NCBI RefSeq assembly: GCF_900115085.1
Contig: NZ_FOVF01000027.1
Location: 2,103-66,102, forward strand
Length of the DNA stretch: 64,000 bases
Origin: Dokdonella immobilis
GTDB lineage: Bacteria; Pseudomonadota; Gammaproteobacteria; Xanthomonadales; Rhodanobacteraceae
Reading direction: 5' to 3'
Shown here: positions 1 to 64,000 of the stretch, one piece after another
Numbering within the stretch: the first letter of the stretch is position 1
How the letters are laid out: each line of letters starts with the position of its first letter
Notes under the pieces: generated by a model
Told to the model about the DNA's origin: nothing
The model's database searches: none
What the model saw: the letters and a program-made list of their open reading frames with translations, nothing else
Program-made: the position numbers and the translations under genes

Positions 1-249
1 CTTCGTCCGCGTTTCGTGGAAGCGCTTTCGTGCGGCGCCGCCGGAACCTGTATGGCATCGAGCTTGAATCGAGCTGGGCAATCTGCCCGGAATTGCGATT
101 CGACGTCGTTCGGATGATCCCTTCAGCGACGAAACCCCGTCTGTCGGTTAAAGCGTCCGGCGTCTCGGGGCGGCTACCGGCATATCACCGGAGTTCGCGA
201 GCGCCGTTTGCGCGTGCAAGGGTAATTCACTGGGCTCGGGAGCCAGGCG

Positions 250-1293
250 ATGTGGCGAAGGTTATGGGTGCCTCTGTTCGGCGCGATCGCGGCGGTTGCT
301 GCGTCGCCGGCCTGCGCCGCCACGTTCTGCATTTCGACCGTCGGCGGAATCCAGTCGGCGCTGATCATTGCCGCGAACAACGGCGAGAATGACATCATCT
401 CGGTGGTCGGTGGTGCCTATTCACTGACCGCACCGCTTACGTTCAACTCGACCGAGACACGCAGCCTTGCGCTCGAAGGCGGGTGGAACGCCGGATGCAC
501 GTCAAGGACGGGTGCCGAGACCGTGCTGGGTGGACAGAACCAGGTGGCGATCCTGGACATCTTCAGTGATTCCGGAAGTCTCTCCATCCTTCACCTGACG
601 ATGGCGGGAGGTCGCTCGACCGGGAGTCTCGATGCGCCGATCGAACTATCGGGGAACACGGGCGATGTTCTCGTTGAACTGAACCAGTTCATCGGCAATC
701 GCTCCGTGGCCGGAGTCGGGGCCGTGAGCGCCTACGCAGGAAGCGGCCACCTTCGCTTTCGCAACAACCTCGTGGTCGGTAATCGCGGTGCGGTCGTCGG
801 CGGCGCGTTCCTGATCCAGGACAGTGGCGAGGCCTGGGTCACCGGGAACACGATCGCCGCGAACATCGCCGACCAGACGGATACGGTCGGTGGCCTGGTC
901 ATCACCGGCAATGGCCATTTCAGCCTGTCGGACAACATCCTCTGGAACAATGCCGGAACGACCAATGTCGATTTCCGGGCGAACTCGACGCATAGCCGCT
1001 TCCACAACGACATCGGGCTGCTCGGCAACGGCACCGCCGCGGATCAGATCCTCGGCGAACAGTACGTCGACCCGATCTTCGAACCGTGTTCGGGCTTCCT
1101 GTGCCTGAGTTTCAAGCTCAGCGGCACTTCGCCGCTGGTGAACGCCGGCTTCGACGCTCCGGCCGGCGGCCAGTCGAATACCGACCTCGCCGGCGCCGCG
1201 CGCTTGATCGGTACCCACGTCGATATCGGTGCGTATGAGAGCGATGTGCTGTTCGCTGACGATTTCGACCAAGTGGTCGAGAATGGAGGCTGA
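250..1293 (+). CDS. Secreted parallel beta-helix-like protein of unknown function
   Basis: 347 residues. The N-terminus (about residues 1-24) is a signal peptide: short basic start, hydrophobic stretch, then Ala-Cys-Ala. The body is rich in Asn and Gly with recurring strand-turn patterns (for example NNLVVGNRGAVVGG and GNTIAANIA), typical of right-handed parallel beta-helix proteins of the polymorphic outer membrane/pectate lyase-like fold; no catalytic motif is visible. The C-terminus carries LFADDFD, a variant of the F-x-D-G-F-E tail found on four other secreted proteins here, followed by seven more residues. Probably exported to the periplasm or cell surface. A small hairpin follows the stop codon. 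The function is not recognised; the fold call is inferred from sequence character only. Confidence 0.75.
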   Translation: MWRRLWVPLFGAIAAVAASPACAATFCISTVGGIQSALIIAANNGENDIISVVGGAYSLTAPLTFNSTETRSLALEGGWNAGCTSRTGAETVLGGQNQVAILDIFSDSGSLSILHLTMAGGRSTGSLDAPIELSGNTGDVLVELNQFIGNRSVAGVGAVSAYAGSGHLRFRNNLVVGNRGAVVGGAFLIQDSGEAWVTGNTIAANIADQTDTVGGLVITGNGHFSLSDNILWNNAGTTNVDFRANSTHSRFHNDIGLLGNGTAADQILGEQYVDPIFEPCSGFLCLSFKLSGTSPLVNAGFDAPAGGQSNTDLAGAARLIGTHVDIGAYESDVLFADDFDQVVENGG

Positions 1294-1309
1294 GCGACAA
1301 GGCTGTCGC
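1294..1309 (+). terminator. Short hairpin after the beta-helix gene
   Basis: A perfect 6-bp stem (GCGACA/TGTCGC) with a 4-base loop starts immediately after the stop codon. It has no T-tract, so it is a weak or factor-assisted terminator at best. It also lies just beyond the 3' end of the convergent toxin gene. Confidence 0.3.
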
Positions 1310-1338
1310 CCCCACCACGGGTGGATGCGGCCATTTTG

Positions 1339-1767
1339 TCAGCGCGCATACCCTCCGCGACGCTCGTTTACCTGCGTTCCGACGCCAGGTTTGATGTGCT
1401 GGCGCAGCCATTCGGCAAATTGACTTTCCTGAAGGCTGCCTTCGGCGAGGGCGATGTAGCGCGGATATAGATCGAGATCTTCGGCATCGAGCAGGCCCCC
1501 GTTCAGGACGATGAAGGTTTCGCAGGCGACCGCAGCCGTGCGTTTGTTGCCATCGATGAAGGGGTGGTTCCGGGCAAGGCCGAAGGCGAGACTTGCAGCG
1601 AGCTCGGCGAGATCCGGTGGAGGGTCGCCATAGGCTTGCAACTGCTGGGGTCGGGCCAGCGCGGAAACGAGCAAAGCCTCATCGCGCACCCCGCTACCAC
1701 CGCCATGCTCGGCCAGTTGGCGTTCGTGAATCGCGATGGCCAGCGCCCTTTCGATCCAGATGATCAC
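1339..1767 (-). CDS. doc: Death-on-curing (Doc/Fic family) toxin
   Basis: 142 residues, the usual Doc length. The Fic-fold active-site motif HPFIDGNKRTA starts at His68; the catalytic His and the NKR that binds phosphate are all present, so the enzyme looks intact. Doc proteins of phage P1 type inactivate EF-Tu by phosphorylation using ATP. The gene starts 8 bases after the stop of the AbrB/MazE-type antitoxin gene on the same strand, so the two form one transcript with the antitoxin first. The antitoxin here is not of the classical Phd fold. Likely autoregulated through the palindrome at 2017-2032. Confidence 0.88.
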   Translation of the reverse strand: MIIWIERALAIAIHERQLAEHGGGSGVRDEALLVSALARPQQLQAYGDPPPDLAELAASLAFGLARNHPFIDGNKRTAAVACETFIVLNGGLLDAEDLDLYPRYIALAEGSLQESQFAEWLRQHIKPGVGTQVNERRGGYAR

Positions 1768-1775
1768 GGGTGTTC

Positions 1776-1997
1776 CTACTGCGCCAGCTTGTGCAGGAGA
1801 GTACGGCGCTTGCGCATGATGTCCTCGGCGACTTCCATCTGTCGCGCCAGTTCAGGGTCGTAGGTGGTCAGGCGGATGCCGTCCGGCGTCTCCAGTGCAA
1901 ACAGCTCGTCACCTTTTTCCAGACGCAGGCGTGCCAGCAGTTCGCGCGGCAGGATCACGCCGGCCGAATTGCCGATGGTGGTGATTTTGAGTTTCAT
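1776..1997 (-). CDS. AbrB/MazE/SpoVT-family antitoxin
   Basis: 73 residues. Residues 1-45 form the swapped-hairpin AbrB DNA-binding domain (KITTIGNSAGVILPRELL is a typical MazE-like opening), and the C-terminal 28 residues are a charged helix of the type that wraps and neutralises a toxin. An AGGAG ribosome binding site lies 6 bases upstream of the ATG. It precedes the doc gene by 8 bases. As known for AbrB/MazE antitoxins, it should bind its own promoter; a palindrome overlapping a TATAAC -10-like box sits about 20 bases upstream of the start codon. Confidence 0.88.
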   Translation of the reverse strand: MKLKITTIGNSAGVILPRELLARLRLEKGDELFALETPDGIRLTTYDPELARQMEVAEDIMRKRRTLLHKLAQ

Positions 1998-2016
1998 GGC
2001 GGGCTCCTGAGCGGGT

Positions 2017-2032
2017 TATAACGCATGTTATA
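2017..2032 (-). promoter_or_regulatory. Palindromic operator/-10 region of the toxin-antitoxin operon
   Basis: TATAAC and GTTATA form a perfect 6-bp inverted repeat with a 4-base spacer in an otherwise GC-rich region, 20-35 bases upstream of the antitoxin start codon. Each arm resembles a -10 box when read on the minus strand. AbrB-type antitoxins bind short AT-rich palindromes, so autorepression by the antitoxin-toxin complex is the simplest reading. Confidence 0.6.
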
Positions 2033-2237
2033 TCGCGCAGGGAGGCTGCGTTGCAATGTCAAGGGACGGAATCGTTCGTGGATGGACCGGCCCCGGTGCA
2101 TGAGTGCAAGGCGGAAGAAGTCTCCTGCGCTGATCCCTCGGAGCCGTTCGGGGGCCCTGGCGTGAGAATTGCGGGTGCCCAATCCGGCCAGGGCCTTCCG
2201 GGATAGAGTGCGGCGGGTTCGGTATCGACAGGGGCTG

Positions 2238-2897
2238 TCAATCCCGGTCCGGCGCACCCAACGGGAAATACGAGCGGAACGGGCGGGCTTCCTCGACCGC
2301 GCGGGCGAACGAGGGGCGTTCGAGCAGGCGGGCGCGGTAGGCGCGAACGACGGGGCAGGATTGCGGAATCCGGTGCGTCCAGTCCGCGTAGAACAGCGAC
2401 GGCGCCGCGGCGCAGTCGGCCAGGCTGAAGGCGTCTCCGGCGGCCCAGGTCTTGCCGGCGAGATGGCCTTCCAGCCAGGCGTAGGCGCGTTCCAGTCTTT
2501 CGACGGCGATGGCCAAACCTTCTTCCCTTTTCATCGGCAGCCTGCCCAGCGCGCTGTCGACCGCCACCTGCATGGCATCCATCACATGCAGGTCGAAGAA
2601 ACGATCGAGGAAGCGCACATCGAGCGCGGCCATCGGATCCGCTGGCAGCAGGGCTACAGGCCCCGGATGCGCGATCTGCAGGTACTCGATGATGATGCTC
2701 GCTTCGGCGAGGGTGCGCTCGCCGTCGACGAGGAGCGGAAACTTGCGCAGCGGCCAGCGTTGCAGCCAGTCCGCCGTATGCTGCGGCGTGTCCGGGCTGA
2801 TGCAGCGAAACTCGAACGGAATCTCGTTTTCGTACAGCGCGATCAGCGACTTTTGCGTGTAGGAGGAGAACGGGTGGCCGTACAGGGCAAGTGACAT
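2238..2897 (-). CDS. Glutathione S-transferase family protein
   Basis: 219 residues, a normal bacterial GST size. The N-terminal thioredoxin-like domain (about 1-80) starts LALYGHPFSSYTQK, with Ser11/Ser12 at the position of the catalytic Ser/Cys. It contains the cis-Pro segment KFPLLVDG and the glutathione-contacting EASIIIEYL. Residues 90-210 form the all-helical C-terminal domain with the N-capping-box-like GDAFSLADC. Cytosolic; it probably conjugates or reduces small electrophiles with glutathione. It diverges from the YdeI-like gene across about 220 bases. The substrate cannot be read from the sequence. Confidence 0.85.
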   Translation of the reverse strand: MSLALYGHPFSSYTQKSLIALYENEIPFEFRCISPDTPQHTADWLQRWPLRKFPLLVDGERTLAEASIIIEYLQIAHPGPVALLPADPMAALDVRFLDRFFDLHVMDAMQVAVDSALGRLPMKREEGLAIAVERLERAYAWLEGHLAGKTWAAGDAFSLADCAAAPSLFYADWTHRIPQSCPVVRAYRARLLERPSFARAVEEARPFRSYFPLGAPDRD

Positions 2898-3117
2898 GGG
2901 GAGCTCTCAGGTTCCGGACGCGGTGAATGATAGCCGTGGTCTGCAAAAAAGGCCGCAGACGGCAGCGGGGAGCAACGGTTCGCGAAAAATCCGTCGATCG
3001 AGATCCGCGCCGGCCTCGGCTCGTTTTCCCTGGCATCGAACCGGGGCGCCGCGCGGCGGTCCGGTCCTTGCTCGCCTTGGGTAAAATGCGCTGTCCATGC
3101 CTGCAAGGATTCTTCCA

Positions 3118-3666
3118 ATGGCCGATGAAGGCGCGAGCATTTTCGAGGCACGATTGCTGCAACCGGCAAACCCCGGCAAGGGGGATTCCTGGGCGTTTCT
3201 CGTTATTCCGAAAAGTGCGAGCGACACCTTGCCGAGGCGCGGCAGGACGACGGTCGATGGCACCCTCAATGGCTGTTCCTTTCAGGCAACGCTCGAGCCG
3301 GACGGGCAGCTGAGCCACTGGCTCAAGGTCAGCCGGAAATTGCGCGAGGCGGCCGGCGCTGAAGTCGGCGACCTGGTGAGCGTGAGCATCGTGCCGGCCG
3401 AACCCGAGCCGGAGCCGCAGCCACCGGATGATCTGCAGGAGGCGCTTGCCGCCAGTCCGGCGGCCCTGGCGACCTGGAACGAGACCACGACCATCGCGCG
3501 CATCGACTGGATCCACTGGGTCGAATCCGCCAAGCAGGCCAAAACCCGAAAGAGCCGCGTCGATGGCGCCTGCGACATGCTTGCTTCCGGCAAGAAGCGC
3601 GTGTGCTGTTTCGATCAATCCGGCTACTACAGCAAGAGCCTCAAGGCCCCGCAGGCGGCCGGGTAG
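3118..3666 (+). CDS. DUF1905/YdeI (OmdA) family protein
   Basis: The N-terminal half (about 1-90) is a DUF1905 beta-barrel-like domain (pattern SWAFLVIPKSASD...VDGTLNG...LKVSRKLREAAG). The C-terminal half is the YdeI/OmpD-associated, bacteriocin-protection type domain (WIHWVESAKQAKTRKSRVD). An upstream ATG at 3097 is in frame, but AAGGA at 3104-3108 sits 9 bases before the ATG at 3118, so I chose 3118 (182 residues). The family is cytosolic and poorly characterised; some members protect against peptide bacteriocins or envelope stress. It stands alone, divergent from the GST gene. Confidence 0.82.
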   Translation: MADEGASIFEARLLQPANPGKGDSWAFLVIPKSASDTLPRRGRTTVDGTLNGCSFQATLEPDGQLSHWLKVSRKLREAAGAEVGDLVSVSIVPAEPEPEPQPPDDLQEALAASPAALATWNETTTIARIDWIHWVESAKQAKTRKSRVDGACDMLASGKKRVCCFDQSGYYSKSLKAPQAAG

Positions 3667-4283
3667 CGACATCCGTTCCGCGGAAACGCAGCGGGCAGGC
3701 CAGCCAGCCCTCCCGACATCGGCAAGGCCAAGGTTTGGTCGGCATCGCGGGCCAGGGGCAGGCCGCGGGCGGGAGGGAACATCTGCCCGCGAGAGGTCGA
3801 GTGGACGCCGACCCGCGTCGCACGTGCGATCGGCGGAACTCACCGATCCACTCCAGCCGGTTCCTTGCAATGCAGCCTACGCGTACCGCCCGATAGCAAG
3901 GAATCAAGGCCCAGGCGGCTTTGCGATCGGGGCGTTGAAGCCTGGGAGTCAGTCGCCTGACCCGCGGATTCGCCCGCCTCCGTCCCGTGCCCCCGACGAA
4001 TGGCGCATCGCGACTGTGCTGCAAAACGCCGCTTGACCGCTGAGGGCCGCCGCCCCGGCCGGTCCGGCGGTACCCGGGATGAAGTTGGCCGGCATCTTGC
4101 AAGCGCCGCATCGAGGACACGTCACAGGCGCGCCTGAACGGCGCCCTCGACGGCCTGGCTGAACGCCCTCCTGGTGGCGGCCCGGCACGATCTTCTTAAT
4201 GGGAATTGTACTCATACCATGCTTTTATGTCGTTTTCCATATAAGCTAGAGGCCTTCAGCATGTCCTTTGCGGGTGGCCTTCC
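3667..4283. other. Intergenic region, no gene supported
   Basis: 617 bases between the YdeI-like gene and the RpfC-like kinase. All ORFs here are short and of shadow character. The last 80 bases become AT-richer (around 4200-4250, with TATAAG near 4241), which is where a promoter for the kinase gene is most likely, but no convincing -35/-10 pair is visible. Confidence 0.4.
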
Positions 4284-6449
4284 GTGATCCCTGATATCGT
4301 TGAAGGCGCTCTCGACAAGACCGAGTCCGGCCTGCGGGCGATCCTTTCCGCCCAGGCCCGGGTCCGCGCCGTCATCGCCTTGCCAGTCGTCATCGTCGAG
4401 GCCCTGCTCTATTTGACGTCCCCCGAAGGCGTCGCCAGTCGCCTGCTCGCATTGACCCTGGGCTATTGCGCCTACGTGGTCGCCATGCACGTGCTGGTCC
4501 ACCACCGCAAGTCGGTGCCGGCACACTACCTGCTCGTTGCCTCGGCGGTGCTCGATCCGCTCGCCCTGTCGGCCTGGCTGGTCGTGATAGGCGAATACGG
4601 CAGCATCATGGTCGGCTTTTACCTGTTTACGATCCTCGGCTTCGGCTTTCGCACCGGCCGGCCGCTCATGCACCTTTGCCAGCTGACTACGATCGCGAGT
4701 TTCCTGCTGGTCTTCCTCAGCGTGCCTTACTGGCAGGCCAATCCGACGGTGTGGGTCGCCCTGATGCTTCCGCTGGTGGTCGTGCCGATGTACGCCGGCG
4801 CGTTGATCAAGACCCTGCGCGAATCGCGGGAGCACGCCGAGCGCGAAAGCCAGGCCAAATCGGCCTTGCTGGCCAAGGTCAGTCATGAGTTGCGTACGCC
4901 GCTGACCGGCATCATCACGGCGACCGAATTGCTGGCGGCCGAGGTTGGCTACGAGACCGTGACCCGGCGTACCGACACGATCCTCACGCTGTCGAACGAG
5001 CTGTTGCGCGAGATCAACGAGCTGCTCGATGTGGCGAAGTTCGGCGCCCGCGCGGCCGAACTCCATCTCGCGCCATTCGATCTGGCCGAGAAGATGCAGA
5101 TGGTGCACGACGCCCTGGCACCGACCGCCGCCAAGAAGGGCACGTCATTCTGCGTGGCGCTCGATCCGGCCATCGTCGATTGGATCGATACCGACGCGCA
5201 TTATCTCGGCCGGGTCATGCTCAATCTGGCCGGCAATGCGGTCAAGTTCACCGAGCGTGGCCAGGTCAACGTAGCCGTCGACCTGCTCGAGGAGACCCCG
5301 CTCGAATACCGGTTGCGCTTCAGCGTCGAGGATACCGGCATCGGGATCCCGGAATCGTTCCATGATTCGATCTTCCAGCCGTTCGCGCAGGTCGAGCAGG
5401 GTGCCGGACGTCGATTCGGTGGCACCGGCCTCGGCCTGGCCTTTTCCCGGCAGATCGTCGAATTGATGGGCAGCGAGCTGCTGTTCGAGAGCAAGCAGGG
5501 CAAGGGCAGCCGGTTCTGGTTCGACGTAACCCTGCCGCGCAGCAGGGCAGCGGACGCCGAGGTCGAATCCGCCCCGACGCCCGCGGTCCAGCAGATTGTC
5601 AGCGGCTTGCGCATCCTGGTCGCCGAAGACAACGAGACCAACCTCATGCTGCTGCACGAACTGCTCGTCGGCGACGGTCATGAGGTGACGACCTGTGCCA
5701 GCGGCATGGCGGCGCTCGATGCGCTCGCCGAGCAGGACTTCGATCTCCTGCTGCTCGACTACAACCTCGGCGACATGGACGGCGTGCGCCTGTTGCAGAC
5801 CTATCGTTTCGGCCGCATCGATGCGGCGCCGGCCATGTTCCTGACCGCCGACACGTCGCAGCAGACCGCCATCCGCCTGCGCGAGTGCGGCGCGGCGGGC
5901 GTGATGTACAAGCCAATCACCCTGGCCAGGTTGCGCATGGCCATCCGCGATCTTGGCAAGGCGGTGGACACCGGAGAGGGATTCGCCGTTTCCGATCCAA
6001 CGCCGCCGGTCGATGCGGGGCCGCGTCAGTCAAGGCCGGTACTGACTGCCATCGTGGCCAGCCCGATCGACGCGAGCGTCATCGAGGAGCTGAAGCTGGT
6101 CAGCAATCGGCCCGAGTTCTTTCCCAACCTGCTGCTTGAAGCCTGCAGCGATATCCAGCGCAATGTCGGGCAGATCAGCGTGGCGCTGGCGGAGCGCCAC
6201 TATGCCGCGGTGCGAGACGCGGCGCATGCTCTCAAGGGGGTCAGTGGTGATGTGGGTGCGGTTCGTCTGGTTGCGCTGGCAGGAAATCTGATGGCCGCAA
6301 CGCGCGAAGAACTCGAAAATGCCCATGTACGCTGGTCGGCCGATCTGGCCGAGGCGACACGAGCCACCGTCACCGCTCTGCAAAAGGAGTTGCCGGAAGG
6401 TACGGTGGCCTTGTCAGTCGACGCGCCGTCCTCGCTGCATCTTGACTAG
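4284..6449 (+). CDS. rpfC: RpfC-like hybrid histidine kinase (DSF sensor type)
   Basis: 721 residues with a GTG start. Residues about 28-175 contain five to six membrane segments with very short loops, as in RpfC. A HisKA domain follows (KVSHELRTPL, phospho-His201), then a HATPase domain (N-box Asn318, DTGIGIP at 350, GGTGLGL at 379). A receiver domain starts at 442 with phospho-acceptor Asp492 and invariant Lys543, and a C-terminal HPt domain carries AHALKG with His648. This is the domain order of Xanthomonas RpfC, which senses the fatty-acid signal DSF and binds and restrains RpfF through its receiver. The gene converges on the RpfF-like gene and their 3' ends overlap by 36 bases, the same arrangement as in Xanthomonas. 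No rpfG is present in the window, so the output partner is unknown. Confidence 0.85.
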   Translation: MIPDIVEGALDKTESGLRAILSAQARVRAVIALPVVIVEALLYLTSPEGVASRLLALTLGYCAYVVAMHVLVHHRKSVPAHYLLVASAVLDPLALSAWLVVIGEYGSIMVGFYLFTILGFGFRTGRPLMHLCQLTTIASFLLVFLSVPYWQANPTVWVALMLPLVVVPMYAGALIKTLRESREHAERESQAKSALLAKVSHELRTPLTGIITATELLAAEVGYETVTRRTDTILTLSNELLREINELLDVAKFGARAAELHLAPFDLAEKMQMVHDALAPTAAKKGTSFCVALDPAIVDWIDTDAHYLGRVMLNLAGNAVKFTERGQVNVAVDLLEETPLEYRLRFSVEDTGIGIPESFHDSIFQPFAQVEQGAGRRFGGTGLGLAFSRQIVELMGSELLFESKQGKGSRFWFDVTLPRSRAADAEVESAPTPAVQQIVSGLRILVAEDNETNLMLLHELLVGDGHEVTTCASGMAALDALAEQDFDLLLLDYNLGDMDGVRLLQTYRFGRIDAAPAMFLTADTSQQTAIRLRECGAAGVMYKPITLARLRMAIRDLGKAVDTGEGFAVSDPTPPVDAGPRQSRPVLTAIVASPIDASVIEELKLVSNRPEFFPNLLLEACSDIQRNVGQISVALAERHYAAVRDAAHALKGVSGDVGAVRLVALAGNLMAATREELENAHVRWSADLAEATRATVTALQKELPEGTVALSVDAPSSLHLD

Positions 6450-7289
6450 CATTTCCATGACGCGCAGTTCCTGCGGGCCGAGTTGCATGGCGGTCTCGGT
6501 CCACTCGTCGACCACCGTGTGCAATTCCTTGAGGTCCAGCGGTGCGATCCGGTGGCGGCTGCGCTGCAGCATCAGGCGGGCCTGCCGATGCTTGGCATGC
6601 TCGGTGATGAAGCGCTCGACGGCCCGCTCGCCTTCGCCGGTCGGACATACCGCATCGATCACGCCCATTTCCTTGAGCGCAGCCGCGCTGTAGATGCGTC
6701 CGTCGCCGAGCATGCGTTCGGCGGCGCGAGCGCCGATGCGCTGGGCCAGCAGGCTCATGCCGCCGGTGCATGGGAACAGCCCGAACAGGATTTCAGGGAA
6801 GCCGAACTCGCTGTGCTCCTCGGCGATGATGAAGTCGGCCGCGAGGGCGGTTTCAAAACCCCCGCCAAGCGCCCGCCCCTGCACGAGGGCGATGCTGGTC
6901 GCCTGCTTGCCGAGCGCGCTCGACCACTCGAACAGCATGTCGGCACAGGTCAGCGAATAGCGATGCAGGCCGTCACGGTCGCGACGCTGGATGCAGTCGT
7001 GGAAATGGGCCAGGTCGCCGCCGAGATTGAAGTATTCCGGGTGCGCCGAGTTCATGACCGTGTAGTGGATCGGCCGCAGGTGCCCCTGCGACGGCCAGGT
7101 CGCGCCACGCCGCTTCATGAGCTGCAGCATGTCCATCAGGTCGTCGATCAGCGGAGGCGAGAAGTAGGGCGGATTGCCGTCGATCGAGCCGGGCAGGGTG
7201 ATCCACAGGGTGTTCTGTGGCCCGACATCGAAACGCGCCTCGACATGGCGCGCAGCCGGTATGCTGGGAAAAGCGTGTACAGCGTTCAT
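6414..7289 (-). CDS. rpfF: RpfF-like DSF synthase (crotonase family)
   Basis: 291 residues from the ATG at 7289, which has an AGGAG-type site 7-8 bases upstream; a longer reading from 7499 overlaps the ketosynthase gene and is not supported. It is crotonase-fold, with the RpfF-specific stretches FNLGGDLA (residue 87 on), ALVQGRALGGGFE and FGFPEILFGLFP. Glu146 and Glu166 match the catalytic pair Glu141/Glu161 of Xanthomonas RpfF, with the same 20-residue spacing. The C-terminal TAMQLG block is also conserved. RpfF dehydrates 3-hydroxyacyl-ACP and then cleaves the thioester to give cis-2-unsaturated fatty acid signals. Here it is the last gene of an ACP-ketosynthase-rpfF operon, which suggests a dedicated acyl supply. 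Confidence 0.88.
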   Translation of the reverse strand: MNAVHAFPSIPAARHVEARFDVGPQNTLWITLPGSIDGNPPYFSPPLIDDLMDMLQLMKRRGATWPSQGHLRPIHYTVMNSAHPEYFNLGGDLAHFHDCIQRRDRDGLHRYSLTCADMLFEWSSALGKQATSIALVQGRALGGGFETALAADFIIAEEHSEFGFPEILFGLFPCTGGMSLLAQRIGARAAERMLGDGRIYSAAALKEMGVIDAVCPTGEGERAVERFITEHAKHRQARLMLQRSRHRIAPLDLKELHTVVDEWTETAMQLGPQELRVMEMLVKMQRGRRVD

Positions 7290-7333
7290 GGTGGCACTCT
7301 CCTGGATGAAAAGAGCGCCTCGGCATGAAGCGC

Positions 7334-8617
7334 TCAGGTGATAGTTGACACGTCCCCGGCGATGTTTTTGGTGCGCAATTCGTGCTCCTTGGAAACTGCC
7401 AGGGCCACATTGGTCCCGCCGAAGCCGGCGGAAAGGGAAACGGCATGTTCGACCGGCGTGTCGAGCCAGGGGCGATTGGCGACATGGCGAAGCGCGCACT
7501 CCGGATCGACCGCATCCAGATGGGCGGTCGCCGGCAGGAACGAGCCCTCGATCGCCAGCACGCAGGCGGCGAGTTCGATGGCGCTGGCGCCACCGAGCAG
7601 GTGGCCATGGATCCCCTTGGTCGAACTGACGGGCAATTGATCGGTTGCGTCGGCGAATACCTCCCGAACGGCTGCGCTCTCAACGGGGTCGCCGCCGCGG
7701 GTCGCGGTGGCGTGTGCGTTGTAGTAGCTGACCTGGTCTGGACGCAACCCTGCGTCGGCCAGTACCGCGCGCAACGCTGCAGCCTGGCCCTGGGAATGGG
7801 GTGTGCCGATATGATACCCATCCGAAGCGATGCCGTATCCCGACAAACGACAATAAGCGGCAACACCGCGCTTTTCCGCGTGGGCGCGTGATTCCAGCAT
7901 CAGGAACACCGCTCCCTCGCTGAGCACCAGTCCGGTGCGGTCGAGCGAGAACGGCCGGCAGCTGCGCGACACGTCGTTCGGGTCCGCCTCGGCGAGCGCG
8001 CGCAAGCCGCTCCACAGGGCGACGAAGGTCGGTGTCAGGGCTGCTTCGGCGCCACCGGCCAGGGCCAGGTCGAGGTAGCCGTCGCGGATGGCCCGCGAGG
8101 CTTCGCCAATGGCCGCGCCCGACGAAGAACAGGCGCTGCTGTTGGTGATCACCGGCCCGAGGATCTTGTGCTTGATCGAGATGAGCGCGGGCGCGGCATT
8201 CAGCATGCTGGCCATGATCGTGTAGGGCTTGGCACCCTCGACATGGTCGACGTGGAACTGGCGCACCCAGTCGTGCTCGGTCTTGACCCCGCCGCCGACC
8301 GAACCGTAGTAGAGGCCGGCGCGCTGGGCGTGGTCGGCGAACTGCTCGATGCCGGCATCCGCCATCGCCTGCCTCGCCGCGAGCATGGCGATCTGGCTGC
8401 AGCGGTCCATGTAGGGCAGTTCGAGCTTGCTGAACTCGCTGCTGAAATCCTTGCCGATCACGCCAGCCGGTATGCGGCGCGAAAGCTGGGGCGATTCCCA
8501 GAGCTGGATTCCGGATCGGTTCGACAGCAGGCTCTGGCGAAATTCGGTCACGTTCAGGCCGACCGGCGAGAGGATGCCAATACCCGTGATCACCACATCG
8601 CGCGCGTGGCCGGCCAT
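7334..8617 (-). CDS. FabF-type beta-ketoacyl-ACP synthase
   Basis: 427 residues, full length for KAS I/II. The Cys-His-His triad is complete: Cys163 in SSACSSSGAA, His302 in NAHATATRGGD and His339 in STKGIHGHLLGG, with the conserved Lys334. The C-terminal GFGGTNV is also present. It condenses malonyl-ACP with an acyl-ACP. The ACP gene ends 2 bases before it and the rpfF-like gene begins 44 bases after it, so the three are almost certainly co-transcribed. It is not part of a visible fab cluster (no FabD, G, Z or H nearby), so it is a pathway-specific ketosynthase rather than the housekeeping FabF. Chain-length preference cannot be inferred. Confidence 0.88.
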   Translation of the reverse strand: MAGHARDVVITGIGILSPVGLNVTEFRQSLLSNRSGIQLWESPQLSRRIPAGVIGKDFSSEFSKLELPYMDRCSQIAMLAARQAMADAGIEQFADHAQRAGLYYGSVGGGVKTEHDWVRQFHVDHVEGAKPYTIMASMLNAAPALISIKHKILGPVITNSSACSSSGAAIGEASRAIRDGYLDLALAGGAEAALTPTFVALWSGLRALAEADPNDVSRSCRPFSLDRTGLVLSEGAVFLMLESRAHAEKRGVAAYCRLSGYGIASDGYHIGTPHSQGQAAALRAVLADAGLRPDQVSYYNAHATATRGGDPVESAAVREVFADATDQLPVSSTKGIHGHLLGGASAIELAACVLAIEGSFLPATAHLDAVDPECALRHVANRPWLDTPVEHAVSLSAGFGGTNVALAVSKEHELRTKNIAGDVSTIT

Positions 8618-8619
8618 GT

Positions 8620-8877
8620 TCAGGCGCGAACCTCGAGGTTGCGGCGGACCAGCGCAACCACGTCGCCGAGCGTCGCGTCGCGCGGCAGGGTAACGTCGTC
8701 GAGCTTCACGCCGAGCTGGTCCTCGACCTCCATCATGACATCCAGGACCATCATCGAATCGAGCCCAATGTCGCGAAGGCGCGCGTCGGGAATCGCCACG
8801 TCGGCCGCAATGTCGAAGCGCTCGGCAAGGAAACCCTGCAGCGTGGCGAGTATGTTTTCCGAATCGGGAATGCCCAT
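8620..8877 (-). CDS. Acyl carrier protein
   Basis: 85 residues. The phosphopantetheine attachment motif is DIGLDSMMVLDV with Ser41. The flanking helices are acidic (EVEDQLGV), as in ACPs that dock to KAS and RpfF-like enzymes. First gene of the ACP-ketosynthase-rpfF operon, 2 bases upstream of the ketosynthase gene. The ATG at 8877 lacks a strong Shine-Dalgarno site, but the ACP fold begins here and the longer reading from 9219 adds unrelated sequence. It needs a 4'-phosphopantetheinyl transferase encoded elsewhere. Confidence 0.87.
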   Translation of the reverse strand: MGIPDSENILATLQGFLAERFDIAADVAIPDARLRDIGLDSMMVLDVMMEVEDQLGVKLDDVTLPRDATLGDVVALVRRNLEVRA

Positions 8878-9296
8878 GAAGTGTGGTCCGGTTGTTGGGA
8901 AGAATTGCGCATGCGAAGTTCGCGCCAGATTGCGTCTGTGCGTGCTCGGTCCAGCCGAGTCGGGAGAAACAGATGAATTTCCAATCCGGTCAATGCCGGA
9001 TCGGCATCCCTTGCAAACTTGCATTTTCCGGCAGATTAGATGCTTTGTATAGTAGTGATTTCGCGGTCCGGATGAATGCGTTGGGGCGGACTGGCACCCA
9101 ACGCGTCTGTTGCCGAATTGCAAGTGTAAAGCGACATGGGACTGGCGGGACGTATCCGGGTCAGCGCGGGTTCCGAGGCCATGTCGGCTGAATCCCATGC
9201 GCATGCGACATTCCTGCAAGATCCCGGTAGATTGGAGCCGAATTTCTGGCGCTCGTGCCCGTCTCTCGGGGGCGCGAACGCAAAGGAGCCATGCCG
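8878..9296. other. Divergent promoter region between the ACP operon and the EthD-like gene
   Basis: About 420 bases without a credible gene. It must hold the promoter of the ACP-ketosynthase-rpfF operon (minus strand) and of the EthD-like gene (plus strand). A short AT-rich stretch around 9035-9062 is the best candidate core promoter for the minus strand, but no clear consensus boxes can be assigned. Confidence 0.4.
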
Positions 9297-9614
9297 ATGA
9301 TCCGACTCAACATCCTGTATCCGAACACGCCGGGCACCCGATTCGATATCGACTACTACCTGGCAACCCATATGCCGATGGCGAAACGCCTGTTCGGCGA
9401 TGTGCTGAAGGAAGTGACCCTCGAATACGGCATGGCAGGTGTCGAACCCGGTTCGCCGCCAGCGTACATCATGTCCTGCCACATGCGTTTCGAGTCGATC
9501 GAGGCATTCATGGACGCCTGGTCGCAGATCGGCGAACAGCTCGGTGGCGACATCCCGAACTACACCGACGCGGCGCCTTTGATCCAGTTCAGCCGCATCG
9601 TCCCGTTCGACTGA
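9297..9614 (+). CDS. EthD-family ferredoxin-like protein
   Basis: 105 residues from the ATG at 9297; AAAGGAG lies 8 bases upstream, whereas the ATG at 9291 is only 2 bases from it. The sequence matches the EthD family of dimeric alpha/beta-barrel proteins: MIRLNILYPN, DIDYYLATHMPMAK and a Phe-rich C-terminal strand ending FSRIVPFD. Members are small cytosolic proteins, some linked to ether or polyketide degradation; the biochemical role is usually unknown. It diverges from the DSF-type operon. Confidence 0.82.
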   Translation: MIRLNILYPNTPGTRFDIDYYLATHMPMAKRLFGDVLKEVTLEYGMAGVEPGSPPAYIMSCHMRFESIEAFMDAWSQIGEQLGGDIPNYTDAAPLIQFSRIVPFD

Positions 9615-9707
9615 CTGTCGTCTGCAGGTGGGGTCCTCGCAGGCGCGTCGGCCCGGATCCGGGCGCAAGTGAGCTGGCGAGACCACCTTCGTTCCCGCTC
9701 GGCCAGG

Positions 9708-10490
9708 TCAGGGCCGAGTGCGCGGCATCGGCGGGTCGGCGCGCATCGCCTGCAGTTGCCCGATGGGTGCGCGCGGTATCCAGCCCCACAGGCAGGCCGG
9801 GAGGATCACCACGACGACGCACTGGATCCGGTTGCCGCCGCGGGTGTCCCAGTGCTTTTCAAAGGTGCCGTTGCGCACGAAAGCGCCGCCCAGGGTTTCG
9901 CCTTCCGGCACCCAGCGACGATTGAAGCGCGTGCTTCGGTACGGCAGTGCATCGAGGTGGTCAAGCGGATTCGACGCGAACTCCGGCGCCTGCCTCGTCG
10001 TCGAGAATGGGTCGGTCGGCTCCACTGGCGCCGGGTCTGGCAGGACCACCCTTCCTGCGGAATCGAACAGGTCGGGTGAGCGCGCGCGCCGCGTTGGCGC
10101 AGGGCGCCGGCGGTCCAGCCTTGGCGTCACGGCCTGACCCTGCCTTGTTTGCGACTTCTCCCGGCCGATTGTTCGCTGCACCCGCGAGGTTTCCCGGTTC
10201 AGGGCGGGCGCCGGCAACACAGATGCCACGGGCGGCGCGATCGAGTCATCGATCAGGCGAGCCTGGATGGCGGATGCCACGGACGGCAAGCCCGGTTCCG
10301 ATCGGAGCAGTGCCTGCAGGGCGAGAAAAAACAGCAGGTGCAGGCAGCACACGCCGAGTATGCCGATGCCCTGGCCGTAACGCCGCTCATCGATGAAACG
10401 GCTCGCAGGCAGCCAAGTCGAAAGGCGCCCATTCGAGTGCGAACAGCGCTGCCCGGCAGGGCACCGGCATGGCGTGATCCGGTCATTCAT
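9708..10490 (-). CDS. TonB-like single-pass membrane protein, uncharacterised
   Basis: 260 residues. A basic N-terminus of about 42 residues precedes one membrane segment (about 43-63, LGVCCLHLLFFLALQALL). A Pro- and Arg-rich linker (about 70-165) leads to a C-terminal domain with NPLDHLDALPYRSTRF and WVPEGETL. The layout (inner-membrane anchor, Pro-rich periplasmic linker, small C-terminal domain) resembles TonB, and similar uncharacterised proteins with a TRF-x-x-x-WVP-x-x-E signature occur in xanthomonads (from memory, not searched). No ExbB/ExbD gene is adjacent. It diverges from the DUF2975 gene across an AT-rich promoter region. Confidence 0.65.
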   Translation of the reverse strand: MNDRITPCRCPAGQRCSHSNGRLSTWLPASRFIDERRYGQGIGILGVCCLHLLFFLALQALLRSEPGLPSVASAIQARLIDDSIAPPVASVLPAPALNRETSRVQRTIGREKSQTRQGQAVTPRLDRRRPAPTRRARSPDLFDSAGRVVLPDPAPVEPTDPFSTTRQAPEFASNPLDHLDALPYRSTRFNRRWVPEGETLGGAFVRNGTFEKHWDTRGGNRIQCVVVVILPACLWGWIPRAPIGQLQAMRADPPMPRTRP

Positions 10491-10544
10491 GTGTTGTCGG
10501 TCGGCGGAATGCGGTAGACTCAGAGCGACAATTAATTATCGCAA

Positions 10545-10561
10545 AACAATAATAAATTGTT
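10545..10561 (+). promoter_or_regulatory. AT-rich inverted repeat, probable operator of the DUF2975/HTH operon
   Basis: AACAAT-N5-ATTGTT is a perfect inverted repeat in a conspicuously AT-rich island (10528-10567), 39 bases upstream of the DUF2975 start codon. The small Cro-like regulator encoded at the end of this operon is the obvious candidate to bind it. Binding is inferred from symmetry and position only. Confidence 0.5.
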
Positions 10562-10599
10562 AAGTAAGGACAATCAAGCCCGTCGCGAGGTGTTCCCGC

Positions 10600-11160
10600 A
10601 TGCCTGCATCCCTATCGCCCCCTGCGGTCGCTGCCGACGCCATCGACCGACCCGCGCGCCGGCTTTCCCGAACCTGTCTTGTGCTTGCGTTCGTCCTCGT
10701 GCCGGCGGTCGCGGGCGTGCTCGCCCTCGGCTGGCCGGAGAGTCTGTCTAGCGCGATGCCCGAACTCGGCGCCAACGTCGATCTGGCAAACCTGCCACGC
10801 TGGCGATCGGGTTTGATCTTCGTGCTGGCGTTGATTCCGGCCCTGCTGATGGCGGCGGCCCTGCTGGAGGCCGGCCGCTGCCTGGCCGCATTCGCGCGAC
10901 GGCAGTACTTCAGTGCGGAGACGGTGCGCCACATGCGCCGCTTTTCCGCCTGCGTGTTTTGGGCCGCGATCAGCGGTGTCGGGGTGCCGACCCTGGTGAT
11001 CCTGATCGCGACCACGGCCGGTCCGGGACCGGCCACGCTGACGATCAGCCTCGGTTCTGACGACCTGTTCCTGCTGCTGTTCGCCGGAATCAGCTGGCAG
11101 ATCGCCAGTGTGCTTGGCCGCGCAGTTGCGCTCGCCGAAGACCACGCCCAGATCGTCTGA
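10600..11160 (+). CDS. DUF2975 family membrane protein
   Basis: 186 residues with four predicted membrane segments (about 25-47, 70-95, 120-143, 150-175) and a basic first 25 residues. The arrangement matches the DUF2975 family, which typically stands directly upstream of a small YozG-like helix-turn-helix regulator, as here (5-base gap). The pair is thought to form a membrane-linked regulatory unit; the signal sensed is unknown. Confidence 0.75.
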   Translation: MPASLSPPAVAADAIDRPARRLSRTCLVLAFVLVPAVAGVLALGWPESLSSAMPELGANVDLANLPRWRSGLIFVLALIPALLMAAALLEAGRCLAAFARRQYFSAETVRHMRRFSACVFWAAISGVGVPTLVILIATTAGPGPATLTISLGSDDLFLLLFAGISWQIASVLGRAVALAEDHAQIV

Positions 11161-11165
11161 GCCTC

Positions 11166-11387
11166 ATGCCAATCGTCGTCAAGCTCGATGTCATGCTGGC
11201 CGAACGCAAGGTGCGCTCGAAGGAACTGGCCGAGTTCATCGGTATCACCGAGGCCAACATGTCCCTGCTCAAGCAGGGCAAGGTCAAGGGCATCCGCTTC
11301 GAAACGCTGGCCAGCATCTGCGCGTACCTGCGTTGCCAGCCGGGCGATCTGCTGAAGTTCGAGCCGGAAGACACGGCTGAAGGGTGA
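11166..11387 (+). CDS. YozG-like Cro/C1-type HTH regulator
   Basis: 73 residues, essentially one helix-turn-helix domain: MLAERKVRSKELAEFIGI, TEANMSLLKQGKVKGIRF, then a third helix ASICAYLRCQPGDLL, typical of the YozG/Xre subgroup paired with DUF2975 proteins. It lies 5 bases after the DUF2975 gene and is co-transcribed. Probably binds the inverted repeat at 10545-10561 and autoregulates the operon. Confidence 0.85.
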   Translation: MPIVVKLDVMLAERKVRSKELAEFIGITEANMSLLKQGKVKGIRFETLASICAYLRCQPGDLLKFEPEDTAEG

Positions 11388-11746
11388 CTCCAGGTTGCAC
11401 GGTGGCGGCGGCCGATGAGTCCGCCGCGCGCCACGACCTCCAGGGAGCCTCTGAACAAGTGGCACAAACGTCACGACGCCTGCCTGCGCGCAGATCGCGG
11501 CGCGCCGGCGAAGACAGACTGGCCGTCTTTCGAGTCGGCGCAACAAAGAGCTGCGCGCAGGCAGGCGTCGCCAAACCGATTGATTAACATAGAAGAGGTG
11601 GCGCTCAGAAGGCTCGCCAAATGCACCGCGCGGCTCGTCAAGGCAACCAGCCTTCACTTCGCCACGCAGCACATTTGGCAAACCTTCTGAACGCCATGAC
11701 GATTGCGCCACTTGTTCAGAGGCTCCCTAGCCGCGCCAGCGAATCA
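11388..11746. other. Intergenic region largely filled by an inverted-repeat element
   Basis: 359 bases between the HTH regulator and the kinase-Usp gene. It consists mostly of the 287-bp element at 11442-11728; the 54 bases before it and 18 after it contain nothing recognisable. Confidence 0.6.
11442..11728 (-). repeat. MITE-like element, copy 1
   Basis: 287 bp bounded by terminal inverted repeats of about 32 bp (11442-11473 and 11697-11728, starting AGGGAGCCTCTGAACAAGTG), with only a few mismatches between the ends. The interior is similar in reverse orientation to the element at 36054-36328, including the blocks CGTTCAGAAGG, GTGCTGCGTGGCGA and GCGATCTG. No transposase reading frame fits. 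A non-autonomous DNA transposon remnant is the simplest reading. No target-site duplication is obvious. Confidence 0.75.
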
Positions 11747-13216
11747 CTACTGCTCGGATGCGGGCTTGGACTCGGTCGGTTCGGGCCCGGGTGCTTGCTC
11801 CGCTGCCGACTCCCGGCCTGCGCGGACCACCGTAACCGTGCAGTTCGCCTCTGCGACCACGCGCGATGACACGCTGCCGAGCATGCGCCGCACCCCGGTC
11901 ACGCCACGCGCGCCCATGATCAGCTGGTCGATGCGGTTGCTGCGCGCATAGTCGATCAGGGCATCGGCGACCTCGCTGGCTTCGAGGACGTGGAAGGTGA
12001 TGCGGTGTTCCTCGAGCGGCAGCGAACGCGCCCAGTCGCGCAATGCGATCAGGCGCTTGACGTGGCGGCTGCGGCCTTCGATATCGAGGGTGGGCTCGAT
12101 GCCGATGCGGGCGACGCGCAATACGGTGACACAGGCCAGGCGCGAATCGGCGGCGGTCTGCACGATGCGCGTGGTCATGTCGCGCAGGGCATCGTCGAGG
12201 GCGCGGTTGGTCTGCTTCAGGTCGATGGCGGTCATGATCAGCGGCGCGCCGCGGGTCGCCACGGCCTTCTTGCGTTCGATGGTTGCCCGCGTGCCGAGCG
12301 CGGACAGCCAGTGCAGGGCACGCGCCAGCGGGCCACGACCGCCCAGGCGATCCGCGCGCGAGGTCAGCGGCACCTGGTCCGGATGCTGCAGGTCGAAAGC
12401 GAGTTGCGCCGCGCTGGCGTGGCGGCGATCCGGATCGACCTCGAGGCAGCGCAGGATGATCTCCTGCAACCAGCGCGGCACGGCCGGATTGAGCTGGCGC
12501 GGCGCGGGCGGTTCGTCATGGAGTCGGCGACGCATGCCGGCCGTGCCCGCGGGCGCACCGAATGGCAACTTGCCCGTGGCCAGCTGGTACAGGGTGACGC
12601 CGAGCGCGAACAGGTCGCTGCGCGGTTCGTCACGCACGCCGAGTACCTGTTCCGGGGCGATGTAGGGCGCGGTTCCCATCGGTACATGGAACTGTTCGGC
12701 AAGCAGATCGGGCAGGTCGGCGTGATGCGACAGGCCGAAGTCGAGCAGCACCGCGCGCTCGCTTCCGTCCCGGGGATCCGCCTGCAGCAGCACGTTGCCG
12801 GGTTTCACGTCGAGGTGGACGACGCGTTGATGATGCAGGTCCTCGAGCGCGAGTGCGGTCATCGCGCCGATCGCGGCGACCCGCTCCGCCGCCAGTGGCA
12901 GCCTTTCGAGCAGCGGCTGCAGCGTCTCGCCGTGCATGCGCTGCATGACCAGCCACGGCTGGTCCTCGTACTCCCCGCTGGCGACGTAGCGCGGCACGTG
13001 CTCGCCGTCGATCATCGGCATCAGCATGCGCTCGACTTCGAAGCTGACCACCTGCGACACTGCCTCGCCGTAGTCGATGCGTGGCAGCTTCATCAGCAGT
13101 GCCATCGTGTGGTCCGGATGGGTCACGCTCCACAGGCGCGACATGCCGCCTTCGTGCAGTGGTTCGACCAGGGTGAAACCCCCGATCGTCATGCCAGGCT
13201 GGAGTTTCACCGGCAT
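11747..13216 (-). CDS. Ser/Thr protein kinase fused to a universal stress protein domain
   Basis: 489 residues from the ATG at 13216. Residues 12-285 form a Hanks-type kinase: glycine loop HEGGMSR, Lys43, catalytic loop VVHLDVKPGN (Asp136, Lys138) and DFG at 159. The residue before the catalytic Asp is Leu rather than Arg, so it is a non-RD kinase. Residues about 335-470 are a Usp domain with the nucleotide-binding signature GARGVTGVRRMLGSVSS...VTVVR. No membrane segment, so probably cytosolic. Its start lies 1 base after the stop of the metallophosphoesterase gene, so the two are translationally coupled. A link between nucleotide or stress sensing and kinase activity is inferred. Confidence 0.85.
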   Translation of the reverse strand: MPVKLQPGMTIGGFTLVEPLHEGGMSRLWSVTHPDHTMALLMKLPRIDYGEAVSQVVSFEVERMLMPMIDGEHVPRYVASGEYEDQPWLVMQRMHGETLQPLLERLPLAAERVAAIGAMTALALEDLHHQRVVHLDVKPGNVLLQADPRDGSERAVLLDFGLSHHADLPDLLAEQFHVPMGTAPYIAPEQVLGVRDEPRSDLFALGVTLYQLATGKLPFGAPAGTAGMRRRLHDEPPAPRQLNPAVPRWLQEIILRCLEVDPDRRHASAAQLAFDLQHPDQVPLTSRADRLGGRGPLARALHWLSALGTRATIERKKAVATRGAPLIMTAIDLKQTNRALDDALRDMTTRIVQTAADSRLACVTVLRVARIGIEPTLDIEGRSRHVKRLIALRDWARSLPLEEHRITFHVLEASEVADALIDYARSNRIDQLIMGARGVTGVRRMLGSVSSRVVAEANCTVTVVRAGRESAAEQAPGPEPTESKPASEQ

Positions 13217-13217
13217 C

Positions 13218-13958
13218 TCAGGTACCCCGTTCGAGTCGATCTGCAAAGGCCGCCGGCAGCCCGGCCGCGCGGATCGCAGCCGCGCTGCGCGCATGATCAT
13301 AGGGCACGCGGAGGAAACACAGCTGGCGCGCGTCGGTGTCGAACCAGGCGCAGGCCGCCGCCGGATTGCCATCGCGCGGCTGACCGCAGGAACCCGGAAT
13401 CGCGAGCCAGCGACGCTGGCTGGAAAGCGGGATAGGCACGCCGGGACGTGGCTCGAAGTGGCTCACCGAGTGGCCCTGCTCGTAGTAGAGCGCGGGCGCG
13501 TGCACATGACCACACAGGGTCAGCCAGCGCGTGGTCGCCGCCAGACTGCGCTTGGCCGCCAGCGGATTGGAGACATAGGCCCACTGGTCCGGTTCCCAGG
13601 CACTGGCGTGCACGTACAGGCGATCGGCGTCCTCGATCATGAGCGGCATCGATTCGAGGAAGGCGCGTTGTGGGCCGTCGAGTCGCTCGCGTGTCCACCG
13701 GGCAGTAGCGCGGATGTCGGCGTTGACCGTGTTCGCCGCCTCGTCACCGAGGGCCGCATCGTGGTTGCCACGCACGGCGAGCGCACCGCGTTCGACGTGC
13801 GCGCGGACGCAGTCGACCGTCCATTCCGGATCGGCACCGTAGCCGACCAGATCGCCCAGGAAGACCCAGCGCTGGCAGCCGGCCCTGGCCAGCGCGGCGA
13901 GACAGGCCTCGGTCGCCTGGCGGTTCGCATGCAGGTCTGCGAGCAGTCCGATTCGCAC
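13218..13958 (-). CDS. Calcineurin-like metallophosphoesterase
   Basis: 246 residues from a GTG at 13958, with GAGGGGA upstream; the longer reading to 14012 adds residues preceding the fold. Metal-binding motifs of the family are in order: DLHAN (residue 8 on), GDLVGYG, GNHDAA and a late GHVHAP. It belongs to the MJ0936/YfcE-like phosphodiesterase group rather than classical PPP Ser/Thr phosphatases, although some relatives dephosphorylate proteins. It is immediately upstream of the kinase-Usp gene with a 1-base gap, so it may act on the same pathway; the substrate is unknown. Confidence 0.85.
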   Translation of the reverse strand: MRIGLLADLHANRQATEACLAALARAGCQRWVFLGDLVGYGADPEWTVDCVRAHVERGALAVRGNHDAALGDEAANTVNADIRATARWTRERLDGPQRAFLESMPLMIEDADRLYVHASAWEPDQWAYVSNPLAAKRSLAATTRWLTLCGHVHAPALYYEQGHSVSHFEPRPGVPIPLSSQRRWLAIPGSCGQPRDGNPAAACAWFDTDARQLCFLRVPYDHARSAAAIRAAGLPAAFADRLERGT

Positions 13959-14153
13959 GGCGTCCCCTCGGTCGAGGTTCCGATCGTAGGCGCAAGCTCG
14001 CGCGAACGCCATTCGCCGAAAGGCGTATGCGTGGCGATGTCGTTCGTCGACGTGGGCGGGTCATTCGTCCCGGCGTGCGCGCGGCGCGCATGCCGACGCC
14101 GCCAGAATCCGGGCCCGGCCGGCATCGCGGCCGTGCAACGCGGAGAACGCCTC

Positions 14154-14597
14154 ATGTCATCTCGAATCGTCCGGTCCCTGGTCGTCGCTGCGCTTGCGGC
14201 CTGGCCAGGCACCCATGCCCTGGCCGCGTCGGCCGCCTGCGAAGTCAACTACCGTCAGGAAGGGGGCTTCCTTGCCGGTCGCCGCTTCACGACCTGGGGC
14301 GTCGTTGCCGGCGTTGCGACGAACGACGCCTACAACCGTATCTACAAGGAAGGCCTCAAGTCGGGACTCACGGTCGCCAGCGCCGATCGGGAGCTCGGCG
14401 CGATCGCCTTCCGCCAGGCAAACGCCGGCGTCACCCATACCGGCCAATCGGTCGACGTGCCGTGGAACGTCACGATCGAAGCCGACCCGGCAGGGGCGAA
14501 GATCACGGTCAGCAAGACCACGCCGGGCGGCTACGCAACCAGTCGTGAATTCCAGATTCGTTCGATGTGCGCAGTCATCGATGCGGCACGCCCCTGA
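14154..14597 (+). CDS. Secreted hypothetical protein
   Basis: 147 residues. A GGAGAA site lies upstream of the ATG at 14154. Residues 1-25 are a signal peptide (VRSLVVAALAAWPG... then ALAAS). The mature part has two Cys (near the mature N-terminus, CEVNYRQ, and near the C-terminus, SMCAVID), which could form a disulfide, and an alternating strand pattern suggesting a small beta-rich periplasmic domain. I do not recognise the family. It is divergent from the phosphoesterase-kinase operon and convergent with the large kinase gene. Confidence 0.65.
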   Translation: MSSRIVRSLVVAALAAWPGTHALAASAACEVNYRQEGGFLAGRRFTTWGVVAGVATNDAYNRIYKEGLKSGLTVASADRELGAIAFRQANAGVTHTGQSVDVPWNVTIEADPAGAKITVSKTTPGGYATSREFQIRSMCAVIDAARP

Positions 14598-14716
14598 GGC
14601 GCACCCGATCACGCGCTCCCACGGGAGCGTCGTCGGACCTCGGGCATCCAATGGGCAACCCTGGCATCGAGGAGGCCCGACTCATGCACCGCGCCGCTGG
14701 CCCGGACAAGCCGATT

Positions 14717-17494
14717 TCAGGTCGCGGGGTCGCGCAGGGTTCCGTCATCGGAACGGATTGACGCTCGCGCCGCTTGACCGGACCCTTCCTTGCGACCTTG
14801 ATGAAGCGTCGCCAGCGCGCGTCGGCACACGGCATGGATGCGTTCCGGCTCCGAGTCGGGATTCTTGCCGGCGTCGAGTCCCTTGACGCCCGACTCGAGC
14901 AGGGGCAAGGCCGCTTGCATGTTTCCGCGATGGAACAGGATCAGTCCATGCAAGGCTTCGACCATGTAGGTCCAATCCCTGTTTCCCTGCGCCGCCACGA
15001 GGACGTCCGCATCGATGCCGTCGACCAGGGCCTGCGCGGCATCGAGGTGTCCGAGCTCGGCCTCGGTTGCGGCCAGCGCGAACGCCGCGTCCTGGGTCTG
15101 CGGCGCGTTCGGTCCCTGGCTCTCGGCCAGCTTGCGGTGCGCTTCGGCGAAGCGCTCGCGCGCCTCCGCGACGTGGCCCGTTTCATAGAGGGCCCGGCCC
15201 CAGTTGACGAGCGAAACGAGGGTTTGTCCGTGATCGGGACCGAGCTTGTCGCGCACCATCTTGTAGACGCGTTCGCCGTAGACGAGGGCTCTTGGCCAGT
15301 CCGGAGTGCGGAATGCGACGCCGAATTGTTCGTTGACGAGACGCAAATGCTGCGAATGGTCGGTGCCGAGCCGCTCGACGATGACCGTCTCGGCCTCGTC
15401 GAGCATGGCGAACGCCTCTGCCGGGCGCTTCTGCAGGCTCGTGCTGCGGGCGAGCGCGACCTCGGCCATTGCAATCGCGATCGCGTTGTCGCCGGGACGC
15501 GCGCGTGCCTCGTCGATCAAGGCCTTGCCTTCGCGCTGCGCTGCGTCGAGGGCACCGGTCAATGTGTAGGCAAAGATCAGCTGGGTGCGCAGGCTGTCGC
15601 TCAGCATCGTATTGGCGGGAGCGAACTCACGCACCGCGGAGACGGCTGCCTCGAGGTCCGGAACCGCCAGCGCCATCTCGCCGCGGGTCAGGTTATAGCT
15701 GGCCGAGGGCGCCGCCACCAGATAGCGCGACTCCGCATCGGCCCGGGCTGCGAGCGCCTGCTTGAGCGTGGCAATCTCCGCGGCCGCTTCCTCGTGGCGG
15801 GAAAGCAGGGACAGCAGGCGGGCGAGGCGCGAACGCTGGCGCAGCGCGTCGCGCGAATTCGCACCGCCGGCGCCGGCATAGAGATCCATGGCGCGCCGGG
15901 TTTCGGCTTCCGCTTCGGCCCACAGGTCGATCGACTCGAACAGACCGCCGAGGCTCGCGCGAACCCCGGCCTCGGTCAGCGGCTGCCCGGTAAAGCGCGA
16001 ATCGAGCCGCGATCGGGCTGCGAGCAGCACGTCGCGCAATGAGGCCGAGGCGCCCTTGGCGAACACGCGCGGATTGGATCGACTGATCAGGTCTTCATTG
16101 AGGAAGGCGCTCAAGGCATTGGCGCGCTCGAGTTCGGCGCGGGCCTCGTTGCGGGCGTGCAGGGCGGCCTGCTGGAGGGCGAGTGCAACCGCCAGGCCGA
16201 TGCCGAGCGTGGCGATCAGGATGATGACGAACGGACGACGGGCCCGACTGCGGGCGAGGGCCTGCGCGGCAGCGCGCGCCTGCGCCGCGGCGTGCTCGGC
16301 ATCTTGCGCGTGCGCGCGCCGTGCCTCGAGCTGGCGCAGATGCGCGGCCAGCTCGACCGCGCTCGCGAAGCGGCATTCCGGATCGCCGTTCGTGGCGAGA
16401 TGGATGTCTTCGCGCAGGAGCGCATCGTCGATGTCCTTTTCCCATCCCGAGACCATCGGTCGACCGATGCGGTCCGACAGAAGCTGGTAGAGCAAGACGC
16501 CGAGCGCGAACACGTCGGAACGGGCGTTCGGTGGCTGCCCGGCGAACAGTTCCGGCGCCATGTACAACGGGGTTCCCGAGAGGAGGTTGGCGCCCTCATC
16601 GACGGTCATGCCGAGGCGCGTGATGCCGAGGGCCTCGAGTCGGTCGGGATCGAGCAGGCTTGCGTTGCCGAAATCGGTCAGGCGCACGAAAGGGCCGGAG
16701 TCGCGCGTCTCGACGAGAATGTTGGCGGGCTTGAGGTCCTTGTGCAGGACGCCGAGCGCATGCGCCTCGGCGACCGCGTCGGCGACCTGCAGGAACAGGG
16801 CGAGGCGCGCCGGGCCCTCGAGTGCCGACAGATTCCGCGAGGACCATTCGACCAGATTGGAGCCGCCATATTCGCATTCGAGGAAATACGGTGCGCTCTC
16901 GAAATTCCAGTCGAAGATGTCGACGAAGGCCTCTGGGTGGCGGGCGCTCTCCTGGAGCAGCCGCGACACCGTGACTTCGCGCTTGAGGTCGCGCAGGCGC
17001 TCGCCGTCGCTTGCAAACTTGTAGACGCGGCGTTCGAGGGTCTTGGCGTGCTCGGCCAGCCAGACCTCCGATCCCGGGCGCTCGCCAAGGCGTTGGCGCA
17101 GGAGGAAATTGTCGCGTCCCGGCACGCGATCGTCCGCGCGCAGGCTGCCGCGCTCGGTCGCATGGGTGCCGACCGCCACGCGCGCGACCGGCCCATCGAA
17201 TCGGTAGCCGATGCGTTGCTGGGTGGTCAGGTGCCGCGCATTGCGCTCGCCGAGCGCGCGCCTGAGCTTGTTGATCGCGTTCGGCAGCACCTTGTCGACG
17301 GTCACGCGACCGGCCCAGACGTGTTCGAGCAGTGCGTCCTTGCCGACGACCTCGCCGACGTGGCGCAACAGGTAGGCAAGGACCTCGAGCGCACGGGGCT
17401 CGACGTCGACCGGCAATCCGGCGACGCGCAGCTCGAAACGGGCTTCATCGAATTCGGCGCTGCCGAAACGATAGGTGTAGGCGGTTCCTTCCAC
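14717..17494 (-). CDS. Winged-helix / Ser-Thr kinase / TPR fusion protein
   Basis: 925 residues. Residues about 8-100 form an OmpR/CadC-type winged helix (Trans_reg_C; GLPVDVEPRALEVLAYLL... RIGYRF). Residues about 130-395 are a Hanks kinase with VYKF as the ATP-binding Lys, catalytic loop VLHKDLKPANIL and LTDFGNAS. One membrane segment follows (RPFVIILIATLGIGLAVAL, about 430-450). The remaining 470 residues are TPR-like helical repeats predicted to lie outside the cytoplasm. The layout suggests a membrane-bound sensor that phosphorylates targets and may also bind DNA. It is transcribed alone; no substrate is evident. Confidence 0.85.
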   Translation of the reverse strand: MEGTAYTYRFGSAEFDEARFELRVAGLPVDVEPRALEVLAYLLRHVGEVVGKDALLEHVWAGRVTVDKVLPNAINKLRRALGERNARHLTTQQRIGYRFDGPVARVAVGTHATERGSLRADDRVPGRDNFLLRQRLGERPGSEVWLAEHAKTLERRVYKFASDGERLRDLKREVTVSRLLQESARHPEAFVDIFDWNFESAPYFLECEYGGSNLVEWSSRNLSALEGPARLALFLQVADAVAEAHALGVLHKDLKPANILVETRDSGPFVRLTDFGNASLLDPDRLEALGITRLGMTVDEGANLLSGTPLYMAPELFAGQPPNARSDVFALGVLLYQLLSDRIGRPMVSGWEKDIDDALLREDIHLATNGDPECRFASAVELAAHLRQLEARRAHAQDAEHAAAQARAAAQALARSRARRPFVIILIATLGIGLAVALALQQAALHARNEARAELERANALSAFLNEDLISRSNPRVFAKGASASLRDVLLAARSRLDSRFTGQPLTEAGVRASLGGLFESIDLWAEAEAETRRAMDLYAGAGGANSRDALRQRSRLARLLSLLSRHEEAAAEIATLKQALAARADAESRYLVAAPSASYNLTRGEMALAVPDLEAAVSAVREFAPANTMLSDSLRTQLIFAYTLTGALDAAQREGKALIDEARARPGDNAIAIAMAEVALARSTSLQKRPAEAFAMLDEAETVIVERLGTDHSQHLRLVNEQFGVAFRTPDWPRALVYGERVYKMVRDKLGPDHGQTLVSLVNWGRALYETGHVAEARERFAEAHRKLAESQGPNAPQTQDAAFALAATEAELGHLDAAQALVDGIDADVLVAAQGNRDWTYMVEALHGLILFHRGNMQAALPLLESGVKGLDAGKNPDSEPERIHAVCRRALATLHQGRKEGSGQAARASIRSDDGTLRDPAT

Positions 17495-17764
17495 GTCGAG
17501 GTTCCGTTCGGAGGATTGCTCCCCCTCCCCAGGCGCGTCGATGCGACGGGGCTGGCGGGGCAGCGCAATCTACGACAGGTCTCGGAGGACGGCAATTGCA
17601 GCGGCTCGGCGGCGACGGGTCAGCTCGCCAACAAGTGATTGATCCGTAAGCCGATTCCGATCCGTTACCCAAGCGTTACCGAGGCGTGGACGGTTCCGCA
17701 GGCGGTTGTCGGTAGGCTAGCTCCATGCCGACCATCGCAGCACGACCGTGACCTTCCGAATCGC

Positions 17765-18565
17765 ATGTCCCGCCCGACCCACGCAACGCCAGCATCACCG
17801 GTTCGGGCCTCGGCATCGGGGTCGACCATGACCCCCGTCTGCCGCCCGCGCCGCGACGACGCTGGCGATACGCCGCACGGGTCTGTCGGCGTGCACGCAG
17901 CGGGGTCGGCCTCGGGGATCTGCCGCGAATTGCTGCCCCGTCCTGTCGTTGCTTTGCCGGAGGCGATCCTGGAGTGGCTGCGTCGCTTCGATGCGTGTGG
18001 CGAAGACGGCGCGGACGGGGCCGATCGACAATGCCAAGCGCCCACGATCCCGCACGGCGTGCGCATGGCGGCCGTGGAGCGCGTATCGGAGCATGACCTC
18101 AGGCAGATTCTTGCCGCGCTGCGCGCTCGCTTCGCTCCGGCCGGAACCGGGACACTCGTGCGTGGATCCGCCCGCATTCCGATGAGCATCGGTCGGCGCA
18201 CGCACCTGGTGTCGCGCGATTCGATCGATGCCGTGATCGCCCAGCGCAACTACGTCGACGTGCATGCGGGCGGGCGCACCTACACGCTGCGCAGTTCCCT
18301 GTACTCGTTCGAACGCAGGCTCGATCCGGACCGGTTCCTGCGCGTGCACCGGTCGACGATCGTGCGGATCGGCGCGATCGATGAGATCGGTACGCTCGGC
18401 TCCGGTCGCTGCCGCATCGTCCTCCAGGGCGGCCTGTCGTTGAGCAGCGCTCGACGCTATCGAGCGCGTCTGCTCGAGCTGCTGGACGAGGAGCGCGGGG
18501 TGCGGGGCGCTGGAAGCGCGGCACAGACAGATTTCAAGACCCACGGCGGAGCGTTCAATCGATGA
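17765..18565 (+). CDS. LytTR-type DNA-binding regulator without receiver domain
   Basis: 266 residues from the ATG at 17765; other in-frame ATGs (17639, 17828) are possible and none has a strong ribosome site. The last 110 residues are a LytTR domain: IDAVIAQRNYVDVHAGG, YTLRSSLYSFERRL, FLRVHRSTIVRI. The N-terminal 130 residues are Pro/Arg/Ala-rich and contain no recognisable response-regulator receiver. A short segment (VERVSEHDLRQILAALRAR) resembles the end of a receiver plus linker, so the protein may derive from a truncated LytTR response regulator. Its stop overlaps the start of the FG-GAP gene (ATGA), so the two are translationally coupled. Confidence 0.72.
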   Translation: MSRPTHATPASPVRASASGSTMTPVCRPRRDDAGDTPHGSVGVHAAGSASGICRELLPRPVVALPEAILEWLRRFDACGEDGADGADRQCQAPTIPHGVRMAAVERVSEHDLRQILAALRARFAPAGTGTLVRGSARIPMSIGRRTHLVSRDSIDAVIAQRNYVDVHAGGRTYTLRSSLYSFERRLDPDRFLRVHRSTIVRIGAIDEIGTLGSGRCRIVLQGGLSLSSARRYRARLLELLDEERGVRGAGSAAQTDFKTHGGAFNR

Positions 18566-19845
18566 GGATCCTTCGACACCACGGGCCGGCCCTGATGCTG
18601 GCCGTCCTTTCCTTCCACGCACAGGCCTTCGACGTGCCTGAACGCATCGTCGCACCGGCGCCGGAAGTCGGCACGGTCGCCCCGAACGCGTTCGGCGCCG
18701 CGATCGCGGCCAGCGGACCCTGGCTCGCCATCGGTGCGCCGCAGGAGGATCTGCCGGGCGTCGTCGACGCCGGTGTCGTCTACCTGTACCAGTGGGTCGA
18801 CGGAACCTACCTCGAGCGGGTCCGGCTCGGCGCCGCCGATGCGGCCTCGGGCGACGGGTTCGGCAGCGCCGTCGCGATCTCGGGCGACACGGTCGTCATC
18901 GGCGCACCCACCGACAACCTCAACGCCGGCTCCGGCGCGGGATCGGTCTACGTCTTCGAACGCAACGATGCGAACTGGGACCAGCGCATCAAGCTCACCC
19001 AGCCCGGCGCCGCGACCGCCGACCTGTTCGGAAGCGCGGTCGCGATTTCGGGTGATGCCATCGTGGTGGGCTCGCCCGGCGACGACATCACCGGCCTCGG
19101 CGCGGACGTCGGCTCGGCCCATCTGTTCCAGCGCGTCGGCGGCGTCTGGACCCATACCGCGCGGCTGCTCGCTAGCGATGCGGGTTCATTGGTGCGCTTC
19201 GGACAGGCAACCGCAATCTCGGGAAACCTCGTCGTGGTCGGTTCGCGACAGGCCGATGCCAGCGCCGGTGCGGTCTACGCGTACTCGTTCAATTCGAGCT
19301 CCGCGCAATTCGAGCAGCGCCTGGTCGCCGACGACCGCCAGCCCGGCGATGAGTTCGGGAGTGCACTGGCCATGGATGGCAACCAATTGCTGATCGGCGC
19401 GCGAAGCCGCGATACCGCGCAAGCGCAGGATTCGGGCGCCGCCTACGTGTTCGCGTGGTCAGGCACGCAATGGTTGCAGCAGGCCAGGCTCGAATCGCCG
19501 GCGCCGCAGGCCGGCGAGCGCTTCGGATACGCCGTGGCCCTGCTCGATGGCTTTGCCCTGGTCGGTGCACCTTACGCGCAGGTGGGTGGCACCTGCTGCG
19601 AGCAGGGCAGGGCGCGCCTCTTCCTCGGTTCGACGAGCGCCTGGCGTCATCTTCGCCTGCTCTCGATTGGCGACGCGGCGCCGTTCGACACGACCGCATT
19701 CTCGGTGGCGCTCGCCCAGACCGGCGTCTTCGCCGGTGCGCCCGGTTCGAACGATCCGGTCAGCGGCACGGACGCGACCGGCAGTGCGGTCCGCTTCGAG
19801 CGCTCGTTGTCGCTGTTCAAGGATGGCTTCGAGCCGAACCCCTGA
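18562..19845 (+). CDS. Secreted FG-GAP repeat protein
   Basis: 427 residues. The signal peptide is about 1-22 (LMLAVLSFHAQA). At least six repeats of the FG-GAP type follow, with the pattern FGSAVAISGD-x-VVIGAP...GSVYVF, which build an integrin-like beta-propeller. The C-terminus reads SLFKDGFEPNP, the F-x-D-G-F-E tail shared with other secreted proteins here. Start codon overlaps the stop of the LytTR regulator. It is probably exported and surface-associated; the ligand is unknown. Confidence 0.8.
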   Translation: MRILRHHGPALMLAVLSFHAQAFDVPERIVAPAPEVGTVAPNAFGAAIAASGPWLAIGAPQEDLPGVVDAGVVYLYQWVDGTYLERVRLGAADAASGDGFGSAVAISGDTVVIGAPTDNLNAGSGAGSVYVFERNDANWDQRIKLTQPGAATADLFGSAVAISGDAIVVGSPGDDITGLGADVGSAHLFQRVGGVWTHTARLLASDAGSLVRFGQATAISGNLVVVGSRQADASAGAVYAYSFNSSSAQFEQRLVADDRQPGDEFGSALAMDGNQLLIGARSRDTAQAQDSGAAYVFAWSGTQWLQQARLESPAPQAGERFGYAVALLDGFALVGAPYAQVGGTCCEQGRARLFLGSTSAWRHLRLLSIGDAAPFDTTAFSVALAQTGVFAGAPGSNDPVSGTDATGSAVRFERSLSLFKDGFEPNP

Positions 19846-20052
19846 AACGGCCATGTCGATTATCGGGCCTCCTGGCGGAGCCACATCCTTTCATCCCGTA
19901 TGCTTCGATGCCGGTTCGCCGGCGCCGGCCGACCGGTTTGGGGCATGCGCTGGCAGGCGACGCAAACGGCCTGTCGCGCGTCCGTACGACGAACGCGCTT
20001 CCGGTTTTCGCGCGAGTCAGCCGTCTTCCCATCTTCCGGAGCGGATCCATCC

Positions 20053-21009
20053 ATGACCTTGATTCCCGCCTTGATCGCGTCGGCCGCCATGGCCGTTGCT
20101 CCGCCCGACTGGATCGTCGCGCAGGGCAGCGGCACGTGTTCGGCCACCGATGTCGACTTCTCCGATGCGCGCCACGGGCTCGCCTCGTGTGCATTCAGCG
20201 ATGCGATGAAAACCAGCGACGGCGGCCTGACCTGGGCGGTCTTCCCGACCGGGCTCCAGCAGTCCCTCGTGTTTGCCCATGCGGCGTCGACCAGCGAGCT
20301 TTACCTGGCCCGGCTCGGGCTCTACCGCAGCAGCAACGGTGGATCGACCTGGGCGGAAGTCGGCAACCTCAGCGCCAACTTCGGCAGCGTCTTCGATGTG
20401 CATTTCGACGGTAGCCGGCGCGTCGCGCTGCAGGGTGGCAACATCCTCTACAGCACCAATGCGGGGGCGAACTGGCAGACCGGCTTCCCGGCCCAGACCG
20501 ATGTCTATCTCGACGAACTGCATTTTCCGACCTCGACGACCGGATTCGCCTCCGGCGGCATCACGACCGAGCAGGGCAGCATTGGCAGCGTGCTGCGTAC
20601 GACCGACGCCGGAGCGCACTGGACCTTGCTCGCGTTCACGCACGGCCAGATCACCGCAGCCGACTTTCGCGATGCGACCCACGGCATCGTCTCGACGCTG
20701 TCCGCGGCCGTCTATTCGACGGCCGACGCGGGCGCTTCCTGGCAAACCCTGGCGACCCTTCCCGACAACGCCTATCTGACCGACCTCGGCCAGCGTAGCG
20801 ACACCCACTGGTACGGCGTGGCGACCAACGGCTGTGTCTACGAGACCTTCGACGCAGGGGCGCACTGGACTGCAAGTGTGTGTGATCCATCCGCGCGCGC
20901 ACTTGTCGCCCTCACCCTGGGCGGGGGACCAGCCGTCGCGGTCGGCAGTGACGGTCTCGTGCTTTATGAAAACCGCATCCTCGAGGCCGGGTTCGAAGCC
21001 GTGCCTTGA
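20053..21009 (+). CDS. Secreted BNR/Ycf48-like beta-propeller protein
   Basis: 318 residues. A short signal peptide (about 1-17) is followed by repeats of the S-x-D-G/A-G-x-x-W type: TSDGGLTW, SSNGGSTW, STNAGANW, TTDAGAHW, STADAGASW, TFDAGAHW. These are Asp-box/BNR motifs of a beta-propeller similar to Ycf48-like or sortilin-type proteins. The C-terminus ILEAGFEAVP is a degenerate F-x-D-G-F-E tail. Nothing indicates an enzymatic site. It lies between an FG-GAP protein and a second, larger BNR protein. Confidence 0.75.
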   Translation: MTLIPALIASAAMAVAPPDWIVAQGSGTCSATDVDFSDARHGLASCAFSDAMKTSDGGLTWAVFPTGLQQSLVFAHAASTSELYLARLGLYRSSNGGSTWAEVGNLSANFGSVFDVHFDGSRRVALQGGNILYSTNAGANWQTGFPAQTDVYLDELHFPTSTTGFASGGITTEQGSIGSVLRTTDAGAHWTLLAFTHGQITAADFRDATHGIVSTLSAAVYSTADAGASWQTLATLPDNAYLTDLGQRSDTHWYGVATNGCVYETFDAGAHWTASVCDPSARALVALTLGGGPAVAVGSDGLVLYENRILEAGFEAVP

Positions 21010-21276
21010 ACGCAGGGCCCGGCAGCCCGTCCGACCGTCCCTGGTCGGCTGGGGCGCGCGTCCCATCCTGCCCCGTCCGGCGTGGCGTGATCCCGCCTCG
21101 ATCGCCCCGCCATGACAAGACGGACGGCATGTCGGGCGAGCAGATAGCCACGGCGTCGCGTTGATGCATGTCGATCGGACGCCGCTCGTTCGCCGGGCGG
21201 ATAGGCCATGCGACACAGGCACGAGGCCGCCAGGCTCGTCTATGCTTGGGCTTCGTCGAGTAGGGGAGAGCCGAAC

Positions 21277-24200
21277 ATGTCGATTGCGCGCTTGCGTGCC
21301 CTGTTGCCGTTGCTGTTGATCCTTGTCCTTGTTGGCCAGGCCGTCATGCCTGCGGCCGCCGCCGCGCCGTCGAAGAAGGAAGCCGGGCCGATGCAGGCCG
21401 ATACGTTCGCCGGTCTCGCCCTGCGCGGCATCGGGCCGGCCATGATCTCGGGCCGCATCGCCGACCTGACAGTCAATCCGAAGGACAAGTCGATCTGGTA
21501 CGTCGCCGCTGCCACGGGCGGACTGTGGAAGACGAGCAACGCCGGCACGACCTGGAGTCCGATCTTCGACGACCAGGGTTCCTATTCGCTCGGCTGCGTC
21601 ACCCTCGATCCGAACAACCCGCTCGTGGTCTGGGTCGGCAGCGGCGAGAACAACACGCAGCGCAGCGTCTCCTACGGTGACGGCGTCTACAAGTCGCTCG
21701 ACGGCGGCACGACCTGGACCAACATGGGTCTGAAGACCTCCGAACACATCTCGATGATCGTGGTCGATCCGCGCGATTCGAACGTGGTCTGGGTCGCCGC
21801 GCAGGGGCCGCTGTGGTCCTCCGGCGGCGAGCGCGGCCTGTACGTCACGCGCGACGGCGGCGCGACCTGGAGCAAGGCGTTCGAAACATCACCCGACACC
21901 GGCGTGACCGAAGTGCACCTGGATCCGCGCAATCCGGACGTCATGTACGCGACCACCTACCAGCGTCGCCGGCATGTCTGGACCGTGATCAATGGCGGAC
22001 CGGAATCGGGCCTGCGCAAATCCACCGATGGCGGCAAGAGCTGGCGCACGATCACGAATGGACTGCCCAAGGGCGACATCGGCCGCATCGGCCTGGCCAT
22101 CGCGCCGGCCGCTCCCGACACGATCTACGCGGTCATGGATGCGGCCGGCAAGGACAGCGGTACCTATCGCTCGACCGACGCCGGCGAGAACTGGGAAAAG
22201 CGTTCCGACTACAAGCCGACCACCGGCCAGTACTACAACAAGCTGTTCGCCGATCCGAAGGTGGTCGATCGCTTCTACGCGATGGACACCTGGATGCATG
22301 TCAGCGAGGACGGCGGCAAGAGCGCCCATCGCGTCGGCGAGAAGCACAAGCACGTCGACAACCACGTGCTCTGGATCGATCCCGACGACACCGACCACCT
22401 GCTCGCCGGTTGCGATGGCGGCGTCTACGAGAGCTTCGATCGCGGCGCCACCTGGCGCTGGTTCCGCAACCTGCCGCTGTCGCAGTTCTACAAGGTCGGC
22501 CTCGACAATGCGACGCCGTTCTATACGATCTACGGCGGCACCCAAGACAACAATTCGGTCGGTGGCCCCTCGCGCACGCGCACGGCCCATGGCATCGTCA
22601 ATTCCGACTGGTTCATCACCCTCGAGGGCGACGGCTTCCAGACCGTGGTCGACCCGACCGATGCCAATATCGTCTACTCGCAAGCCCAGCACGCCGTGCT
22701 CGTTCGCTACGACCGACGCACCGGCGAAACGGTCGATATCCAGCCGCAGGCCGATCTCGGCGACGCGCCGCTGCGCTGGAACTGGGATTCACCGCTGATC
22801 ATCAGCCCGCACCAGCACACACGTCTCTACTTCGCCGCGCAGCGCCTGTTCCGCAGCGACGATCGCGGCAATTCGTGGCGCCCGGTCAGTCCCGACCTGA
22901 CCCGCCAGATCGACCGCAACACGCTGCCGATCATGGGGCGTGTCTGGAGCGTCGATGCGGTGGCCAAGAACACCTCGACCTCGTTCTACGGCAACATCGT
23001 CGCGCTCTCGGAAAGCAGCCAGGTCGAAGGGCAACTGGCCATCGGCACCGATGACGGCCTGATCCAGATTTCGAGCGATGGCGGCGGAAGCTGGCGGCGT
23101 CTCGATCGCTTCCCGGGCGTGCCCGAACGCAGCTACGTCTCGCGCGTGCTGTTCTCGCCGCACGATGCGAACACGCTGTACGCCGCGTTCGACAACCACA
23201 AGCAGGGCGACTTCAAACCCTACCTGCTGCGCAGCACCGACCTCGGCCGCAGCTGGACCGCGATCACCGGTGGACTGCCCGAGCGTGGCACCGTGTATTC
23301 GCTGGTCGAGGATCCGGTCAAGCCGGGCCTGTTGTTCGCGGGCACCGAATTCGGTCTGTACTTCTCGCCCGACCAGGGCCGGCGCTGGATCCAGCTCAAG
23401 GGCGGCATGCCGACCATCCAGGTCCGCGACCTGGCCATCCAGCAGCGCGAAGGCGATCTCGTCGCGGCGACTTTCGGGCGCGGCTTCTACGTGCTCGACG
23501 ACTATTCGCCGCTGCGCGCGATCGACGATGCGGCACTGGCGCAGAAGGCGCTGCTGTTCCCGGTCAAGCGCGCCTTCACCTACGCGCAGAGCACGCCGTT
23601 CGGCGGCGCCGGCAAGGGCTTCAACGGCGATCAGTTCTTCACCGCGCCGAATCCGCCGATGGGTGCCGTGTTCACCTATTACCTGAAGGATGCATTGAAG
23701 TCGCGTGCCAAGACGCGCCAGGATGCCGAAAAGGAACGTGCGAAGAAGGGCGAGGACACGCCTTATCCCTCGTGGGACGAACTCGAGCGCGAAGCGCGCG
23801 AGGAAGCGCCGGTCATGGTCTTCACGGTCAGCGATGCCGATGGCCAGGTCGTGCGCCGCATCGAGGCCCCGGCCAAGGCCGGCCTGCAGCGCGTGGCCTG
23901 GGACCTGCGCTATCCGGCGGCGGTGCCGACCGACCTCGCCCCGGGCGAACGCGACCCCTGGGATCCGGAACCGGTCGGGCCGCTGGTCGCGCCGGGCCGG
24001 TATCAGGTGAGCATGGCTGCGCGTATCGATGGCGCCCTCGTGCCGATGGGTGAGACGCAGACCTTCGATGCCGCTCCACTCGGCGGCGATTCGCTGCCGC
24101 CGGCCGATCGCGAGGCCCTGCTCGCGTTCCAGCGCCAGACCGGTCAGCTGCAGCGCGCCGCGCTCGGCGCGGTTGCCGCAGCCGGCGAAGCGCAGAAGCG

Positions 24201-24576
24201 CATCGATCATCTGAAGAAGGCGCTCAACGACACGCCGGCCGCTGCGCCGGCCCTGGCCGGGCGCCTGCGCGCCATCGAAGGGCGTCTGAAGGACCTGCAG
24301 GTCGCACTGAGCGGTGATCGCGTGCGCGCACGCGCTGGAGAGCCGACCCCGCCGGCGATCGTCGATCGCATCAACCAGGTCGTCTACGGGCACTGGTACT
24401 CGACCGCCGACGCCACCGCGACGCATCACCGCAATTACGAAATCGCCGCCCAGCAGTTCGCGCCGGTACTCGCGCAGTTGCGCAGCCTGATCCTCGGTGA
24501 CCTGGCCACGCTCGAGAACGAAGCCGATGCGGCCGGCGCGCCGTGGACGCCGGGTCGCGTGCCGGACTGGAAGTAG
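21277..24576 (+). CDS. Large secreted BNR/sortilin-like propeller protein
   Basis: 1099 residues from the ATG at 21277 (GGGGAGAG upstream). The signal peptide is about 1-34. Residues about 40-750 carry many Asp-box repeats (TSNAGTTW, SLDGGTTW, TRDGGATW, STDGGKSW, SDDRGNSW, SSDGGGSW, STDLGRSW), enough for two propellers of the VPS10/sortilin type. From about 770 the sequence changes to a charged region (AKTRQDAEKERAKKG) and then an FlgD-like Ig segment (MVFTVSDADGQVVRRI...AGLQRVAWDLR), ending in helices. Proteins of this type in Bacteroidetes and xanthomonads are described as glycosyl-hydrolase-like, but no catalytic residues are visible. Periplasmic or extracellular. Confidence 0.82.
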   Translation: MSIARLRALLPLLLILVLVGQAVMPAAAAAPSKKEAGPMQADTFAGLALRGIGPAMISGRIADLTVNPKDKSIWYVAAATGGLWKTSNAGTTWSPIFDDQGSYSLGCVTLDPNNPLVVWVGSGENNTQRSVSYGDGVYKSLDGGTTWTNMGLKTSEHISMIVVDPRDSNVVWVAAQGPLWSSGGERGLYVTRDGGATWSKAFETSPDTGVTEVHLDPRNPDVMYATTYQRRRHVWTVINGGPESGLRKSTDGGKSWRTITNGLPKGDIGRIGLAIAPAAPDTIYAVMDAAGKDSGTYRSTDAGENWEKRSDYKPTTGQYYNKLFADPKVVDRFYAMDTWMHVSEDGGKSAHRVGEKHKHVDNHVLWIDPDDTDHLLAGCDGGVYESFDRGATWRWFRNLPLSQFYKVGLDNATPFYTIYGGTQDNNSVGGPSRTRTAHGIVNSDWFITLEGDGFQTVVDPTDANIVYSQAQHAVLVRYDRRTGETVDIQPQADLGDAPLRWNWDSPLIISPHQHTRLYFAAQRLFRSDDRGNSWRPVSPDLTRQIDRNTLPIMGRVWSVDAVAKNTSTSFYGNIVALSESSQVEGQLAIGTDDGLIQISSDGGGSWRRLDRFPGVPERSYVSRVLFSPHDANTLYAAFDNHKQGDFKPYLLRSTDLGRSWTAITGGLPERGTVYSLVEDPVKPGLLFAGTEFGLYFSPDQGRRWIQLKGGMPTIQVRDLAIQQREGDLVAATFGRGFYVLDDYSPLRAIDDAALAQKALLFPVKRAFTYAQSTPFGGAGKGFNGDQFFTAPNPPMGAVFTYYLKDALKSRAKTRQDAEKERAKKGEDTPYPSWDELEREAREEAPVMVFTVSDADGQVVRRIEAPAKAGLQRVAWDLRYPAAVPTDLAPGERDPWDPEPVGPLVAPGRYQVSMAARIDGALVPMGETQTFDAAPLGGDSLPPADREALLAFQRQTGQLQRAALGAVAAAGEAQKRIDHLKKALNDTPAAAPALAGRLRAIEGRLKDLQVALSGDRVRARAGEPTPPAIVDRINQVVYGHWYSTADATATHHRNYEIAAQQFAPVLAQLRSLILGDLATLENEADAAGAPWTPGRVPDWK

Positions 24577-24959
24577 GCCACTGAAATTCTGTCCCGACCC
24601 ATGTCGGGCATTCGGAAATTCCGGCCATGGATGGCCCGATTTCTTGCGGCCGGCCCGGGAATCGTCGCGCGGCACCCGCTCGGCATGGGCGGACGCGATT
24701 CGGGACGCACTGTGCCGATGCGGCGAGGTCAGTCCTCGCGCGCCGCGCCAGCCGCAACCACGGTCGCGCCGCCCGACCTGCCTTGATCTGCTGATTCGAT
24801 ATCGGCAGTCCTGAGCATGGAGCGACCGCTTGACGATGATTTGCGCGAGTCCTGATCGAACGGACGATTCCTTTCCGAGTATCCGGAATATGGAAGCGAT
24901 CGGCAGCCCACTGCCGGCCGGGCTTCCCGATCGGATCAGTCTCGGTTGGAGGTCGCGTC
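24577..24959. other. Intergenic region upstream of the acyltransferase gene
   Basis: 383 bases. A hairpin (CCCGAC/GTCGGG with a 4-base loop, 24593-24608) follows the BNR gene and may end its transcript. The rest contains no credible gene and must hold the promoter of the acyltransferase gene, whose GGAGG site lies 7 bases before the ATG at 24960. No promoter boxes can be assigned with confidence. Confidence 0.4.
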
Positions 24960-26210
24960 ATGCAGGATTTCTCGAGGTCGCCTGAATTGGGCAAGGCGGC
25001 CAAAGGTGTTGCCGGGGCCGCTCAACCCAATCCGGGCGTGACCCGCCCGGGTGAATTCATTCACTATTACACCAATCTTCTCGGCCTGTTGGGACGTGAG
25101 CGCTCCGCGGCAGACATTCGTTCGATCGCGCAGGCGGCGAGCGAGTCGAGAGAGCGCGCAATCGACGGATTCGCCGCCCGACTGCGGGAACTCGAGACTG
25201 ACTTCAGGCGCCAACGGACAGTCTCGGGAGATCGGCCGGAGCAGATGCCGAAAGCGTCGATGCGGGGCTGGGACCTGGCCAGGCTGGAGTCGATCCGGAA
25301 CGCGCACGGCGGCGCATTGATCGCATTGTTCCACTTTGGCGAGCATCGTCAGGTGTTCACCGACCTGGCCTGCCTCGGCGTGCCCTATGTGGCACCCGTG
25401 GCCAAGCAGGCGTATTTCGACTGCTGTGAGACGCTGGGCCAGGGACCGGAGCCATTCAGGCACGCCATGTCCCTGCTCGAGGTCGAAGATTCCAGGGTTG
25501 GCCGCAAGTTGGTCGCCGGCGTGCGCCAGGGCCGCCTCGGACTGATCTATGTCGATGGCAACATGGGACCGGATGGCCATCTCGTGGAAGAGGGTGCCGT
25601 TCGCGTCGATTTCCTTGGCCGGCGCATCCGCGTCAAGGCCGGTATCGCGCGCCTGGCCCTCGGTCTTGCACTGCCGATAGTGCCGCTGTTTGCAACGGGC
25701 CACGATGATGCGGTTGTGGTTCGGCTGAATCCGGTGATCATGCGCCCGCCCCGGACCGGCGCGACGGCCGGGCCGCCTCCTGTAGCGGCCATCGCTTCGA
25801 TCATGCAGTCGCTTTACGAGCAATTGGGCGACGAGGTGCTGCGAGCACCGCAGCAGTGGGAGTTCGCGTTCTGCTTTCACCGCTGGATCGAGGAATGCGA
25901 GCCTGCCGTCGCGGACCGGGACGTGGCCGAGTTGTCGGACGCGAATGGTGCGCTGGCAGTGGATCCGCAGCGAATCGCCGAGTATCGGCGTGATGGCGAA
26001 GTGTTCTGGATTCACGTCGGTCGGCAGCGGGCTTACCGACTTCCCGACTGGGCCGACGGCCTGTATGCGCGCCTCGATTCGAAGCGTCTTGGGATCGACG
26101 ATTCGCTGGCGTACCTGCAGCGCAAGGGCGGTCCTCCCGATCAGACAAGAGCGCTCGTCAGCGGTTTGGTTCGGCTCGGCCTGCTTGCCCAGGTTCGGGG
26201 CGCGGCCTAG
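24960..26210 (+). CDS. LPLAT-type acyltransferase with C-terminal PqqD/RRE-like domain
   Basis: 416 residues. Residues about 115-310 resemble the lipid A biosynthesis (LpxL/HtrB) acyltransferase fold: GGALIALFHFGEHR, then IYVDGNMGPDG...FLGRRIRVKAGIARLAL and IVPLFATG. The usual H-x4-E/D catalytic pair is not kept: His125 is present, but the +5 position is Arg130, with Glu128 at +3. There is no N-terminal membrane anchor. Residues about 335-412 (EYRRDGEVFWIHVGRQRAYRL, then three helices ending LVRLGLLAQV) have the strand-strand-winged-helix pattern of PqqD-like RiPP recognition elements. It precedes a Cys/Gly-rich small peptide gene and an M50 protease gene. I infer that it acylates or binds that peptide; the RRE call is by pattern, not by search. 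Confidence 0.7.
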   Translation: MQDFSRSPELGKAAKGVAGAAQPNPGVTRPGEFIHYYTNLLGLLGRERSAADIRSIAQAASESRERAIDGFAARLRELETDFRRQRTVSGDRPEQMPKASMRGWDLARLESIRNAHGGALIALFHFGEHRQVFTDLACLGVPYVAPVAKQAYFDCCETLGQGPEPFRHAMSLLEVEDSRVGRKLVAGVRQGRLGLIYVDGNMGPDGHLVEEGAVRVDFLGRRIRVKAGIARLALGLALPIVPLFATGHDDAVVVRLNPVIMRPPRTGATAGPPPVAAIASIMQSLYEQLGDEVLRAPQQWEFAFCFHRWIEECEPAVADRDVAELSDANGALAVDPQRIAEYRRDGEVFWIHVGRQRAYRLPDWADGLYARLDSKRLGIDDSLAYLQRKGGPPDQTRALVSGLVRLGLLAQVRGAA

Positions 26211-26650
26211 CCCGGACCACCAGGAACGTGCGAGAGACAAATGCCCAGTTCGTGGCGAACGGGTGCCAGCGCGATGGGCAGTGCCCTTCGTAGCGCGCGC
26301 AGGGCGCTGCCGTGCAAGCGCAAGGCGAGACGCCTTCCATGGAAGAGGACGCAATCGCGGCCCGAAGATTTCCGCCGCTTTGGCTCGCGGTATCGGTCGG
26401 TCGGGCCGTCTCGCCGCAGCGCAGCGGACGGATGCCGATTGCCGATGCCGGCGCGAAGTCGCGACAGCATCGGCAGTGCGATTGCTGCAGCGGCGGTGAC
26501 GAGTCGGGCCGGGCGTCACGGTTGTCGGCGTGCCTGCCGATGATGCGGCCTGCTGCGCGACCGAGATCGATGCACAGCAACGAATCGTCCCGAGGTATCG
26601 GGATTTCCCTGGGCCCCTGTGGCCCGTCTTGCAAACCTGAGGAGTCACCC
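26211..26650. other. Long untranslated gap before the small peptide gene
   Basis: 440 bases between the acyltransferase and the peptide gene. Open frames exist on both strands (for example 26312 onward, in frame with the peptide), but they lack a ribosome site and have shadow-like composition. It may contain the peptide's own promoter, since precursor genes are often transcribed more strongly than their processing genes. No consensus boxes are clear. Confidence 0.4.
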
Positions 26651-26791
26651 ATGAACAAGAATCTCATCGAAGAAATGTCGATCACCGAACTTGAGCAGCG
26701 CGTCGAGTTCAGCTGCTGCGGCGGCGGCGGCGGTGGTGACGGCGACCCGTCGACCGGATGCCCCGAATTCACCTACTGCGATCCGCAGTAA
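26651..26791 (+). CDS. Cys/Gly-rich small peptide, candidate RiPP precursor
   Basis: 46 residues with a strong GAGGAG site 6 bases before the ATG. The N-terminal 20 residues are an amphipathic, acidic leader-like segment (IEEMSITELEQRVEF). The C-terminal 26 residues contain Cys22-Cys23, six consecutive Gly (24-29), an acidic turn, then Cys37 and Cys43, ending CDPQ. This two-part layout (charged helical leader, small Cys/Gly core) is that of a ribosomally made, modified peptide precursor. It lies between a putative RRE-bearing acyltransferase and an M50 protease, and two strong hairpins follow. The strong ribosome site and the context make it a real gene; the modification is unknown. Confidence 0.72.
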   Translation: MNKNLIEEMSITELEQRVEFSCCGGGGGGDGDPSTGCPEFTYCDPQ

Positions 26792-26803
26792 GCGAACGCC
26801 GAA

Positions 26804-26834
26804 GGCGGGCCGGACGCCTGGCGTCCGGCCCGCC
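26804..26834 (+). terminator. Strong GC hairpin after the peptide gene
   Basis: A perfect 14-bp stem (GGCGGGCCGGACGC) with a 3-base loop lies 13 bases after the peptide's stop codon. There is no T-run, so it may act as a transcript-stabilising or partial-termination structure, raising peptide expression relative to the downstream protease gene. Confidence 0.6.
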
Positions 26835-26840
26835 GCGTGC

Positions 26841-26866
26841 CCGGCGACCGGGTTCCCGGTCGCCGG
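26841..26866 (+). terminator. Second hairpin after the peptide gene
   Basis: CCGGCGACCGGG and its exact complement are separated by 2 bases, directly behind the first hairpin. Two tandem GC stems with no T-tract look more like a processing or attenuation region than a simple intrinsic terminator. Confidence 0.5.
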
Positions 26867-27030
26867 CTTGCGGTCGCTGGCGACGGATCGGGTGCCTGTC
26901 GCGATCAGTTCGGTTCCGCGCAATGCGCGCCAATCGATGCGGACCGACAGGGTGCGTCGAGGTGGCGATCCGGTTCCGGTCCGCGCGATTGAAGCGTTGC
27001 ACGGTCGGATCCCGTTGACGAGAGTGGGAA

Positions 27031-28305
27031 ATGAGCGAGCGTCTCTATCAGATCAATCCGTCCCTGCGCGTTCAGGAATTCGACGACGCGGCGCTGACGA
27101 CGCGCTGGCTCTATGAACTGGACGATGGCAGAGGTCGCGAGCAGCGTCTGCTGGTGTCGGCACCGATGCATCACCTGCTGACCGCGTACGCGCGCCCTCG
27201 GACCCTGGCCTGGACGGAGTCCGAACTTCAGGCCGAAGGCTGGCGCGAGTCCGATGGCCCGGCCTTGCAGGCACTCATCCACGAACGTTGTCTGCCCTGC
27301 CGGCTGCTGATTCCGTGCGGCGGCGAGGCGAGCGTGCGGCGCAATGCTCCCGAGCAGCCGCTGCGACCCGCATACATGAGTCTCATGTTGCCCGTGCTGG
27401 GCGCCGCCAGTGTCAATCGGGTGGCTCGTCACCTGCAGCATCTCTTCGCTCCGGTGCTGATGATACCGGGGGCAGTGGCCGTCCTCGTGGCGCTCGTGGC
27501 CCTCATGCAGGCGTTGTCCAGTGAAGGCCGGTTCGCGGCGGCCAGCTCCGCAGACGTGTTGCGTGCGTTGGCTCTGGGCATCGTCGGTGTCGTCGTGCAC
27601 GAACTCGGTCATGCCGCTGCCGCCTGGCGCTCCGGCGCGCGCGGAGTGAGTATCGGGATCGGCTGGTACGTCTGCTTTCCGGTCGCCTACGCGGATCTGT
27701 CCGAAACCTGGCGAATGAGTCGGCGCGAGCGTGCACTGATCGACATCGCCGGGGTCTATCTGCAAGGACTCTGGATCGCCGGCTTGATGTTCTGGCACAG
27801 CGTCAGTGGGCACGCAGCATTGCTGGTGGCGGCGCTCGCCGGTGCGATATCGATCCTCTGGAACATGAACCCGTTTCTGCGCATGGATGGCTACTGGCTG
27901 GCCAGCGATCTGCTCGGTATCGCCAATCTGCGCGAGGCGGCGCGGTCTTCATTGGCAGCATCATGGAATCGTCTGCGGCGGCGACCGGTCATGGCTGGTC
28001 GGATCCGGTTCGGACCGCGAACAACGACTGCCCTTTTGGGTTATGGCGTTCTGAGCACGGCCTTCTTTGCCTGGATGGTCGTCGCCGCAGTCGACCATTT
28101 CGGCGAGGCGGCACTCGAGGCGCTGCCTCGGCTCGCGCAGGATCTGCGAACCAGTGCCTGGTCCCGGATCGGCATTGCCGACTTCTGGGTCCTGATCGGC
28201 AGTTTTCTCTGGCAGGTGTTCATGGTCGTCGTGCTTGGACGATTTCTGCAAGTGACCGCGAAACGCTGGTGGCGACGCTGGTCGAGAGGCGAGCCGTCCG
28301 CTTGA
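27031..28305 (+). CDS. M50 site-2-protease-like membrane metalloprotease with PqqD-like N-terminus
   Basis: 424 residues. Residues about 1-98 form a soluble domain (YQINPSLRVQEF, ...LLVSAPMHHLLTAY..., ALIHERCLPCRLLIP) resembling the PqqD/RRE-like N-terminus of putative peptide zinc metalloproteases found in RiPP clusters. A multi-pass membrane part follows, with the M50 zinc motif VVHELGHAA (His190, Glu191, His194) and the second metal motif NMNPFLRMDGY (Asn280, Asp286). Membrane segments lie at about 138-160, 178-198, 236-256, 262-280, 333-353 and 382-402. It likely cleaves or transports a small peptide at the inner membrane. The gene is 239 bases after the peptide gene, the natural substrate candidate. 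Confidence 0.8.
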   Translation: MSERLYQINPSLRVQEFDDAALTTRWLYELDDGRGREQRLLVSAPMHHLLTAYARPRTLAWTESELQAEGWRESDGPALQALIHERCLPCRLLIPCGGEASVRRNAPEQPLRPAYMSLMLPVLGAASVNRVARHLQHLFAPVLMIPGAVAVLVALVALMQALSSEGRFAAASSADVLRALALGIVGVVVHELGHAAAAWRSGARGVSIGIGWYVCFPVAYADLSETWRMSRRERALIDIAGVYLQGLWIAGLMFWHSVSGHAALLVAALAGAISILWNMNPFLRMDGYWLASDLLGIANLREAARSSLAASWNRLRRRPVMAGRIRFGPRTTTALLGYGVLSTAFFAWMVVAAVDHFGEAALEALPRLAQDLRTSAWSRIGIADFWVLIGSFLWQVFMVVVLGRFLQVTAKRWWRRWSRGEPSA

Positions 28306-28390
28306 TCGCATTGTCGTCCCGGCCCCGAGATGCACGACGCAGGCCTGATCGCCCGTCCCGGGAAAATGAATTCCGCATGAGTGCGACAAT

Positions 28391-28414
28391 ACCCCCGAGA
28401 ACAGTTGCGGGGGT
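28391..28414 (+). promoter_or_regulatory. Inverted repeat just upstream of the ECF sigma factor GTG start
   Basis: ACCCCCG and CGGGGGT form a perfect 7-bp inverted repeat with a 10-base spacer, ending 8 bases before the GTG at 28422. If translation starts at the upstream ATG (28377) the repeat is inside the coding region. It could be an operator or an mRNA hairpin limiting sigma factor translation. Confidence 0.35.
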
Positions 28415-28421
28415 TAGGTTC

Positions 28422-29009
28422 GTGCCGAACAATCAGCCTGGAATCACCGGGCTCCTGACGAGTTGGCGAGAAGGCGATCGGAACGCCGAAAATACGCTGG
28501 TGGAATATCTCTATCCGGTCCTGCGCGGCCTGGTTGGCGTGCAACTGCGGCGAGCGCCGTCGGGGCTGACCCTGTCGGCAACCGAGCTGGTCAATGAAGC
28601 TTATATCCGCCTTGAGCAGCAGCGCGAGGTGGAGTGGAGGAATCGCGATCATTTCCTCGCGATCACCGCCACCGTGGTGCGCCGGGTGGTCGTCGATTAC
28701 CTGCGCGAGCGCTCGGCCATGAAGCGAGGAGCGGGTCAGATCGCGGTGCAGTTCGACGAATTGAGTTCGGGGGACGTTCCGGCGGTCGGCGATCAGGTCG
28801 ACTGGCTGGCGCTCGATCAGGCACTGACGCGACTTCAGGGGCTCGATGCCGACTGCGCGCGCGTCGTGGAACTGCGCCTTTTTGCGGGATTGGGTGTGGA
28901 GCGCATTGCGCAGGTTTGCGGCAGTTCGGTTGCCACCGTCGGACGCCAATGGCGGTTTGCACGCAACTGGCTGGCCGACCAATTGGACCTGACGATTCGT
29001 GACCGCTAG
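28422..29009 (+). CDS. ECF-type RNA polymerase sigma factor (TIGR02999/ECF43-like)
   Basis: 195 residues from the GTG at 28422 (GGGGGTTAGG upstream); an in-frame ATG at 28377 would add 15 residues. Sigma region 2 is at about 10-90 (LVEYLYPVLRGLVGVQLRR... NRDHFLAITATVVRRVVVDYLRERS) and region 4 at about 125-190 (VVELRLFAGLGVERIAQVCGSSVATVGRQWRFARNWL). This type is repeatedly encoded beside Ser/Thr kinases and is thought to be switched on by phosphorylation. The kinase gene starts inside its last codons (11-base overlap). It could control the upstream peptide cluster, which is inference from position. Confidence 0.83.
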   Translation: MPNNQPGITGLLTSWREGDRNAENTLVEYLYPVLRGLVGVQLRRAPSGLTLSATELVNEAYIRLEQQREVEWRNRDHFLAITATVVRRVVVDYLRERSAMKRGAGQIAVQFDELSSGDVPAVGDQVDWLALDQALTRLQGLDADCARVVELRLFAGLGVERIAQVCGSSVATVGRQWRFARNWLADQLDLTIRDR

Positions 29010-31548
29010 CGCAAGGCTCCGCCGTCTCCAGGATCTATTTGCCCAGGCGCTCGAACTGCCGCCGGAACAGCGCGTGAAATGGCTTGATGCGCTTGATTCG
29101 TCGGAACCCGGGACGATGGGCGAGCTGCGCAGATTGCTCGCGCGCGAAGAACAGGCGGCGTCGATTCCCGATGGCGTGCCGGTCGGCCTGCTCGCGTCGG
29201 CCTTGTCGGAAATGAAGCAAACCCCGGTTCATGCCACGGCGGGAGGCTTCATCCTGCACGAAGAACTCGGGCGTGGCGGCATGGGCTGCGTCTTTCGAGG
29301 TGTGCGCGTGTGCGCAGGTGCGCGTCAGGAAGCCGCCATCAAGATCCTGCGCCCTGAACTGCGCCATGGCGCGGCGATCGAGCGGTTTCTGATCGAGCGA
29401 CGCATGCTCGCGCGGCTCGAGCATCCGGGGATCGCCAGATTGCTAGACGCCGGGGAAACGGCAGACGGAACACCCTTCGTCGCCATGGAGCTGATCCGCG
29501 GACAACCGCTGCTCGAGTATTGCGCGCAGAAGCGCCTTGGGATCACGGAACGCATTGGTGTGTTCCGGCAACTGGTCGCCGCGGTGATGCACGCCCACCG
29601 GGCCCTGGTCGTTCACCGTGATATCAAGCCATCGAATGTCATGGTCGATGCCGATGGTCGCGTTCGCCTCCTTGACTTCGGTATCGCCAAGGGACTGGTC
29701 GAGGAGGGCGACTCGACGATCACGGCCAATCGCTACTTCACGCCCGCCTACGCTGCTCCCGAGCAGCTGACAGGCGGGCCGATTACCGTGGCTTGCGATG
29801 TCTATTCCCTTGGCGCGCTTCTGTACGAGCTGCTTTGCGGCTCGCCGCCCTTTCGCATGGCGGGGATGCGCGCCGCCGACATCGAGCGGCTGATCCTCGC
29901 CACGCCGCCGCGCCCGATGGAGCAGGCTTTCGTAGCCACGCAAGCGCAAGGCACTCCGCAAATTTCCGCCGAGAACCGGCGTCAGTGGCGTCGAACATTG
30001 CGTGGCGAGCTGGAAAGCATCGTGCAATGCGCCTTGCGCAAGGAACCGGACGCGCGATATGCAACGGCGGCTGCGCTGGATGAGGATCTGCAGAAATGGC
30101 TCGAGAAGCGACCGGTCAGCGCGGCGGGCGCTCAATGGCATTATCGGGTCCGAAAATTCATTCGACGCAACATCGCGATCACTTCCGCCGCGGCCACGGT
30201 GATCGCCAGCACCGGAATTGCGCTCGTGCTGGTCGTGCAACAGGGCGTTGTGGCGAATCGCGAACGGGATCGGGCGCGCGAAGCGCTGAGGGCGCTTGGC
30301 GATGCATTCGTGGCGGCGGATCCAACCGGCCTGTCCGGCGGTGAAGTCAGTGCCCGTAGCATTCTCGATGCGGCAAGCCGACGAATCTCCGCGCACGTGG
30401 CCCGGCGCCCGGAGGTTTATGCGGAGCTCGCGGCCGAGGTGGGCAGCGTGCAGCTCGCGCTCGGCGTCGTCGATGCCGATGACACTTCGATGGCCCAGGC
30501 GCTGCAATGGGCAGAGGGTGAAGAGGGCCAGGAAGCGCTGGCCTGGCGCCTTTCATTGCTGCGGGCCCGGCGGCTGGTCGCGCAGCACGCATTCGACCAG
30601 GCCGATGCGGCGCTGATCGAACTCGAGCGCAAGCGCCCAACCGATGCCCTGGTCAGGCTGACGCGCGGAAAGTACTGGATGGCGCGGAGCGAGCCGTCCG
30701 CTGCGATTCCATTCCTGACCGATGTCGTGGCCGCTTTTCCGGACGATGTCACCCAGGTCGACCGCGTTGATGCGCAGTGGCAACTGGCCGAGGCGCAGCG
30801 TCTCGGCGGTAACCCGGCAGCGGCGCTTGGCACGCTCGACGCGCTCTCGACCCAGCTGGCCCGGGTCGTCGATTCGCGTCATGGGACGGTCCTGCTGACG
30901 CGCTTGCGTCGCGTCGATGCCCTGCTCGACCTCGGACGAGTCGATGAAGCGACCGCGCAAGCGCAGACGCTTTCGGTGCAGATCGAATCGACCTTTGGGC
31001 GTAAGTCATCGGTGACCGCCTTGACCTATTCGACACTGGCCCTGGCCCTGGTTCGAGCCGGGCGCTACCGCGAATCCATCGAACCCTACCGCAGCGCGGC
31101 GACTGCCTATGCCGAGAGCCTCGGCAGCAACCACGTCACGACCGCACGATCCTATTTTAATCTGGCTCTCATGCAGAACTATGTCGATCCGTACAACCCG
31201 GAAAGCGCCACCGGCTACCGGCGGGCGATCGCCTCGGCCAGCGTGGCCCGTGACCCCTCAGACCCATTGGTGACGTTTTTCCGGATCGAATACGCGAAGT
31301 CCCTGCTCAAACGAGGTGAGAAGTCGGCAGCGCGGGAGGTGCTTCTACCCGAGAATGTCGTGCCGGATCTCGATTCGGCCGGTCCGGATATCGCAGCGGC
31401 CTATCGCGAACAACTGGCGCTCTCGTTCGGATCGCTGGTCTGTCCGCCTGCGCCATCGGCAAGGTCGGCCAATGCCCCGGTTACCCAGGCGGACCGCGCC
31501 GCATCGCTAACTTGTGCGGCTGATCTGCCGAAAGTTGACCCGTCATGA
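28999..31548 (+). CDS. Membrane Ser/Thr kinase with TPR-like C-terminal half
   Basis: 849 residues, GTG start overlapping the sigma factor gene by 11 bases. After an N-terminal helical region, residues about 78-370 are a Hanks kinase: ELGRGGMG, AAIKIL, HRDIKPSNVMV, LLDFGIAKG and APEQL. A membrane segment lies at about 393-412 (AITSAAATVIASTGIALVLVV). The C-terminal 430 residues are helical repeats of TPR type, predicted periplasmic. Kinases linked to ECF43-type sigma factors phosphorylate their partner; the overlap here strongly suggests such a pair. All catalytic residues are present. Confidence 0.88.
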   Translation: MTASARLRRLQDLFAQALELPPEQRVKWLDALDSSEPGTMGELRRLLAREEQAASIPDGVPVGLLASALSEMKQTPVHATAGGFILHEELGRGGMGCVFRGVRVCAGARQEAAIKILRPELRHGAAIERFLIERRMLARLEHPGIARLLDAGETADGTPFVAMELIRGQPLLEYCAQKRLGITERIGVFRQLVAAVMHAHRALVVHRDIKPSNVMVDADGRVRLLDFGIAKGLVEEGDSTITANRYFTPAYAAPEQLTGGPITVACDVYSLGALLYELLCGSPPFRMAGMRAADIERLILATPPRPMEQAFVATQAQGTPQISAENRRQWRRTLRGELESIVQCALRKEPDARYATAAALDEDLQKWLEKRPVSAAGAQWHYRVRKFIRRNIAITSAAATVIASTGIALVLVVQQGVVANRERDRAREALRALGDAFVAADPTGLSGGEVSARSILDAASRRISAHVARRPEVYAELAAEVGSVQLALGVVDADDTSMAQALQWAEGEEGQEALAWRLSLLRARRLVAQHAFDQADAALIELERKRPTDALVRLTRGKYWMARSEPSAAIPFLTDVVAAFPDDVTQVDRVDAQWQLAEAQRLGGNPAAALGTLDALSTQLARVVDSRHGTVLLTRLRRVDALLDLGRVDEATAQAQTLSVQIESTFGRKSSVTALTYSTLALALVRAGRYRESIEPYRSAATAYAESLGSNHVTTARSYFNLALMQNYVDPYNPESATGYRRAIASASVARDPSDPLVTFFRIEYAKSLLKRGEKSAAREVLLPENVVPDLDSAGPDIAAAYREQLALSFGSLVCPPAPSARSANAPVTQADRAASLTCAADLPKVDPS

Positions 31549-31691
31549 TCGATTCGGCCTCCGGCTTACGAGTACAGGAAGAGCTCGAACCCGGACACTC
31601 GCGGGAGGCGCGAATTGCTTCATGCCGATCCGGGCACGCCCGCTCCTGTCGTCCCGGCCGGTTGTTCCCAAACCCGAATGGAGGTTCTGCA

Positions 31692-32150
31692 ATGAATTCA
31701 TGCGTTCAGTCATTGGCCGCGCTGGCGTTCCTGGCCATCTTCGCGGCTCCGTCGCCTTCACGCGCCCAGCCTCCCGTCTGCCCGGTCGTCAAATGCACGC
31801 CGGAGGAATTTCCTGTGCGCCCGAAAGTCTATGAATGCCCAAAATTGCAGCCAGTGGGTGCGCCCATCGAGGCAATACTCGATTGCACTTCAATCCGCCC
31901 GCATTCCGTCAGGTGCCGGGCTTTTCCAGTCGAGGTTGAGAGTACTTGCGGGGGATCCGGTACCAACCTCATCTATGAGTGGTCGGTACGGGTCGGCATG
32001 TCGACCTATCCGTATCCGCCGAGCTACGACAATACGATCTCGGTGAGTTGCATGGCCCTGGAGGGCGTCAACGTCGACGTCAAGGTTTGGAACGGCGGGT
32101 ACTCGAGCAACGCGCATTTCGGCATGCGCTGCGGTGACGAGCCGAACTGA
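31692..32150 (+). CDS. Secreted Cys-rich hypothetical protein
   Basis: 152 residues with GGAGG 7 bases before the ATG. Residues 1-25 are a signal peptide ending SRAQP. The mature region has eight Cys (PVCPVVKC, YECP, LDC, VRC, TCGGS, SCMA and RCGDE), consistent with several disulfides, and a beta-rich Tyr/Pro-rich middle (YPYPPSYDNT). I do not recognise a family. It follows the kinase gene by about 140 bases but has its own ribosome site; a link to the sigma/kinase pair is unproven. Confidence 0.65.
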   Translation: MNSCVQSLAALAFLAIFAAPSPSRAQPPVCPVVKCTPEEFPVRPKVYECPKLQPVGAPIEAILDCTSIRPHSVRCRAFPVEVESTCGGSGTNLIYEWSVRVGMSTYPYPPSYDNTISVSCMALEGVNVDVKVWNGGYSSNAHFGMRCGDEPN

Positions 32151-32288
32151 GTTGCGAGCGCAGCGAAAGCGTCATGCAGGCCTCGATTTCTCGCACCTGC
32201 GACCATGACCGGCCGAATCCTCGAATGGCTGTCCCTGAATCCGCAGATGTGGCCTGACCCGCCGGTCGCGCGGGTCGTCGTCGTGTGA

Positions 32289-32477
32289 TCAGGCAGGCTG
32301 GACTTGTGCGGGCTGGACCAACTCGGGATTCTCTGCACATTCGCGGTGTGCACAGGTGCAGGTGTCGTGGCCACTGGCGGCCATTTCGCGGCAATGGTCG
32401 CTGCAGAATTCCTGCTCTGCGGTGACCTGGCAAATGCATGGGCGGTGTGCACAAGGTTGCAGATGGTCGATTTGCAT
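32289..32477 (-). CDS. Bacterial metallothionein
   Basis: 62 residues, read from the ATG at 32477 with GGGAGA 7 bases upstream; the 557-residue reading that contains it is an antisense shadow. The Cys/His arrangement CAHRPCICQV...QEFCSDHCREMA..HDTCTCAHREC matches the SmtA/BmtA family: eight Cys plus several His, the spaced CxC and CxxC pairs, and a C-terminal tail without Cys. Such proteins bind Zn, Cd or Cu in the cytosol for storage and detoxification. No SmtB-type repressor lies next to it. Confidence 0.8.
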   Translation of the reverse strand: MQIDHLQPCAHRPCICQVTAEQEFCSDHCREMAASGHDTCTCAHRECAENPELVQPAQVQPA

Positions 32478-32702
32478 GGTCGGTCTCCCTGGAAGCCAGG
32501 CGTTCTTTTTGCATCCTCCTGCCTGAACCTGCCCCATCGCTGTGCCGGGCCAGGGCCGGACGAAGCGGGTGCGGTCGTTGCCGAGTTGTGACGCAGTTCC
32601 GTGAACGAACGCGTCGAGGCAATATGCCGTGCTGCCCCCCGGAACAGGATATGGGATCATTGAAGGCTTGCAAACTTGTGCCGTGTCCGGGGGGAGACGA
32701 GC

Positions 32703-33935
32703 ATGACCGCAGTCGAGGTCAGCGAAGGCGAAATCCGGCGTCGACAGGACCGACGTCTGAAGACTCGCGTCTTCGATACCTATGCGCGCTCCTCGGTCGG
32801 TGGATTTCTTTATCTTATCGCGTGGTTTCCACTGGCAATCGCCACGCACCTGCATGTCCGCCACCCCTGGATCGTGCTTGCGCTGACCGTGCTGTTCGTG
32901 ATCGCAGCGGTCCTGCGCAGGCTGACCCGACCCTCGCGGGATGATCCAGAAGCGCAGATGCGGTGGATCAACCGATATGCCTGCATCGCCCTTTCGAGTA
33001 TCGCGATCTGGGCCGGTATCCAGGTCTGGGTCCTCGCCGACCCGCTCGTGCCGCCGCTGGTCAAGAGTGCGTCGTTGTTCGGAACGATTGCATTTTCCAC
33101 GGTGCTGGTTCACCTCTATACCAGCATCCTGCGTTTGACCGTGATCGGCATCGCCCTGTTGATCATCCCGTCCGGCCTCGTGCTCTGGTCGGACCCGCAA
33201 TTGCACATACTCGCATTGACCCTGACCCTCTATTCCGGATACCTCGGCGCCGCCGCATTCCGCTCGCGCAGCGACTACCGGCGTCGACTCGATGTCGACG
33301 AGGCGCTGGTCGAGCAGCGCGATCGCTACGAGGAACTGAGCAGGACCGATTCGCTGACCGGCTTGCGCAACCGGCGCAGTTTCAGCGAAGCATTGAACGA
33401 GCAGGTTCGCGAAGCGCAATGGCTGTCCGGGGCAGGGGTTGCGCTGGCCCTGCTCGACATCGATCATTTCAAGTCGATCAACGACCGCCATGGCCACGTC
33501 ATTGGCGACGAGGTGCTTCGCCACCTCGCCGAGCGCCTCAGGGCAGCGTTCCCCGAGCCCGACGTCGTCGTTGCCCGGACCGGCGGCGAAGAGTTCGGAC
33601 TCATCCTGCGCGACTACGACGAGATTTCGACCATGATCCGAACCGATACATTCCGCGAGGCCCTGGAAGCCGAGCCCGTCGTCTGCGCAGGCATCGCGGT
33701 GCCGGTGTCGGTCAGCATCGGCGTCGGCAGCTTCCATGCCGAACGCGACATCAACGACGATGGATTCTACGGAGCCGTCGACGTCGCCCTGTACGCGGCC
33801 AAGCAGCAGGGGCGCAATCGGGTCGTCTCGGTGAGCATGCTCGAGCCGGGCCTGATCGCGCGCCGCAGCATGGGTCGCGTGACCAAGCCAGTGCAGCCTT
33901 CGCAGGCTCGTCCAGGGATGCCCCGGGATGCTTGA
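32703..33935 (+). CDS. Membrane diguanylate cyclase (GGDEF)
   Basis: 410 residues from the ATG at 32703 (GGGGGAGA upstream). Residues about 32-188 contain six membrane helices (a simple membrane sensor region), then a short coiled linker (DVDEALVEQRDRYEELS) and a GGDEF domain from about 212. The active-site motif is GGEEF (294-298), a functional variant, with DIDHFKSIND metal and substrate residues. The RxxD inhibitory site expected 5 residues before the motif is PEPD, so product inhibition at the I-site is probably absent. It makes c-di-GMP. Its last codons overlap the HAD gene by 8 bases. Confidence 0.87.
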   Translation: MTAVEVSEGEIRRRQDRRLKTRVFDTYARSSVGGFLYLIAWFPLAIATHLHVRHPWIVLALTVLFVIAAVLRRLTRPSRDDPEAQMRWINRYACIALSSIAIWAGIQVWVLADPLVPPLVKSASLFGTIAFSTVLVHLYTSILRLTVIGIALLIIPSGLVLWSDPQLHILALTLTLYSGYLGAAAFRSRSDYRRRLDVDEALVEQRDRYEELSRTDSLTGLRNRRSFSEALNEQVREAQWLSGAGVALALLDIDHFKSINDRHGHVIGDEVLRHLAERLRAAFPEPDVVVARTGGEEFGLILRDYDEISTMIRTDTFREALEAEPVVCAGIAVPVSVSIGVGSFHAERDINDDGFYGAVDVALYAAKQQGRNRVVSVSMLEPGLIARRSMGRVTKPVQPSQARPGMPRDA

Positions 33936-34635
33936 ACTGATCGGATTCGACGGCGACGACACGCTCTGGCAAAGCCAGGACTTCTACGACGCCGCACAGG
34001 CCGAGTTCGAACGCATCGTCGGCGCCTATGTTGATCTCGCCGACGTCCGCGTCCATGAACGCCTGCTGGCGGTGGAGACCAGGAATATCCAGGCCTTCGG
34101 CTATGGGGCCAAGGGCATGACCCTGTCGATGATCGAGGCCGCCTTCGAGATCACCGGCGGGCTGATCAGTTCCGGTGACCTGCACCGCCTCGTCGGCATC
34201 GGCAAGGAAGTGCTTGCCCACCCGGTGAACCTGCTGCCGGGTATCCGCGAGGCCGTGGAAGACGTCGCGCGTCGGTATCGAATCGTCCTCATCACCAAGG
34301 GTGACCTGATCCACCAGCAGGCCAAGGTCCGCCGTTCCGATCTCGGCGATCTCTTCCATCGAATCGAGATCGTTTCGGAAAAGGACCCGGAGGCCTACGC
34401 CCGTGTCCTCGAGGAGTGCAACGTGCAGGCCGCCGCGTTCGCCATGGTCGGCAATTCGCTGCGTTCCGATATCGCACCGGTGGTCGAACTCGGTGGCTGG
34501 GGTGTCTACATGCCCTACCACTCGACCTGGTCCCTGGAGACCAATCCGGATTTTGCCGTGGACAATCCGCGCGTCGTCCAGATCAATACGGCCAGTTCGA
34601 TCCCCGCCGCGCTCGAGCGTCTTGGTACCCCGTGA
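33928..34635 (+). CDS. HAD-superfamily hydrolase
   Basis: 235 residues. Motif I is FDGDDTLW (Asp8/Asp10 as nucleophile and acid/base), motif II is LITKGD, a Lys in the KDPEAYAR region serves as motif III, and motif IV is GNSLRSDI. The cap is helical and sits between motifs I and II (C1 type), as in phosphoglycolate phosphatase-like enzymes. Cytosolic small-molecule phosphatase; the substrate is unknown. The start overlaps the diguanylate cyclase gene by 8 bases, so the two are translationally coupled, although no biochemical link is evident. Confidence 0.85.
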   Translation: MLELIGFDGDDTLWQSQDFYDAAQAEFERIVGAYVDLADVRVHERLLAVETRNIQAFGYGAKGMTLSMIEAAFEITGGLISSGDLHRLVGIGKEVLAHPVNLLPGIREAVEDVARRYRIVLITKGDLIHQQAKVRRSDLGDLFHRIEIVSEKDPEAYARVLEECNVQAAAFAMVGNSLRSDIAPVVELGGWGVYMPYHSTWSLETNPDFAVDNPRVVQINTASSIPAALERLGTP

Positions 34636-34739
34636 GCCGATGACCGGCATCGGTTTTGCCCACCATCCTTGCCTCCGGCATACCGCCGGCAGGGCTTCTG
34701 GCGAGCCCTTGCCGACGGTTCTGGCGGGGCGCCTGCCGG

Positions 34740-35018
34740 TTACGGGTGACGCGTTGTCGACGCGTACAGCGGTGCGTGCTTCGCATCGGTGACGTTGTCA
34801 TTGGAGTGGGCCCCGAGCGCCGCGACGCCCCGATGGCGGGACGGATAGGTGGCCAGTTCTTCGCGGTCGACCACGCCGTCGCGGTTGTAGTCAATCGAGG
34901 AGTACGTCATGTTGCCGACCACTCCAGGCGTCAGGTCCGACGCCTCGCTGAAGGCCATCACCGAGACGATGGCCAAGGTCACGGCGAACGCTCGATTGGC
35001 AATGCGGGGAAGCATCAT
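34740..35018 (-). CDS. Secreted EF-hand protein with one intact and one decayed loop
   Basis: 92 residues from the ATG at 35018 (GGAG 6 bases upstream). The signal peptide is about 1-27. One canonical EF-hand loop is at 43-54 (DYNRDGVVDREE), with Asp43, Asn45, Asp47, Gly48 and Glu54. The segment where the neighbouring paralogue has its second loop reads AHSNDNVTDAKH here, lacking the first Asp, the Gly and the final Glu, so it probably does not bind calcium. It lies just downstream of, and on the same strand as, the two-loop paralogue. Confidence 0.7.
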   Translation of the reverse strand: MMLPRIANRAFAVTLAIVSVMAFSEASDLTPGVVGNMTYSSIDYNRDGVVDREELATYPSRHRGVAALGAHSNDNVTDAKHAPLYASTTRHP

Positions 35019-35258
35019 TGGCGACTCCGTCGTGATGCCGCAGGATCGGCGGCTGTCGGACCTCAATCTGCCACCTGGCCTCCTGCTGGCTGGTGAACAT
35101 GGAGCTGAACGGGCCGGGCGTTCAGTAAGATGTCACGAAGCTGGCCCGGCGCGCAGGACACGCGCTCGCGGTTGGGCAGGCCTGGCAAGCGACCTCGCCG
35201 CATGCCCGGTCCGCAGGCGGCGGGTCGAGCTTGCGCGTCGACCCGCCACCGTTCCGGA

Positions 35259-35549
35259 TCAGTGCTTGTCGTCCTTGCGCATGTCGTGATCCATGCTCAT
35301 CCACGACACGTATTCGTCCTTCGAAAGCTTGCCGTCGCTGTTGGTGTCGATCCGCGCGAAGTCCTGACCCAAGGTGGGGTAGGGCACCAGTTCCTCCTTG
35401 GACAGGTAACCATCGCGATTGCTGTCGGCATCGGTCCATTCGGGTGCTGAGGCCTGGTGCCCGGACATGTCGTCCGCCGCGGCGTTTGCCGAGACTGCCG
35501 CGAAAACAAGGGTGGATGCGAGCAAGCTCATCAGATGTCGGAAGTTCAT
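35259..35549 (-). CDS. Secreted calcium-binding protein with two EF-hands
   Basis: 96 residues from the ATG at 35549; AAGGAG is 6 bases upstream. The signal peptide is about 1-24 (ending ANAAAD). Two canonical 12-residue EF-hand loops: 42-53 (DSNRDGYLSKEE) and 68-79 (DTNSDGKLSKDE), paired with short helices. The C-terminal tail is His/Asp/Met-rich (MDHDMRKDDKH). Periplasmic calcium binding is likely. It is a paralogue of the following minus-strand gene; together they look like a tandem duplication. Confidence 0.78.
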   Translation of the reverse strand: MNFRHLMSLLASTLVFAAVSANAAADDMSGHQASAPEWTDADSNRDGYLSKEELVPYPTLGQDFARIDTNSDGKLSKDEYVSWMSMDHDMRKDDKH

Positions 35550-35896
35550 TGGGGACTCCTTTTGTGAGGGGTGACGCTGCACGGTTTCAGCGCCACACGG
35601 GCAACCCTGACCCGAGCCACGTGGCTGGCCGATGAATTTCCGCGATTCGCTGATCGAGGATTCAGCGCTTCGACAGCAAGGCGGTCTTGCTCGGGAAGAC
35701 CTGGGTGTCGGGACTGCGTCGATGAGTGCCCGCTGTATGGGGAATCCACGAACCGCTGCATGACAGGATCGGTTCACGGAGCGAACTTGATCCTGTTCAT
35801 GCGCCTGAAGAGCGAAGAAGGCGCCAGCGGAAAAAGCAATTTGAGGCGGAGCGCAGGCGTCATCCCGTTACCGCAAACCCAGTGGAGAAAAGCGCA
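35550..35896. other. Intergenic region between the EF-hand and DUF3309 genes
   Basis: 347 bases holding the divergent promoters of the two-loop EF-hand gene (minus) and the DUF3309 gene (plus). Reading frames here are short and have no ribosome sites; nothing else is recognisable. Confidence 0.4.
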
Positions 35897-36055
35897 ATGA
35901 CCCTTTCAACAATACTACTGATTGTTTTCATCATCTTGCTCATCGGCGCCTTGCCGACCTGGGGCTACAGTCGAAGCTGGGGCTACGGGCCCAGTGGCGG
36001 CCTGGGCCTTGTCGTCGCCATCATCCTGATCCTGTTGCTGATGGGAAGGATCTAG
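35897..36055 (+). CDS. DUF3309 small hydrophobic membrane peptide
   Basis: 52 residues with GGAGAA upstream of the ATG. It has two membrane segments (about 4-20 and 37-50) separated by a Trp/Gly/Ser loop (LPTWGYSRSWGYGPSGGLG), the diagnostic pattern of DUF3309. Family members are widespread, small and uncharacterised inner-membrane proteins, some stress-induced. Its stop codon lies exactly at the left edge of the MITE-like element, so the element inserted at or just beyond the end of the gene. Confidence 0.82.
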   Translation: MTLSTILLIVFIILLIGALPTWGYSRSWGYGPSGGLGLVVAIILILLLMGRI

Positions 36056-36328
36056 GGAAGGTCTGAACGAATGGCGCAATCGTCATCGCGTTCAGAAGGC
36101 TAGCCACAGGTGCTGCGTGGCGACTTCAAGGCTGGTGCCTTGGCGAGTCGCGCGGTGCCTGTGGCGGGCCTTCTGCAGGTCCCCCTTGTTCCATTGAGTC
36201 GATTGCCGGGGTGGTACCTGCTTGGGTTGCGTCGACTTCAACGACCGCCCGTCTGCCTGCGTCGGCGTGCGGCGATCTGCACGCGGGCAAGTGTCGTGAC
36301 GGTTGTGCCACTCGTTCATGCCCTCCCT
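36054..36328 (+). repeat. MITE-like element, copy 2
   Basis: 275 bp with imperfect terminal inverted repeats of about 32 bp (36054-36085 and 36297-36328; AGGGAAGGTCTGAACGAATG versus AGGGAGGGCATGAACGAGTG). Its interior aligns along its length with the reverse complement of the element at 11442-11728. No transposase is encoded. The two copies have diverged and differ by short indels, so they are not recent transpositions. Confidence 0.75.
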
Positions 36329-36441
36329 GGACCCGTCCCCCGTCCTTCGCAATGTGGGAAGGCTCAGCGAGCACGGACTTCGCGCAGGGTGGGCATTCCC
36401 AATTCGGGCGTCTGCATGCAATAGCCATTCGGACGCGCATG

Positions 36442-36476
36442 AAAAAAGCCGGAGGTGCATGGCACTTCCGGCTTTT
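36442..36476 (-). terminator. Rho-independent terminator of the 91-residue gene
   Basis: An 11-bp GC-rich stem containing one G-T pair (GCCGGAGGTGC with GCACTTCCGGC), flanked by A and T runs, and a 3-base loop. Read on the minus strand it ends in a run of six T. It lies 70 bases beyond the stop of the minus-strand gene that ends at 36546. Confidence 0.75.
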
Positions 36477-36545
36477 CCATTGTTGCGCTCGGGGCAGCGA
36501 ATCGTGGCCTGGCGGGATCCAGACGCGCGTCGGGCCACCACGGTT

Positions 36546-36821
36546 TCAGGCGGCGCGGGCAACCTGTCCGGCGACGTCCTCGACGCGCTGGCGCGCATCG
36601 TCCATCGAAGGATAGAACTCCAGAGTCGGCTGGGCATCGGCGTCGCGCGAAGACCACCAGGTCAGCGCGTAGTTGCCATCCGGCCACGGCCCCGAAATGC
36701 CGGCGAATGGCACGTCGTCGATGAGGGCGACGGACAGGACGCCGTCGTAGCGGATTTCCCATCCAATGAAGGAGCCGTTGGTGTCGGCCTTGCGCGATCC
36801 GAAGCTGAAGATGCTGCCCAT
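36546..36821 (-). CDS. Small hypothetical protein
   Basis: 91 residues with a good AAGGAG site 9 bases upstream of the ATG. No signal peptide or membrane segment. Aromatic-rich and acidic (FIGWEIRYDGVLSVALIDD, GNYALTWWSS), ending in a helix with Arg/Ala (DDARQRVEDVAGQVARAA). I do not recognise the family. It has its own terminator and appears monocistronic. Confidence 0.65.
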   Translation of the reverse strand: MGSIFSFGSRKADTNGSFIGWEIRYDGVLSVALIDDVPFAGISGPWPDGNYALTWWSSRDADAQPTLEFYPSMDDARQRVEDVAGQVARAA

Positions 36822-37230
36822 GATGATGTTCTCCTTGAATGGGAAACTTGCTCTTGGTAGGTGTTGAGCAAGCCCTGTGCCAAGAACGGCCCGGTTCCAT
36901 GCGCTGATGCCCGTTGCCTGCCGGAATTGTGGGGCAGATCACAAACTTCGCACTCCAGGCTGAACACTTTCCACTAATCCAATGCTTTGCTGTGCCGCTT
37001 TGACCCTGCCTGGGCGCCGCCTGGCACGGCAATCTGGCAAGCCTGGACAAATCCCGTCGGTCGACCGCCACGGCCGGAGCAAGCGGCTTCGCCGAATCGT
37101 GTCGGAGATTGCCAAATCCGCTCCCGCGCGCTGCCGCTCGTGCCGTGCCGACGGCCGGCCGGTCGCCGCCGGCGAGGCTGTCCAGGAGAAGGGACCCGTG
37201 TCCAGGAGATGAACGCTGGCGTGAAGACAA

Positions 37231-37248
37231 GTGTTCGCAAACGGACAC
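37231..37248 (+). promoter_or_regulatory. Candidate enhancer site for the NtrC-type regulator
   Basis: GTGTTCG-CAAA-CGGACAC is an inverted repeat with one mismatch over 7-bp arms. It lies about 100-120 bases upstream of the transcription start predicted from the sigma-54 promoter, the usual distance for enhancer-binding proteins. The sigma-54-type regulator at 50361 is the natural candidate to bind it. Inference from symmetry and spacing. Confidence 0.5.
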
Positions 37249-37322
37249 ATGGAACCCAAGCTGCTCGCGTCGCTTTCGAATAAAGACCGGATATTCAGAC
37301 AGTTATCGATTCCGTGAGTGGT

Positions 37323-37337
37323 TGGCACAGCTCATGC
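37323..37337 (+). promoter_or_regulatory. Sigma-54 (-24/-12) promoter of the export operon
   Basis: TGGCACAGCTCATGC has GG and GC exactly 10 bases apart and matches TGGCAC-N5-TTGC with one substitution. The predicted transcription start (12 bases on, about 37349) is directly at the ATG at 37350, which would make the message leaderless or nearly so; either the start codon is further in or the transcript starts slightly upstream. Confidence 0.6.
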
Positions 37338-37349
37338 TGAACAGGGGGC

Positions 37350-38600
37350 ATGGATATCGCCCGCCCCGAACTCAAGATACGCAAGCGTCGTCGCCAGTGG
37401 CTGGTCGGCGGCGTCGTCCTCCTCCTCGTACTGGCCGCCGCGGCCGGTCTCATGGCGCTCGGCCCGGCCATGCCCTCGGTCGAACGCAGCAGCGTGCTGG
37501 TCGATACCGTCAAGCGCGGCGAGCTGCTGCGCGAGGTGCGCGGACCCGGCACCCTCGTGCCGAAGGAGATTCGCTGGATCGCCGCGGAAACCTCGGCCCG
37601 GGTCGAACGCGTCCTGGTCAAGCCGGGCGCCGCCGTGGAGCCGGATACGGTCATCCTCGAGCTGAGCAATCCGGAAGTCGATGACCAGCTGCTGGCGGCC
37701 AAGGCCGCCCTGACCGCGGCGCAATCCGACCTCGCCGCGCGTCGCACCGACTTGAAGTCGCGCCTGCTCGACCAGCAGGCCGCCGAGGCCCAGGCAAGAA
37801 CCGACTACGAGACGGCGCGCATGCAGGCCGAGTCGGAGAAGACCGTGGCGGAGAAGGGCATCATTCCCGCGGTGCAGTACAAGAAGAGCCTGGTCGTACT
37901 CGAGCAGCTCAAGTACCGCGTCGAGATCGAACGCCAGCGGGTCGCCGAATTCGAGCGCAACATCACCGCGCAGCTGGCCGCCGAGCAGGCGCGCCTCGAC
38001 CAGTTGGCCAACACCCGCGACTTGCGCCAGCGCCAGGCCGACGCGCTCCAGGTCCGCGCGGGCATCGCCGGCGTGCTGCAGCGCGTGCCGGTCGAGGAAG
38101 GTCAGCAGGTCGACGCCGGCGCCAATCTGGCCCGCGTCGCCCGACCGGGCGATCTGATGGCCGAGTTGCGCATCGCCGAAACCCAGGCCAAGGATGTCGT
38201 CATCGGCCAGCCGGCGCGGATCGACACCCGCAACGGCATCGTCGCCGGCAAGGTCCTGCGCGTGGATCCGGCCGTGCAGAACGGCACCGTGCAGGTCGAT
38301 GTCGAGCTCGAAGGTGCGCTGCCGGCCGGCGCCCGTCCCGATCTTTCGGTCGACGGCACGATCGAGATCGAGCGCCTGGCCGACGTGCTGTATGTCGGGC
38401 GCCCGGCATTCGGTCAACCGGAATCGGAAGTCCGCCTGTTCAAGGTGGATGCCGACAACGTGGCCAGCCGCGTGCCGGTGCAGCTGGGCCGAAGTTCGGT
38501 CAACCTGATCGAGGTGCGCAATGGCCTGCAGGTCGGCGATCGCGTGATCCTTTCCGACACCAGCGCCTACGACCAGAGCGACAAGCTTCGACTGGACTGA
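37350..38600 (+). CDS. HlyD/MacA-like periplasmic adaptor subunit
   Basis: 416 residues. A basic N-terminus and one membrane anchor (about 17-38) precede the first lipoyl half-motif (GPGTLVPKEIRWIAAE). A long alpha-helical hairpin follows (about 115-225, Ala/Gln/Glu-rich coiled coil), then the second lipoyl half, and beta-barrel and membrane-proximal domains. This is the MacA/HlyD adaptor layout. It would connect inner-membrane MacB-like permeases to an outer-membrane channel that is not encoded in the window. First gene of an operon with two ABC ATPases and four permeases, behind a sigma-54 promoter. Confidence 0.88.
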   Translation: MDIARPELKIRKRRRQWLVGGVVLLLVLAAAAGLMALGPAMPSVERSSVLVDTVKRGELLREVRGPGTLVPKEIRWIAAETSARVERVLVKPGAAVEPDTVILELSNPEVDDQLLAAKAALTAAQSDLAARRTDLKSRLLDQQAAEAQARTDYETARMQAESEKTVAEKGIIPAVQYKKSLVVLEQLKYRVEIERQRVAEFERNITAQLAAEQARLDQLANTRDLRQRQADALQVRAGIAGVLQRVPVEEGQQVDAGANLARVARPGDLMAELRIAETQAKDVVIGQPARIDTRNGIVAGKVLRVDPAVQNGTVQVDVELEGALPAGARPDLSVDGTIEIERLADVLYVGRPAFGQPESEVRLFKVDADNVASRVPVQLGRSSVNLIEVRNGLQVGDRVILSDTSAYDQSDKLRLD

Positions 38601-38631
38601 CATGAAACGGACATCAATCAATGAAGAACCA

Positions 38632-38708
38632 CTGTAGGAAGCGGCTTCAGCCGCGATGTCTATGCATCAAATGATGACAAGCATCGCGGCTGAAGCCGCT
38701 TCCTACAG
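38632..38708. repeat. REP-like palindromic pair
   Basis: A 27-bp sequence starting CTGTAGGAAGCGGCTTCAGC and its exact inverted copy (38682-38708) are separated by 23 bases, forming a large hairpin between the adaptor and ATPase genes. The motif is of the kind scattered through intergenic DNA of xanthomonads. A second copy lies at 49463-49542. Confidence 0.8.
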
Positions 38709-38752
38709 AAAGCGTGACACCACTCGCTATTTGAATCGCAGGGCCGATTGAC

Positions 38753-39541
<789 letters not shown>

Positions 39542-39578
39542 GCGCAAGGATCGAAGGCCGGCGCGGGATGCCTGCGTC

Positions 39579-41972
39579 ATGAGCTGGCTACAGGACCTGC
39601 GCTTTGCCGCGCGCAGCCTGCGCGCACATATGGGGACGACGGTCTTCGCCGTGGGCACGCTCGCCCTCGGTCTGGGCGCCGCGGTTGCGATCTACGCGAT
39701 CGTCGATGCCGTATTGCTGCGCGAACTCCCCTATCCGGACGCCGATCGCCTTGTCCAGGTCGATGAGCTGGCCGGGGATGGCCATGCGATGCGCGTCGCC
39801 TGGCCGAACTATGCCGACCTCAGCGCAGGCCTTGCCGTGATCGAAGCCGCTTCGTACTACGCTGCGGTCAGTGGGCCGCTCACACGCGGCGGCGCCATGC
39901 AGCGCGCGACAACGGTGTACGCAGGCGGAGACTTCTTCCGCGTACTCGGCGTCTCCGCGGAACTCGGTCGGACCTTCGATGCGCGGACCCGGGAGCGTGT
40001 CGTCGTGGTCTCGCACGGGCTCTGGCAGGGCCTGTTGCAAGGACGTGCCGACGTACTCGGCAGCGCGCTGTCGATCGACGGTGAGCCGGCGACGATCATC
40101 GGGGTCATGCCGCCCACGTTCGCTTTTCCGGAGAAGGCGGCAGCCTGGGTACCCTTCACGGACGACCCCGGAAGCTCGCGCTCGGCGCACAACTGGTCGA
40201 TGCTGGCTCGTCTTCGCAAGGACGCCCCGCTCGCCGAGGCGAGACTCGCCGCCTCGGCGCTTGCCGCCAGTCTGTCGCGCCAGTACGGCGAGCAGACCGA
40301 TGCGGCCGGCTTCGACCTGGTGCCGCTGCGCGATGCGCTCGCCGCACCGGTACGCCAGCCGCTGCTGCTGCTCGCCGCGGGCACTGCGTTCCTATTGCTG
40401 ATCGCGGTCACCAATGCAGCCAACCTGCTGCTCGCCCTGAATGCGTCGCGCAGCCGCGAGCTCGCCGTGCGCGCGGCCCTCGGGGCCAGCGGCCTTCGCA
40501 TTGCGCGCCAGGTCTTCCTCGAAGGATTGCTGATCGCAACAGTCGCTGGCGTGGCTGCCCTTGGCCTCGCCATGCTCTCGATACGCCTGCTCGTGCACGG
40601 CGGCGAGGTCCAGTTGCCCCGCCTGGGCGAGATCGTCGTCGGGCCGGCCGCGCTGGTGTTCGTCATGGTCGCTGCGCTGTCGATTGCCGTCGTCACGACC
40701 CTGGCCGTGCTCGGGTCGCGCCGGCGTCGTTCGACGACGCTGGCCCTGCGCGAGAGCGCCCGGGGCCAGTCGCCAGGACGGTCCCAACTCGCCTTGCGTG
40801 CCGCCCTGCTGGTCGGCCAGACCGCGCTGACGACGGCCTTGCTGGTGGGGGTCGGGCTGCTTGGGCGCAGCTTCATGGCACTGCTCGACATCGACCCAGG
40901 CTACCAGGCCGAGAGCGCCATGACCGTGCAGCTCTCGCGCCCGCGAACGCGCGATCCCGACACTGCATTCGACAATGCGCGACACTTCGAGGAAGTCATT
41001 CGCGAAGTCCAGGCATTACCCGGCGTGGAATCCGTCGGCGGGGTCAGCAGTCTGCCGCTCGACGGCGGAACGAATGGTGCGTTCTGGGATGGCGGCGTCA
41101 GCGATTTCGCGAATTCACCGAAGCCGATCGGCTACGCCGAGTTTCGCGTCGCCAGCGGCGGCTACTTCGCCGCGGCCGGCATTCCGCTGCTCGCCGGGCG
41201 CACCTTCGACGAACGCGATCGTGCCGATGGCAATCACGTCGCCCTGATCAGTGCCGCTGCCGCGCGGGCGACCTGGGGCGATGCCGATCCGATCGGTCGA
41301 CGCATCCAGTTCGGCAACATGGACGGCGACCTGCGCGCGCTGACCGTCATCGGTGTCGTTGGCGATGTGCACGAAAGCCGTCTCGATCGAGCGCCGATGG
41401 GTGCGGTCTATGTCGACCTCGAGCAGCGCCCGCTCGCCGCCGCCGACTTCAACCTGATCGTGCGCTCCAGCCTCGGACTGCCGGCTCTGGCCCCGAGCCT
41501 GCGCACACTACTGGAGAAGCATGCCGGGGAAATGCCGTACGCGCTGGCACCGCTGGCGGACCTGCGTTCCAATGCCCTGGCCGAGCGTCGGGTCAGCCTG
41601 GTCCTGCTGGCGGCCTTCGCCACGATTGCGCTGGCCCTCGCGGTCGGAGGCCTGTACGGACTCATGGCCTTTTCGGTTGGCCAGCGCCGGCACGAGTTCG
41701 CCTTGCGCCAGGCCCTCGGTGCCGATCGCGGACGGGTCGTGCGGCTCGTCCTGCGCAGCGGCTTGACGATCGGTGCCTGCGGGATACTCGCCGGCCTGGT
41801 CCTGGCCCTGGTCGGTTCGCGCCTGGCCACGAGCCAGCTCTACGGCATCGCCGGCAACGATCCACCGACCCTTGTCGGCGTCGCGGTGCTCCTGCTGGGC
41901 ACCCTGCTGCTCGCCTGCCTGCTGCCGGCGCGACGCGCCAGCGCCATTGCCCCGGGCGAAGCGCTCCAATGA
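39579..41972 (+). CDS. MacB/FtsX-type permease 1 (ADOP-like)
   Basis: 797 residues from the ATG at 39579; the longer reading starts inside the ATPase gene. Layout: one N-terminal membrane helix (TTVFAVGTLALGLGAAVAIYAIVDAVLL), a periplasmic MacB_PCD domain, three membrane helices (about 265-415), a second periplasmic domain, then three more helices ending LLGTLLLACLLPARRASAI. This duplicated FtsX architecture matches the so-called acidobacterial duplicated orphan permeases. It works with the neighbouring ATPase or ATPases; the substrate is unknown, and in this superfamily is often a peptide, lipopeptide or macrolide. Confidence 0.87.
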   Translation: MSWLQDLRFAARSLRAHMGTTVFAVGTLALGLGAAVAIYAIVDAVLLRELPYPDADRLVQVDELAGDGHAMRVAWPNYADLSAGLAVIEAASYYAAVSGPLTRGGAMQRATTVYAGGDFFRVLGVSAELGRTFDARTRERVVVVSHGLWQGLLQGRADVLGSALSIDGEPATIIGVMPPTFAFPEKAAAWVPFTDDPGSSRSAHNWSMLARLRKDAPLAEARLAASALAASLSRQYGEQTDAAGFDLVPLRDALAAPVRQPLLLLAAGTAFLLLIAVTNAANLLLALNASRSRELAVRAALGASGLRIARQVFLEGLLIATVAGVAALGLAMLSIRLLVHGGEVQLPRLGEIVVGPAALVFVMVAALSIAVVTTLAVLGSRRRRSTTLALRESARGQSPGRSQLALRAALLVGQTALTTALLVGVGLLGRSFMALLDIDPGYQAESAMTVQLSRPRTRDPDTAFDNARHFEEVIREVQALPGVESVGGVSSLPLDGGTNGAFWDGGVSDFANSPKPIGYAEFRVASGGYFAAAGIPLLAGRTFDERDRADGNHVALISAAAARATWGDADPIGRRIQFGNMDGDLRALTVIGVVGDVHESRLDRAPMGAVYVDLEQRPLAAADFNLIVRSSLGLPALAPSLRTLLEKHAGEMPYALAPLADLRSNALAERRVSLVLLAAFATIALALAVGGLYGLMAFSVGQRRHEFALRQALGADRGRVVRLVLRSGLTIGACGILAGLVLALVGSRLATSQLYGIAGNDPPTLVGVAVLLLGTLLLACLLPARRASAIAPGEALQ

Positions 41973-42080
41973 GGCGGTCGATACGCACTCCATGCGCACA
42001 CGCCATTTCCGTCCCTGGAGAATTCGCGCCGGGGCATCCGCAATCTCGCCTGCTGAAGCCGAAACATCCCGGAGACGAGC

Positions 42081-44510
42081 ATGATCAATGAACTGCGCAT
42101 GGCCTGGCGCGCGATGCGTGCCAGGCCGGGGTTCTTCCTGACCGCGATCCTGACCCTGACCCTCGGCATCGGCGCGGTCACCGCGATCTTCACCGTCTAC
42201 GATGCGGTCTTGCTCAAGCCGCTGCCGTTCGACCATGCCGAGCGCATCGTCACGCTCAGCCGCGAGCAGGGCAGTTCGGTGCAACGCACGGTATCGGTAC
42301 CGGTTTTCGACGAGTGGCGCGAGCGCGGGGGCGGGGGATTCGCGGCGCTCGGCGCCTATGCTCCGGAAACGATGAACCTGACCGGTGCCGGCGCGGGTGA
42401 TGCGCAGCGCCTGAGCCTGAGCAAAGTGACACCGGGATTCTGGCAGGTGTTCTCGCAACCGATGGCGATCGGTTCCAGCTGGGGCGAACAGGAGGAGTCG
42501 CACAACGAACACGTGGTCGTGCTCAGCGATGCCCTGTGGCGCTCGCGTTTCGGCGCCAATGCCGGCGTCCTCGGAAGCGACATCCACCTCAATGGCGATT
42601 CCTATCGCATCGTCGGCGTGGCCAGGCCGGAGTTTCGCTTCCCCGAGCGCAGCGATGTCTGGATTCCCACATTTACCCCGGGCCATGCGCAGAGCCGGCG
42701 CACGGTCAATTTCCTTCGCGTCGTCGGTCTGCTCAAGGAAGACGCGTCCGCGGCGCAGGCGGCGAGCGGTATCCAGGGCGTGATCGATTGGCAGGTGCGT
42801 ACGTTCCCGCAAGACGAATCCGCCATGCAGGCGCGTGTGATCCCGCTGCAGGAGCAGATCGGCGCGCCGATCGGCAGCGCGCTGGACATGTTGCTCGCGG
42901 CAGCCGGCCTGGTCCTGCTGATTGCCTGCGCCAATCTCGCCAACCTGATGCTCGCGCGCGGCCAGAACCGCGCCCAGGAACTGGCCCTGCGTAGCGCGCT
43001 CGGCGCCGCCCGCGGGCGCCTGGTCCGCCATGCGCTCGCCGAATCCCTGTTGATCGCCCTGGCCGGCACCGGCGCGGGCCTTGCCCTGGCCAAACCCGCG
43101 ATCGCCGGCCTGGTCGCCCTCGCGCCGGATCTGCTTTCTGCCTACAACCTGCCGACGATCGACCTGCGCGTGGTTGCCGGCACCAGTGCGGTCGCGTTGC
43201 TGACACTGTTCCTCTTTGCCCTCTACCCGGCGCTGCGCGCGGCGGCGACCGATCCGGTCAAGGCCATGCAGGGTTCTTCACGCAGCCAGACCGGCAGCGT
43301 CCGCCAGATGCGCGCACGTTCGATCCTGGTCTCTGCCGAAGTCGCCCTGGCGCTGACCCTGCTGGCCGGCGCCGGGTTGCTGATCGGCAGCCTGCGCCAA
43401 CTCGACCGGGTCGATCCAGGCGTGCGCACGGACCACGTGCTGACCGCCCAGTTTTCCATTTCAACCCTGATCCTGCAGCCGGGCCAGGATCTCAATGTCT
43501 GGGCCGAAAACGCGATCAGGCAGCTCACCCCACGGCTCGACGCGATCGAAAAACGGCTGCGCGAATTGCCCGGTGTCGAATCGGTCTCGCTGAGTTTCGG
43601 TCTGCCGGCCTCGGGCAACGCGAGCTGGAGCAGCAGCTTCCAGGTCGTCGGCGCACCCGAGGAGAAGCATGCCGAAGTGCAATACCGCTTCGTCAGCGAA
43701 GACTATTTCAGGACCTTCGGCATTCCGGTGGAAGCCGGACGCGCGTTCAACGCGATGGACGGGCGGCGCGCCCTGATGCCGACGGAATTGCTCGTCAACC
43801 GCGCCTTTGCCGATCGCTATCTGGCCGGGCGCGATCCGCTGACGAGCGAGATCAAGACCTTTGGTGATGCGCCGATTCCGGTCGTCGGCGTGGTCGGCAA
43901 CGTGCGCCAGGCCGGCCTCGATCACGACATCAACCCGGAAGTTTATTTCCCGATCAGCAAGGCGATCCAGGGTGACCTCAGCATCGCCCTCAAGGTGCAG
44001 GGCGATGCCATGGCCCAGATCGAGCCATTGCGCCGCGCCATGCGCGAAGTGGCTGCGGATGCACCGGTCTATGAAGTACGCCCGATGGACGCGGTGATCG
44101 GCGAGACGCTCGGACTGCGCCGCTTCAACACGACCCTGATGAGTCTGTTCGCCGCGGTCGCCGTCGCCCTGGCCGCGGTCGGCCTGTACGGCGTGATTGC
44201 CTATTCGGTTGGTCAGCGTCGGCGCGAAATCGGCCTGCGCCAGGCGCTCGGCGCCGGCACGCTGTCCGTCCATCGACTGATTCTCGGCAGCAGCCTGCGC
44301 ATGATCCTGCCCGGCATGGCGGTCGGCCTGCTCGGCGCGCTGGGCCTCGGCCGCCTGATCTCGGCGCAACTGTACGGTGTCCAGGCTGCCGATCCGCGGG
44401 TCCTGGCCCTGGTCGTGATCGTGCTCGGCGCGGCTGCGCTGCTGGCCTGCCTGATTCCAAGTCTGCAGGCGGCGCGCATGTCGCCGATGGAAGCGCTGCG
44501 CGATGAATAG
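42081..44510 (+). CDS. MacB/FtsX-type permease 2 (ADOP-like)
   Basis: 809 residues with GGAGA 6 bases upstream of the ATG. It has the same duplicated layout as permease 1: an N-terminal helix with TAILTLTLGIGAVTAIFTVYD, a periplasmic core, three helices (LLAAAGLVLLIACANLANLMLARGQ...), a second periplasmic domain, and a C-terminal FtsX triplet (YGVIAYSVGQRRREIGLRQALGA). It starts about 108 bases after permease 1 and is most typical of the family among the four. Confidence 0.88.
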   Translation: MINELRMAWRAMRARPGFFLTAILTLTLGIGAVTAIFTVYDAVLLKPLPFDHAERIVTLSREQGSSVQRTVSVPVFDEWRERGGGGFAALGAYAPETMNLTGAGAGDAQRLSLSKVTPGFWQVFSQPMAIGSSWGEQEESHNEHVVVLSDALWRSRFGANAGVLGSDIHLNGDSYRIVGVARPEFRFPERSDVWIPTFTPGHAQSRRTVNFLRVVGLLKEDASAAQAASGIQGVIDWQVRTFPQDESAMQARVIPLQEQIGAPIGSALDMLLAAAGLVLLIACANLANLMLARGQNRAQELALRSALGAARGRLVRHALAESLLIALAGTGAGLALAKPAIAGLVALAPDLLSAYNLPTIDLRVVAGTSAVALLTLFLFALYPALRAAATDPVKAMQGSSRSQTGSVRQMRARSILVSAEVALALTLLAGAGLLIGSLRQLDRVDPGVRTDHVLTAQFSISTLILQPGQDLNVWAENAIRQLTPRLDAIEKRLRELPGVESVSLSFGLPASGNASWSSSFQVVGAPEEKHAEVQYRFVSEDYFRTFGIPVEAGRAFNAMDGRRALMPTELLVNRAFADRYLAGRDPLTSEIKTFGDAPIPVVGVVGNVRQAGLDHDINPEVYFPISKAIQGDLSIALKVQGDAMAQIEPLRRAMREVAADAPVYEVRPMDAVIGETLGLRRFNTTLMSLFAAVAVALAAVGLYGVIAYSVGQRRREIGLRQALGAGTLSVHRLILGSSLRMILPGMAVGLLGALGLGRLISAQLYGVQAADPRVLALVVIVLGAAALLACLIPSLQAARMSPMEALRDE

Positions 44511-44564
44511 CGCGAGGCGCCTCCAATCATCGAAATCAACTCGCTGTTCCGGGGAGATACCGTC

Positions 44565-46979
44565 ATGCACGCCATTGGCCACGAACTGAAACAGGCGACA
44601 CGCGGTATCGCCAACCAGCCCGGTTTCTCGCTGCTGGTCGTCGGCGTGCTGGCGGCGGGACTCAGCGCGGTCATCTACATGCTGATCGCGATCGGCAGCA
44701 TGATCCTGCGGCCGCTGCCGTTCGCCGATGCCGACCGCCTTCACACCATCGGCATCGACGACGGTCGGGCGCGATCGGGCCGGCTCGATCCGATGCGTGA
44801 CCAGGACCTGGTCCAGTTGCGCCGCCAGCTCGAAGGATTGGCCGGCATCGGTGGCTTTGGCGAGGCGACGATCAACCTCAGTGATCTGGACCGCCCCGAA
44901 CGCTTCGATGGAGCCATCGTCAGCGGCAACTTCTTCAGCCTGCTCGGCGTCGCGCCGGCGCTTGGCCGCGACTTCACGTTGGCGGACGAGCGCGACGGTG
45001 CCCCGAACGTAGTGATGTTGTCAAAGTCTCTCTGGAAGCAGCGCTATGCTGCCGACCCGGACGTGATCGGGCGTCGGATCCGGGTCAATTCGGCAGCGGC
45101 CACGATCGTGGGCGTGATGCCCGAGGACTTCAGTTATCCGCGCAAGGAGCGCGTCTGGATGGTCGGCCACCTGGTCGAAGGGCAGGAGACGGAGAACAGC
45201 TACACGGTGCTCGTTCGCCGCCATGCCGGCGCAAGCGTGGCTGCGGTGGAAGCCGGCCTCGCTGCCTGGGTCGCCGATGCGGCGCGCTCGGCACCGGCGC
45301 GCTTTCGTGGCATCGGCGTGGCGATGGAGCCGCTTGCCTGGCTCGCTGTCAATCGCACCACGCGAGCCGTCCTGGGAGTGATGCTGATCGCGGTGATCCT
45401 GGTCCTGCTGGTCGCCTGCTCGAATGCCGCGAATCTGCTGCTGACGCGAACCCTGTCACGCCGCCAGGAGCTCGCGGTGCGCCTGGCGCTCGGTGCCAGT
45501 CGCGGGCGGTTGACCCTGCATCTGCTGACCCAGAGTGTGATGCTGACCCTGGCCGCTGTGGCGATCGCGATCCCCCTCGCGTGCGCCGCGGCCAACTGGA
45601 CCGAGCGGACGTTCCGCCTTTCCGATGATGGACCGCCGCACTGGCTACATTTCACGCTCGATGCGAACGCGCTTGGCATCACGCTCGTCGTCGCTGCCCT
45701 GACCGCACTCGCGGCGGGCCTGCTGCCGGCCCTACGGGCGGGACGCGAAGCGATGACCAACGACCTGCGCGCCGGTACTCGCAGTGTCGCGGGCGGCGGC
45801 TTCGCCCGCATCAGTCGTTTGCTCGTAGTCGGCGAGGTCGCGCTTTCATGCGTCTTGTTGATCATGGTCGGTACTCTCGTGCGCGGCATTTCTTCGCTGG
45901 ACCATGCCGATACGGGCATCGATCCGGGCAATCTGCTGACCGCGCGCGTCGGCCTGTTTCCGAACCGGTATCCGACCGGTGCCGATCAGGTGCAACTGTT
46001 CGAGGAACTGGTTCGGCACCTGCGCGAGGATCCCGCCGTCGTCGACGCGACCGCGACGACCAACCTGCCCGCGGTCAGTGGCAACCGTCGCGAATTCCTG
46101 CCGGATGGCGCGGTTCCCGGGGATGAATCGATGCCGCAACTGCTGTACTCGGCGGTCGATGACCGGTTCCTCGAAACCTATGCACTCGCCCTGCGCGACG
46201 GCCGCTTCTTCGATGCGCGCGACACGGCCACGAGCACGCCGGTGGCGGTCGTCGACGAGAGCTTCGCCGAACGTTTCGGCGACCAGGGTTCGGTTCTCGG
46301 CCGTCGTTTTCGCCTCGATCCGCGCAGTGCCGAGGGGCCTCTCGTCACCGTTGTCGGCGTAGTCGCGCGCGTGTCCATGAATCCACCGGGCGCACCGCAG
46401 CGGCCGGCCCTGCTCGTGCCGCTGCGCCAGCAGCCGGCACGCTTCGTCTCGCTGGCGATACGAACATCCGGTCAACCGGCCGCGTTCGCGCCGCGCCTGG
46501 CCACTCTGATCCGGGAAGTCGATGCGGATACGCCAGCCTATTGGGTCCGAAGCTACGAAGATGCGATGCGCGAAGCAACCTTCGCCGAGCGCTTGCTGGC
46601 CAAGGTCTTCGCCGCGCTCGGCGTAATCGCGCTGGTCTTGGCCGCGGCCGGCCTGTATGGCGTCATGGCTTTCAACGTCGGCCAACGCACGCGTGAGATC
46701 GGCGTCCGCCGCGCACTCGGCGCGCCTGGGGTCAGTGTATTGCGCGACCTTCTGCTGCGCGTTGGCTCGCAACTGGGCGTCGGGCTCGGCATCGGGCTCG
46801 CGCTCGGCCTGCCATTCGCCCGCAGCCTGTCCGGTGCGCTGCCGACGATCGGGACAAGCGACGGCCTCGTGGTCTGCGCGAGCCTGCTGGTGTTGACCAT
46901 GGCGGCCGTGCTGGCCGTCATTGTACCGGCTCGGCGCGCGCTGCGAATCGATCCGATGGTTGCACTCCGTCATGAGTGA
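44565..46979 (+). CDS. MacB/FtsX-type permease 3 (ADOP-like)
   Basis: 804 residues with GGGGAG 9 bases upstream. The duplicated MacB_PCD/FtsX architecture is complete (VLGVMLIAVILVLLVACSNAANLLLTRTLSRRQELAVRLALGAS in the middle, YGVMAFNVGQRTREIGVRRALGAP at the end). The N-terminal half is more diverged from permeases 2 and 4, with a shorter opening helix (LLVVGVLAAGLSAVIYMLIAIG). It follows permease 2 by 54 bases. Confidence 0.87.
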   Translation: MHAIGHELKQATRGIANQPGFSLLVVGVLAAGLSAVIYMLIAIGSMILRPLPFADADRLHTIGIDDGRARSGRLDPMRDQDLVQLRRQLEGLAGIGGFGEATINLSDLDRPERFDGAIVSGNFFSLLGVAPALGRDFTLADERDGAPNVVMLSKSLWKQRYAADPDVIGRRIRVNSAAATIVGVMPEDFSYPRKERVWMVGHLVEGQETENSYTVLVRRHAGASVAAVEAGLAAWVADAARSAPARFRGIGVAMEPLAWLAVNRTTRAVLGVMLIAVILVLLVACSNAANLLLTRTLSRRQELAVRLALGASRGRLTLHLLTQSVMLTLAAVAIAIPLACAAANWTERTFRLSDDGPPHWLHFTLDANALGITLVVAALTALAAGLLPALRAGREAMTNDLRAGTRSVAGGGFARISRLLVVGEVALSCVLLIMVGTLVRGISSLDHADTGIDPGNLLTARVGLFPNRYPTGADQVQLFEELVRHLREDPAVVDATATTNLPAVSGNRREFLPDGAVPGDESMPQLLYSAVDDRFLETYALALRDGRFFDARDTATSTPVAVVDESFAERFGDQGSVLGRRFRLDPRSAEGPLVTVVGVVARVSMNPPGAPQRPALLVPLRQQPARFVSLAIRTSGQPAAFAPRLATLIREVDADTPAYWVRSYEDAMREATFAERLLAKVFAALGVIALVLAAAGLYGVMAFNVGQRTREIGVRRALGAPGVSVLRDLLLRVGSQLGVGLGIGLALGLPFARSLSGALPTIGTSDGLVVCASLLVLTMAAVLAVIVPARRALRIDPMVALRHE

Positions 46980-46989
46980 GGAGCCGAGC

Positions 46990-49443
46990 ATGTTTGACAC
47001 CCTGATCAACGATGTCCGCTATGCCCTGCGCACGCTGCTGGCGAGGCCGGGGTTCTCGGTCGCGGTCGTGCTTACCCTGGCGCTCGGCATCGGTGCGAAT
47101 GCGCTCGTCTTCAGCCTGATCGACGGGCTGTTCCTCAAGGCGCTGCCGTATCGCGACGATGCGAGCCTGATCGACCTGAGCAATCGTTACGCCCTGTCGG
47201 GACCCCAGCGTGCCGGTGTGTCGATTCCGGACTATATCGACCGTCGCGATGGTGTCCCGGCGTTGTCCGGCATCGCACTCTACACCGGGGCCAGTCTCAA
47301 CCTCTCGACCGAGGCCGGGCCGCAGCGCCTGCAGGCGCTGCGCGCGACGCCTTCGCTGTTCCCGACCCTCGGTGTCGATGCGGCGCTGGGCCGGACCTTC
47401 AGCGAAGACGAGGCGACGATCGGCAACGACAAGGTAATCGTCCTTGGCAATGCGCTGTGGCGAAACGGATTCAACGCCGATCTCGACATCGTCGGCCGCG
47501 ACCTGCGCATCGACGGCGAGAAGTGGAGGGTGGTCGGCGTGATGCCGGAAGACTTCATGTTCCCCAATCGCGATTTCCAGTTGTTCGTGCCGTTCGCCTT
47601 CACCGAGGAACAGCGAGGGGATCGCCAGCGCGGCCATGAATTCTCGGGCAGCGTCGCCCGCCTGGCCCCGGGCGCCGATCTGGCCCAGGTCCAGGCCCAG
47701 TGCGATGCGATCATCCGGCGCAATGCCGAGCGCATCGGTGCCATGGGCGCCGATGGCGCCGGTTTTCGTTCCTTCATCGAATCGTCCGGATTCACGGTCA
47801 GCGCACAACCGCTGCGCTCGATCCTGGCCGGCGAGCAGGCCGGCACGCTGTTGCTGCTGCAGGGGGCGGTCGGTCTGGTCCTGCTGATCGTGTGCGCCAA
47901 CATCGCCAACCTGTTGCTGACGCGCTTTTCCTCGCGGCGCAAGGAGATCTCGGTGCGCGCCGCGCTCGGTGCAGGGCGCCGGCGAATCGCACGCCAGTTG
48001 TTTCTCGAGACCGCCGTATTGGCCCTGCTCGGTGGAGCGACAGGCCTCGTGATCGCCATGGGCGGGGCGCGACTGGTCGCCGATTCCGGCCTCGTGCCGA
48101 ACTGGGTCGAGGTCGGCCTGAACTGGCGCACCATCGGCTTCGGCTTTGGCTTGTCGATGATTGCGGCCCTGATGTTCGGCGTGTTGCCGATCTTTTCAGC
48201 CGTTGGTTCGACCTCGCGACTGGCGTTGCGCGAAGGCGGTCGTTTTGGCGGCGGCGGTCGTGCCGCGAACCGCACGCGCAAGGTTCTTGTCGTCGTCCAG
48301 CTTGCCTTGGCGGTGACCTTGCTGGCCGGCTCGGGCTTGATGCTGCGCAGCTTCGCCAAGGTCCTCGGCGAAGCGCCGGGCTTCGACAGTGGCGGCTTGC
48401 TGACGGCCGCACTGACCCTGCCGGCGTCGCGCTATGCGGAAGGTCCCGCCCAGATCCGCGGCTTCGAGCATATTCTCGAAAGCGTGCGACGCCTGCCGGG
48501 GATCGAGTCCGTGGCCTTGTCCACCCAGTTGCCGTTCGATGGCAGGGACGGTGGCGCCAGTTACCGCATCGCCGGACGCGACGATGCGGGCGCGCCACCG
48601 CATGGCCACGTGCTCAACGTCGATCCGGACTATTTCAATGCGCTGCGCATCCCGCTGCTGCGCGGGCGCGCCTTTTCCCGGGCGGACTGGGACAACGCGG
48701 CCAAGGTCGTGATCATCGACGAGGCCTTCGAGCGCAAGCAGTTTCCCGCGGGCGACGCGATCGGCAGCCAGCTCGACATGGGCAGGCCCAGTGCGCCCGA
48801 CCTCTACACGATCATCGGCGTCGTCGGTAACGCGAAGTACGCGGATCTCTCCGCGGAGAACCGCGAAGAGACCTACTACTTCAACTTCGCCGAGACGCCA
48901 ACCGACAGCGCGATGCTGACCCTGCGCAGCACGATTCCGCCCGCGGCCCTGGTCGAGCCGCTGCGCAATGCAATCCATGCCGTCGACGTCGACTTGCCGT
49001 TGTTCGACGTGAAGACCATGCAGGAGCGCATCGATCTTTCGCTGTCCGGACGTCGCGTGCCGATGCAGTTGCTCGGTGTATTCGCACTGATTGCGATGGT
49101 CCTTGCCGGCATCGGCATCTACGGCGTGCTGGCCTTCGCAGTCACCCAGAGGACCGGCGAATTCGGCGTACGCATGGCGATCGGCGCCGATGCGTCGCGC
49201 ATTCGCCAACATGTCATCAGCGACGGTGCGATCCTGATCGGTAGCGGCCTCGGGCTCGGCCTGATCGGCGCGATCGCGCTGGGTCTCGTGCTCAGGAGCC
49301 AGTTGTTCGGCGTCGGCAGCATCGATCCGCCGAGCCTGGCCCTCGTCGTCTTGCTGCTCGGCGCGATTGCTTTCATCGCCTGCTGGCTGCCAGCCCGTCG
49401 CGCTGCCGCAACCGATCCGATCGACGCGCTGCGCAACGAGTGA
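46990..49443 (+). CDS. MacB/FtsX-type permease 4 (ADOP-like)
   Basis: 817 residues from the ATG at 46990 (GAGGAG 6 bases upstream), 10 bases after permease 3. All domains of the family are present: VVLTLALGIGANALVFSLIDG at the N-terminus, GAVGLVLLIVCANIANLLLTRFSSRRKEISVRAALGAG in the middle, and YGVLAFAVTQRTGEFGVRMAIGAD at the C-terminus. Last permease of the row; a REP-like hairpin and the second ATPase gene follow. Confidence 0.88.
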   Translation: MFDTLINDVRYALRTLLARPGFSVAVVLTLALGIGANALVFSLIDGLFLKALPYRDDASLIDLSNRYALSGPQRAGVSIPDYIDRRDGVPALSGIALYTGASLNLSTEAGPQRLQALRATPSLFPTLGVDAALGRTFSEDEATIGNDKVIVLGNALWRNGFNADLDIVGRDLRIDGEKWRVVGVMPEDFMFPNRDFQLFVPFAFTEEQRGDRQRGHEFSGSVARLAPGADLAQVQAQCDAIIRRNAERIGAMGADGAGFRSFIESSGFTVSAQPLRSILAGEQAGTLLLLQGAVGLVLLIVCANIANLLLTRFSSRRKEISVRAALGAGRRRIARQLFLETAVLALLGGATGLVIAMGGARLVADSGLVPNWVEVGLNWRTIGFGFGLSMIAALMFGVLPIFSAVGSTSRLALREGGRFGGGGRAANRTRKVLVVVQLALAVTLLAGSGLMLRSFAKVLGEAPGFDSGGLLTAALTLPASRYAEGPAQIRGFEHILESVRRLPGIESVALSTQLPFDGRDGGASYRIAGRDDAGAPPHGHVLNVDPDYFNALRIPLLRGRAFSRADWDNAAKVVIIDEAFERKQFPAGDAIGSQLDMGRPSAPDLYTIIGVVGNAKYADLSAENREETYYFNFAETPTDSAMLTLRSTIPPAALVEPLRNAIHAVDVDLPLFDVKTMQERIDLSLSGRRVPMQLLGVFALIAMVLAGIGIYGVLAFAVTQRTGEFGVRMAIGADASRIRQHVISDGAILIGSGLGLGLIGAIALGLVLRSQLFGVGSIDPPSLALVVLLLGAIAFIACWLPARRAAATDPIDALRNE

Positions 49444-49462
49444 GCGAACATCTTGATTTCAT

Positions 49463-49542
49463 TGTAGGAGCGGCTTCAGCCGCGATGCTTCTCCGTTTCA
49501 AGGGATCCACCAGGAGAATCGCGGCTGAAGCCGCCTCCTACA
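49463..49542. repeat. REP-like palindromic pair, second copy
   Basis: A motif starting TTGTAGGAGCGGCTTCAGCC is followed 28 bases later by its inverted copy (arms of about 25 bp, one mismatch). It is nearly identical to the repeat at 38632-38708 and, like it, lies within the export gene cluster, between permease 4 and the second ATPase. Confidence 0.8.
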
Positions 49543-49616
49543 AAAAACGCACCCGGCGAGCGTCGAAAGTCCCGCGACGTCGCGTCCCGGAGCCCACGAG
49601 ACCACAGCGGAATTGA

Positions 49617-50285
49617 ATGATGATCCATCTCGAGAAAGTCGAAAAATCCTACCCGCTCGAGGGCGGGCGGACCTGGGTCCTGCGCAATGTCGATCTTGAC
49701 ATTGGCGAGGGCGAGTTCGTCAGCGTGATGGGGCCGTCCGGCGCCGGCAAGAGTTCGCTGCTCAACGTGCTTGGCCTGATGGACCACGACTGGCAGGGAT
49801 CCTACGCGCTCGACGGCGTCGAGGTCGGCAAGCTCAACGGCAAGCAGCGGCAGGCCCTGCAGCGCGAGAAGATCGGCTTCATCTTCCAGCACTATCACCT
49901 GATCGATGATCTCAAGGTCTGGGAGAACCTCGACCTGCCGCTGCAGTATCGCGACGTGCCGGCGAAGGAACGCGCGGCGCGCGTGGCCGATCTGCTCGAT
50001 CGTTTCCAGATCGTCGGCAAGAAGGATCTCTTTCCGAGCCAGCTCTCGGGTGGCCAGCAGCAACTCGTCGCCGTGGCCCGCGCGGTGATCACGCGACCGC
50101 GCCTGCTGCTCGCCGACGAGCCCACCGGCGCCCTGCATTCGGGCCAGGCCCGTATCATCATGGACCTGCTCGGCGAATTGCACGGCGAGGGCATGGCCAT
50201 CGTCCAGGTCACCCACAACGAGCTCTATGCCAACGAGGCGCAGCGCATCGTGAGATTGCGCGACGGCTGGATCGAGAAGCCCTGA
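49617..50285 (+). CDS. MacB/LolD-type ABC transporter ATPase, second copy
   Basis: 222 residues. Walker [10 protein letters not shown] (39-47), signature LSGGQQQ (143-149), Walker B LLLADE (163-168), switch His in VTHNEL. Two departures from the family: the Arg that usually follows the signature is Leu (LSGGQQQLV), and the D-loop reads GALHS instead of GNLDS, losing the conserved Asp. It may work as a heterodimer with the first ATPase or with reduced activity. Directly upstream of the NtrC-type regulator gene. Confidence 0.87.
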
Positions 50286-50360
50286 TGAGTCTGCTTGCGC
50301 AGTCCCGCAGGACGCTGCAGGATGCCCGCAGGCGAGGGACCCACGCCCCTGGATGGATCG

Positions 50361-51749
50361 ATGGCACCGACTGACAAACCGCATATCCTGATTGCCGACG
50401 ACCAGCGCGACGTGCGCGAGGCGCTGCGCCTGCTGCTCAAGAGCGAGGGCTGGAACTGCTCGACCGCCGAGGGGCCGGCCGAGGCGCTGGCCGCCGTGCG
50501 CAAGCAGTCCTTCGACGTGGCCCTGATCGACCTGAACTACACGCGCGACACGACCTCGGGCGCGGAAGGCCTCGAATTGCTGCGCGAGCTGAAGAAGCTC
50601 GATGAGGAACTGCCTGTCGTGGTCATGACCGCCTGGGGCACGATCCATGTCGCGGTCGAGGCGATGCGCCATGGCGCCGGCGATTTCATCGAGAAGCCCT
50701 GGGACAACCAGCGCCTGATGAGCGTGCTCGGCAACCAGCGCGATCTCGGCCGCGCGCAGCGGCGCGGCCAGCGCCTGCAAGCCGAAAACGTGCTGCTGCG
50801 AGGGCCCGCCGCAGAGGGCTTCATCGCCGATTCGCCGGCCATGCGGCGCCTGCTCGAGAACCTCGCCCGGGTTGCGCCGTCGGACGCCAACGTGTTGATC
50901 CTCGGCGAGAACGGCACCGGCAAGGGTGTCATCGCGCGCCTGCTGCACGATGCCTCGAAACGCGCCCAGGCGAGTTTCGTCAAGGTCAACATGGGCGGCA
51001 TCCCGGAAACCGTGTTCGAGGCCGAGATGTTCGGCCACGTGCGCGGTGCCTTCACCGACGCCAAGAGCGATCGCATCGGCCGCTTCGAACTGGCCGATGG
51101 CGGCAGCCTGTTCCTCGACGAAATCGCCAACATCCCGGTGGCCCAGCAACCCAAGCTGCTGCGCGTGCTGGAGGATGGGGAACTCGAACGGGTGGGTTCG
51201 TCGCGCACGCTCAAGGTCGACGTGCGGGTGATCTCCGCGACCAACGCGGACCTGCCGGCTGCGGTCGCCGAAGGCGCTTTCCGCAAGGACCTGCTGTTTC
51301 GCCTGAATACCGTCGAATTGCATCTGCCGCCGCTGCGCGAACGCGGCGAGGACATCCCGCTGCTCGCGCACGCCTTTCTGGCCCGCTTCGGCAAGCGTTA
51401 CCAGCGCGATGGTCTCCGCTTCGCTCCCTCCGCGCTTTCGGCCCTTTCCACCTATGCCTGGCCGGGCAACGTTCGCGAGCTTTCACATACGATCGAGCGT
51501 GCCGTGCTGATGACGGGTGGCGATGTGATCGATGCCGGCGCATTGAATCTCAATGCCGGATCGGTCGCCGTCGGCAGCGGCGCCCATGCAGCTCCGATCA
51601 ATGCGCAGATGACCGTCGAACAGGCCGAGGAAAAGCTGGTCCGCCAGACCCTCGAGCAAACCGCCGGCAACATCCAGCGCGCGGCCGCCAAGCTCGGCCT
51701 GAGCAGACCGGCCCTGTACCGGCGCATGGAGAAGTACGGCATCGACTGA
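50361..51749 (+). CDS. NtrC-type sigma-54-associated response regulator
   Basis: 462 residues. The receiver domain (about 8-125) has phospho-acceptor Asp57 and acidic pocket Asp13/Asp14. An AAA+ domain follows (about 150-385) with Walker A GENGTGKG (182-189) and Walker B SLFLDE. The C-terminal Fis-type helix-turn-helix is GNIQRAAAKLGLSRPALYRRM. The sigma-54 contact loop reads GAFTDA (229-234) instead of GAFTGA. It lies after the second ATPase gene and probably drives the sigma-54 promoter at 37323. The cognate kinase is likely the NtrY-like gene at 54155, separated by two unrelated genes. Confidence 0.88.
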   Translation: MAPTDKPHILIADDQRDVREALRLLLKSEGWNCSTAEGPAEALAAVRKQSFDVALIDLNYTRDTTSGAEGLELLRELKKLDEELPVVVMTAWGTIHVAVEAMRHGAGDFIEKPWDNQRLMSVLGNQRDLGRAQRRGQRLQAENVLLRGPAAEGFIADSPAMRRLLENLARVAPSDANVLILGENGTGKGVIARLLHDASKRAQASFVKVNMGGIPETVFEAEMFGHVRGAFTDAKSDRIGRFELADGGSLFLDEIANIPVAQQPKLLRVLEDGELERVGSSRTLKVDVRVISATNADLPAAVAEGAFRKDLLFRLNTVELHLPPLRERGEDIPLLAHAFLARFGKRYQRDGLRFAPSALSALSTYAWPGNVRELSHTIERAVLMTGGDVIDAGALNLNAGSVAVGSGAHAAPINAQMTVEQAEEKLVRQTLEQTAGNIQRAAAKLGLSRPALYRRMEKYGID

Positions 51750-51775
51750 CTCGCTGACCGCGCTGATAGTTTCCG

Positions 51776-52381
51776 GTGCCGCATTGCGTCTTCTTGCGCA
51801 TGAGTTGTGCTACGAACGCCGCCGAAGCGCCGGTACCAGTCGCCGGACTGCCGCGTGTCACGCAGTTTCGCTTCCACGATCTGGTCATCGATCTCGCCGC
51901 ACGCACGCTGAGCCGCCAGGGCACCCCGCTGGCCGTGCAGCCGAGGGCGTTCGATGTGATCGCGTATCTGCTCGTGCATCGCGGGCGTGCGGTCGGTCGC
52001 GACGAACTGATTTCGGGTGTCTGGGGACGTGTCGACATTTCCGATTCGGCCCTGGCCCAGGCGATTCGTGTCGCGCGCAGAACACTGGGTGACAGCGGCG
52101 AGCGCCAGCAGACCATTCGCACGGTATTCGGATTCGGCTACCAATGGGTGGCCGACCCGGGCGAAGCCGGTGACGAGGCCATCGGCGTGCTCCGGGAAGT
52201 TGCAGTGCCCACAGTCCTCCCGTTTGCGCCCGTCGGCGGCGCGGCGACCGGCACCGGGCGGCCAAATCGCGACCGCCTGCACAAGGTGATGCTGGTCGTC
52301 CTGCTCACGCTGGCCACCTGCGGCGCGTTCGCCGTCGGCTCCGCGGTCGCCACCCTGATCGAGCACATGCAGGCTCCTTGA
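51776..52381 (+). CDS. Membrane-tethered winged-helix regulator (CadC-like)
   Basis: 201 residues from a GTG at 51776; an ATG at 51800 is an equal alternative. Residues about 30-128 form an OmpR/CadC-type winged helix (FRFHDLVIDLAARTLSRQG, ...GFGYQWVADPG). One membrane segment lies near the C-terminus (about 171-193), with almost nothing beyond it, so unlike CadC it lacks a periplasmic sensor. It lies 27 bases after the NtrC-type gene and upstream of the delta-60 gene, whose leader contains 11-bp-spaced direct repeats suited to such a protein. Confidence 0.75.
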   Translation: MPHCVFLRMSCATNAAEAPVPVAGLPRVTQFRFHDLVIDLAARTLSRQGTPLAVQPRAFDVIAYLLVHRGRAVGRDELISGVWGRVDISDSALAQAIRVARRTLGDSGERQQTIRTVFGFGYQWVADPGEAGDEAIGVLREVAVPTVLPFAPVGGAATGTGRPNRDRLHKVMLVVLLTLATCGAFAVGSAVATLIEHMQAP

Positions 52382-52453
52382 CAGGTCCCCTGATGTGCCG
52401 GAGCCGGGTGCCGGCGGCAGACTTCAGGGCGGCATTCCGCGCCGCGCTCATGC

Positions 52454-52494
52454 CCTGCTCAGAACCTGCTCAGACTTCTCCAGGCCTGCTGAGC
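52454..52494 (+). promoter_or_regulatory. Direct repeats upstream of the delta-60 gene
   Basis: CCTGCTCAGA occurs at 52454-52463 and 52465-52474 (11-base period), with a related CCTGCTGAGC at 52485-52494 (20 bases on). OmpR-type winged-helix proteins bind direct repeats spaced by about one helical turn, and the gene just upstream encodes one. Its target could be the delta-60 gene starting at 52594. Inference. Confidence 0.5.
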
Positions 52495-52593
52495 ATCTGA
52501 TCAAGCCAGTGCAGTCATTCGTCTACAGGATCGCCGGTCCAGCCTTGCCCGGTCGCGACGCCGGCTGCGGCCTTCTTTCCTGTGGAGAGTTCC

Positions 52594-54000
52594 ATGAATG
52601 TCCTGAAGACACTGGCGCGTGCATGCTGCGCCATTATCGCGCTGGCCTCGATGAGCCTGCTGGCCGCGGATGGCGACCTCGATCCGGCCTTCGGCAGCGC
52701 CGGCGTCGCCTACATCTCCCCGGACGGCGTCACCGGTCATCAGTTGCGCGCACGCAGTGTGGTCAGTCGAGGCGATGGCCGCATCGTACTCGGCGGCTCG
52801 CGCAACTACCTGAGACCGGGTAGTCCGGATCCGCAAAGGCGTCCGCTGCTGGCGCGCCTGAATGTCGACGGCAGCCCTGACCCAAGCTTTGGTGACGACG
52901 TCGACCATCCCGGCATCGTCGTATTCGATTCCTTTTTCGTCGGCACGCAGGAGCAGGAGATCGAAGGCGTTCTCGTGCTCGCGGACGGCTCCGTCATCGC
53001 GACCGGCACCGCGACGGCGTTCGGGCCGACGCGCGGCTTCGTCATCAAGGTCGATGCGAGCGGACAACTCGATGGCGACTTCGGCAATCGCGGCGTTGTC
53101 GAGGTGCCAAATTCCTATCTGCATGCCATCGCCACGGATTCGCTGGGTCGCGTAGTCGTTGCCGGCGAACGCGTCGGCGGCGATCCGCTCTATCGGGGTC
53201 TCGTCATGCGCTTGCTTTCCGACGGCAACTTCGACGACACGTTCGGCTTCCGTGGCGAGGTCACCCTTTTCGAGGAAGGCGTCGACCAGCTCGGCTACCT
53301 GCGAGCGCTGGCCATCGATGCCGGAAATCGCATTGTCGTGGGTGGCCAGTACCAGGTTCCGCAGGCAGGCTTTATCGACAACTACGATCTTTCGATCGCG
53401 CGGCTGGGTACCGATGGCCAGCTTGATCCGAGCTTCGCTGGCGGCGGCTGGCGTCGCTTCAACGTGGCCGCCGATTCGGACTTCGACGGCATCGATCGTC
53501 TGCTGATCCAGGCCGACGGAAGCATCGTCTTCGCCGGGTTCTATCATCAGTTCGAGCAGGGCGGAAACGACTTCGGTACCAACGTCGTGATCGGTCGCCT
53601 CGACCAGGACGGCGCCACCGATGCCAGCTTCGGCACCGATGCCGGCTATACCCGCATGAGTCTGCTGCCGTTGGCCTTCAACCGTTATCCGACCGCATTG
53701 ATCGATGACGGCCAGGGACGCTTCATGCTGGCCGTCGAGTACGCGATTTCGGGCAAGTCGAACTTTGTCGCGTTGCGCACCTCGGGTGACGGCGTGCCCG
53801 ATCCGGCATTCGGTGTCGGCGGCGTGCTCGAACTCGATCTCGCGCCGCAGGGTATCTACAGCCAAAGCCTGGCCATGACCGTGCAGCAAGACCAGCCATT
53901 GCTGGCCGGCGCGGCGCATCGCAGCACGGCGTCGACACTGGTCGACATTGCCGTGACCCGCCTCTTCAACGACACGCTCTTTGCGGACGGATTCGAGTAG
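52594..54000 (+). CDS. Secreted delta-60 repeat protein
   Basis: 468 residues with GGAGAG before the ATG at 52594. The signal peptide is about 1-25 (LASMSLLAAD). At least seven repeats of the delta-60 type follow: GDLDPAFGSAG, GSPDPSFG, GQLDGDFGNRG, GNFDDTFGFRG, GQLDPSFAGGG, GATDASFG and GVPDPAFGVGG, each followed by strands with a VVAG or VVGG core. The protein ends precisely in LFADGFE. Exported, probably a beta-propeller-like surface protein; the function is unknown. It separates the regulator gene from its presumed kinase. Confidence 0.8.
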   Translation: MNVLKTLARACCAIIALASMSLLAADGDLDPAFGSAGVAYISPDGVTGHQLRARSVVSRGDGRIVLGGSRNYLRPGSPDPQRRPLLARLNVDGSPDPSFGDDVDHPGIVVFDSFFVGTQEQEIEGVLVLADGSVIATGTATAFGPTRGFVIKVDASGQLDGDFGNRGVVEVPNSYLHAIATDSLGRVVVAGERVGGDPLYRGLVMRLLSDGNFDDTFGFRGEVTLFEEGVDQLGYLRALAIDAGNRIVVGGQYQVPQAGFIDNYDLSIARLGTDGQLDPSFAGGGWRRFNVAADSDFDGIDRLLIQADGSIVFAGFYHQFEQGGNDFGTNVVIGRLDQDGATDASFGTDAGYTRMSLLPLAFNRYPTALIDDGQGRFMLAVEYAISGKSNFVALRTSGDGVPDPAFGVGGVLELDLAPQGIYSQSLAMTVQQDQPLLAGAAHRSTASTLVDIAVTRLFNDTLFADGFE

Positions 54001-54154
54001 GGCTTCCAGGCCGCCGGGAGCGTTCAACCGATTCCGGTGGCCCTCGCCGCACCCCTGGAAGCAGGGCGGCGCGGCGCAAAACGGGCGAGGGCAAGGCTGA
54101 ATCCTCTATGCTTGCGGCATGCGCCAATGCACGCCCAAGCCAGGTCGATAGCCC

Positions 54155-55501
54155 ATGCCGATCGAGTCGCCACTGATTCGACGAAAACCGCGGCGCTGGA
54201 ATCACGAGTCCCGCCTGCTGGTCGGCGCCCTGGTCGTTGCCATACCGGCCATACTTGCGTTCGCTTTCGTCCTGTTCGGTGCGAACGGCAGCCTGTCCGG
54301 AAAATCGATCGCGTTCGGCTCGGTGTTGCTGGCCACCTTCATGCTCGCGGCCAACCTGCGCCGCCGCGCGATCTACCCGCTGCGCACCATGGCCAACCTG
54401 CTCGAGGCCCTGCGCGAAGGCGACTACAGCCTGCGCGGCTCGAATTCACGCCGCAACGACGCGATCGGCGAAGTCATCATCGAGATCAATACGCTTTCGC
54501 AAACCCTGCGCGAGCAGCGCCTGGCCGTCGAGGAGAAGAGCGCCCTGCTGGCCAAGGTCATCGCCGCGCTCGATATCGCGGTGTTGGCCTTCGACGCGCA
54601 AGGGTTCCTGAAGTTGGCCAATCCGGCCGCCGAACGCCTGCTCGGCGCGCCATTCGTCGAGCTCAATGGTCGCTCCGCCCAGGCCCTCGGGCTTGGCGAC
54701 TGGCTGTCGCTGGGTGAACCGAAGATCAGCGAGCGCAGCTTCCCGGGCGGCAGCGGGCGCTGGGAAGTGCGCCGCGCCAGTTTCCGCGAAGACGGTCGGC
54801 CGCACGACCTGCTCGTGATCACCGACCTGAGCCGCACCCTGCGCGAGGAAGAACGACTGGCCTGGCAGCGGCTGCTGCGCGTGCTCGGCCATGAACTCAA
54901 CAACTCGCTGGCCCCGATCCGTTCGATGGCGGCGACCCTGGCCAAGCTGCTGTCGGCCGAACCGCTGGCCGAGGACTGGCGCGAGGACGCCGGCAGCGCG
55001 CTTGGTGTGATCGGCGACCGTGCCGAGGCGCTGGCGCGCTTCATGGCCCGCTACACGGCATTCGCCCGGCTGCCGCCACCCAAGCCTCGACGCTTCGCCT
55101 TCGCCGAACTGGCCCGGCGTGTCGCCCATCTCGAGCAGCGCCTGCCGGTCGCGGTCGAGGAGGGGCCCGATATCGAGATCAGCGCGGACTCCGACCAGAT
55201 CGAGCAGGCCCTGATCAACCTGCTCAAGAACGCCGTCGATGCGAGCCTGGCCTGCGATGGCGGCGTGCACCTGCGCTGGGCGCTCGAAGGCGATCGTCTG
55301 CGCATCGAGATCGTCGATGCCGGATCCGGCCTGCCGCCCAGCGAAAACCTGTTCGTGCCGTTTTTCACGACCAAGCCCGGTGGCTCCGGCATCGGCCTGG
55401 TGCTCGCGCGACAGATCGCCGAAGCCCACGGCGGTTCGCTGACCCTCGAAAACCGCGCCGATGCCGAAGGTTGCATCGCGTGCGTGAGGTTGCCTGCATG
55501 A
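54155..55501 (+). CDS. NtrY-like sensor histidine kinase
   Basis: 448 residues. Two membrane helices (about 21-42 and 51-68), a HAMP-like stretch, a PAS domain (about 130-228, ALDIAVLAFDAQGFLKLANPAAERLLG), then the HisKA motif VLGHELNNSLAPI with phospho-His246. The HATPase has NLLKNAVDAS, DAGSGLP and GGSGIGLVLARQ. The H-box with HELNNSLAPI is characteristic of the NtrB/NtrY group, which partners NtrC-type regulators, so the regulator at 50361 is the likely partner. The periplasmic loop is very short (about 8 residues), suggesting membrane or cytosolic sensing. Confidence 0.88.
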   Translation: MPIESPLIRRKPRRWNHESRLLVGALVVAIPAILAFAFVLFGANGSLSGKSIAFGSVLLATFMLAANLRRRAIYPLRTMANLLEALREGDYSLRGSNSRRNDAIGEVIIEINTLSQTLREQRLAVEEKSALLAKVIAALDIAVLAFDAQGFLKLANPAAERLLGAPFVELNGRSAQALGLGDWLSLGEPKISERSFPGGSGRWEVRRASFREDGRPHDLLVITDLSRTLREEERLAWQRLLRVLGHELNNSLAPIRSMAATLAKLLSAEPLAEDWREDAGSALGVIGDRAEALARFMARYTAFARLPPPKPRRFAFAELARRVAHLEQRLPVAVEEGPDIEISADSDQIEQALINLLKNAVDASLACDGGVHLRWALEGDRLRIEIVDAGSGLPPSENLFVPFFTTKPGGSGIGLVLARQIAEAHGGSLTLENRADAEGCIACVRLPA

Positions 55502-55556
55502 CGCGGCATGCGGGCAACAGCGGGGGTGCGCCCTTGCCGATGCGGCGTGGACCGCA

Positions 55557-56228
55557 ATGGCGATGAGCGCGATGCCGACCGACGGTCGCCCCGCCTCACG
55601 TCTCGGCGCCCTGCTGTTCGGCCTCTTCCTGCTCTGGTTCGTCGTGCTCGGCATCGCGCCAACGTCGCGCGAGGACTGGATGCTCGAGAACGTGATCACC
55701 GTACTGGCCATGATCTGGGTGGTCTGGTGGCAGCGTCGCGTGGGTTTCTCGCGGCTTGCCTGCGGTCTGCTTTTCGCCTTCGCCTTCCTGCATGAAATCG
55801 GCGCCCACTACCAGTATTCGGAGGTCCCCTACGACCGCTGGTTTGCGGCGATCAGCGATGGAGGGTCGATCGACGGGCTGTTCGGATTCCAGCGCAACCA
55901 GTTCGATCGCGGCATCCACTTTCTCTACGGCCTGCTGATCACGCCGGTGGCCTCGGAAGTCATCACGGCACGCGTGCGCCTGCGCGGGCTCTGGCTGTTC
56001 CTGATGCCGGTGACCTTCATGATGTCGCATGCGCTGATCTATGAACTGGTCGAATGGTCGGCGGCCAGTGTTTTCGCCGCGGATCTCGGCCAGGCCTACC
56101 TCGGCACCCAGGGCGACGTCTGGGACGCGCAGAAGGACATGGCCCTGGCGGTGCTCGGGTCGCTGATCGCGCAACCTCTGTGGATCTGGCGTCGCGCGAG
56201 GTTCGCGGAGGTCCGGCACGACGCCTGA
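55557..56228 (+). CDS. YjdF-like (DUF2238) membrane protein
   Basis: 223 residues, ATG at 55557 (55566 also possible). Six membrane segments with conserved polar motifs inside or near them: FLHEIGAHYQYSEVPYD, RNQFDRGIHFLYGLL, HALIYELVEWSAA and GTQGDVWDAQKDM. These are the hallmarks of DUF2238/YjdF. Inner-membrane protein of unknown activity; the conserved His, Glu and Asp suggest a metal- or proton-dependent role. It lies between the NtrY-like kinase and the S9 peptidase. Confidence 0.82.
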   Translation: MAMSAMPTDGRPASRLGALLFGLFLLWFVVLGIAPTSREDWMLENVITVLAMIWVVWWQRRVGFSRLACGLLFAFAFLHEIGAHYQYSEVPYDRWFAAISDGGSIDGLFGFQRNQFDRGIHFLYGLLITPVASEVITARVRLRGLWLFLMPVTFMMSHALIYELVEWSAASVFAADLGQAYLGTQGDVWDAQKDMALAVLGSLIAQPLWIWRRARFAEVRHDA

Positions 56229-56334
56229 CGAGCGCCCCTTCCTGCATCGCATCGGGGCCGCGGTGACGATCGACAGGCTTGATCCGGAGCGGCGCCTCAC
56301 GTATCACTGGTCGCGGTTTTCGTGGAGGACGACG

Positions 56335-58446
56335 ATGCGATCGTTTTGCTGGCTGTGCCTTTTCCTGCTTTCCGGTTCCCTGCATGCAGCCGGGCAACGC
56401 ACGATCACCCACGAGGATCTCTGGTTGATGCCGCGCGTCGGCTCTCCGGCGATCAGTCCGGATGGCCTGTATGCCATCTATCCAATGCTCGAATCGTCCT
56501 ACCAGAAGGAAGAGGAAGTCGCCGATCTGTGGCTGGTGCCGACCGATGGGCGCGAGCCGCCGCGAAGGGTGACGGCCGGCAAGGGCGGCGAGGCGGATCC
56601 GGCCTGGAGCGGCGACAGCCACCAGGTCGCCTTCGCGGCCAACCGCGGCGACGACAAGCAGCCGCAGATCTACGTGATCGACCTGGCGCGGGGCGGCGAG
56701 GCGCAGCGCGCGACGCGCATTTCCACCGGCGCCCAAGCTCCGCGCTTTTCGCCGGAAGGCAGCCGCCTGCTCTATCTGAGCCGTGTCTTTCCCGAGGCCC
56801 GCAACGACGCCGACAGCGAGCGCCTGGCCAAGCAGGAGGAGGAACAGAAGTACAAGGCCCATGTCTACACGTCCTATCCGGTGCGCCACTGGGACAAGTG
56901 GCTCGACGGCAAGCAACTGCATCTGTTCGTGCAGCGTATCGGCGAGCAGGACGGCCGCGATCTTCTCGCCGGAACCGAACTGATCAAGACGCCCGGCTTC
57001 GATCTCGACAAGGATTCCGCGCGCTGGTCGCCGGATGGACGCTCCGTCGTCTTCGCCGCCAGCCGCAATCTGGACCGCGCGGCGTGGTCATTCACGAATG
57101 CCGACCTGTGGCAGGTGCCGGTCGCTGGCGGCGAGCCGCGACGGCTTACCGGACCTGACCAACCGGTGGCCGCGGACTCATGGTCGCAGCCGCGCTTCAG
57201 CCGCGATGGGCGCACCCTGTTCGCCGTGGTCCGACCGCTCAGCGACAAGGTCTACAGCGCGAACCGGATTGCCGTCTTCGACTGGCCGTCGATGCAGGAT
57301 CGCGGCCGCATCGCCTTGCCGGAGGGGCGCGAGATCGTCGACTTCGCGGTGGCTCCGGATGGGCGCAGCGTCGACGTGCTCGGCGAGGATGCCGGGCAGG
57401 TCAAACGCTATCGTGCCCGCGCCGAGGGCGGCACGGCCGAACTGATCGACTCGCCCGAGCACGGCATGTACGCCGATCTCCGCATCGGCGGGACGCGGGC
57501 AGCGACCACCATCGCCACCTACCAGAGCGCGACCGAACCCCCCGAAATCGTGCGCCTCGACGAGCGCGGACGTGGGCATCGCCTGCTGTCATCGCATGCG
57601 CGTGCGCGGACGGCGGCGCTCGACCTGCCCGAGGCAGAGAGCTTCTGGTTCACCAACAGCCGCGGCCAGCGCATCCACAACATGCTGATCCGGCCACCGG
57701 CATTCGACCCTCGCCGGAAATACCCGCTGCTCGTGCTCATGCATGGCGGGCCTTTCTCGCAGTGGCAGGACGCCTGGGTGCTGCGCTGGAACTACCACCT
57801 GCTCTCGGCGCAGGGTTATGCGCTGCTGCTGACCAACTACGTCGGCTCGACCAGTGAAGGCGAGGCCTTCGCCCAGGCCATCCAGGGCGATCCGCTGAAG
57901 GGTCCGGCCGATGACATCAACGCAGCGGCCGACGAAGCGATTCGTCGCTATCCGTTCATCGATGCGAGTCGCCAGTGCGCCGCCGGCGGCAGTTACGGCG
58001 GCCACCTGGCCAACTGGCTGCAGGGTACGACCACGCGCTATCGCTGTCTGATCAGCCACGCCGGCCTGGTCAACCTCGAAGCCCAGTGGGGCACCAGCGA
58101 CGGCTCGTTCGACCGCGAGATCATGGCCGGCGGTCCGGTCTGGGAGCAGGGAGAGGTATGGCGCGAGCAGAACCCGATCCGGCTCGCCGCGAATTTCCGC
58201 ACGCCCGTGCTGGTCACCTTCGGCGAGAAGGATTTCCGCGTACCGGTCAACAACGGCCTCGAATACTGGACCGCGCTGCAACGGCAGCGCGTCGAAAGCA
58301 AGCTGATCGTGTTCCCCGAAGAGAACCACTGGGTGCTGAGCGCCGGCAACAGCCGCTACTTCTACAAGGAAGTGCAGGACTGGCTGGCGAAATATCTCGG
58401 CAAGACAGGCGCTGCCGCGCACGCCGACAGCGCGGGCTCGGAATGA
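56335..58446 (+). CDS. Secreted S9-family (prolyl oligopeptidase-type) peptidase
   Basis: 703 residues from the ATG at 56335 (GGAGG upstream). The signal peptide is about 1-19. A WD40/TolB-like beta-propeller (about 30-430) is followed by an alpha/beta-hydrolase domain with a complete triad: Ser553 in GGSYGGH, Asp633 in GEKDFRVP and His665 in ENHWV. The type is that of periplasmic dipeptidyl/acylaminoacyl peptidases of xanthomonads, which degrade short peptides entering the periplasm. Transcribed alone, ending in a bidirectional terminator shared with the BON-domain gene. Confidence 0.88.
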   Translation: MRSFCWLCLFLLSGSLHAAGQRTITHEDLWLMPRVGSPAISPDGLYAIYPMLESSYQKEEEVADLWLVPTDGREPPRRVTAGKGGEADPAWSGDSHQVAFAANRGDDKQPQIYVIDLARGGEAQRATRISTGAQAPRFSPEGSRLLYLSRVFPEARNDADSERLAKQEEEQKYKAHVYTSYPVRHWDKWLDGKQLHLFVQRIGEQDGRDLLAGTELIKTPGFDLDKDSARWSPDGRSVVFAASRNLDRAAWSFTNADLWQVPVAGGEPRRLTGPDQPVAADSWSQPRFSRDGRTLFAVVRPLSDKVYSANRIAVFDWPSMQDRGRIALPEGREIVDFAVAPDGRSVDVLGEDAGQVKRYRARAEGGTAELIDSPEHGMYADLRIGGTRAATTIATYQSATEPPEIVRLDERGRGHRLLSSHARARTAALDLPEAESFWFTNSRGQRIHNMLIRPPAFDPRRKYPLLVLMHGGPFSQWQDAWVLRWNYHLLSAQGYALLLTNYVGSTSEGEAFAQAIQGDPLKGPADDINAAADEAIRRYPFIDASRQCAAGGSYGGHLANWLQGTTTRYRCLISHAGLVNLEAQWGTSDGSFDREIMAGGPVWEQGEVWREQNPIRLAANFRTPVLVTFGEKDFRVPVNNGLEYWTALQRQRVESKLIVFPEENHWVLSAGNSRYFYKEVQDWLAKYLGKTGAAAHADSAGSE

Positions 58447-58461
58447 CCGCGAAGCCGCGAT

Positions 58462-58490
58462 AAAAAAAAGCCCCGCGATGCGGGGCTTTT
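58462..58490. terminator. Bidirectional intrinsic terminator
   Basis: GCCCCGC/GCGGGGC stem with a 3-base loop, preceded by eight A and followed by four T. It serves the S9 peptidase gene (plus strand) and the convergent BON-domain gene (minus strand), whose stop codon is about 20 bases away. Confidence 0.85.
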
Positions 58491-58511
58491 CCGTGGAACC
58501 GGGCAGGTCTA

Positions 58512-58856
58512 TTACTTGACCTTCAGGCCCGAGGCGTCGACGTCGGTGACGCCCTTGATGCCCTTGGCGACGGCAATCGCCTTGTTCATGGCCGTCTCGG
58601 AATCGACGACGCCGATCAGGGTGACCACGCCATTCGTCGTGTTGACCGAAATTTCCGTGGCACTGACGCCTTCGGTCACGGCGAGGTCGGCCTTGACCTT
58701 CGTCGTGATCCAGGTATCGGTCACCGGCTGCTCGGAATCCATTTCCGCGGCGTTGCCGTCCGGTGCCGGCTGGGCGGCCAGGGCGAGGGCAGGGGCGCCG
58801 ATCGCAAAAGCCATGCCGAGAACCACGCGATTGAGTACGAGGGCTGCGTTTTTCAT
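58512..58856 (-). CDS. Periplasmic BON-domain protein (OsmY-like)
   Basis: 114 residues from the ATG at 58856 (AAGGAG 8 bases upstream). The signal peptide is about 1-28 (ending ALALAAQ). A single BON domain follows (about 46-112): ITTKVKADLAV...ISVNTTNGVVTLIGVVDS...AIAVAKGIKGVTDVDASGLKV. BON proteins bind phospholipid or envelope structures and are often induced by osmotic stress; OsmY has two domains, this one has one. Monocistronic. Confidence 0.88.
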   Translation of the reverse strand: MKNAALVLNRVVLGMAFAIGAPALALAAQPAPDGNAAEMDSEQPVTDTWITTKVKADLAVTEGVSATEISVNTTNGVVTLIGVVDSETAMNKAIAVAKGIKGVTDVDASGLKVK

Positions 58857-59129
58857 GAGTATTCTCCTTGGGTAGTCGTTCTCCGCGAGGCGGAGCGAGC
58901 AACGACCTGCGAATGACATGCGAGCCGCGCAGGTCGCTCAACTCGACGCACAGTGTCCCGAAGTGCAAACGTATTGGCCCTGAACAACGAGAAATCGGCG
59001 GATTCGCGTGCAGGGCACGTTCAGTCTGGTGAACCGCACCCGAATGAGTGCACTGCAGGGGAGGAAAGCGCCGAAACATGCCGCGTCCGGAGGCAGGCCG
59101 GTTCGCGACGCGATGCGCGGCGTGCTTGC

Positions 59130-59690
59130 TCAGTAGCCGTGCGAAAACTCGCGCGCCAGCAGGCCGTAGATGGCGCTGTGCTGGAGTTCACCTTCGACCT
59201 GCCAGCGCTCGCGCAACTCGCCTTCGAGACGAAACCCGAGGGTCTCGACGAGCCGGCACGAAGCGATATTGCGTGGATCGATGTCCGCTTCGAGTCGGCG
59301 CAACTCAAGCGCGCCGAAGGCATGCGCGATCAGCGCAATCAGTGCCTCGCGGCCATAACCGCGACGCCACTCCGAACTGCGCACCGCATAACCGATCTCG
59401 GCACGGCGATGCTTGCTGTTGAGCGCGAGCAGAGTCGTCGTGCCGATGACGCGATTGTTCTCGCGGGTGGCAATTCCCCACTGATAGTGCGTTCCATTGG
59501 TGCGCCCTGCATCGATATCGCGCAGATACCACTCCGCCTGCTCACGCGTGCGGAATGGCGCGTGACTCCAGTAGCGCATCACCGCTGGATCGGAAAAGAT
59601 CGCGAACAGATCGGCCACGTCGCCCGCGTGCAACTGGCGCAGTCGCAAGCGCGGAGTGGGCAGTGTCGGCAGTGATTGTGGAGCAAGCAT
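59130..59690 (-). CDS. GNAT-family acetyltransferase (RimJ/RimL-like)
   Basis: 186 residues from the ATG at 59690; an in-frame ATG at 59741 would add 17 residues and neither has a clear ribosome site. It follows the acetyltransf_3 pattern: TPRLRLRQLHAGDVADLFAIF at the start, acetyl-CoA loop RRGYGREALIALIAHAF, and the IDPRNIASCRLVETLGFRLEG block diagnostic of RimJ/RimL-type enzymes. It may acetylate a protein N-terminus or a small amine. Cytosolic. A repeat-rich spacer lies upstream. Confidence 0.85.
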   Translation of the reverse strand: MLAPQSLPTLPTPRLRLRQLHAGDVADLFAIFSDPAVMRYWSHAPFRTREQAEWYLRDIDAGRTNGTHYQWGIATRENNRVIGTTTLLALNSKHRRAEIGYAVRSSEWRRGYGREALIALIAHAFGALELRRLEADIDPRNIASCRLVETLGFRLEGELRERWQVEGELQHSAIYGLLAREFSHGY

Positions 59691-60020
59691 TCGCGCAGTA
59701 TCGCGGTTTCGGTCGGCGCTGGAAAAGACTGGGTTCGCCATCGAACCGGACTACCGGGGCTGCTCCGCCGGGTCGGTGCGAACCCCGGAGCCGAAACACC
59801 CCGGTCCGCAGCGTGGGCACCCACCACCCCACCAACCCGTCGACAACCTCGCTCCTCCACCGGAGAGCCGCTCCCCCACCGCAACGAACTCCGTTCGACC
59901 GGCACCGTCCAGCGGGAGACGCCGTCCACGTTGCAGCATCCTCGCTCGTCCTTCTCCCGCTGGCGGAAGACCAACACCATCCTTTCCTTCTCCGGGTGGG
60001 GGAGACCAACACAATCTTTT

Positions 60021-60085
60021 CCTTCTCCCGCTGGCGGAGACCAAACGGCAGGACTGCCGTTTTGCGCAGCGGAGCTGCCCGCGAG
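60021..60085. repeat. 65-bp direct repeat, copy 1
   Basis: It starts CCTTCTCCCGCTGGCGGAGA, contains a small palindrome (ACGGCAGGACTGCCGT) and is repeated without change at 60328. After the repeat both copies run into a similar sequence (TTCAGGTGCCCGG...GGATGAGGGTGGGCT), with an insertion of about 24 bases in copy 1. Likely a duplicated mobile or hairpin-prone intergenic element. Confidence 0.75.
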
Positions 60086-60267
60086 GGCGAGCGCCAGGGA
60101 TGGTGCGAGTTCAGGTGCCCGGAGGGCGGATGAGGGTGGGCTCTTGATTCTCAAACCCCGCTCCGCCCGACCACCCTCACCAGCCTGTCGGCAGCCTCTC
60201 CCGCCAGCGGGAGAGGCATCTGATTCGGACAATGGTCGGGCCAGTGGCTTGAGGTTCTTGCGAACCT

Positions 60268-60304
60268 GTCCTTCGACTTCGCTGCGCTACGCTCAGGACG
60301 AACG
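60268..60304. repeat. Dispersed repeat, copy 3 (inverted)
   Basis: GTCCTTCGACTTCGCTGCGC and following bases are the reverse complement of the unit at 62161 with small changes. Located in the repeat-rich spacer between the acetyltransferase and esterase genes. Confidence 0.65.
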
Positions 60305-60327
60305 GGGGGTGGTGGGCCCATGCTGTT

Positions 60328-60392
60328 CCTTCTCCCGCTGGCGGAGACCAAACGGCAGGACTGCCGTTTTGCGCAGCGGAGCTGCCCGCGAG
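60328..60392. repeat. 65-bp direct repeat, copy 2
   Basis: Identical in sequence and orientation to 60021-60085, 307 bases downstream. It is followed by the shared GGATGAGGGTGGGCT block and lies about 95 bases beyond the 3' end of the esterase gene. Confidence 0.75.
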
Positions 60393-60486
60393 TTCAGGTG
60401 CCCGGGGGTCGGATGAGGGTGGGCTTTTTTGCTCGCACGTCGGCAATTGCGCAATTCCTTTGGTCCGAGCGCCCGCAGGCGCCGAC

Positions 60487-62025
60487 CTAGTCGAAGCCCG
60501 ACATGAAGATGCGATCGGCTGAGAGCACCACCTGCACCGCATCCACACGCGCGCTACCGGCGCTGCCATTGCTGAACTGGATCAGGATCTCGCCGTTGCC
60601 AACATCGATGTCGTAGTGCTTGATCAGGGCTGTGTCGAGCCCGGCTTCGGCCGCGATATCGAATTCCTGCAGGCGCGGCACGCCCTGGATCGAGACATTG
60701 AAGCGGCGCTGACCGACCGCGCTGTTGTAGGTCTCGGCGAAGTGCAGATCAATCCCGTATCGGCCGTTGGCAACCGGGATGCGGTAGGCGAAATTGCCCC
60801 AGCGCCAGCTATTGTAGAGTGCATCATCAATCGTGTTGGCGACTGCATGCGAGGAGACCTGCGTGCTGCCGCCCTCGAACGCGGTATCCGCTACGAAGGC
60901 CGTTCCATCCGCTGCAGCATAAGCAGAACCGGCCGAATTGATCGCGATCACGGTGTCGCCCGGCCCAGGTATGACTTCGACGCGATTGACTCGCAGGCTG
61001 GCGTTGATCGTGGTCGCGCCGCCATAGGGCGCGTAGTAGCTGCTGCCGGTGGCAGTCACGCGCAGATCGTTGATACCCATGCCGAGGCTGATCAAGGGCG
61101 TGTTCCACAGCGTCGTGCCGCTGGCCGCGCCGCTGGCCCCGTTGCGCACCGACCAGTCGACGCCCGATATTGATTGCCCGGCATTGTCGACCACGCCGGA
61201 GGCGACGATCTGGTCGAGATCCGTCGTCCACGAAGCTTCGGTCGTTGGTTGCTCGATGCGCACCACCGGTGGCGTGGTCAGGCTCGGCTGGCCACGGTGC
61301 TGGGCCATCATCCACGCGAACAGCAAGGGCGTGGCATAGGCGTTCTGCCAGATGCCATGTCCGCCCGTCGCGTATTCGGTGTAGATCACCCGGGCATTGG
61401 CATCACGCAGGGCGTTGACCTGGTTGCGCGATCCGGCGACGCCGACGGTGCCGTCGTTGGCCGCGTGGAAATACCAGAATGGAATCGCGTTGAGCGGAGT
61501 CGCCGATCCGCCACCATAGCCAGACATCGGCACCGCGCTGGCGAAACGGTCGGGCCGGTTCTTGACGAACTCCCAGGTGCCGTTGCCGCCCATCGACAGG
61601 CCGGTCACATGGACGCGATTCGCGTCGATGTTGAACTCGGCCGCGATGCGATCGAGCATGGTGTTGAGCTGCACCAGCGATTCCGCGATCCCCCAGCAAC
61701 TGCTGTTGCTTGGACACTGCGGCGCCGACATGAAGGTCGGCTGCAGGGCGAGGTTGGCATCGCTGACCAGCTTCATCGCGCCGTTCGCGTTGTTGTTGAG
61801 CTGTGCGGTGTTGTTAGTGCCGGCTTCGCCTGCACCATGCAGGAACACGATCAGCGGATAGCTTTGCGCCGCGTTGTAGCCCGGTGGCACAAAGATGCGG
61901 TAGGGCATGCCGGTGCCGTCGTCGGCCGTGTTGCGGAACAGGAAATCCGCGGGAACCGCTGCCGCCGCCAAGCCGCTGCCGCCCAGGGCGAGCAGGAGGA
62001 TCAGTCTTGCGAGCTGCTTGAACAT
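60487..62025 (-). CDS. Secreted esterase with malectin-like domain
   Basis: 512 residues from the ATG at 62025. The signal peptide is about 1-23. Residues about 25-240 are an alpha/beta-hydrolase of the PHB depolymerase/feruloyl esterase type (Dienelactone hydrolase-like): oxyanion region FLHGAGEAG, nucleophile Ser144 in GLSMGG, Asp191 in HAANDGTV and His223 in GGHGIW. An Ig-like linker (about 250-355) precedes a malectin-type carbohydrate-binding domain (about 365-500, YGIDLHFAETY... VNIQG-like FNVSIQGV). The protein ends IFMSGFD, a variant of the F-x-D-G-F-E tail. Probable extracellular esterase acting on plant or polymer substrates. Confidence 0.83.
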   Translation of the reverse strand: MFKQLARLILLLALGGSGLAAAAVPADFLFRNTADDGTGMPYRIFVPPGYNAAQSYPLIVFLHGAGEAGTNNTAQLNNNANGAMKLVSDANLALQPTFMSAPQCPSNSSCWGIAESLVQLNTMLDRIAAEFNIDANRVHVTGLSMGGNGTWEFVKNRPDRFASAVPMSGYGGGSATPLNAIPFWYFHAANDGTVGVAGSRNQVNALRDANARVIYTEYATGGHGIWQNAYATPLLFAWMMAQHRGQPSLTTPPVVRIEQPTTEASWTTDLDQIVASGVVDNAGQSISGVDWSVRNGASGAASGTTLWNTPLISLGMGINDLRVTATGSSYYAPYGGATTINASLRVNRVEVIPGPGDTVIAINSAGSAYAAADGTAFVADTAFEGGSTQVSSHAVANTIDDALYNSWRWGNFAYRIPVANGRYGIDLHFAETYNSAVGQRRFNVSIQGVPRLQEFDIAAEAGLDTALIKHYDIDVGNGEILIQFSNGSAGSARVDAVQVVLSADRIFMSGFD

Positions 62026-62160
62026 GCTACCTCCTGCCGCTTCCCAAACCCGATCATAGGCCGGCCCGCTGCCATTCTTGGTGACCACGCGCACATGTCG
62101 AAGCTTTCCCGATCATCCCGGAAAAAATGCAAAACAGGTGCTTTCTGTTATCCAGGAAGA

Positions 62161-62200
62161 ATCCGTTCGCCCTGAGCGTAGCGCAGCGAAGTCGAAGGGC
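62161..62200. repeat. Dispersed repeat, copy 1
   Basis: Starts ATCCGTTCGCCCTGAGCGTA and ends GTCGAAGGGC. It is an imperfect palindrome. The same unit occurs at 62253-62291 (direct) and about 60268-60304 (inverted). Such sequences are common in intergenic DNA of several proteobacteria; the function is unknown. Confidence 0.7.
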
Positions 62201-62252
62201 ATTCTCCAGTTCTCCGTGCCACTTCAGCTACATCCCACCCGATACCAAAAAC

Positions 62253-62291
62253 ATCCGTTCGCCCTGAGCGTAGCGCAGCGCAGTCGAAGGG
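62253..62291. repeat. Dispersed repeat, copy 2
   Basis: Differs from copy 1 by one base in the CAGCGCAGTCGAAGGG part and stands in direct orientation 92 bases away. Confidence 0.7.
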
Positions 62292-62487
62292 TGTCGGCCG
62301 AAAGTCCGAATCGCGAAAGCTCCTCGCGCTCCCTCCCACCGACGACAATCCCGTTCGAACCGCTGGCAGCAACAACGAACGACGATGACCGAACCCCCAG
62401 GACCTCACCCCCATGCCAGCGCCGTCGACGTTCACCGAGCCGCAGCGATGGCGTATCGTGACCGCTCGAAATCCCGGAGTCTGCCCG

Positions 62488-64000
62488 ATGAGTCCCTGCA
62501 TGCGCGTCGCCGTCCTGCTTTCAATGCTCGTTGCCGCCCAGCCGATCTGCGCCGCAGACCTGATGGTTGATCACGTCAATGGCTATACCCTCGACAGCAG
62601 CGGCAAGCTGCAACGCTTCGAAGCCCTGCTGGTCGATGACGGCAAGGTCGTGGCCACCGGCCGCCACGCTGACCTCATAAAGCGGGCCGGCGATGCATCC
62701 GTCATCGACGGCAAGGGCCGCACCCTGCTGCCCGGACTGATCGACGCACACGGCCACGTGATGGGCCTCGGTGCAATGAGCCTGCAGGCCGACCTGACCG
62801 GCACAACGACCCTCGACGAGGCGCTTGCAAGAGTGAAGAACTTTGCAGCAGGGCACGCCGACAGCCCCTGGGTACTCGGCCGCGGCTGGAACCAGGTCAC
62901 CTGGAAACTCGGTCGCTTCCCGACCGCCAGCGAGCTCGACGCGGTCGTTGCCGATCGACCCGCCCTGCTGAGTCGCGTCGACGGCCATGCGGCCTGGGCC
63001 AATACTGCGGCGATGCGGCTGGCCGGCATCGACCGCGATACGAAGGACCCCAGCGGCGGACGCATCGAGCGCGACGCCGAGGGCAACCCGACCGGCGTAT
63101 TCGTCGATGGCGCCATCGATCTGATCGCGAACCGGGTGCCCGAGCCGACGCCCACACAACGCGAACAGGCGCTGACCGAAGCCCTTAAACAGATGGCCAG
63201 TGTCGGCCTGACCGGCGTCGCCGATGCCGGCATCGACCGGCAGACCTATGCCCTCTACCGCCAATTCGCCGACCAGGGCAAGCTCAGCGCCCGCATCTAC
63301 GCAATGATCGGCGGCACCGGCGAAGACTTCGATGCCATCAGCAAGGATGGTCCGCTGATCGGCTACGGACGCGATTTCCTTACCGTGCGCAGCGTCAAGC
63401 TCTATGCGGACGGCGCGCTCGGCAGTCGCGGTGCCGCCCTGCTGACGCCGTATGCAGACGATCCGCACAACAGCGGCTTGCTGTTCAACACGCCCGAAGC
63501 GCTGACCGCGATGATCAGCAAGGCGCTGGGCAAGGGCTACCAGGTCTGCGTCCATGCGATCGGCGACAAGGCCAACCGCGAGGTACTCGACAGCTTCGCC
63601 GCCGCCTACAAGACGAGCGGCGGCAAGGACCTGCGCAACCGCATCGAGCATGCCCAGGTCGTCGCCCTCGACGACATCCCGCGATTCGTCGACCTCAACC
63701 TGATCGCCTCTATGCAGCCCACACACGCAACCTCGGACATGAACATGGCCGAAGACCGCGTTGGTCACGAGCGCATCAAGGGCGCCTACGCCTGGCAGCG
63801 CTTCCTTGAGCAGGGCACGAAGATCGCGGGTGGATCGGACTTCCCGGTCGAGTCGCCCAATCCATTCTTCGGATTACACGCCGCCGTCACCCGGCAGGAT
63901 CACGAAGGCCATCCGCCCGGCGGTTGGTACCCCGATCAGGCGCTCTCCATCACCGAAGCTCTGCGCGCCTTCACCCTCGATGCCGCCTACGCCGCACACC
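62488..64000 (+). CDS. Amidohydrolase (YtcJ/AepA-like), cut by window end
   Basis: 504 residues are visible; the frame stays open to the window edge. The ATG at 62488 has GGAG 8 bases upstream. The signal peptide is about 1-23 (LLSMLVAAQPICAAD). Amidohydrolase metal-binding motifs follow: DAHGHV (His88, His90), then the late VHAIGDKANREVLD, RIEHAQVV and GGSDFPVE with the catalytic Asp, the order of the YtcJ/AepA family. Only the last part of the barrel and the C-terminal strand domain should be missing. Periplasmic hydrolysis of an amide or urea-type substrate is likely; the substrate is unknown. Confidence 0.88.
   Translation, partial: MSPCMRVAVLLSMLVAAQPICAADLMVDHVNGYTLDSSGKLQRFEALLVDDGKVVATGRHADLIKRAGDASVIDGKGRTLLPGLIDAHGHVMGLGAMSLQADLTGTTTLDEALARVKNFAAGHADSPWVLGRGWNQVTWKLGRFPTASELDAVVADRPALLSRVDGHAAWANTAAMRLAGIDRDTKDPSGGRIERDAEGNPTGVFVDGAIDLIANRVPEPTPTQREQALTEALKQMASVGLTGVADAGIDRQTYALYRQFADQGKLSARIYAMIGGTGEDFDAISKDGPLIGYGRDFLTVRSVKLYADGALGSRGAALLTPYADDPHNSGLLFNTPEALTAMISKALGKGYQVCVHAIGDKANREVLDSFAAAYKTSGGKDLRNRIEHAQVVALDDIPRFVDLNLIASMQPTHATSDMNMAEDRVGHERIKGAYAWQRFLEQGTKIAGGSDFPVESPNPFFGLHAAVTRQDHEGHPPGGWYPDQALSITEALRAFTLDAAYAAH

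Follow-up and report, generated by a model that had tools for sequence, protein, structure and literature searches.

A gene trio in Dokdonella immobilis, coding for a lipid A-type acyltransferase (LPLAT), a 46-residue precursor peptide and an M50 membrane protease, very probably constitutes a RiPP-type pathway. The specific reading that we put forward, with a probability of about 0.45, is that the LPLAT acylates a Cys fixed close to the leader and that a site-2-type protease removes the leader, which would make the trio a RiPP family. The DNA analysed is a stretch of 64,000 nucleotides, called the window in what follows. Computation supports the trio and its conservation, the RRE folds of both enzymes, the fixed Cys and purifying selection.

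Results

Organization of the locus

The initial annotation described three consecutive genes for LPLAT, peptide and M50; their order and coordinates are correct (Table 1), and a codon-usage gene finder accepts all three. As read from the window sequence, the LPLAT has 416 aa and the M50 424 aa. The strong ribosome site claimed for the peptide gene is present as GAGGAG. Hairpins had also been proposed around this gene, and here the claim stands only on the 3' side: the fold of 26788-26850, which spans the 3' hairpin, has z -4.0, while a special hairpin directly 5' of the start finds no support (26560-26655, z -0.2). The upstream segment 26211-26330 has z -2.6. A hairpin at the same 3' place is found in loci L055 (z -4.2) and L062 (z -4.3), and weaker ones in L063 (-1.2) and L056 (-1.6). 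A scan of 24500-28450 gave six terminator-like sites, the peptide-gene hairpin not among them, and no promoter; Rfam had no match within 20000-34000.

Table 1. Features of the trio and its downstream neighbours in the window
Feature	Position	Strand	Basis
LPLAT (PF03279 family), C-terminal RRE-like domain	24960..26210	+	Pfam over cut-off; relatives in 14 further genomes
LPLAT RRE-like domain, residues 328-414	25941..26201	+	fold match
GAGGAG ribosome-binding site of peptide gene	26639..26644	+	read from sequence
Precursor peptide gene, 46 aa	26651..26791	+	sequence, gene finder, leader homologues at other loci
Leader motif LEQRVEF, residues 14-20	26690..26710	+	LExRxE comparison across precursors
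Cys22-Cys23-Gly6 (Gly24-29), first Cys at +2 after motif	26714..26737	+	sequence
14-bp hairpin 3' of peptide stop	26804..26834	+	folding z -4.0
M50 membrane metalloprotease, N-terminal RRE-like domain	27031..28305	+	motifs, fold
M50 RRE-like domain, residues 1-100	27031..27330	+	fold match
ECF sigma factor (TIGR02999), possible regulator	28377..29009	+	NCBIfam match
Ser/Thr kinase with TPR repeats, possible regulator	28999..31548	+	profile matches

The sigma factor and the kinase downstream are possible regulators, being 48% and 35% identical, respectively, to a sigma factor and a kinase beside the L055 cluster. No sigma factor match was found in 12 other cluster loci tested, and the D. immobilis genome holds nine TIGR02999-type sigma genes. 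The neighbours inspected included neither an acyl-activating enzyme nor an ACP. A defence system was considered and rejected, since PADLOC at E 0.01 matched neither the LPLAT nor the M50, be it in the window or in L062.

Recurrence of the trio

An LPLAT, a peptide with the LExRxE leader and an M50 occur together in 14 further genomes, 15 with the window, so that the peptide has kept its place next to these enzymes and the trio extends beyond a single genome, two of the three points on which the initial annotation had said its proposal would turn. Two of the 14 are Rheinheimera, with the gene order of the window. In the family survey, LPLAT and peptide stand beside all nine strong M50 matches, and neither is present at any of the six weaker M50 loci inspected. 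LPLATs across the trio loci were detected with a profile built from the same loci; independent support comes from the P0001 BLAST, Pfam and the A1 search. A scan of genome contigs with a single LPLAT confirmed nothing, and one with three LPLATs confirmed 4 of 80 candidate stretches. The plasmid search gave no LPLAT match, and L059, the one inspected of seven weak LPLAT matches near E 1e-9, has no M50. Additional proteins, not alike, separate the M50 from the LPLAT in L073 and L033. LPLAT and M50 distances are correlated (r 0.94 over 13 pairs, a value reached in 0 of 10000 permutations), a result that shared descent alone can yield.

The precursor peptide

What recurs is a short precursor with a conserved leader adjoining the enzymes in 15 genomes, as is characteristic of RiPPs. 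All 26 precursors tabulated carry LExRxE, except that of the paralogue L028b, which reads FEDRTEL and lacks Cys. Among the 1666 mechanical ORFs of at least 25 aa in a background of 162 kb (the window plus six control loci), two contain LExRxE[FLMIVY], one of them the peptide's own frame, and the motif is therefore more than chance. The Cys-Cys-Gly6 core of the initial annotation is read exactly where it was placed. In all ten window-type precursors the first Cys falls at +2 or +3 after the leader motif and is followed by a Gly/Ser/Asp-rich sequence and then by a tail that varies in length and sequence, even inside one cluster. These cores are hydrophilic (mean hydropathy -0.02 to -1.24); each contains Ser/Thr at no fixed position and one contains Lys, and the window core, which ends in DPQ, has neither Lys nor Arg. 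Residues 1-20 (MNKNLIEEMSITELEQRVEF), judged by reading, include no hydrophobic stretch and no signal peptide with a lipobox. An NCBIfam scan of ten precursors returned rows for the window and L055 peptides only. The best sensible match of the window peptide was the azolemycin family (E 0.047), so far under cut-off (13.5 vs 35 bits) that membership in a known precursor family was rejected.

The acyltransferase

The window LPLAT scores over cut-off with Pfam Lip_A_acyltrans (31.2 vs 22.3 bits), as do most tabulated trio LPLATs (given as 6 of 7, for the window, L031, L033, L055, L062, L073 and L074; not L026, which has no Pfam match at all). In the alignment of 15 trio LPLATs, His125 and Asp199 are invariant. 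The catalytic His of the HX4D/E motif is kept and its acid is D/E in none of the 15, being Arg in 12; the window protein reads HFGEHR there instead of the canonical motif. This loss makes ordinary LPLAT catalysis doubtful. The other PF03279 members of the D. immobilis genome have HX4E in 3 of 3, and with these three proteins of normal motif at hand, a housekeeping lipid A enzyme was rejected as the identity of the trio LPLAT. The best Foldseek match is PatA, a weak one (E 0.016), with LpxM also among the matches; the model of the LPLAT body is poor (mean pLDDT 47.7), and a PDB sequence search with the LPLAT profile gave one chance row (E 0.36). Between the two Rheinheimera the LPLAT has a dN/dS of 0.16 and is under purifying selection.

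The protease and the RRE-like domains

The HELGH and NPxxxxDG motifs noted earlier were both located in the window M50, at residues 190-194 and 280-287 (NPFLRMDG). HExGH is present in all 15 trio M50s, as are P, D and G of the second motif, with Asn in 14. Peptidase_M50 of Pfam stays under cut-off on the window protein (21.8 vs 27.2 bits). The two motifs, in a modelled core that resembles RseP/SpoIVFB in structure matches, mark it as an M50/site-2 membrane protease. It is also under purifying selection (dN/dS 0.15 between the two Rheinheimera).

The initial annotation had proposed a PqqD/RRE-like domain at the C-terminus of the LPLAT and another at the N-terminus of the M50. The predicted structures bear out both, with an RRE-like fold in the one (the third point on which the proposal was to turn) and a fold match in the other, so an RRE domain on a pathway enzyme, one of the marks of a RiPP pathway, appears on both proteins through fold matches. 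The assignment is supported by fold and not by sequence: hhalign of the two domains against each other is weak (probability 2.9, E 0.015, with L031 and L058 left out).

Discussion

Proposed pathway and its alternatives

In the pathway that we propose, the leader (LExRxEF) would be bound by the RRE of the LPLAT, which would transfer an acyl chain, probably from an acyl-ACP donor, to the Cys 2-3 residues past the leader. By this chain the peptide, hydrophilic apart from it, would be drawn to the membrane, and the M50 would grip the leader with its own RRE and part leader from core by a cut between them. A lipopeptide would result, with an acylated Cys, a Gly-rich spacer and a variable tail. The acyl transfer, its donor and Cys acceptor, the order of steps and the cut site are what we infer, together with export and a biological role. 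That the LPLAT acylates the peptide seems somewhat probable; the initial annotation named no acceptor, and the precursor comparison makes the Cys next to the leader the likeliest one, a placement that we offer tentatively, at slightly worse than an even chance.

In weighing the pathway we counted in its favour the 15 genomes, both RREs, the Cys at +2/+3 together with Lys in one core of ten, the PF03279 and PatA matches, dN/dS, the distance correlation and the hydrophilic cores. On the other side were counted the absent HX4D/E acid, the poor LPLAT body model, L026 without Pfam match, the want of an acyl-activating enzyme or ACP, Ser/Thr in every window-type core, the Cys-less L028b and the M50 proteases of other RiPP pathways, which act without such a step in the descriptions considered.

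The usual acceptors of lipid A-type acyltransferases are hydroxyl groups, and Ser/Thr occurs in all ten window-type cores, so the same RiPP pathway might carry its acyl group on a core Ser/Thr, or else on the N-terminus that is exposed once the leader is gone. However, the position of Ser/Thr is not fixed as that of Cys is, and the RRE fused to the LPLAT suggests action before leader removal, with the leader still attached; we consider acylation elsewhere rather unlikely. All 15 proteins have lost the catalytic acid, 12 of them with Arg in its place, and this raises another reading, in which the LPLAT fold performs a different transfer or none and serves as a leader-binding chaperone or as a membrane anchor for the M50. 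It is a serious minority view, against which stand the invariant His125 and Asp199, purifying selection, and a PF03279 score still over cut-off in most tabulated proteins, though not L026.

Membrane M50 proteases are usable in pearlin pathways, according to PMC10885120, and the peptide could be imagined as a scaffold of that kind, with a residue built on its end, clipped by the M50, and the remainder reused as carrier. Such a scheme is very improbable, as tails differ in length and sequence among precursors and within one cluster, and the trio loci showed no pearlin enzymes. Another reading, that a common lipid enzyme and a common protease happen to lie together with a spurious ORF, would agree with the Pfam names, which are ordinary only; it is scarcely credible in view of the six weaker M50 loci with neither partner and the rarity of the leader motif, and was rejected on the recurrence of the trio in 15 genomes.

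Beyond acylation of the fixed Cys and leader removal, a bolder and speculative version, which we judge unlikely, would be a dedicated, signal-peptide-independent counterpart of lipoprotein maturation. The acid-less LPLAT would S-acylate the leader-adjacent Cys, an intramembrane protease would cut at or near it, and the amine thus freed might then take over the acyl group. What a wider RiPP superfamily has in common would be the pair of LPLAT and M50, with radical SAM enzymes and arginases as additions made in other lineages.

If the proposed pathway is true, a lipid A-type acyltransferase fold joins RiPP chemistry, and a class of lipidated peptides is predicted with highly variable tails and enzymes named like those of plain lipid metabolism. 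It raises the question of how the LPLAT works without Glu/Asp. With three genes and homologues in culturable Rheinheimera, the pathway is directly testable.

Relation to known systems

No LPLAT in a RiPP pathway was found among the literature matches listed, which cover few subscription journals, and a search on 'RiPP' with 'lysophospholipid acyltransferase', judged by title and abstract start, gave none on RiPP biosynthesis; in the literature covered we came upon no description of an LPLAT-M50 kind of RiPP pathway. In selidamides, GNAT-type enzymes acylate ornithine or Lys. These and other GNAT-acylated RiPPs likewise have a proposed fatty acylation of the core (PMC12703449), whereas the trio has a PF03279 enzyme in place of a GNAT and the window core offers no Lys/Arg.

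DAG-RiPPs such as DybA share with the trio a gene-encoded modified peptide and a lipidated Cys as proposed or shown end product. As described in PMC12636315, they enter the general lipoprotein pathway by way of a signal peptide and are modified by an MNIO, whereas the trio leader lacks a hydrophobic stretch and its enzymes comprise an M50 and an LPLAT fused to an RRE. Daptides (PMC10036551) also show RRE-assisted maturation, and the M50 is nearest to the NCBIfam model daptide_HExxH (4.3e-26), yet far below its cut-off (91.9 vs 300 bits). The trio peptide lacks the C-terminal Thr, and neither oxidative decarboxylase, aminotransferase nor methyltransferase was among the genes examined (seven window proteins scanned with Pfam and NCBIfam).

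Epipeptides (EpeX/YydF) are likewise released by an M50 membrane protease, EpeP, and the sections of PMC10885120 considered here present M50 proteases at work in other RiPP pathways with no comparable lipidation. The trio differs in that window-type clusters contain no radical SAM enzyme, and the YydH/LiaK model reaches 42.8 bits on the window M50 against a cut-off of 225. With PatA and LpxL/LpxM the trio LPLAT has its sequence family (PF03279) in common, PatA and LpxM being among its Foldseek matches; it is set apart from them by the RRE fusion, the absent HX4D/E acid and a peptide gene as partner.

Results

The three-gene arrangement reported in the initial annotation is real and recurrent. 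By neighbourhood inspection, an LPLAT, a peptide with an LExRxE leader and an M50 protease occur together in 15 genomes, namely the window's genome, the surveyed genomes G015, G138, G160, G143, G152, G250, G173 and G211, G267 (contig JAUIFV010000034.1), G330 ('Lysobacterales bacterium', contig JAKSCJ010000438.1), Rheinheimera sp. EpRS3, R. lutimaris YQF-2, G898 and G1335; G1392 is a second encounter of the G1335 locus at the same place, and the two are counted once. The Lysobacterales MAG and the window's genome belong to one common order.

A kin-genome search with the LPLAT alone gave a single relative among 60 genomes, G015. In the family, M50 matches were found in 41 of 233 genomes; LPLAT and peptide accompany the protease in all nine genomes where it matches at E 1.5e-21 or better, and neither partner was found at any of six weaker M50 loci (L034-L039, L035 being only 4.9 kb), a sample which includes a second M50 of G015 and covers five of the 32 genomes whose matches are all weaker. 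The LPLAT profile matched in 16 of 398 genomes of the order: nine matches lie under 1e-15, all with M50 present, and the seven near 1e-9, one of them inspected, are probably ordinary. Window-type LPLATs are rare, with the window's own genome as the sole match among 369 class genomes and two (G870 and the distant G898) among 196 of the Rheinheimera family; in the Rheinheimera order sample M50 occurs in 3 of 237 genomes (G870, G898, G1392), each with both partners. At the remnant in G424 a precursor peptide was looked for and none was found.

Features of the window and of related loci (L-numbers)
Locus	Feature	Position	Strand	Remark
Window	Large Sortilin/BNR-repeat protein	21277-24576	+	Upstream of trio; NCBIfam F510_1955 glycosylhydrolase model under cut-off
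Window	LPLAT	24960-26210	+	Pfam match over cut-off; accepted by codon-usage gene finder
Window	Precursor peptide gene, 46 residues	26651-26791	+	Accepted by codon-usage gene finder
Window	M50 protease	27031-28305	+	Motifs; accepted by codon-usage gene finder
Window	TIGR02999 ECF sigma factor, TPR Ser/Thr kinase	28377-31548	+	Downstream of trio
Window	Membrane-fusion protein, ABC ATPase, four MacB-like permeases in a row	37350-49443	+	Names presumed, by BLAST to each other
L028	Radical SAM gene in two pieces	11207-14480		Unnamed 415-aa ORF between pieces, opposite strand
L033	Unnamed protein	7099-7845		Between M50 and LPLAT
L056	CCCAGTAAAACAA-like tandem repeats	6560-6702	-	Between last precursor and M50
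L057 (G424)	Remnant	8568-10673		LPLAT without N-terminal part, M50 directly after
L062	Two precursors	9121-9511		Common leader and LCGGSGGGG start, unlike tails
L063	Two precursors	9123-9540		As L062
L073	Unnamed protein	7847-8761		Between M50 and LPLAT

The protease is identified by its own motifs together with the NCBIfam daptide and epipeptide protease models, both scoring under their cut-offs. Window-type clusters (the window, L055, L056 and the Rheinheimera loci L062 and L063) consist of LPLAT, precursors (one, one, four, two and two, respectively) and M50. Larger clusters, L026-L030, have a TIGR04463-like radical SAM/SPASM protein and precursors ending in RCNGRC-type cores; in L026 the radical SAM/SPASM protein is joined by four proteins of the arginase family, a Cupin_8 protein and a TauD protein, names which come from a domain scan of L026 only, and L027, L029 and L030 look alike. 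L058 carries a radical SAM protein alone plus a TPR-like protein, and L074 one arginase. In L033 and L073 the LPLAT is shorter, its length leaving too little space for a complete RRE, and the unnamed proteins of these two loci have no Pfam match and no mutual similarity.

Among 26 precursors (L030's two, 98-100% identical to those of L029, omitted), 25 have a core Cys, the exception being L028b, the second of L028. In all ten window-type precursors the first Cys follows the leader motif at +2 or +3, with Gly/Ser/Asp-rich sequence behind it; elsewhere Cys stands at +2 to +4 in L026-L029 (L028b excepted) and L074, and at +10 to +17 in L031, L058, L033 and L073. Window-type cores have Lys in one of ten and Ser/Thr in all ten at no fixed position; Cys is their single positional constant and is therefore chosen as the candidate acceptor. 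Tails are unlike even between the two Rheinheimera species.

His125, Asp199 and Trp300 are invariant across 15 aligned LPLATs (two close species pairs included), and the acid of HX4D/E is absent in all 15, its place being taken by Arg in 12 sequences and by Trp, Leu and Ala in L058, L033 and L073, respectively. Two of the other LPLATs of the window's genome have HLGCWE and HVGSFE where hhalign places the motif (probabilities 8 and 74, respectively), and a third has HFSHLE. We speculate that a thiol acceptor might require less base catalysis. For the Rheinheimera species pair dN/dS is 0.16 (LPLAT) and 0.15 (M50), with flanking genes at 0.01 and 0.10; G143 versus G152 gives 0.13 and 0.03.

A pair resembling the window's sigma factor and kinase (48% and 35% identical) adjoins the L055 cluster in a different orientation, the only match among 13 cluster loci tested; with nine TIGR02999-type sigma genes in the window's genome, the chance of one within 2 kb is of the order of 1%. 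Relatives of the membrane-fusion protein and ABC ATPase lie directly beside two of 13 clusters, L028 (53%, 71%) and L074 (25%, 52%). Export of the trio product by the window's transporter genes is only a lead, because they lie 9 kb away.

Discussion

Acylation of the precursor is the best reading that we infer. The precursor would be held by the RRE and acylated beside the leader, and the membrane would then capture it for intramembrane cleavage; the hairpin 3' of the peptide gene may set peptide output over protease. Since the cores are hydrophilic, a lipid would account for the precursor meeting a membrane protease. Pearlin scaffold peptides are clipped by the M50 proteases TglG and TmoG, with no lipidation step described in the part of the source consulted (PMC10885120), which weakens this argument for a lipid. 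The trio itself represents a new type of RiPP pathway, undescribed in the literature searched.
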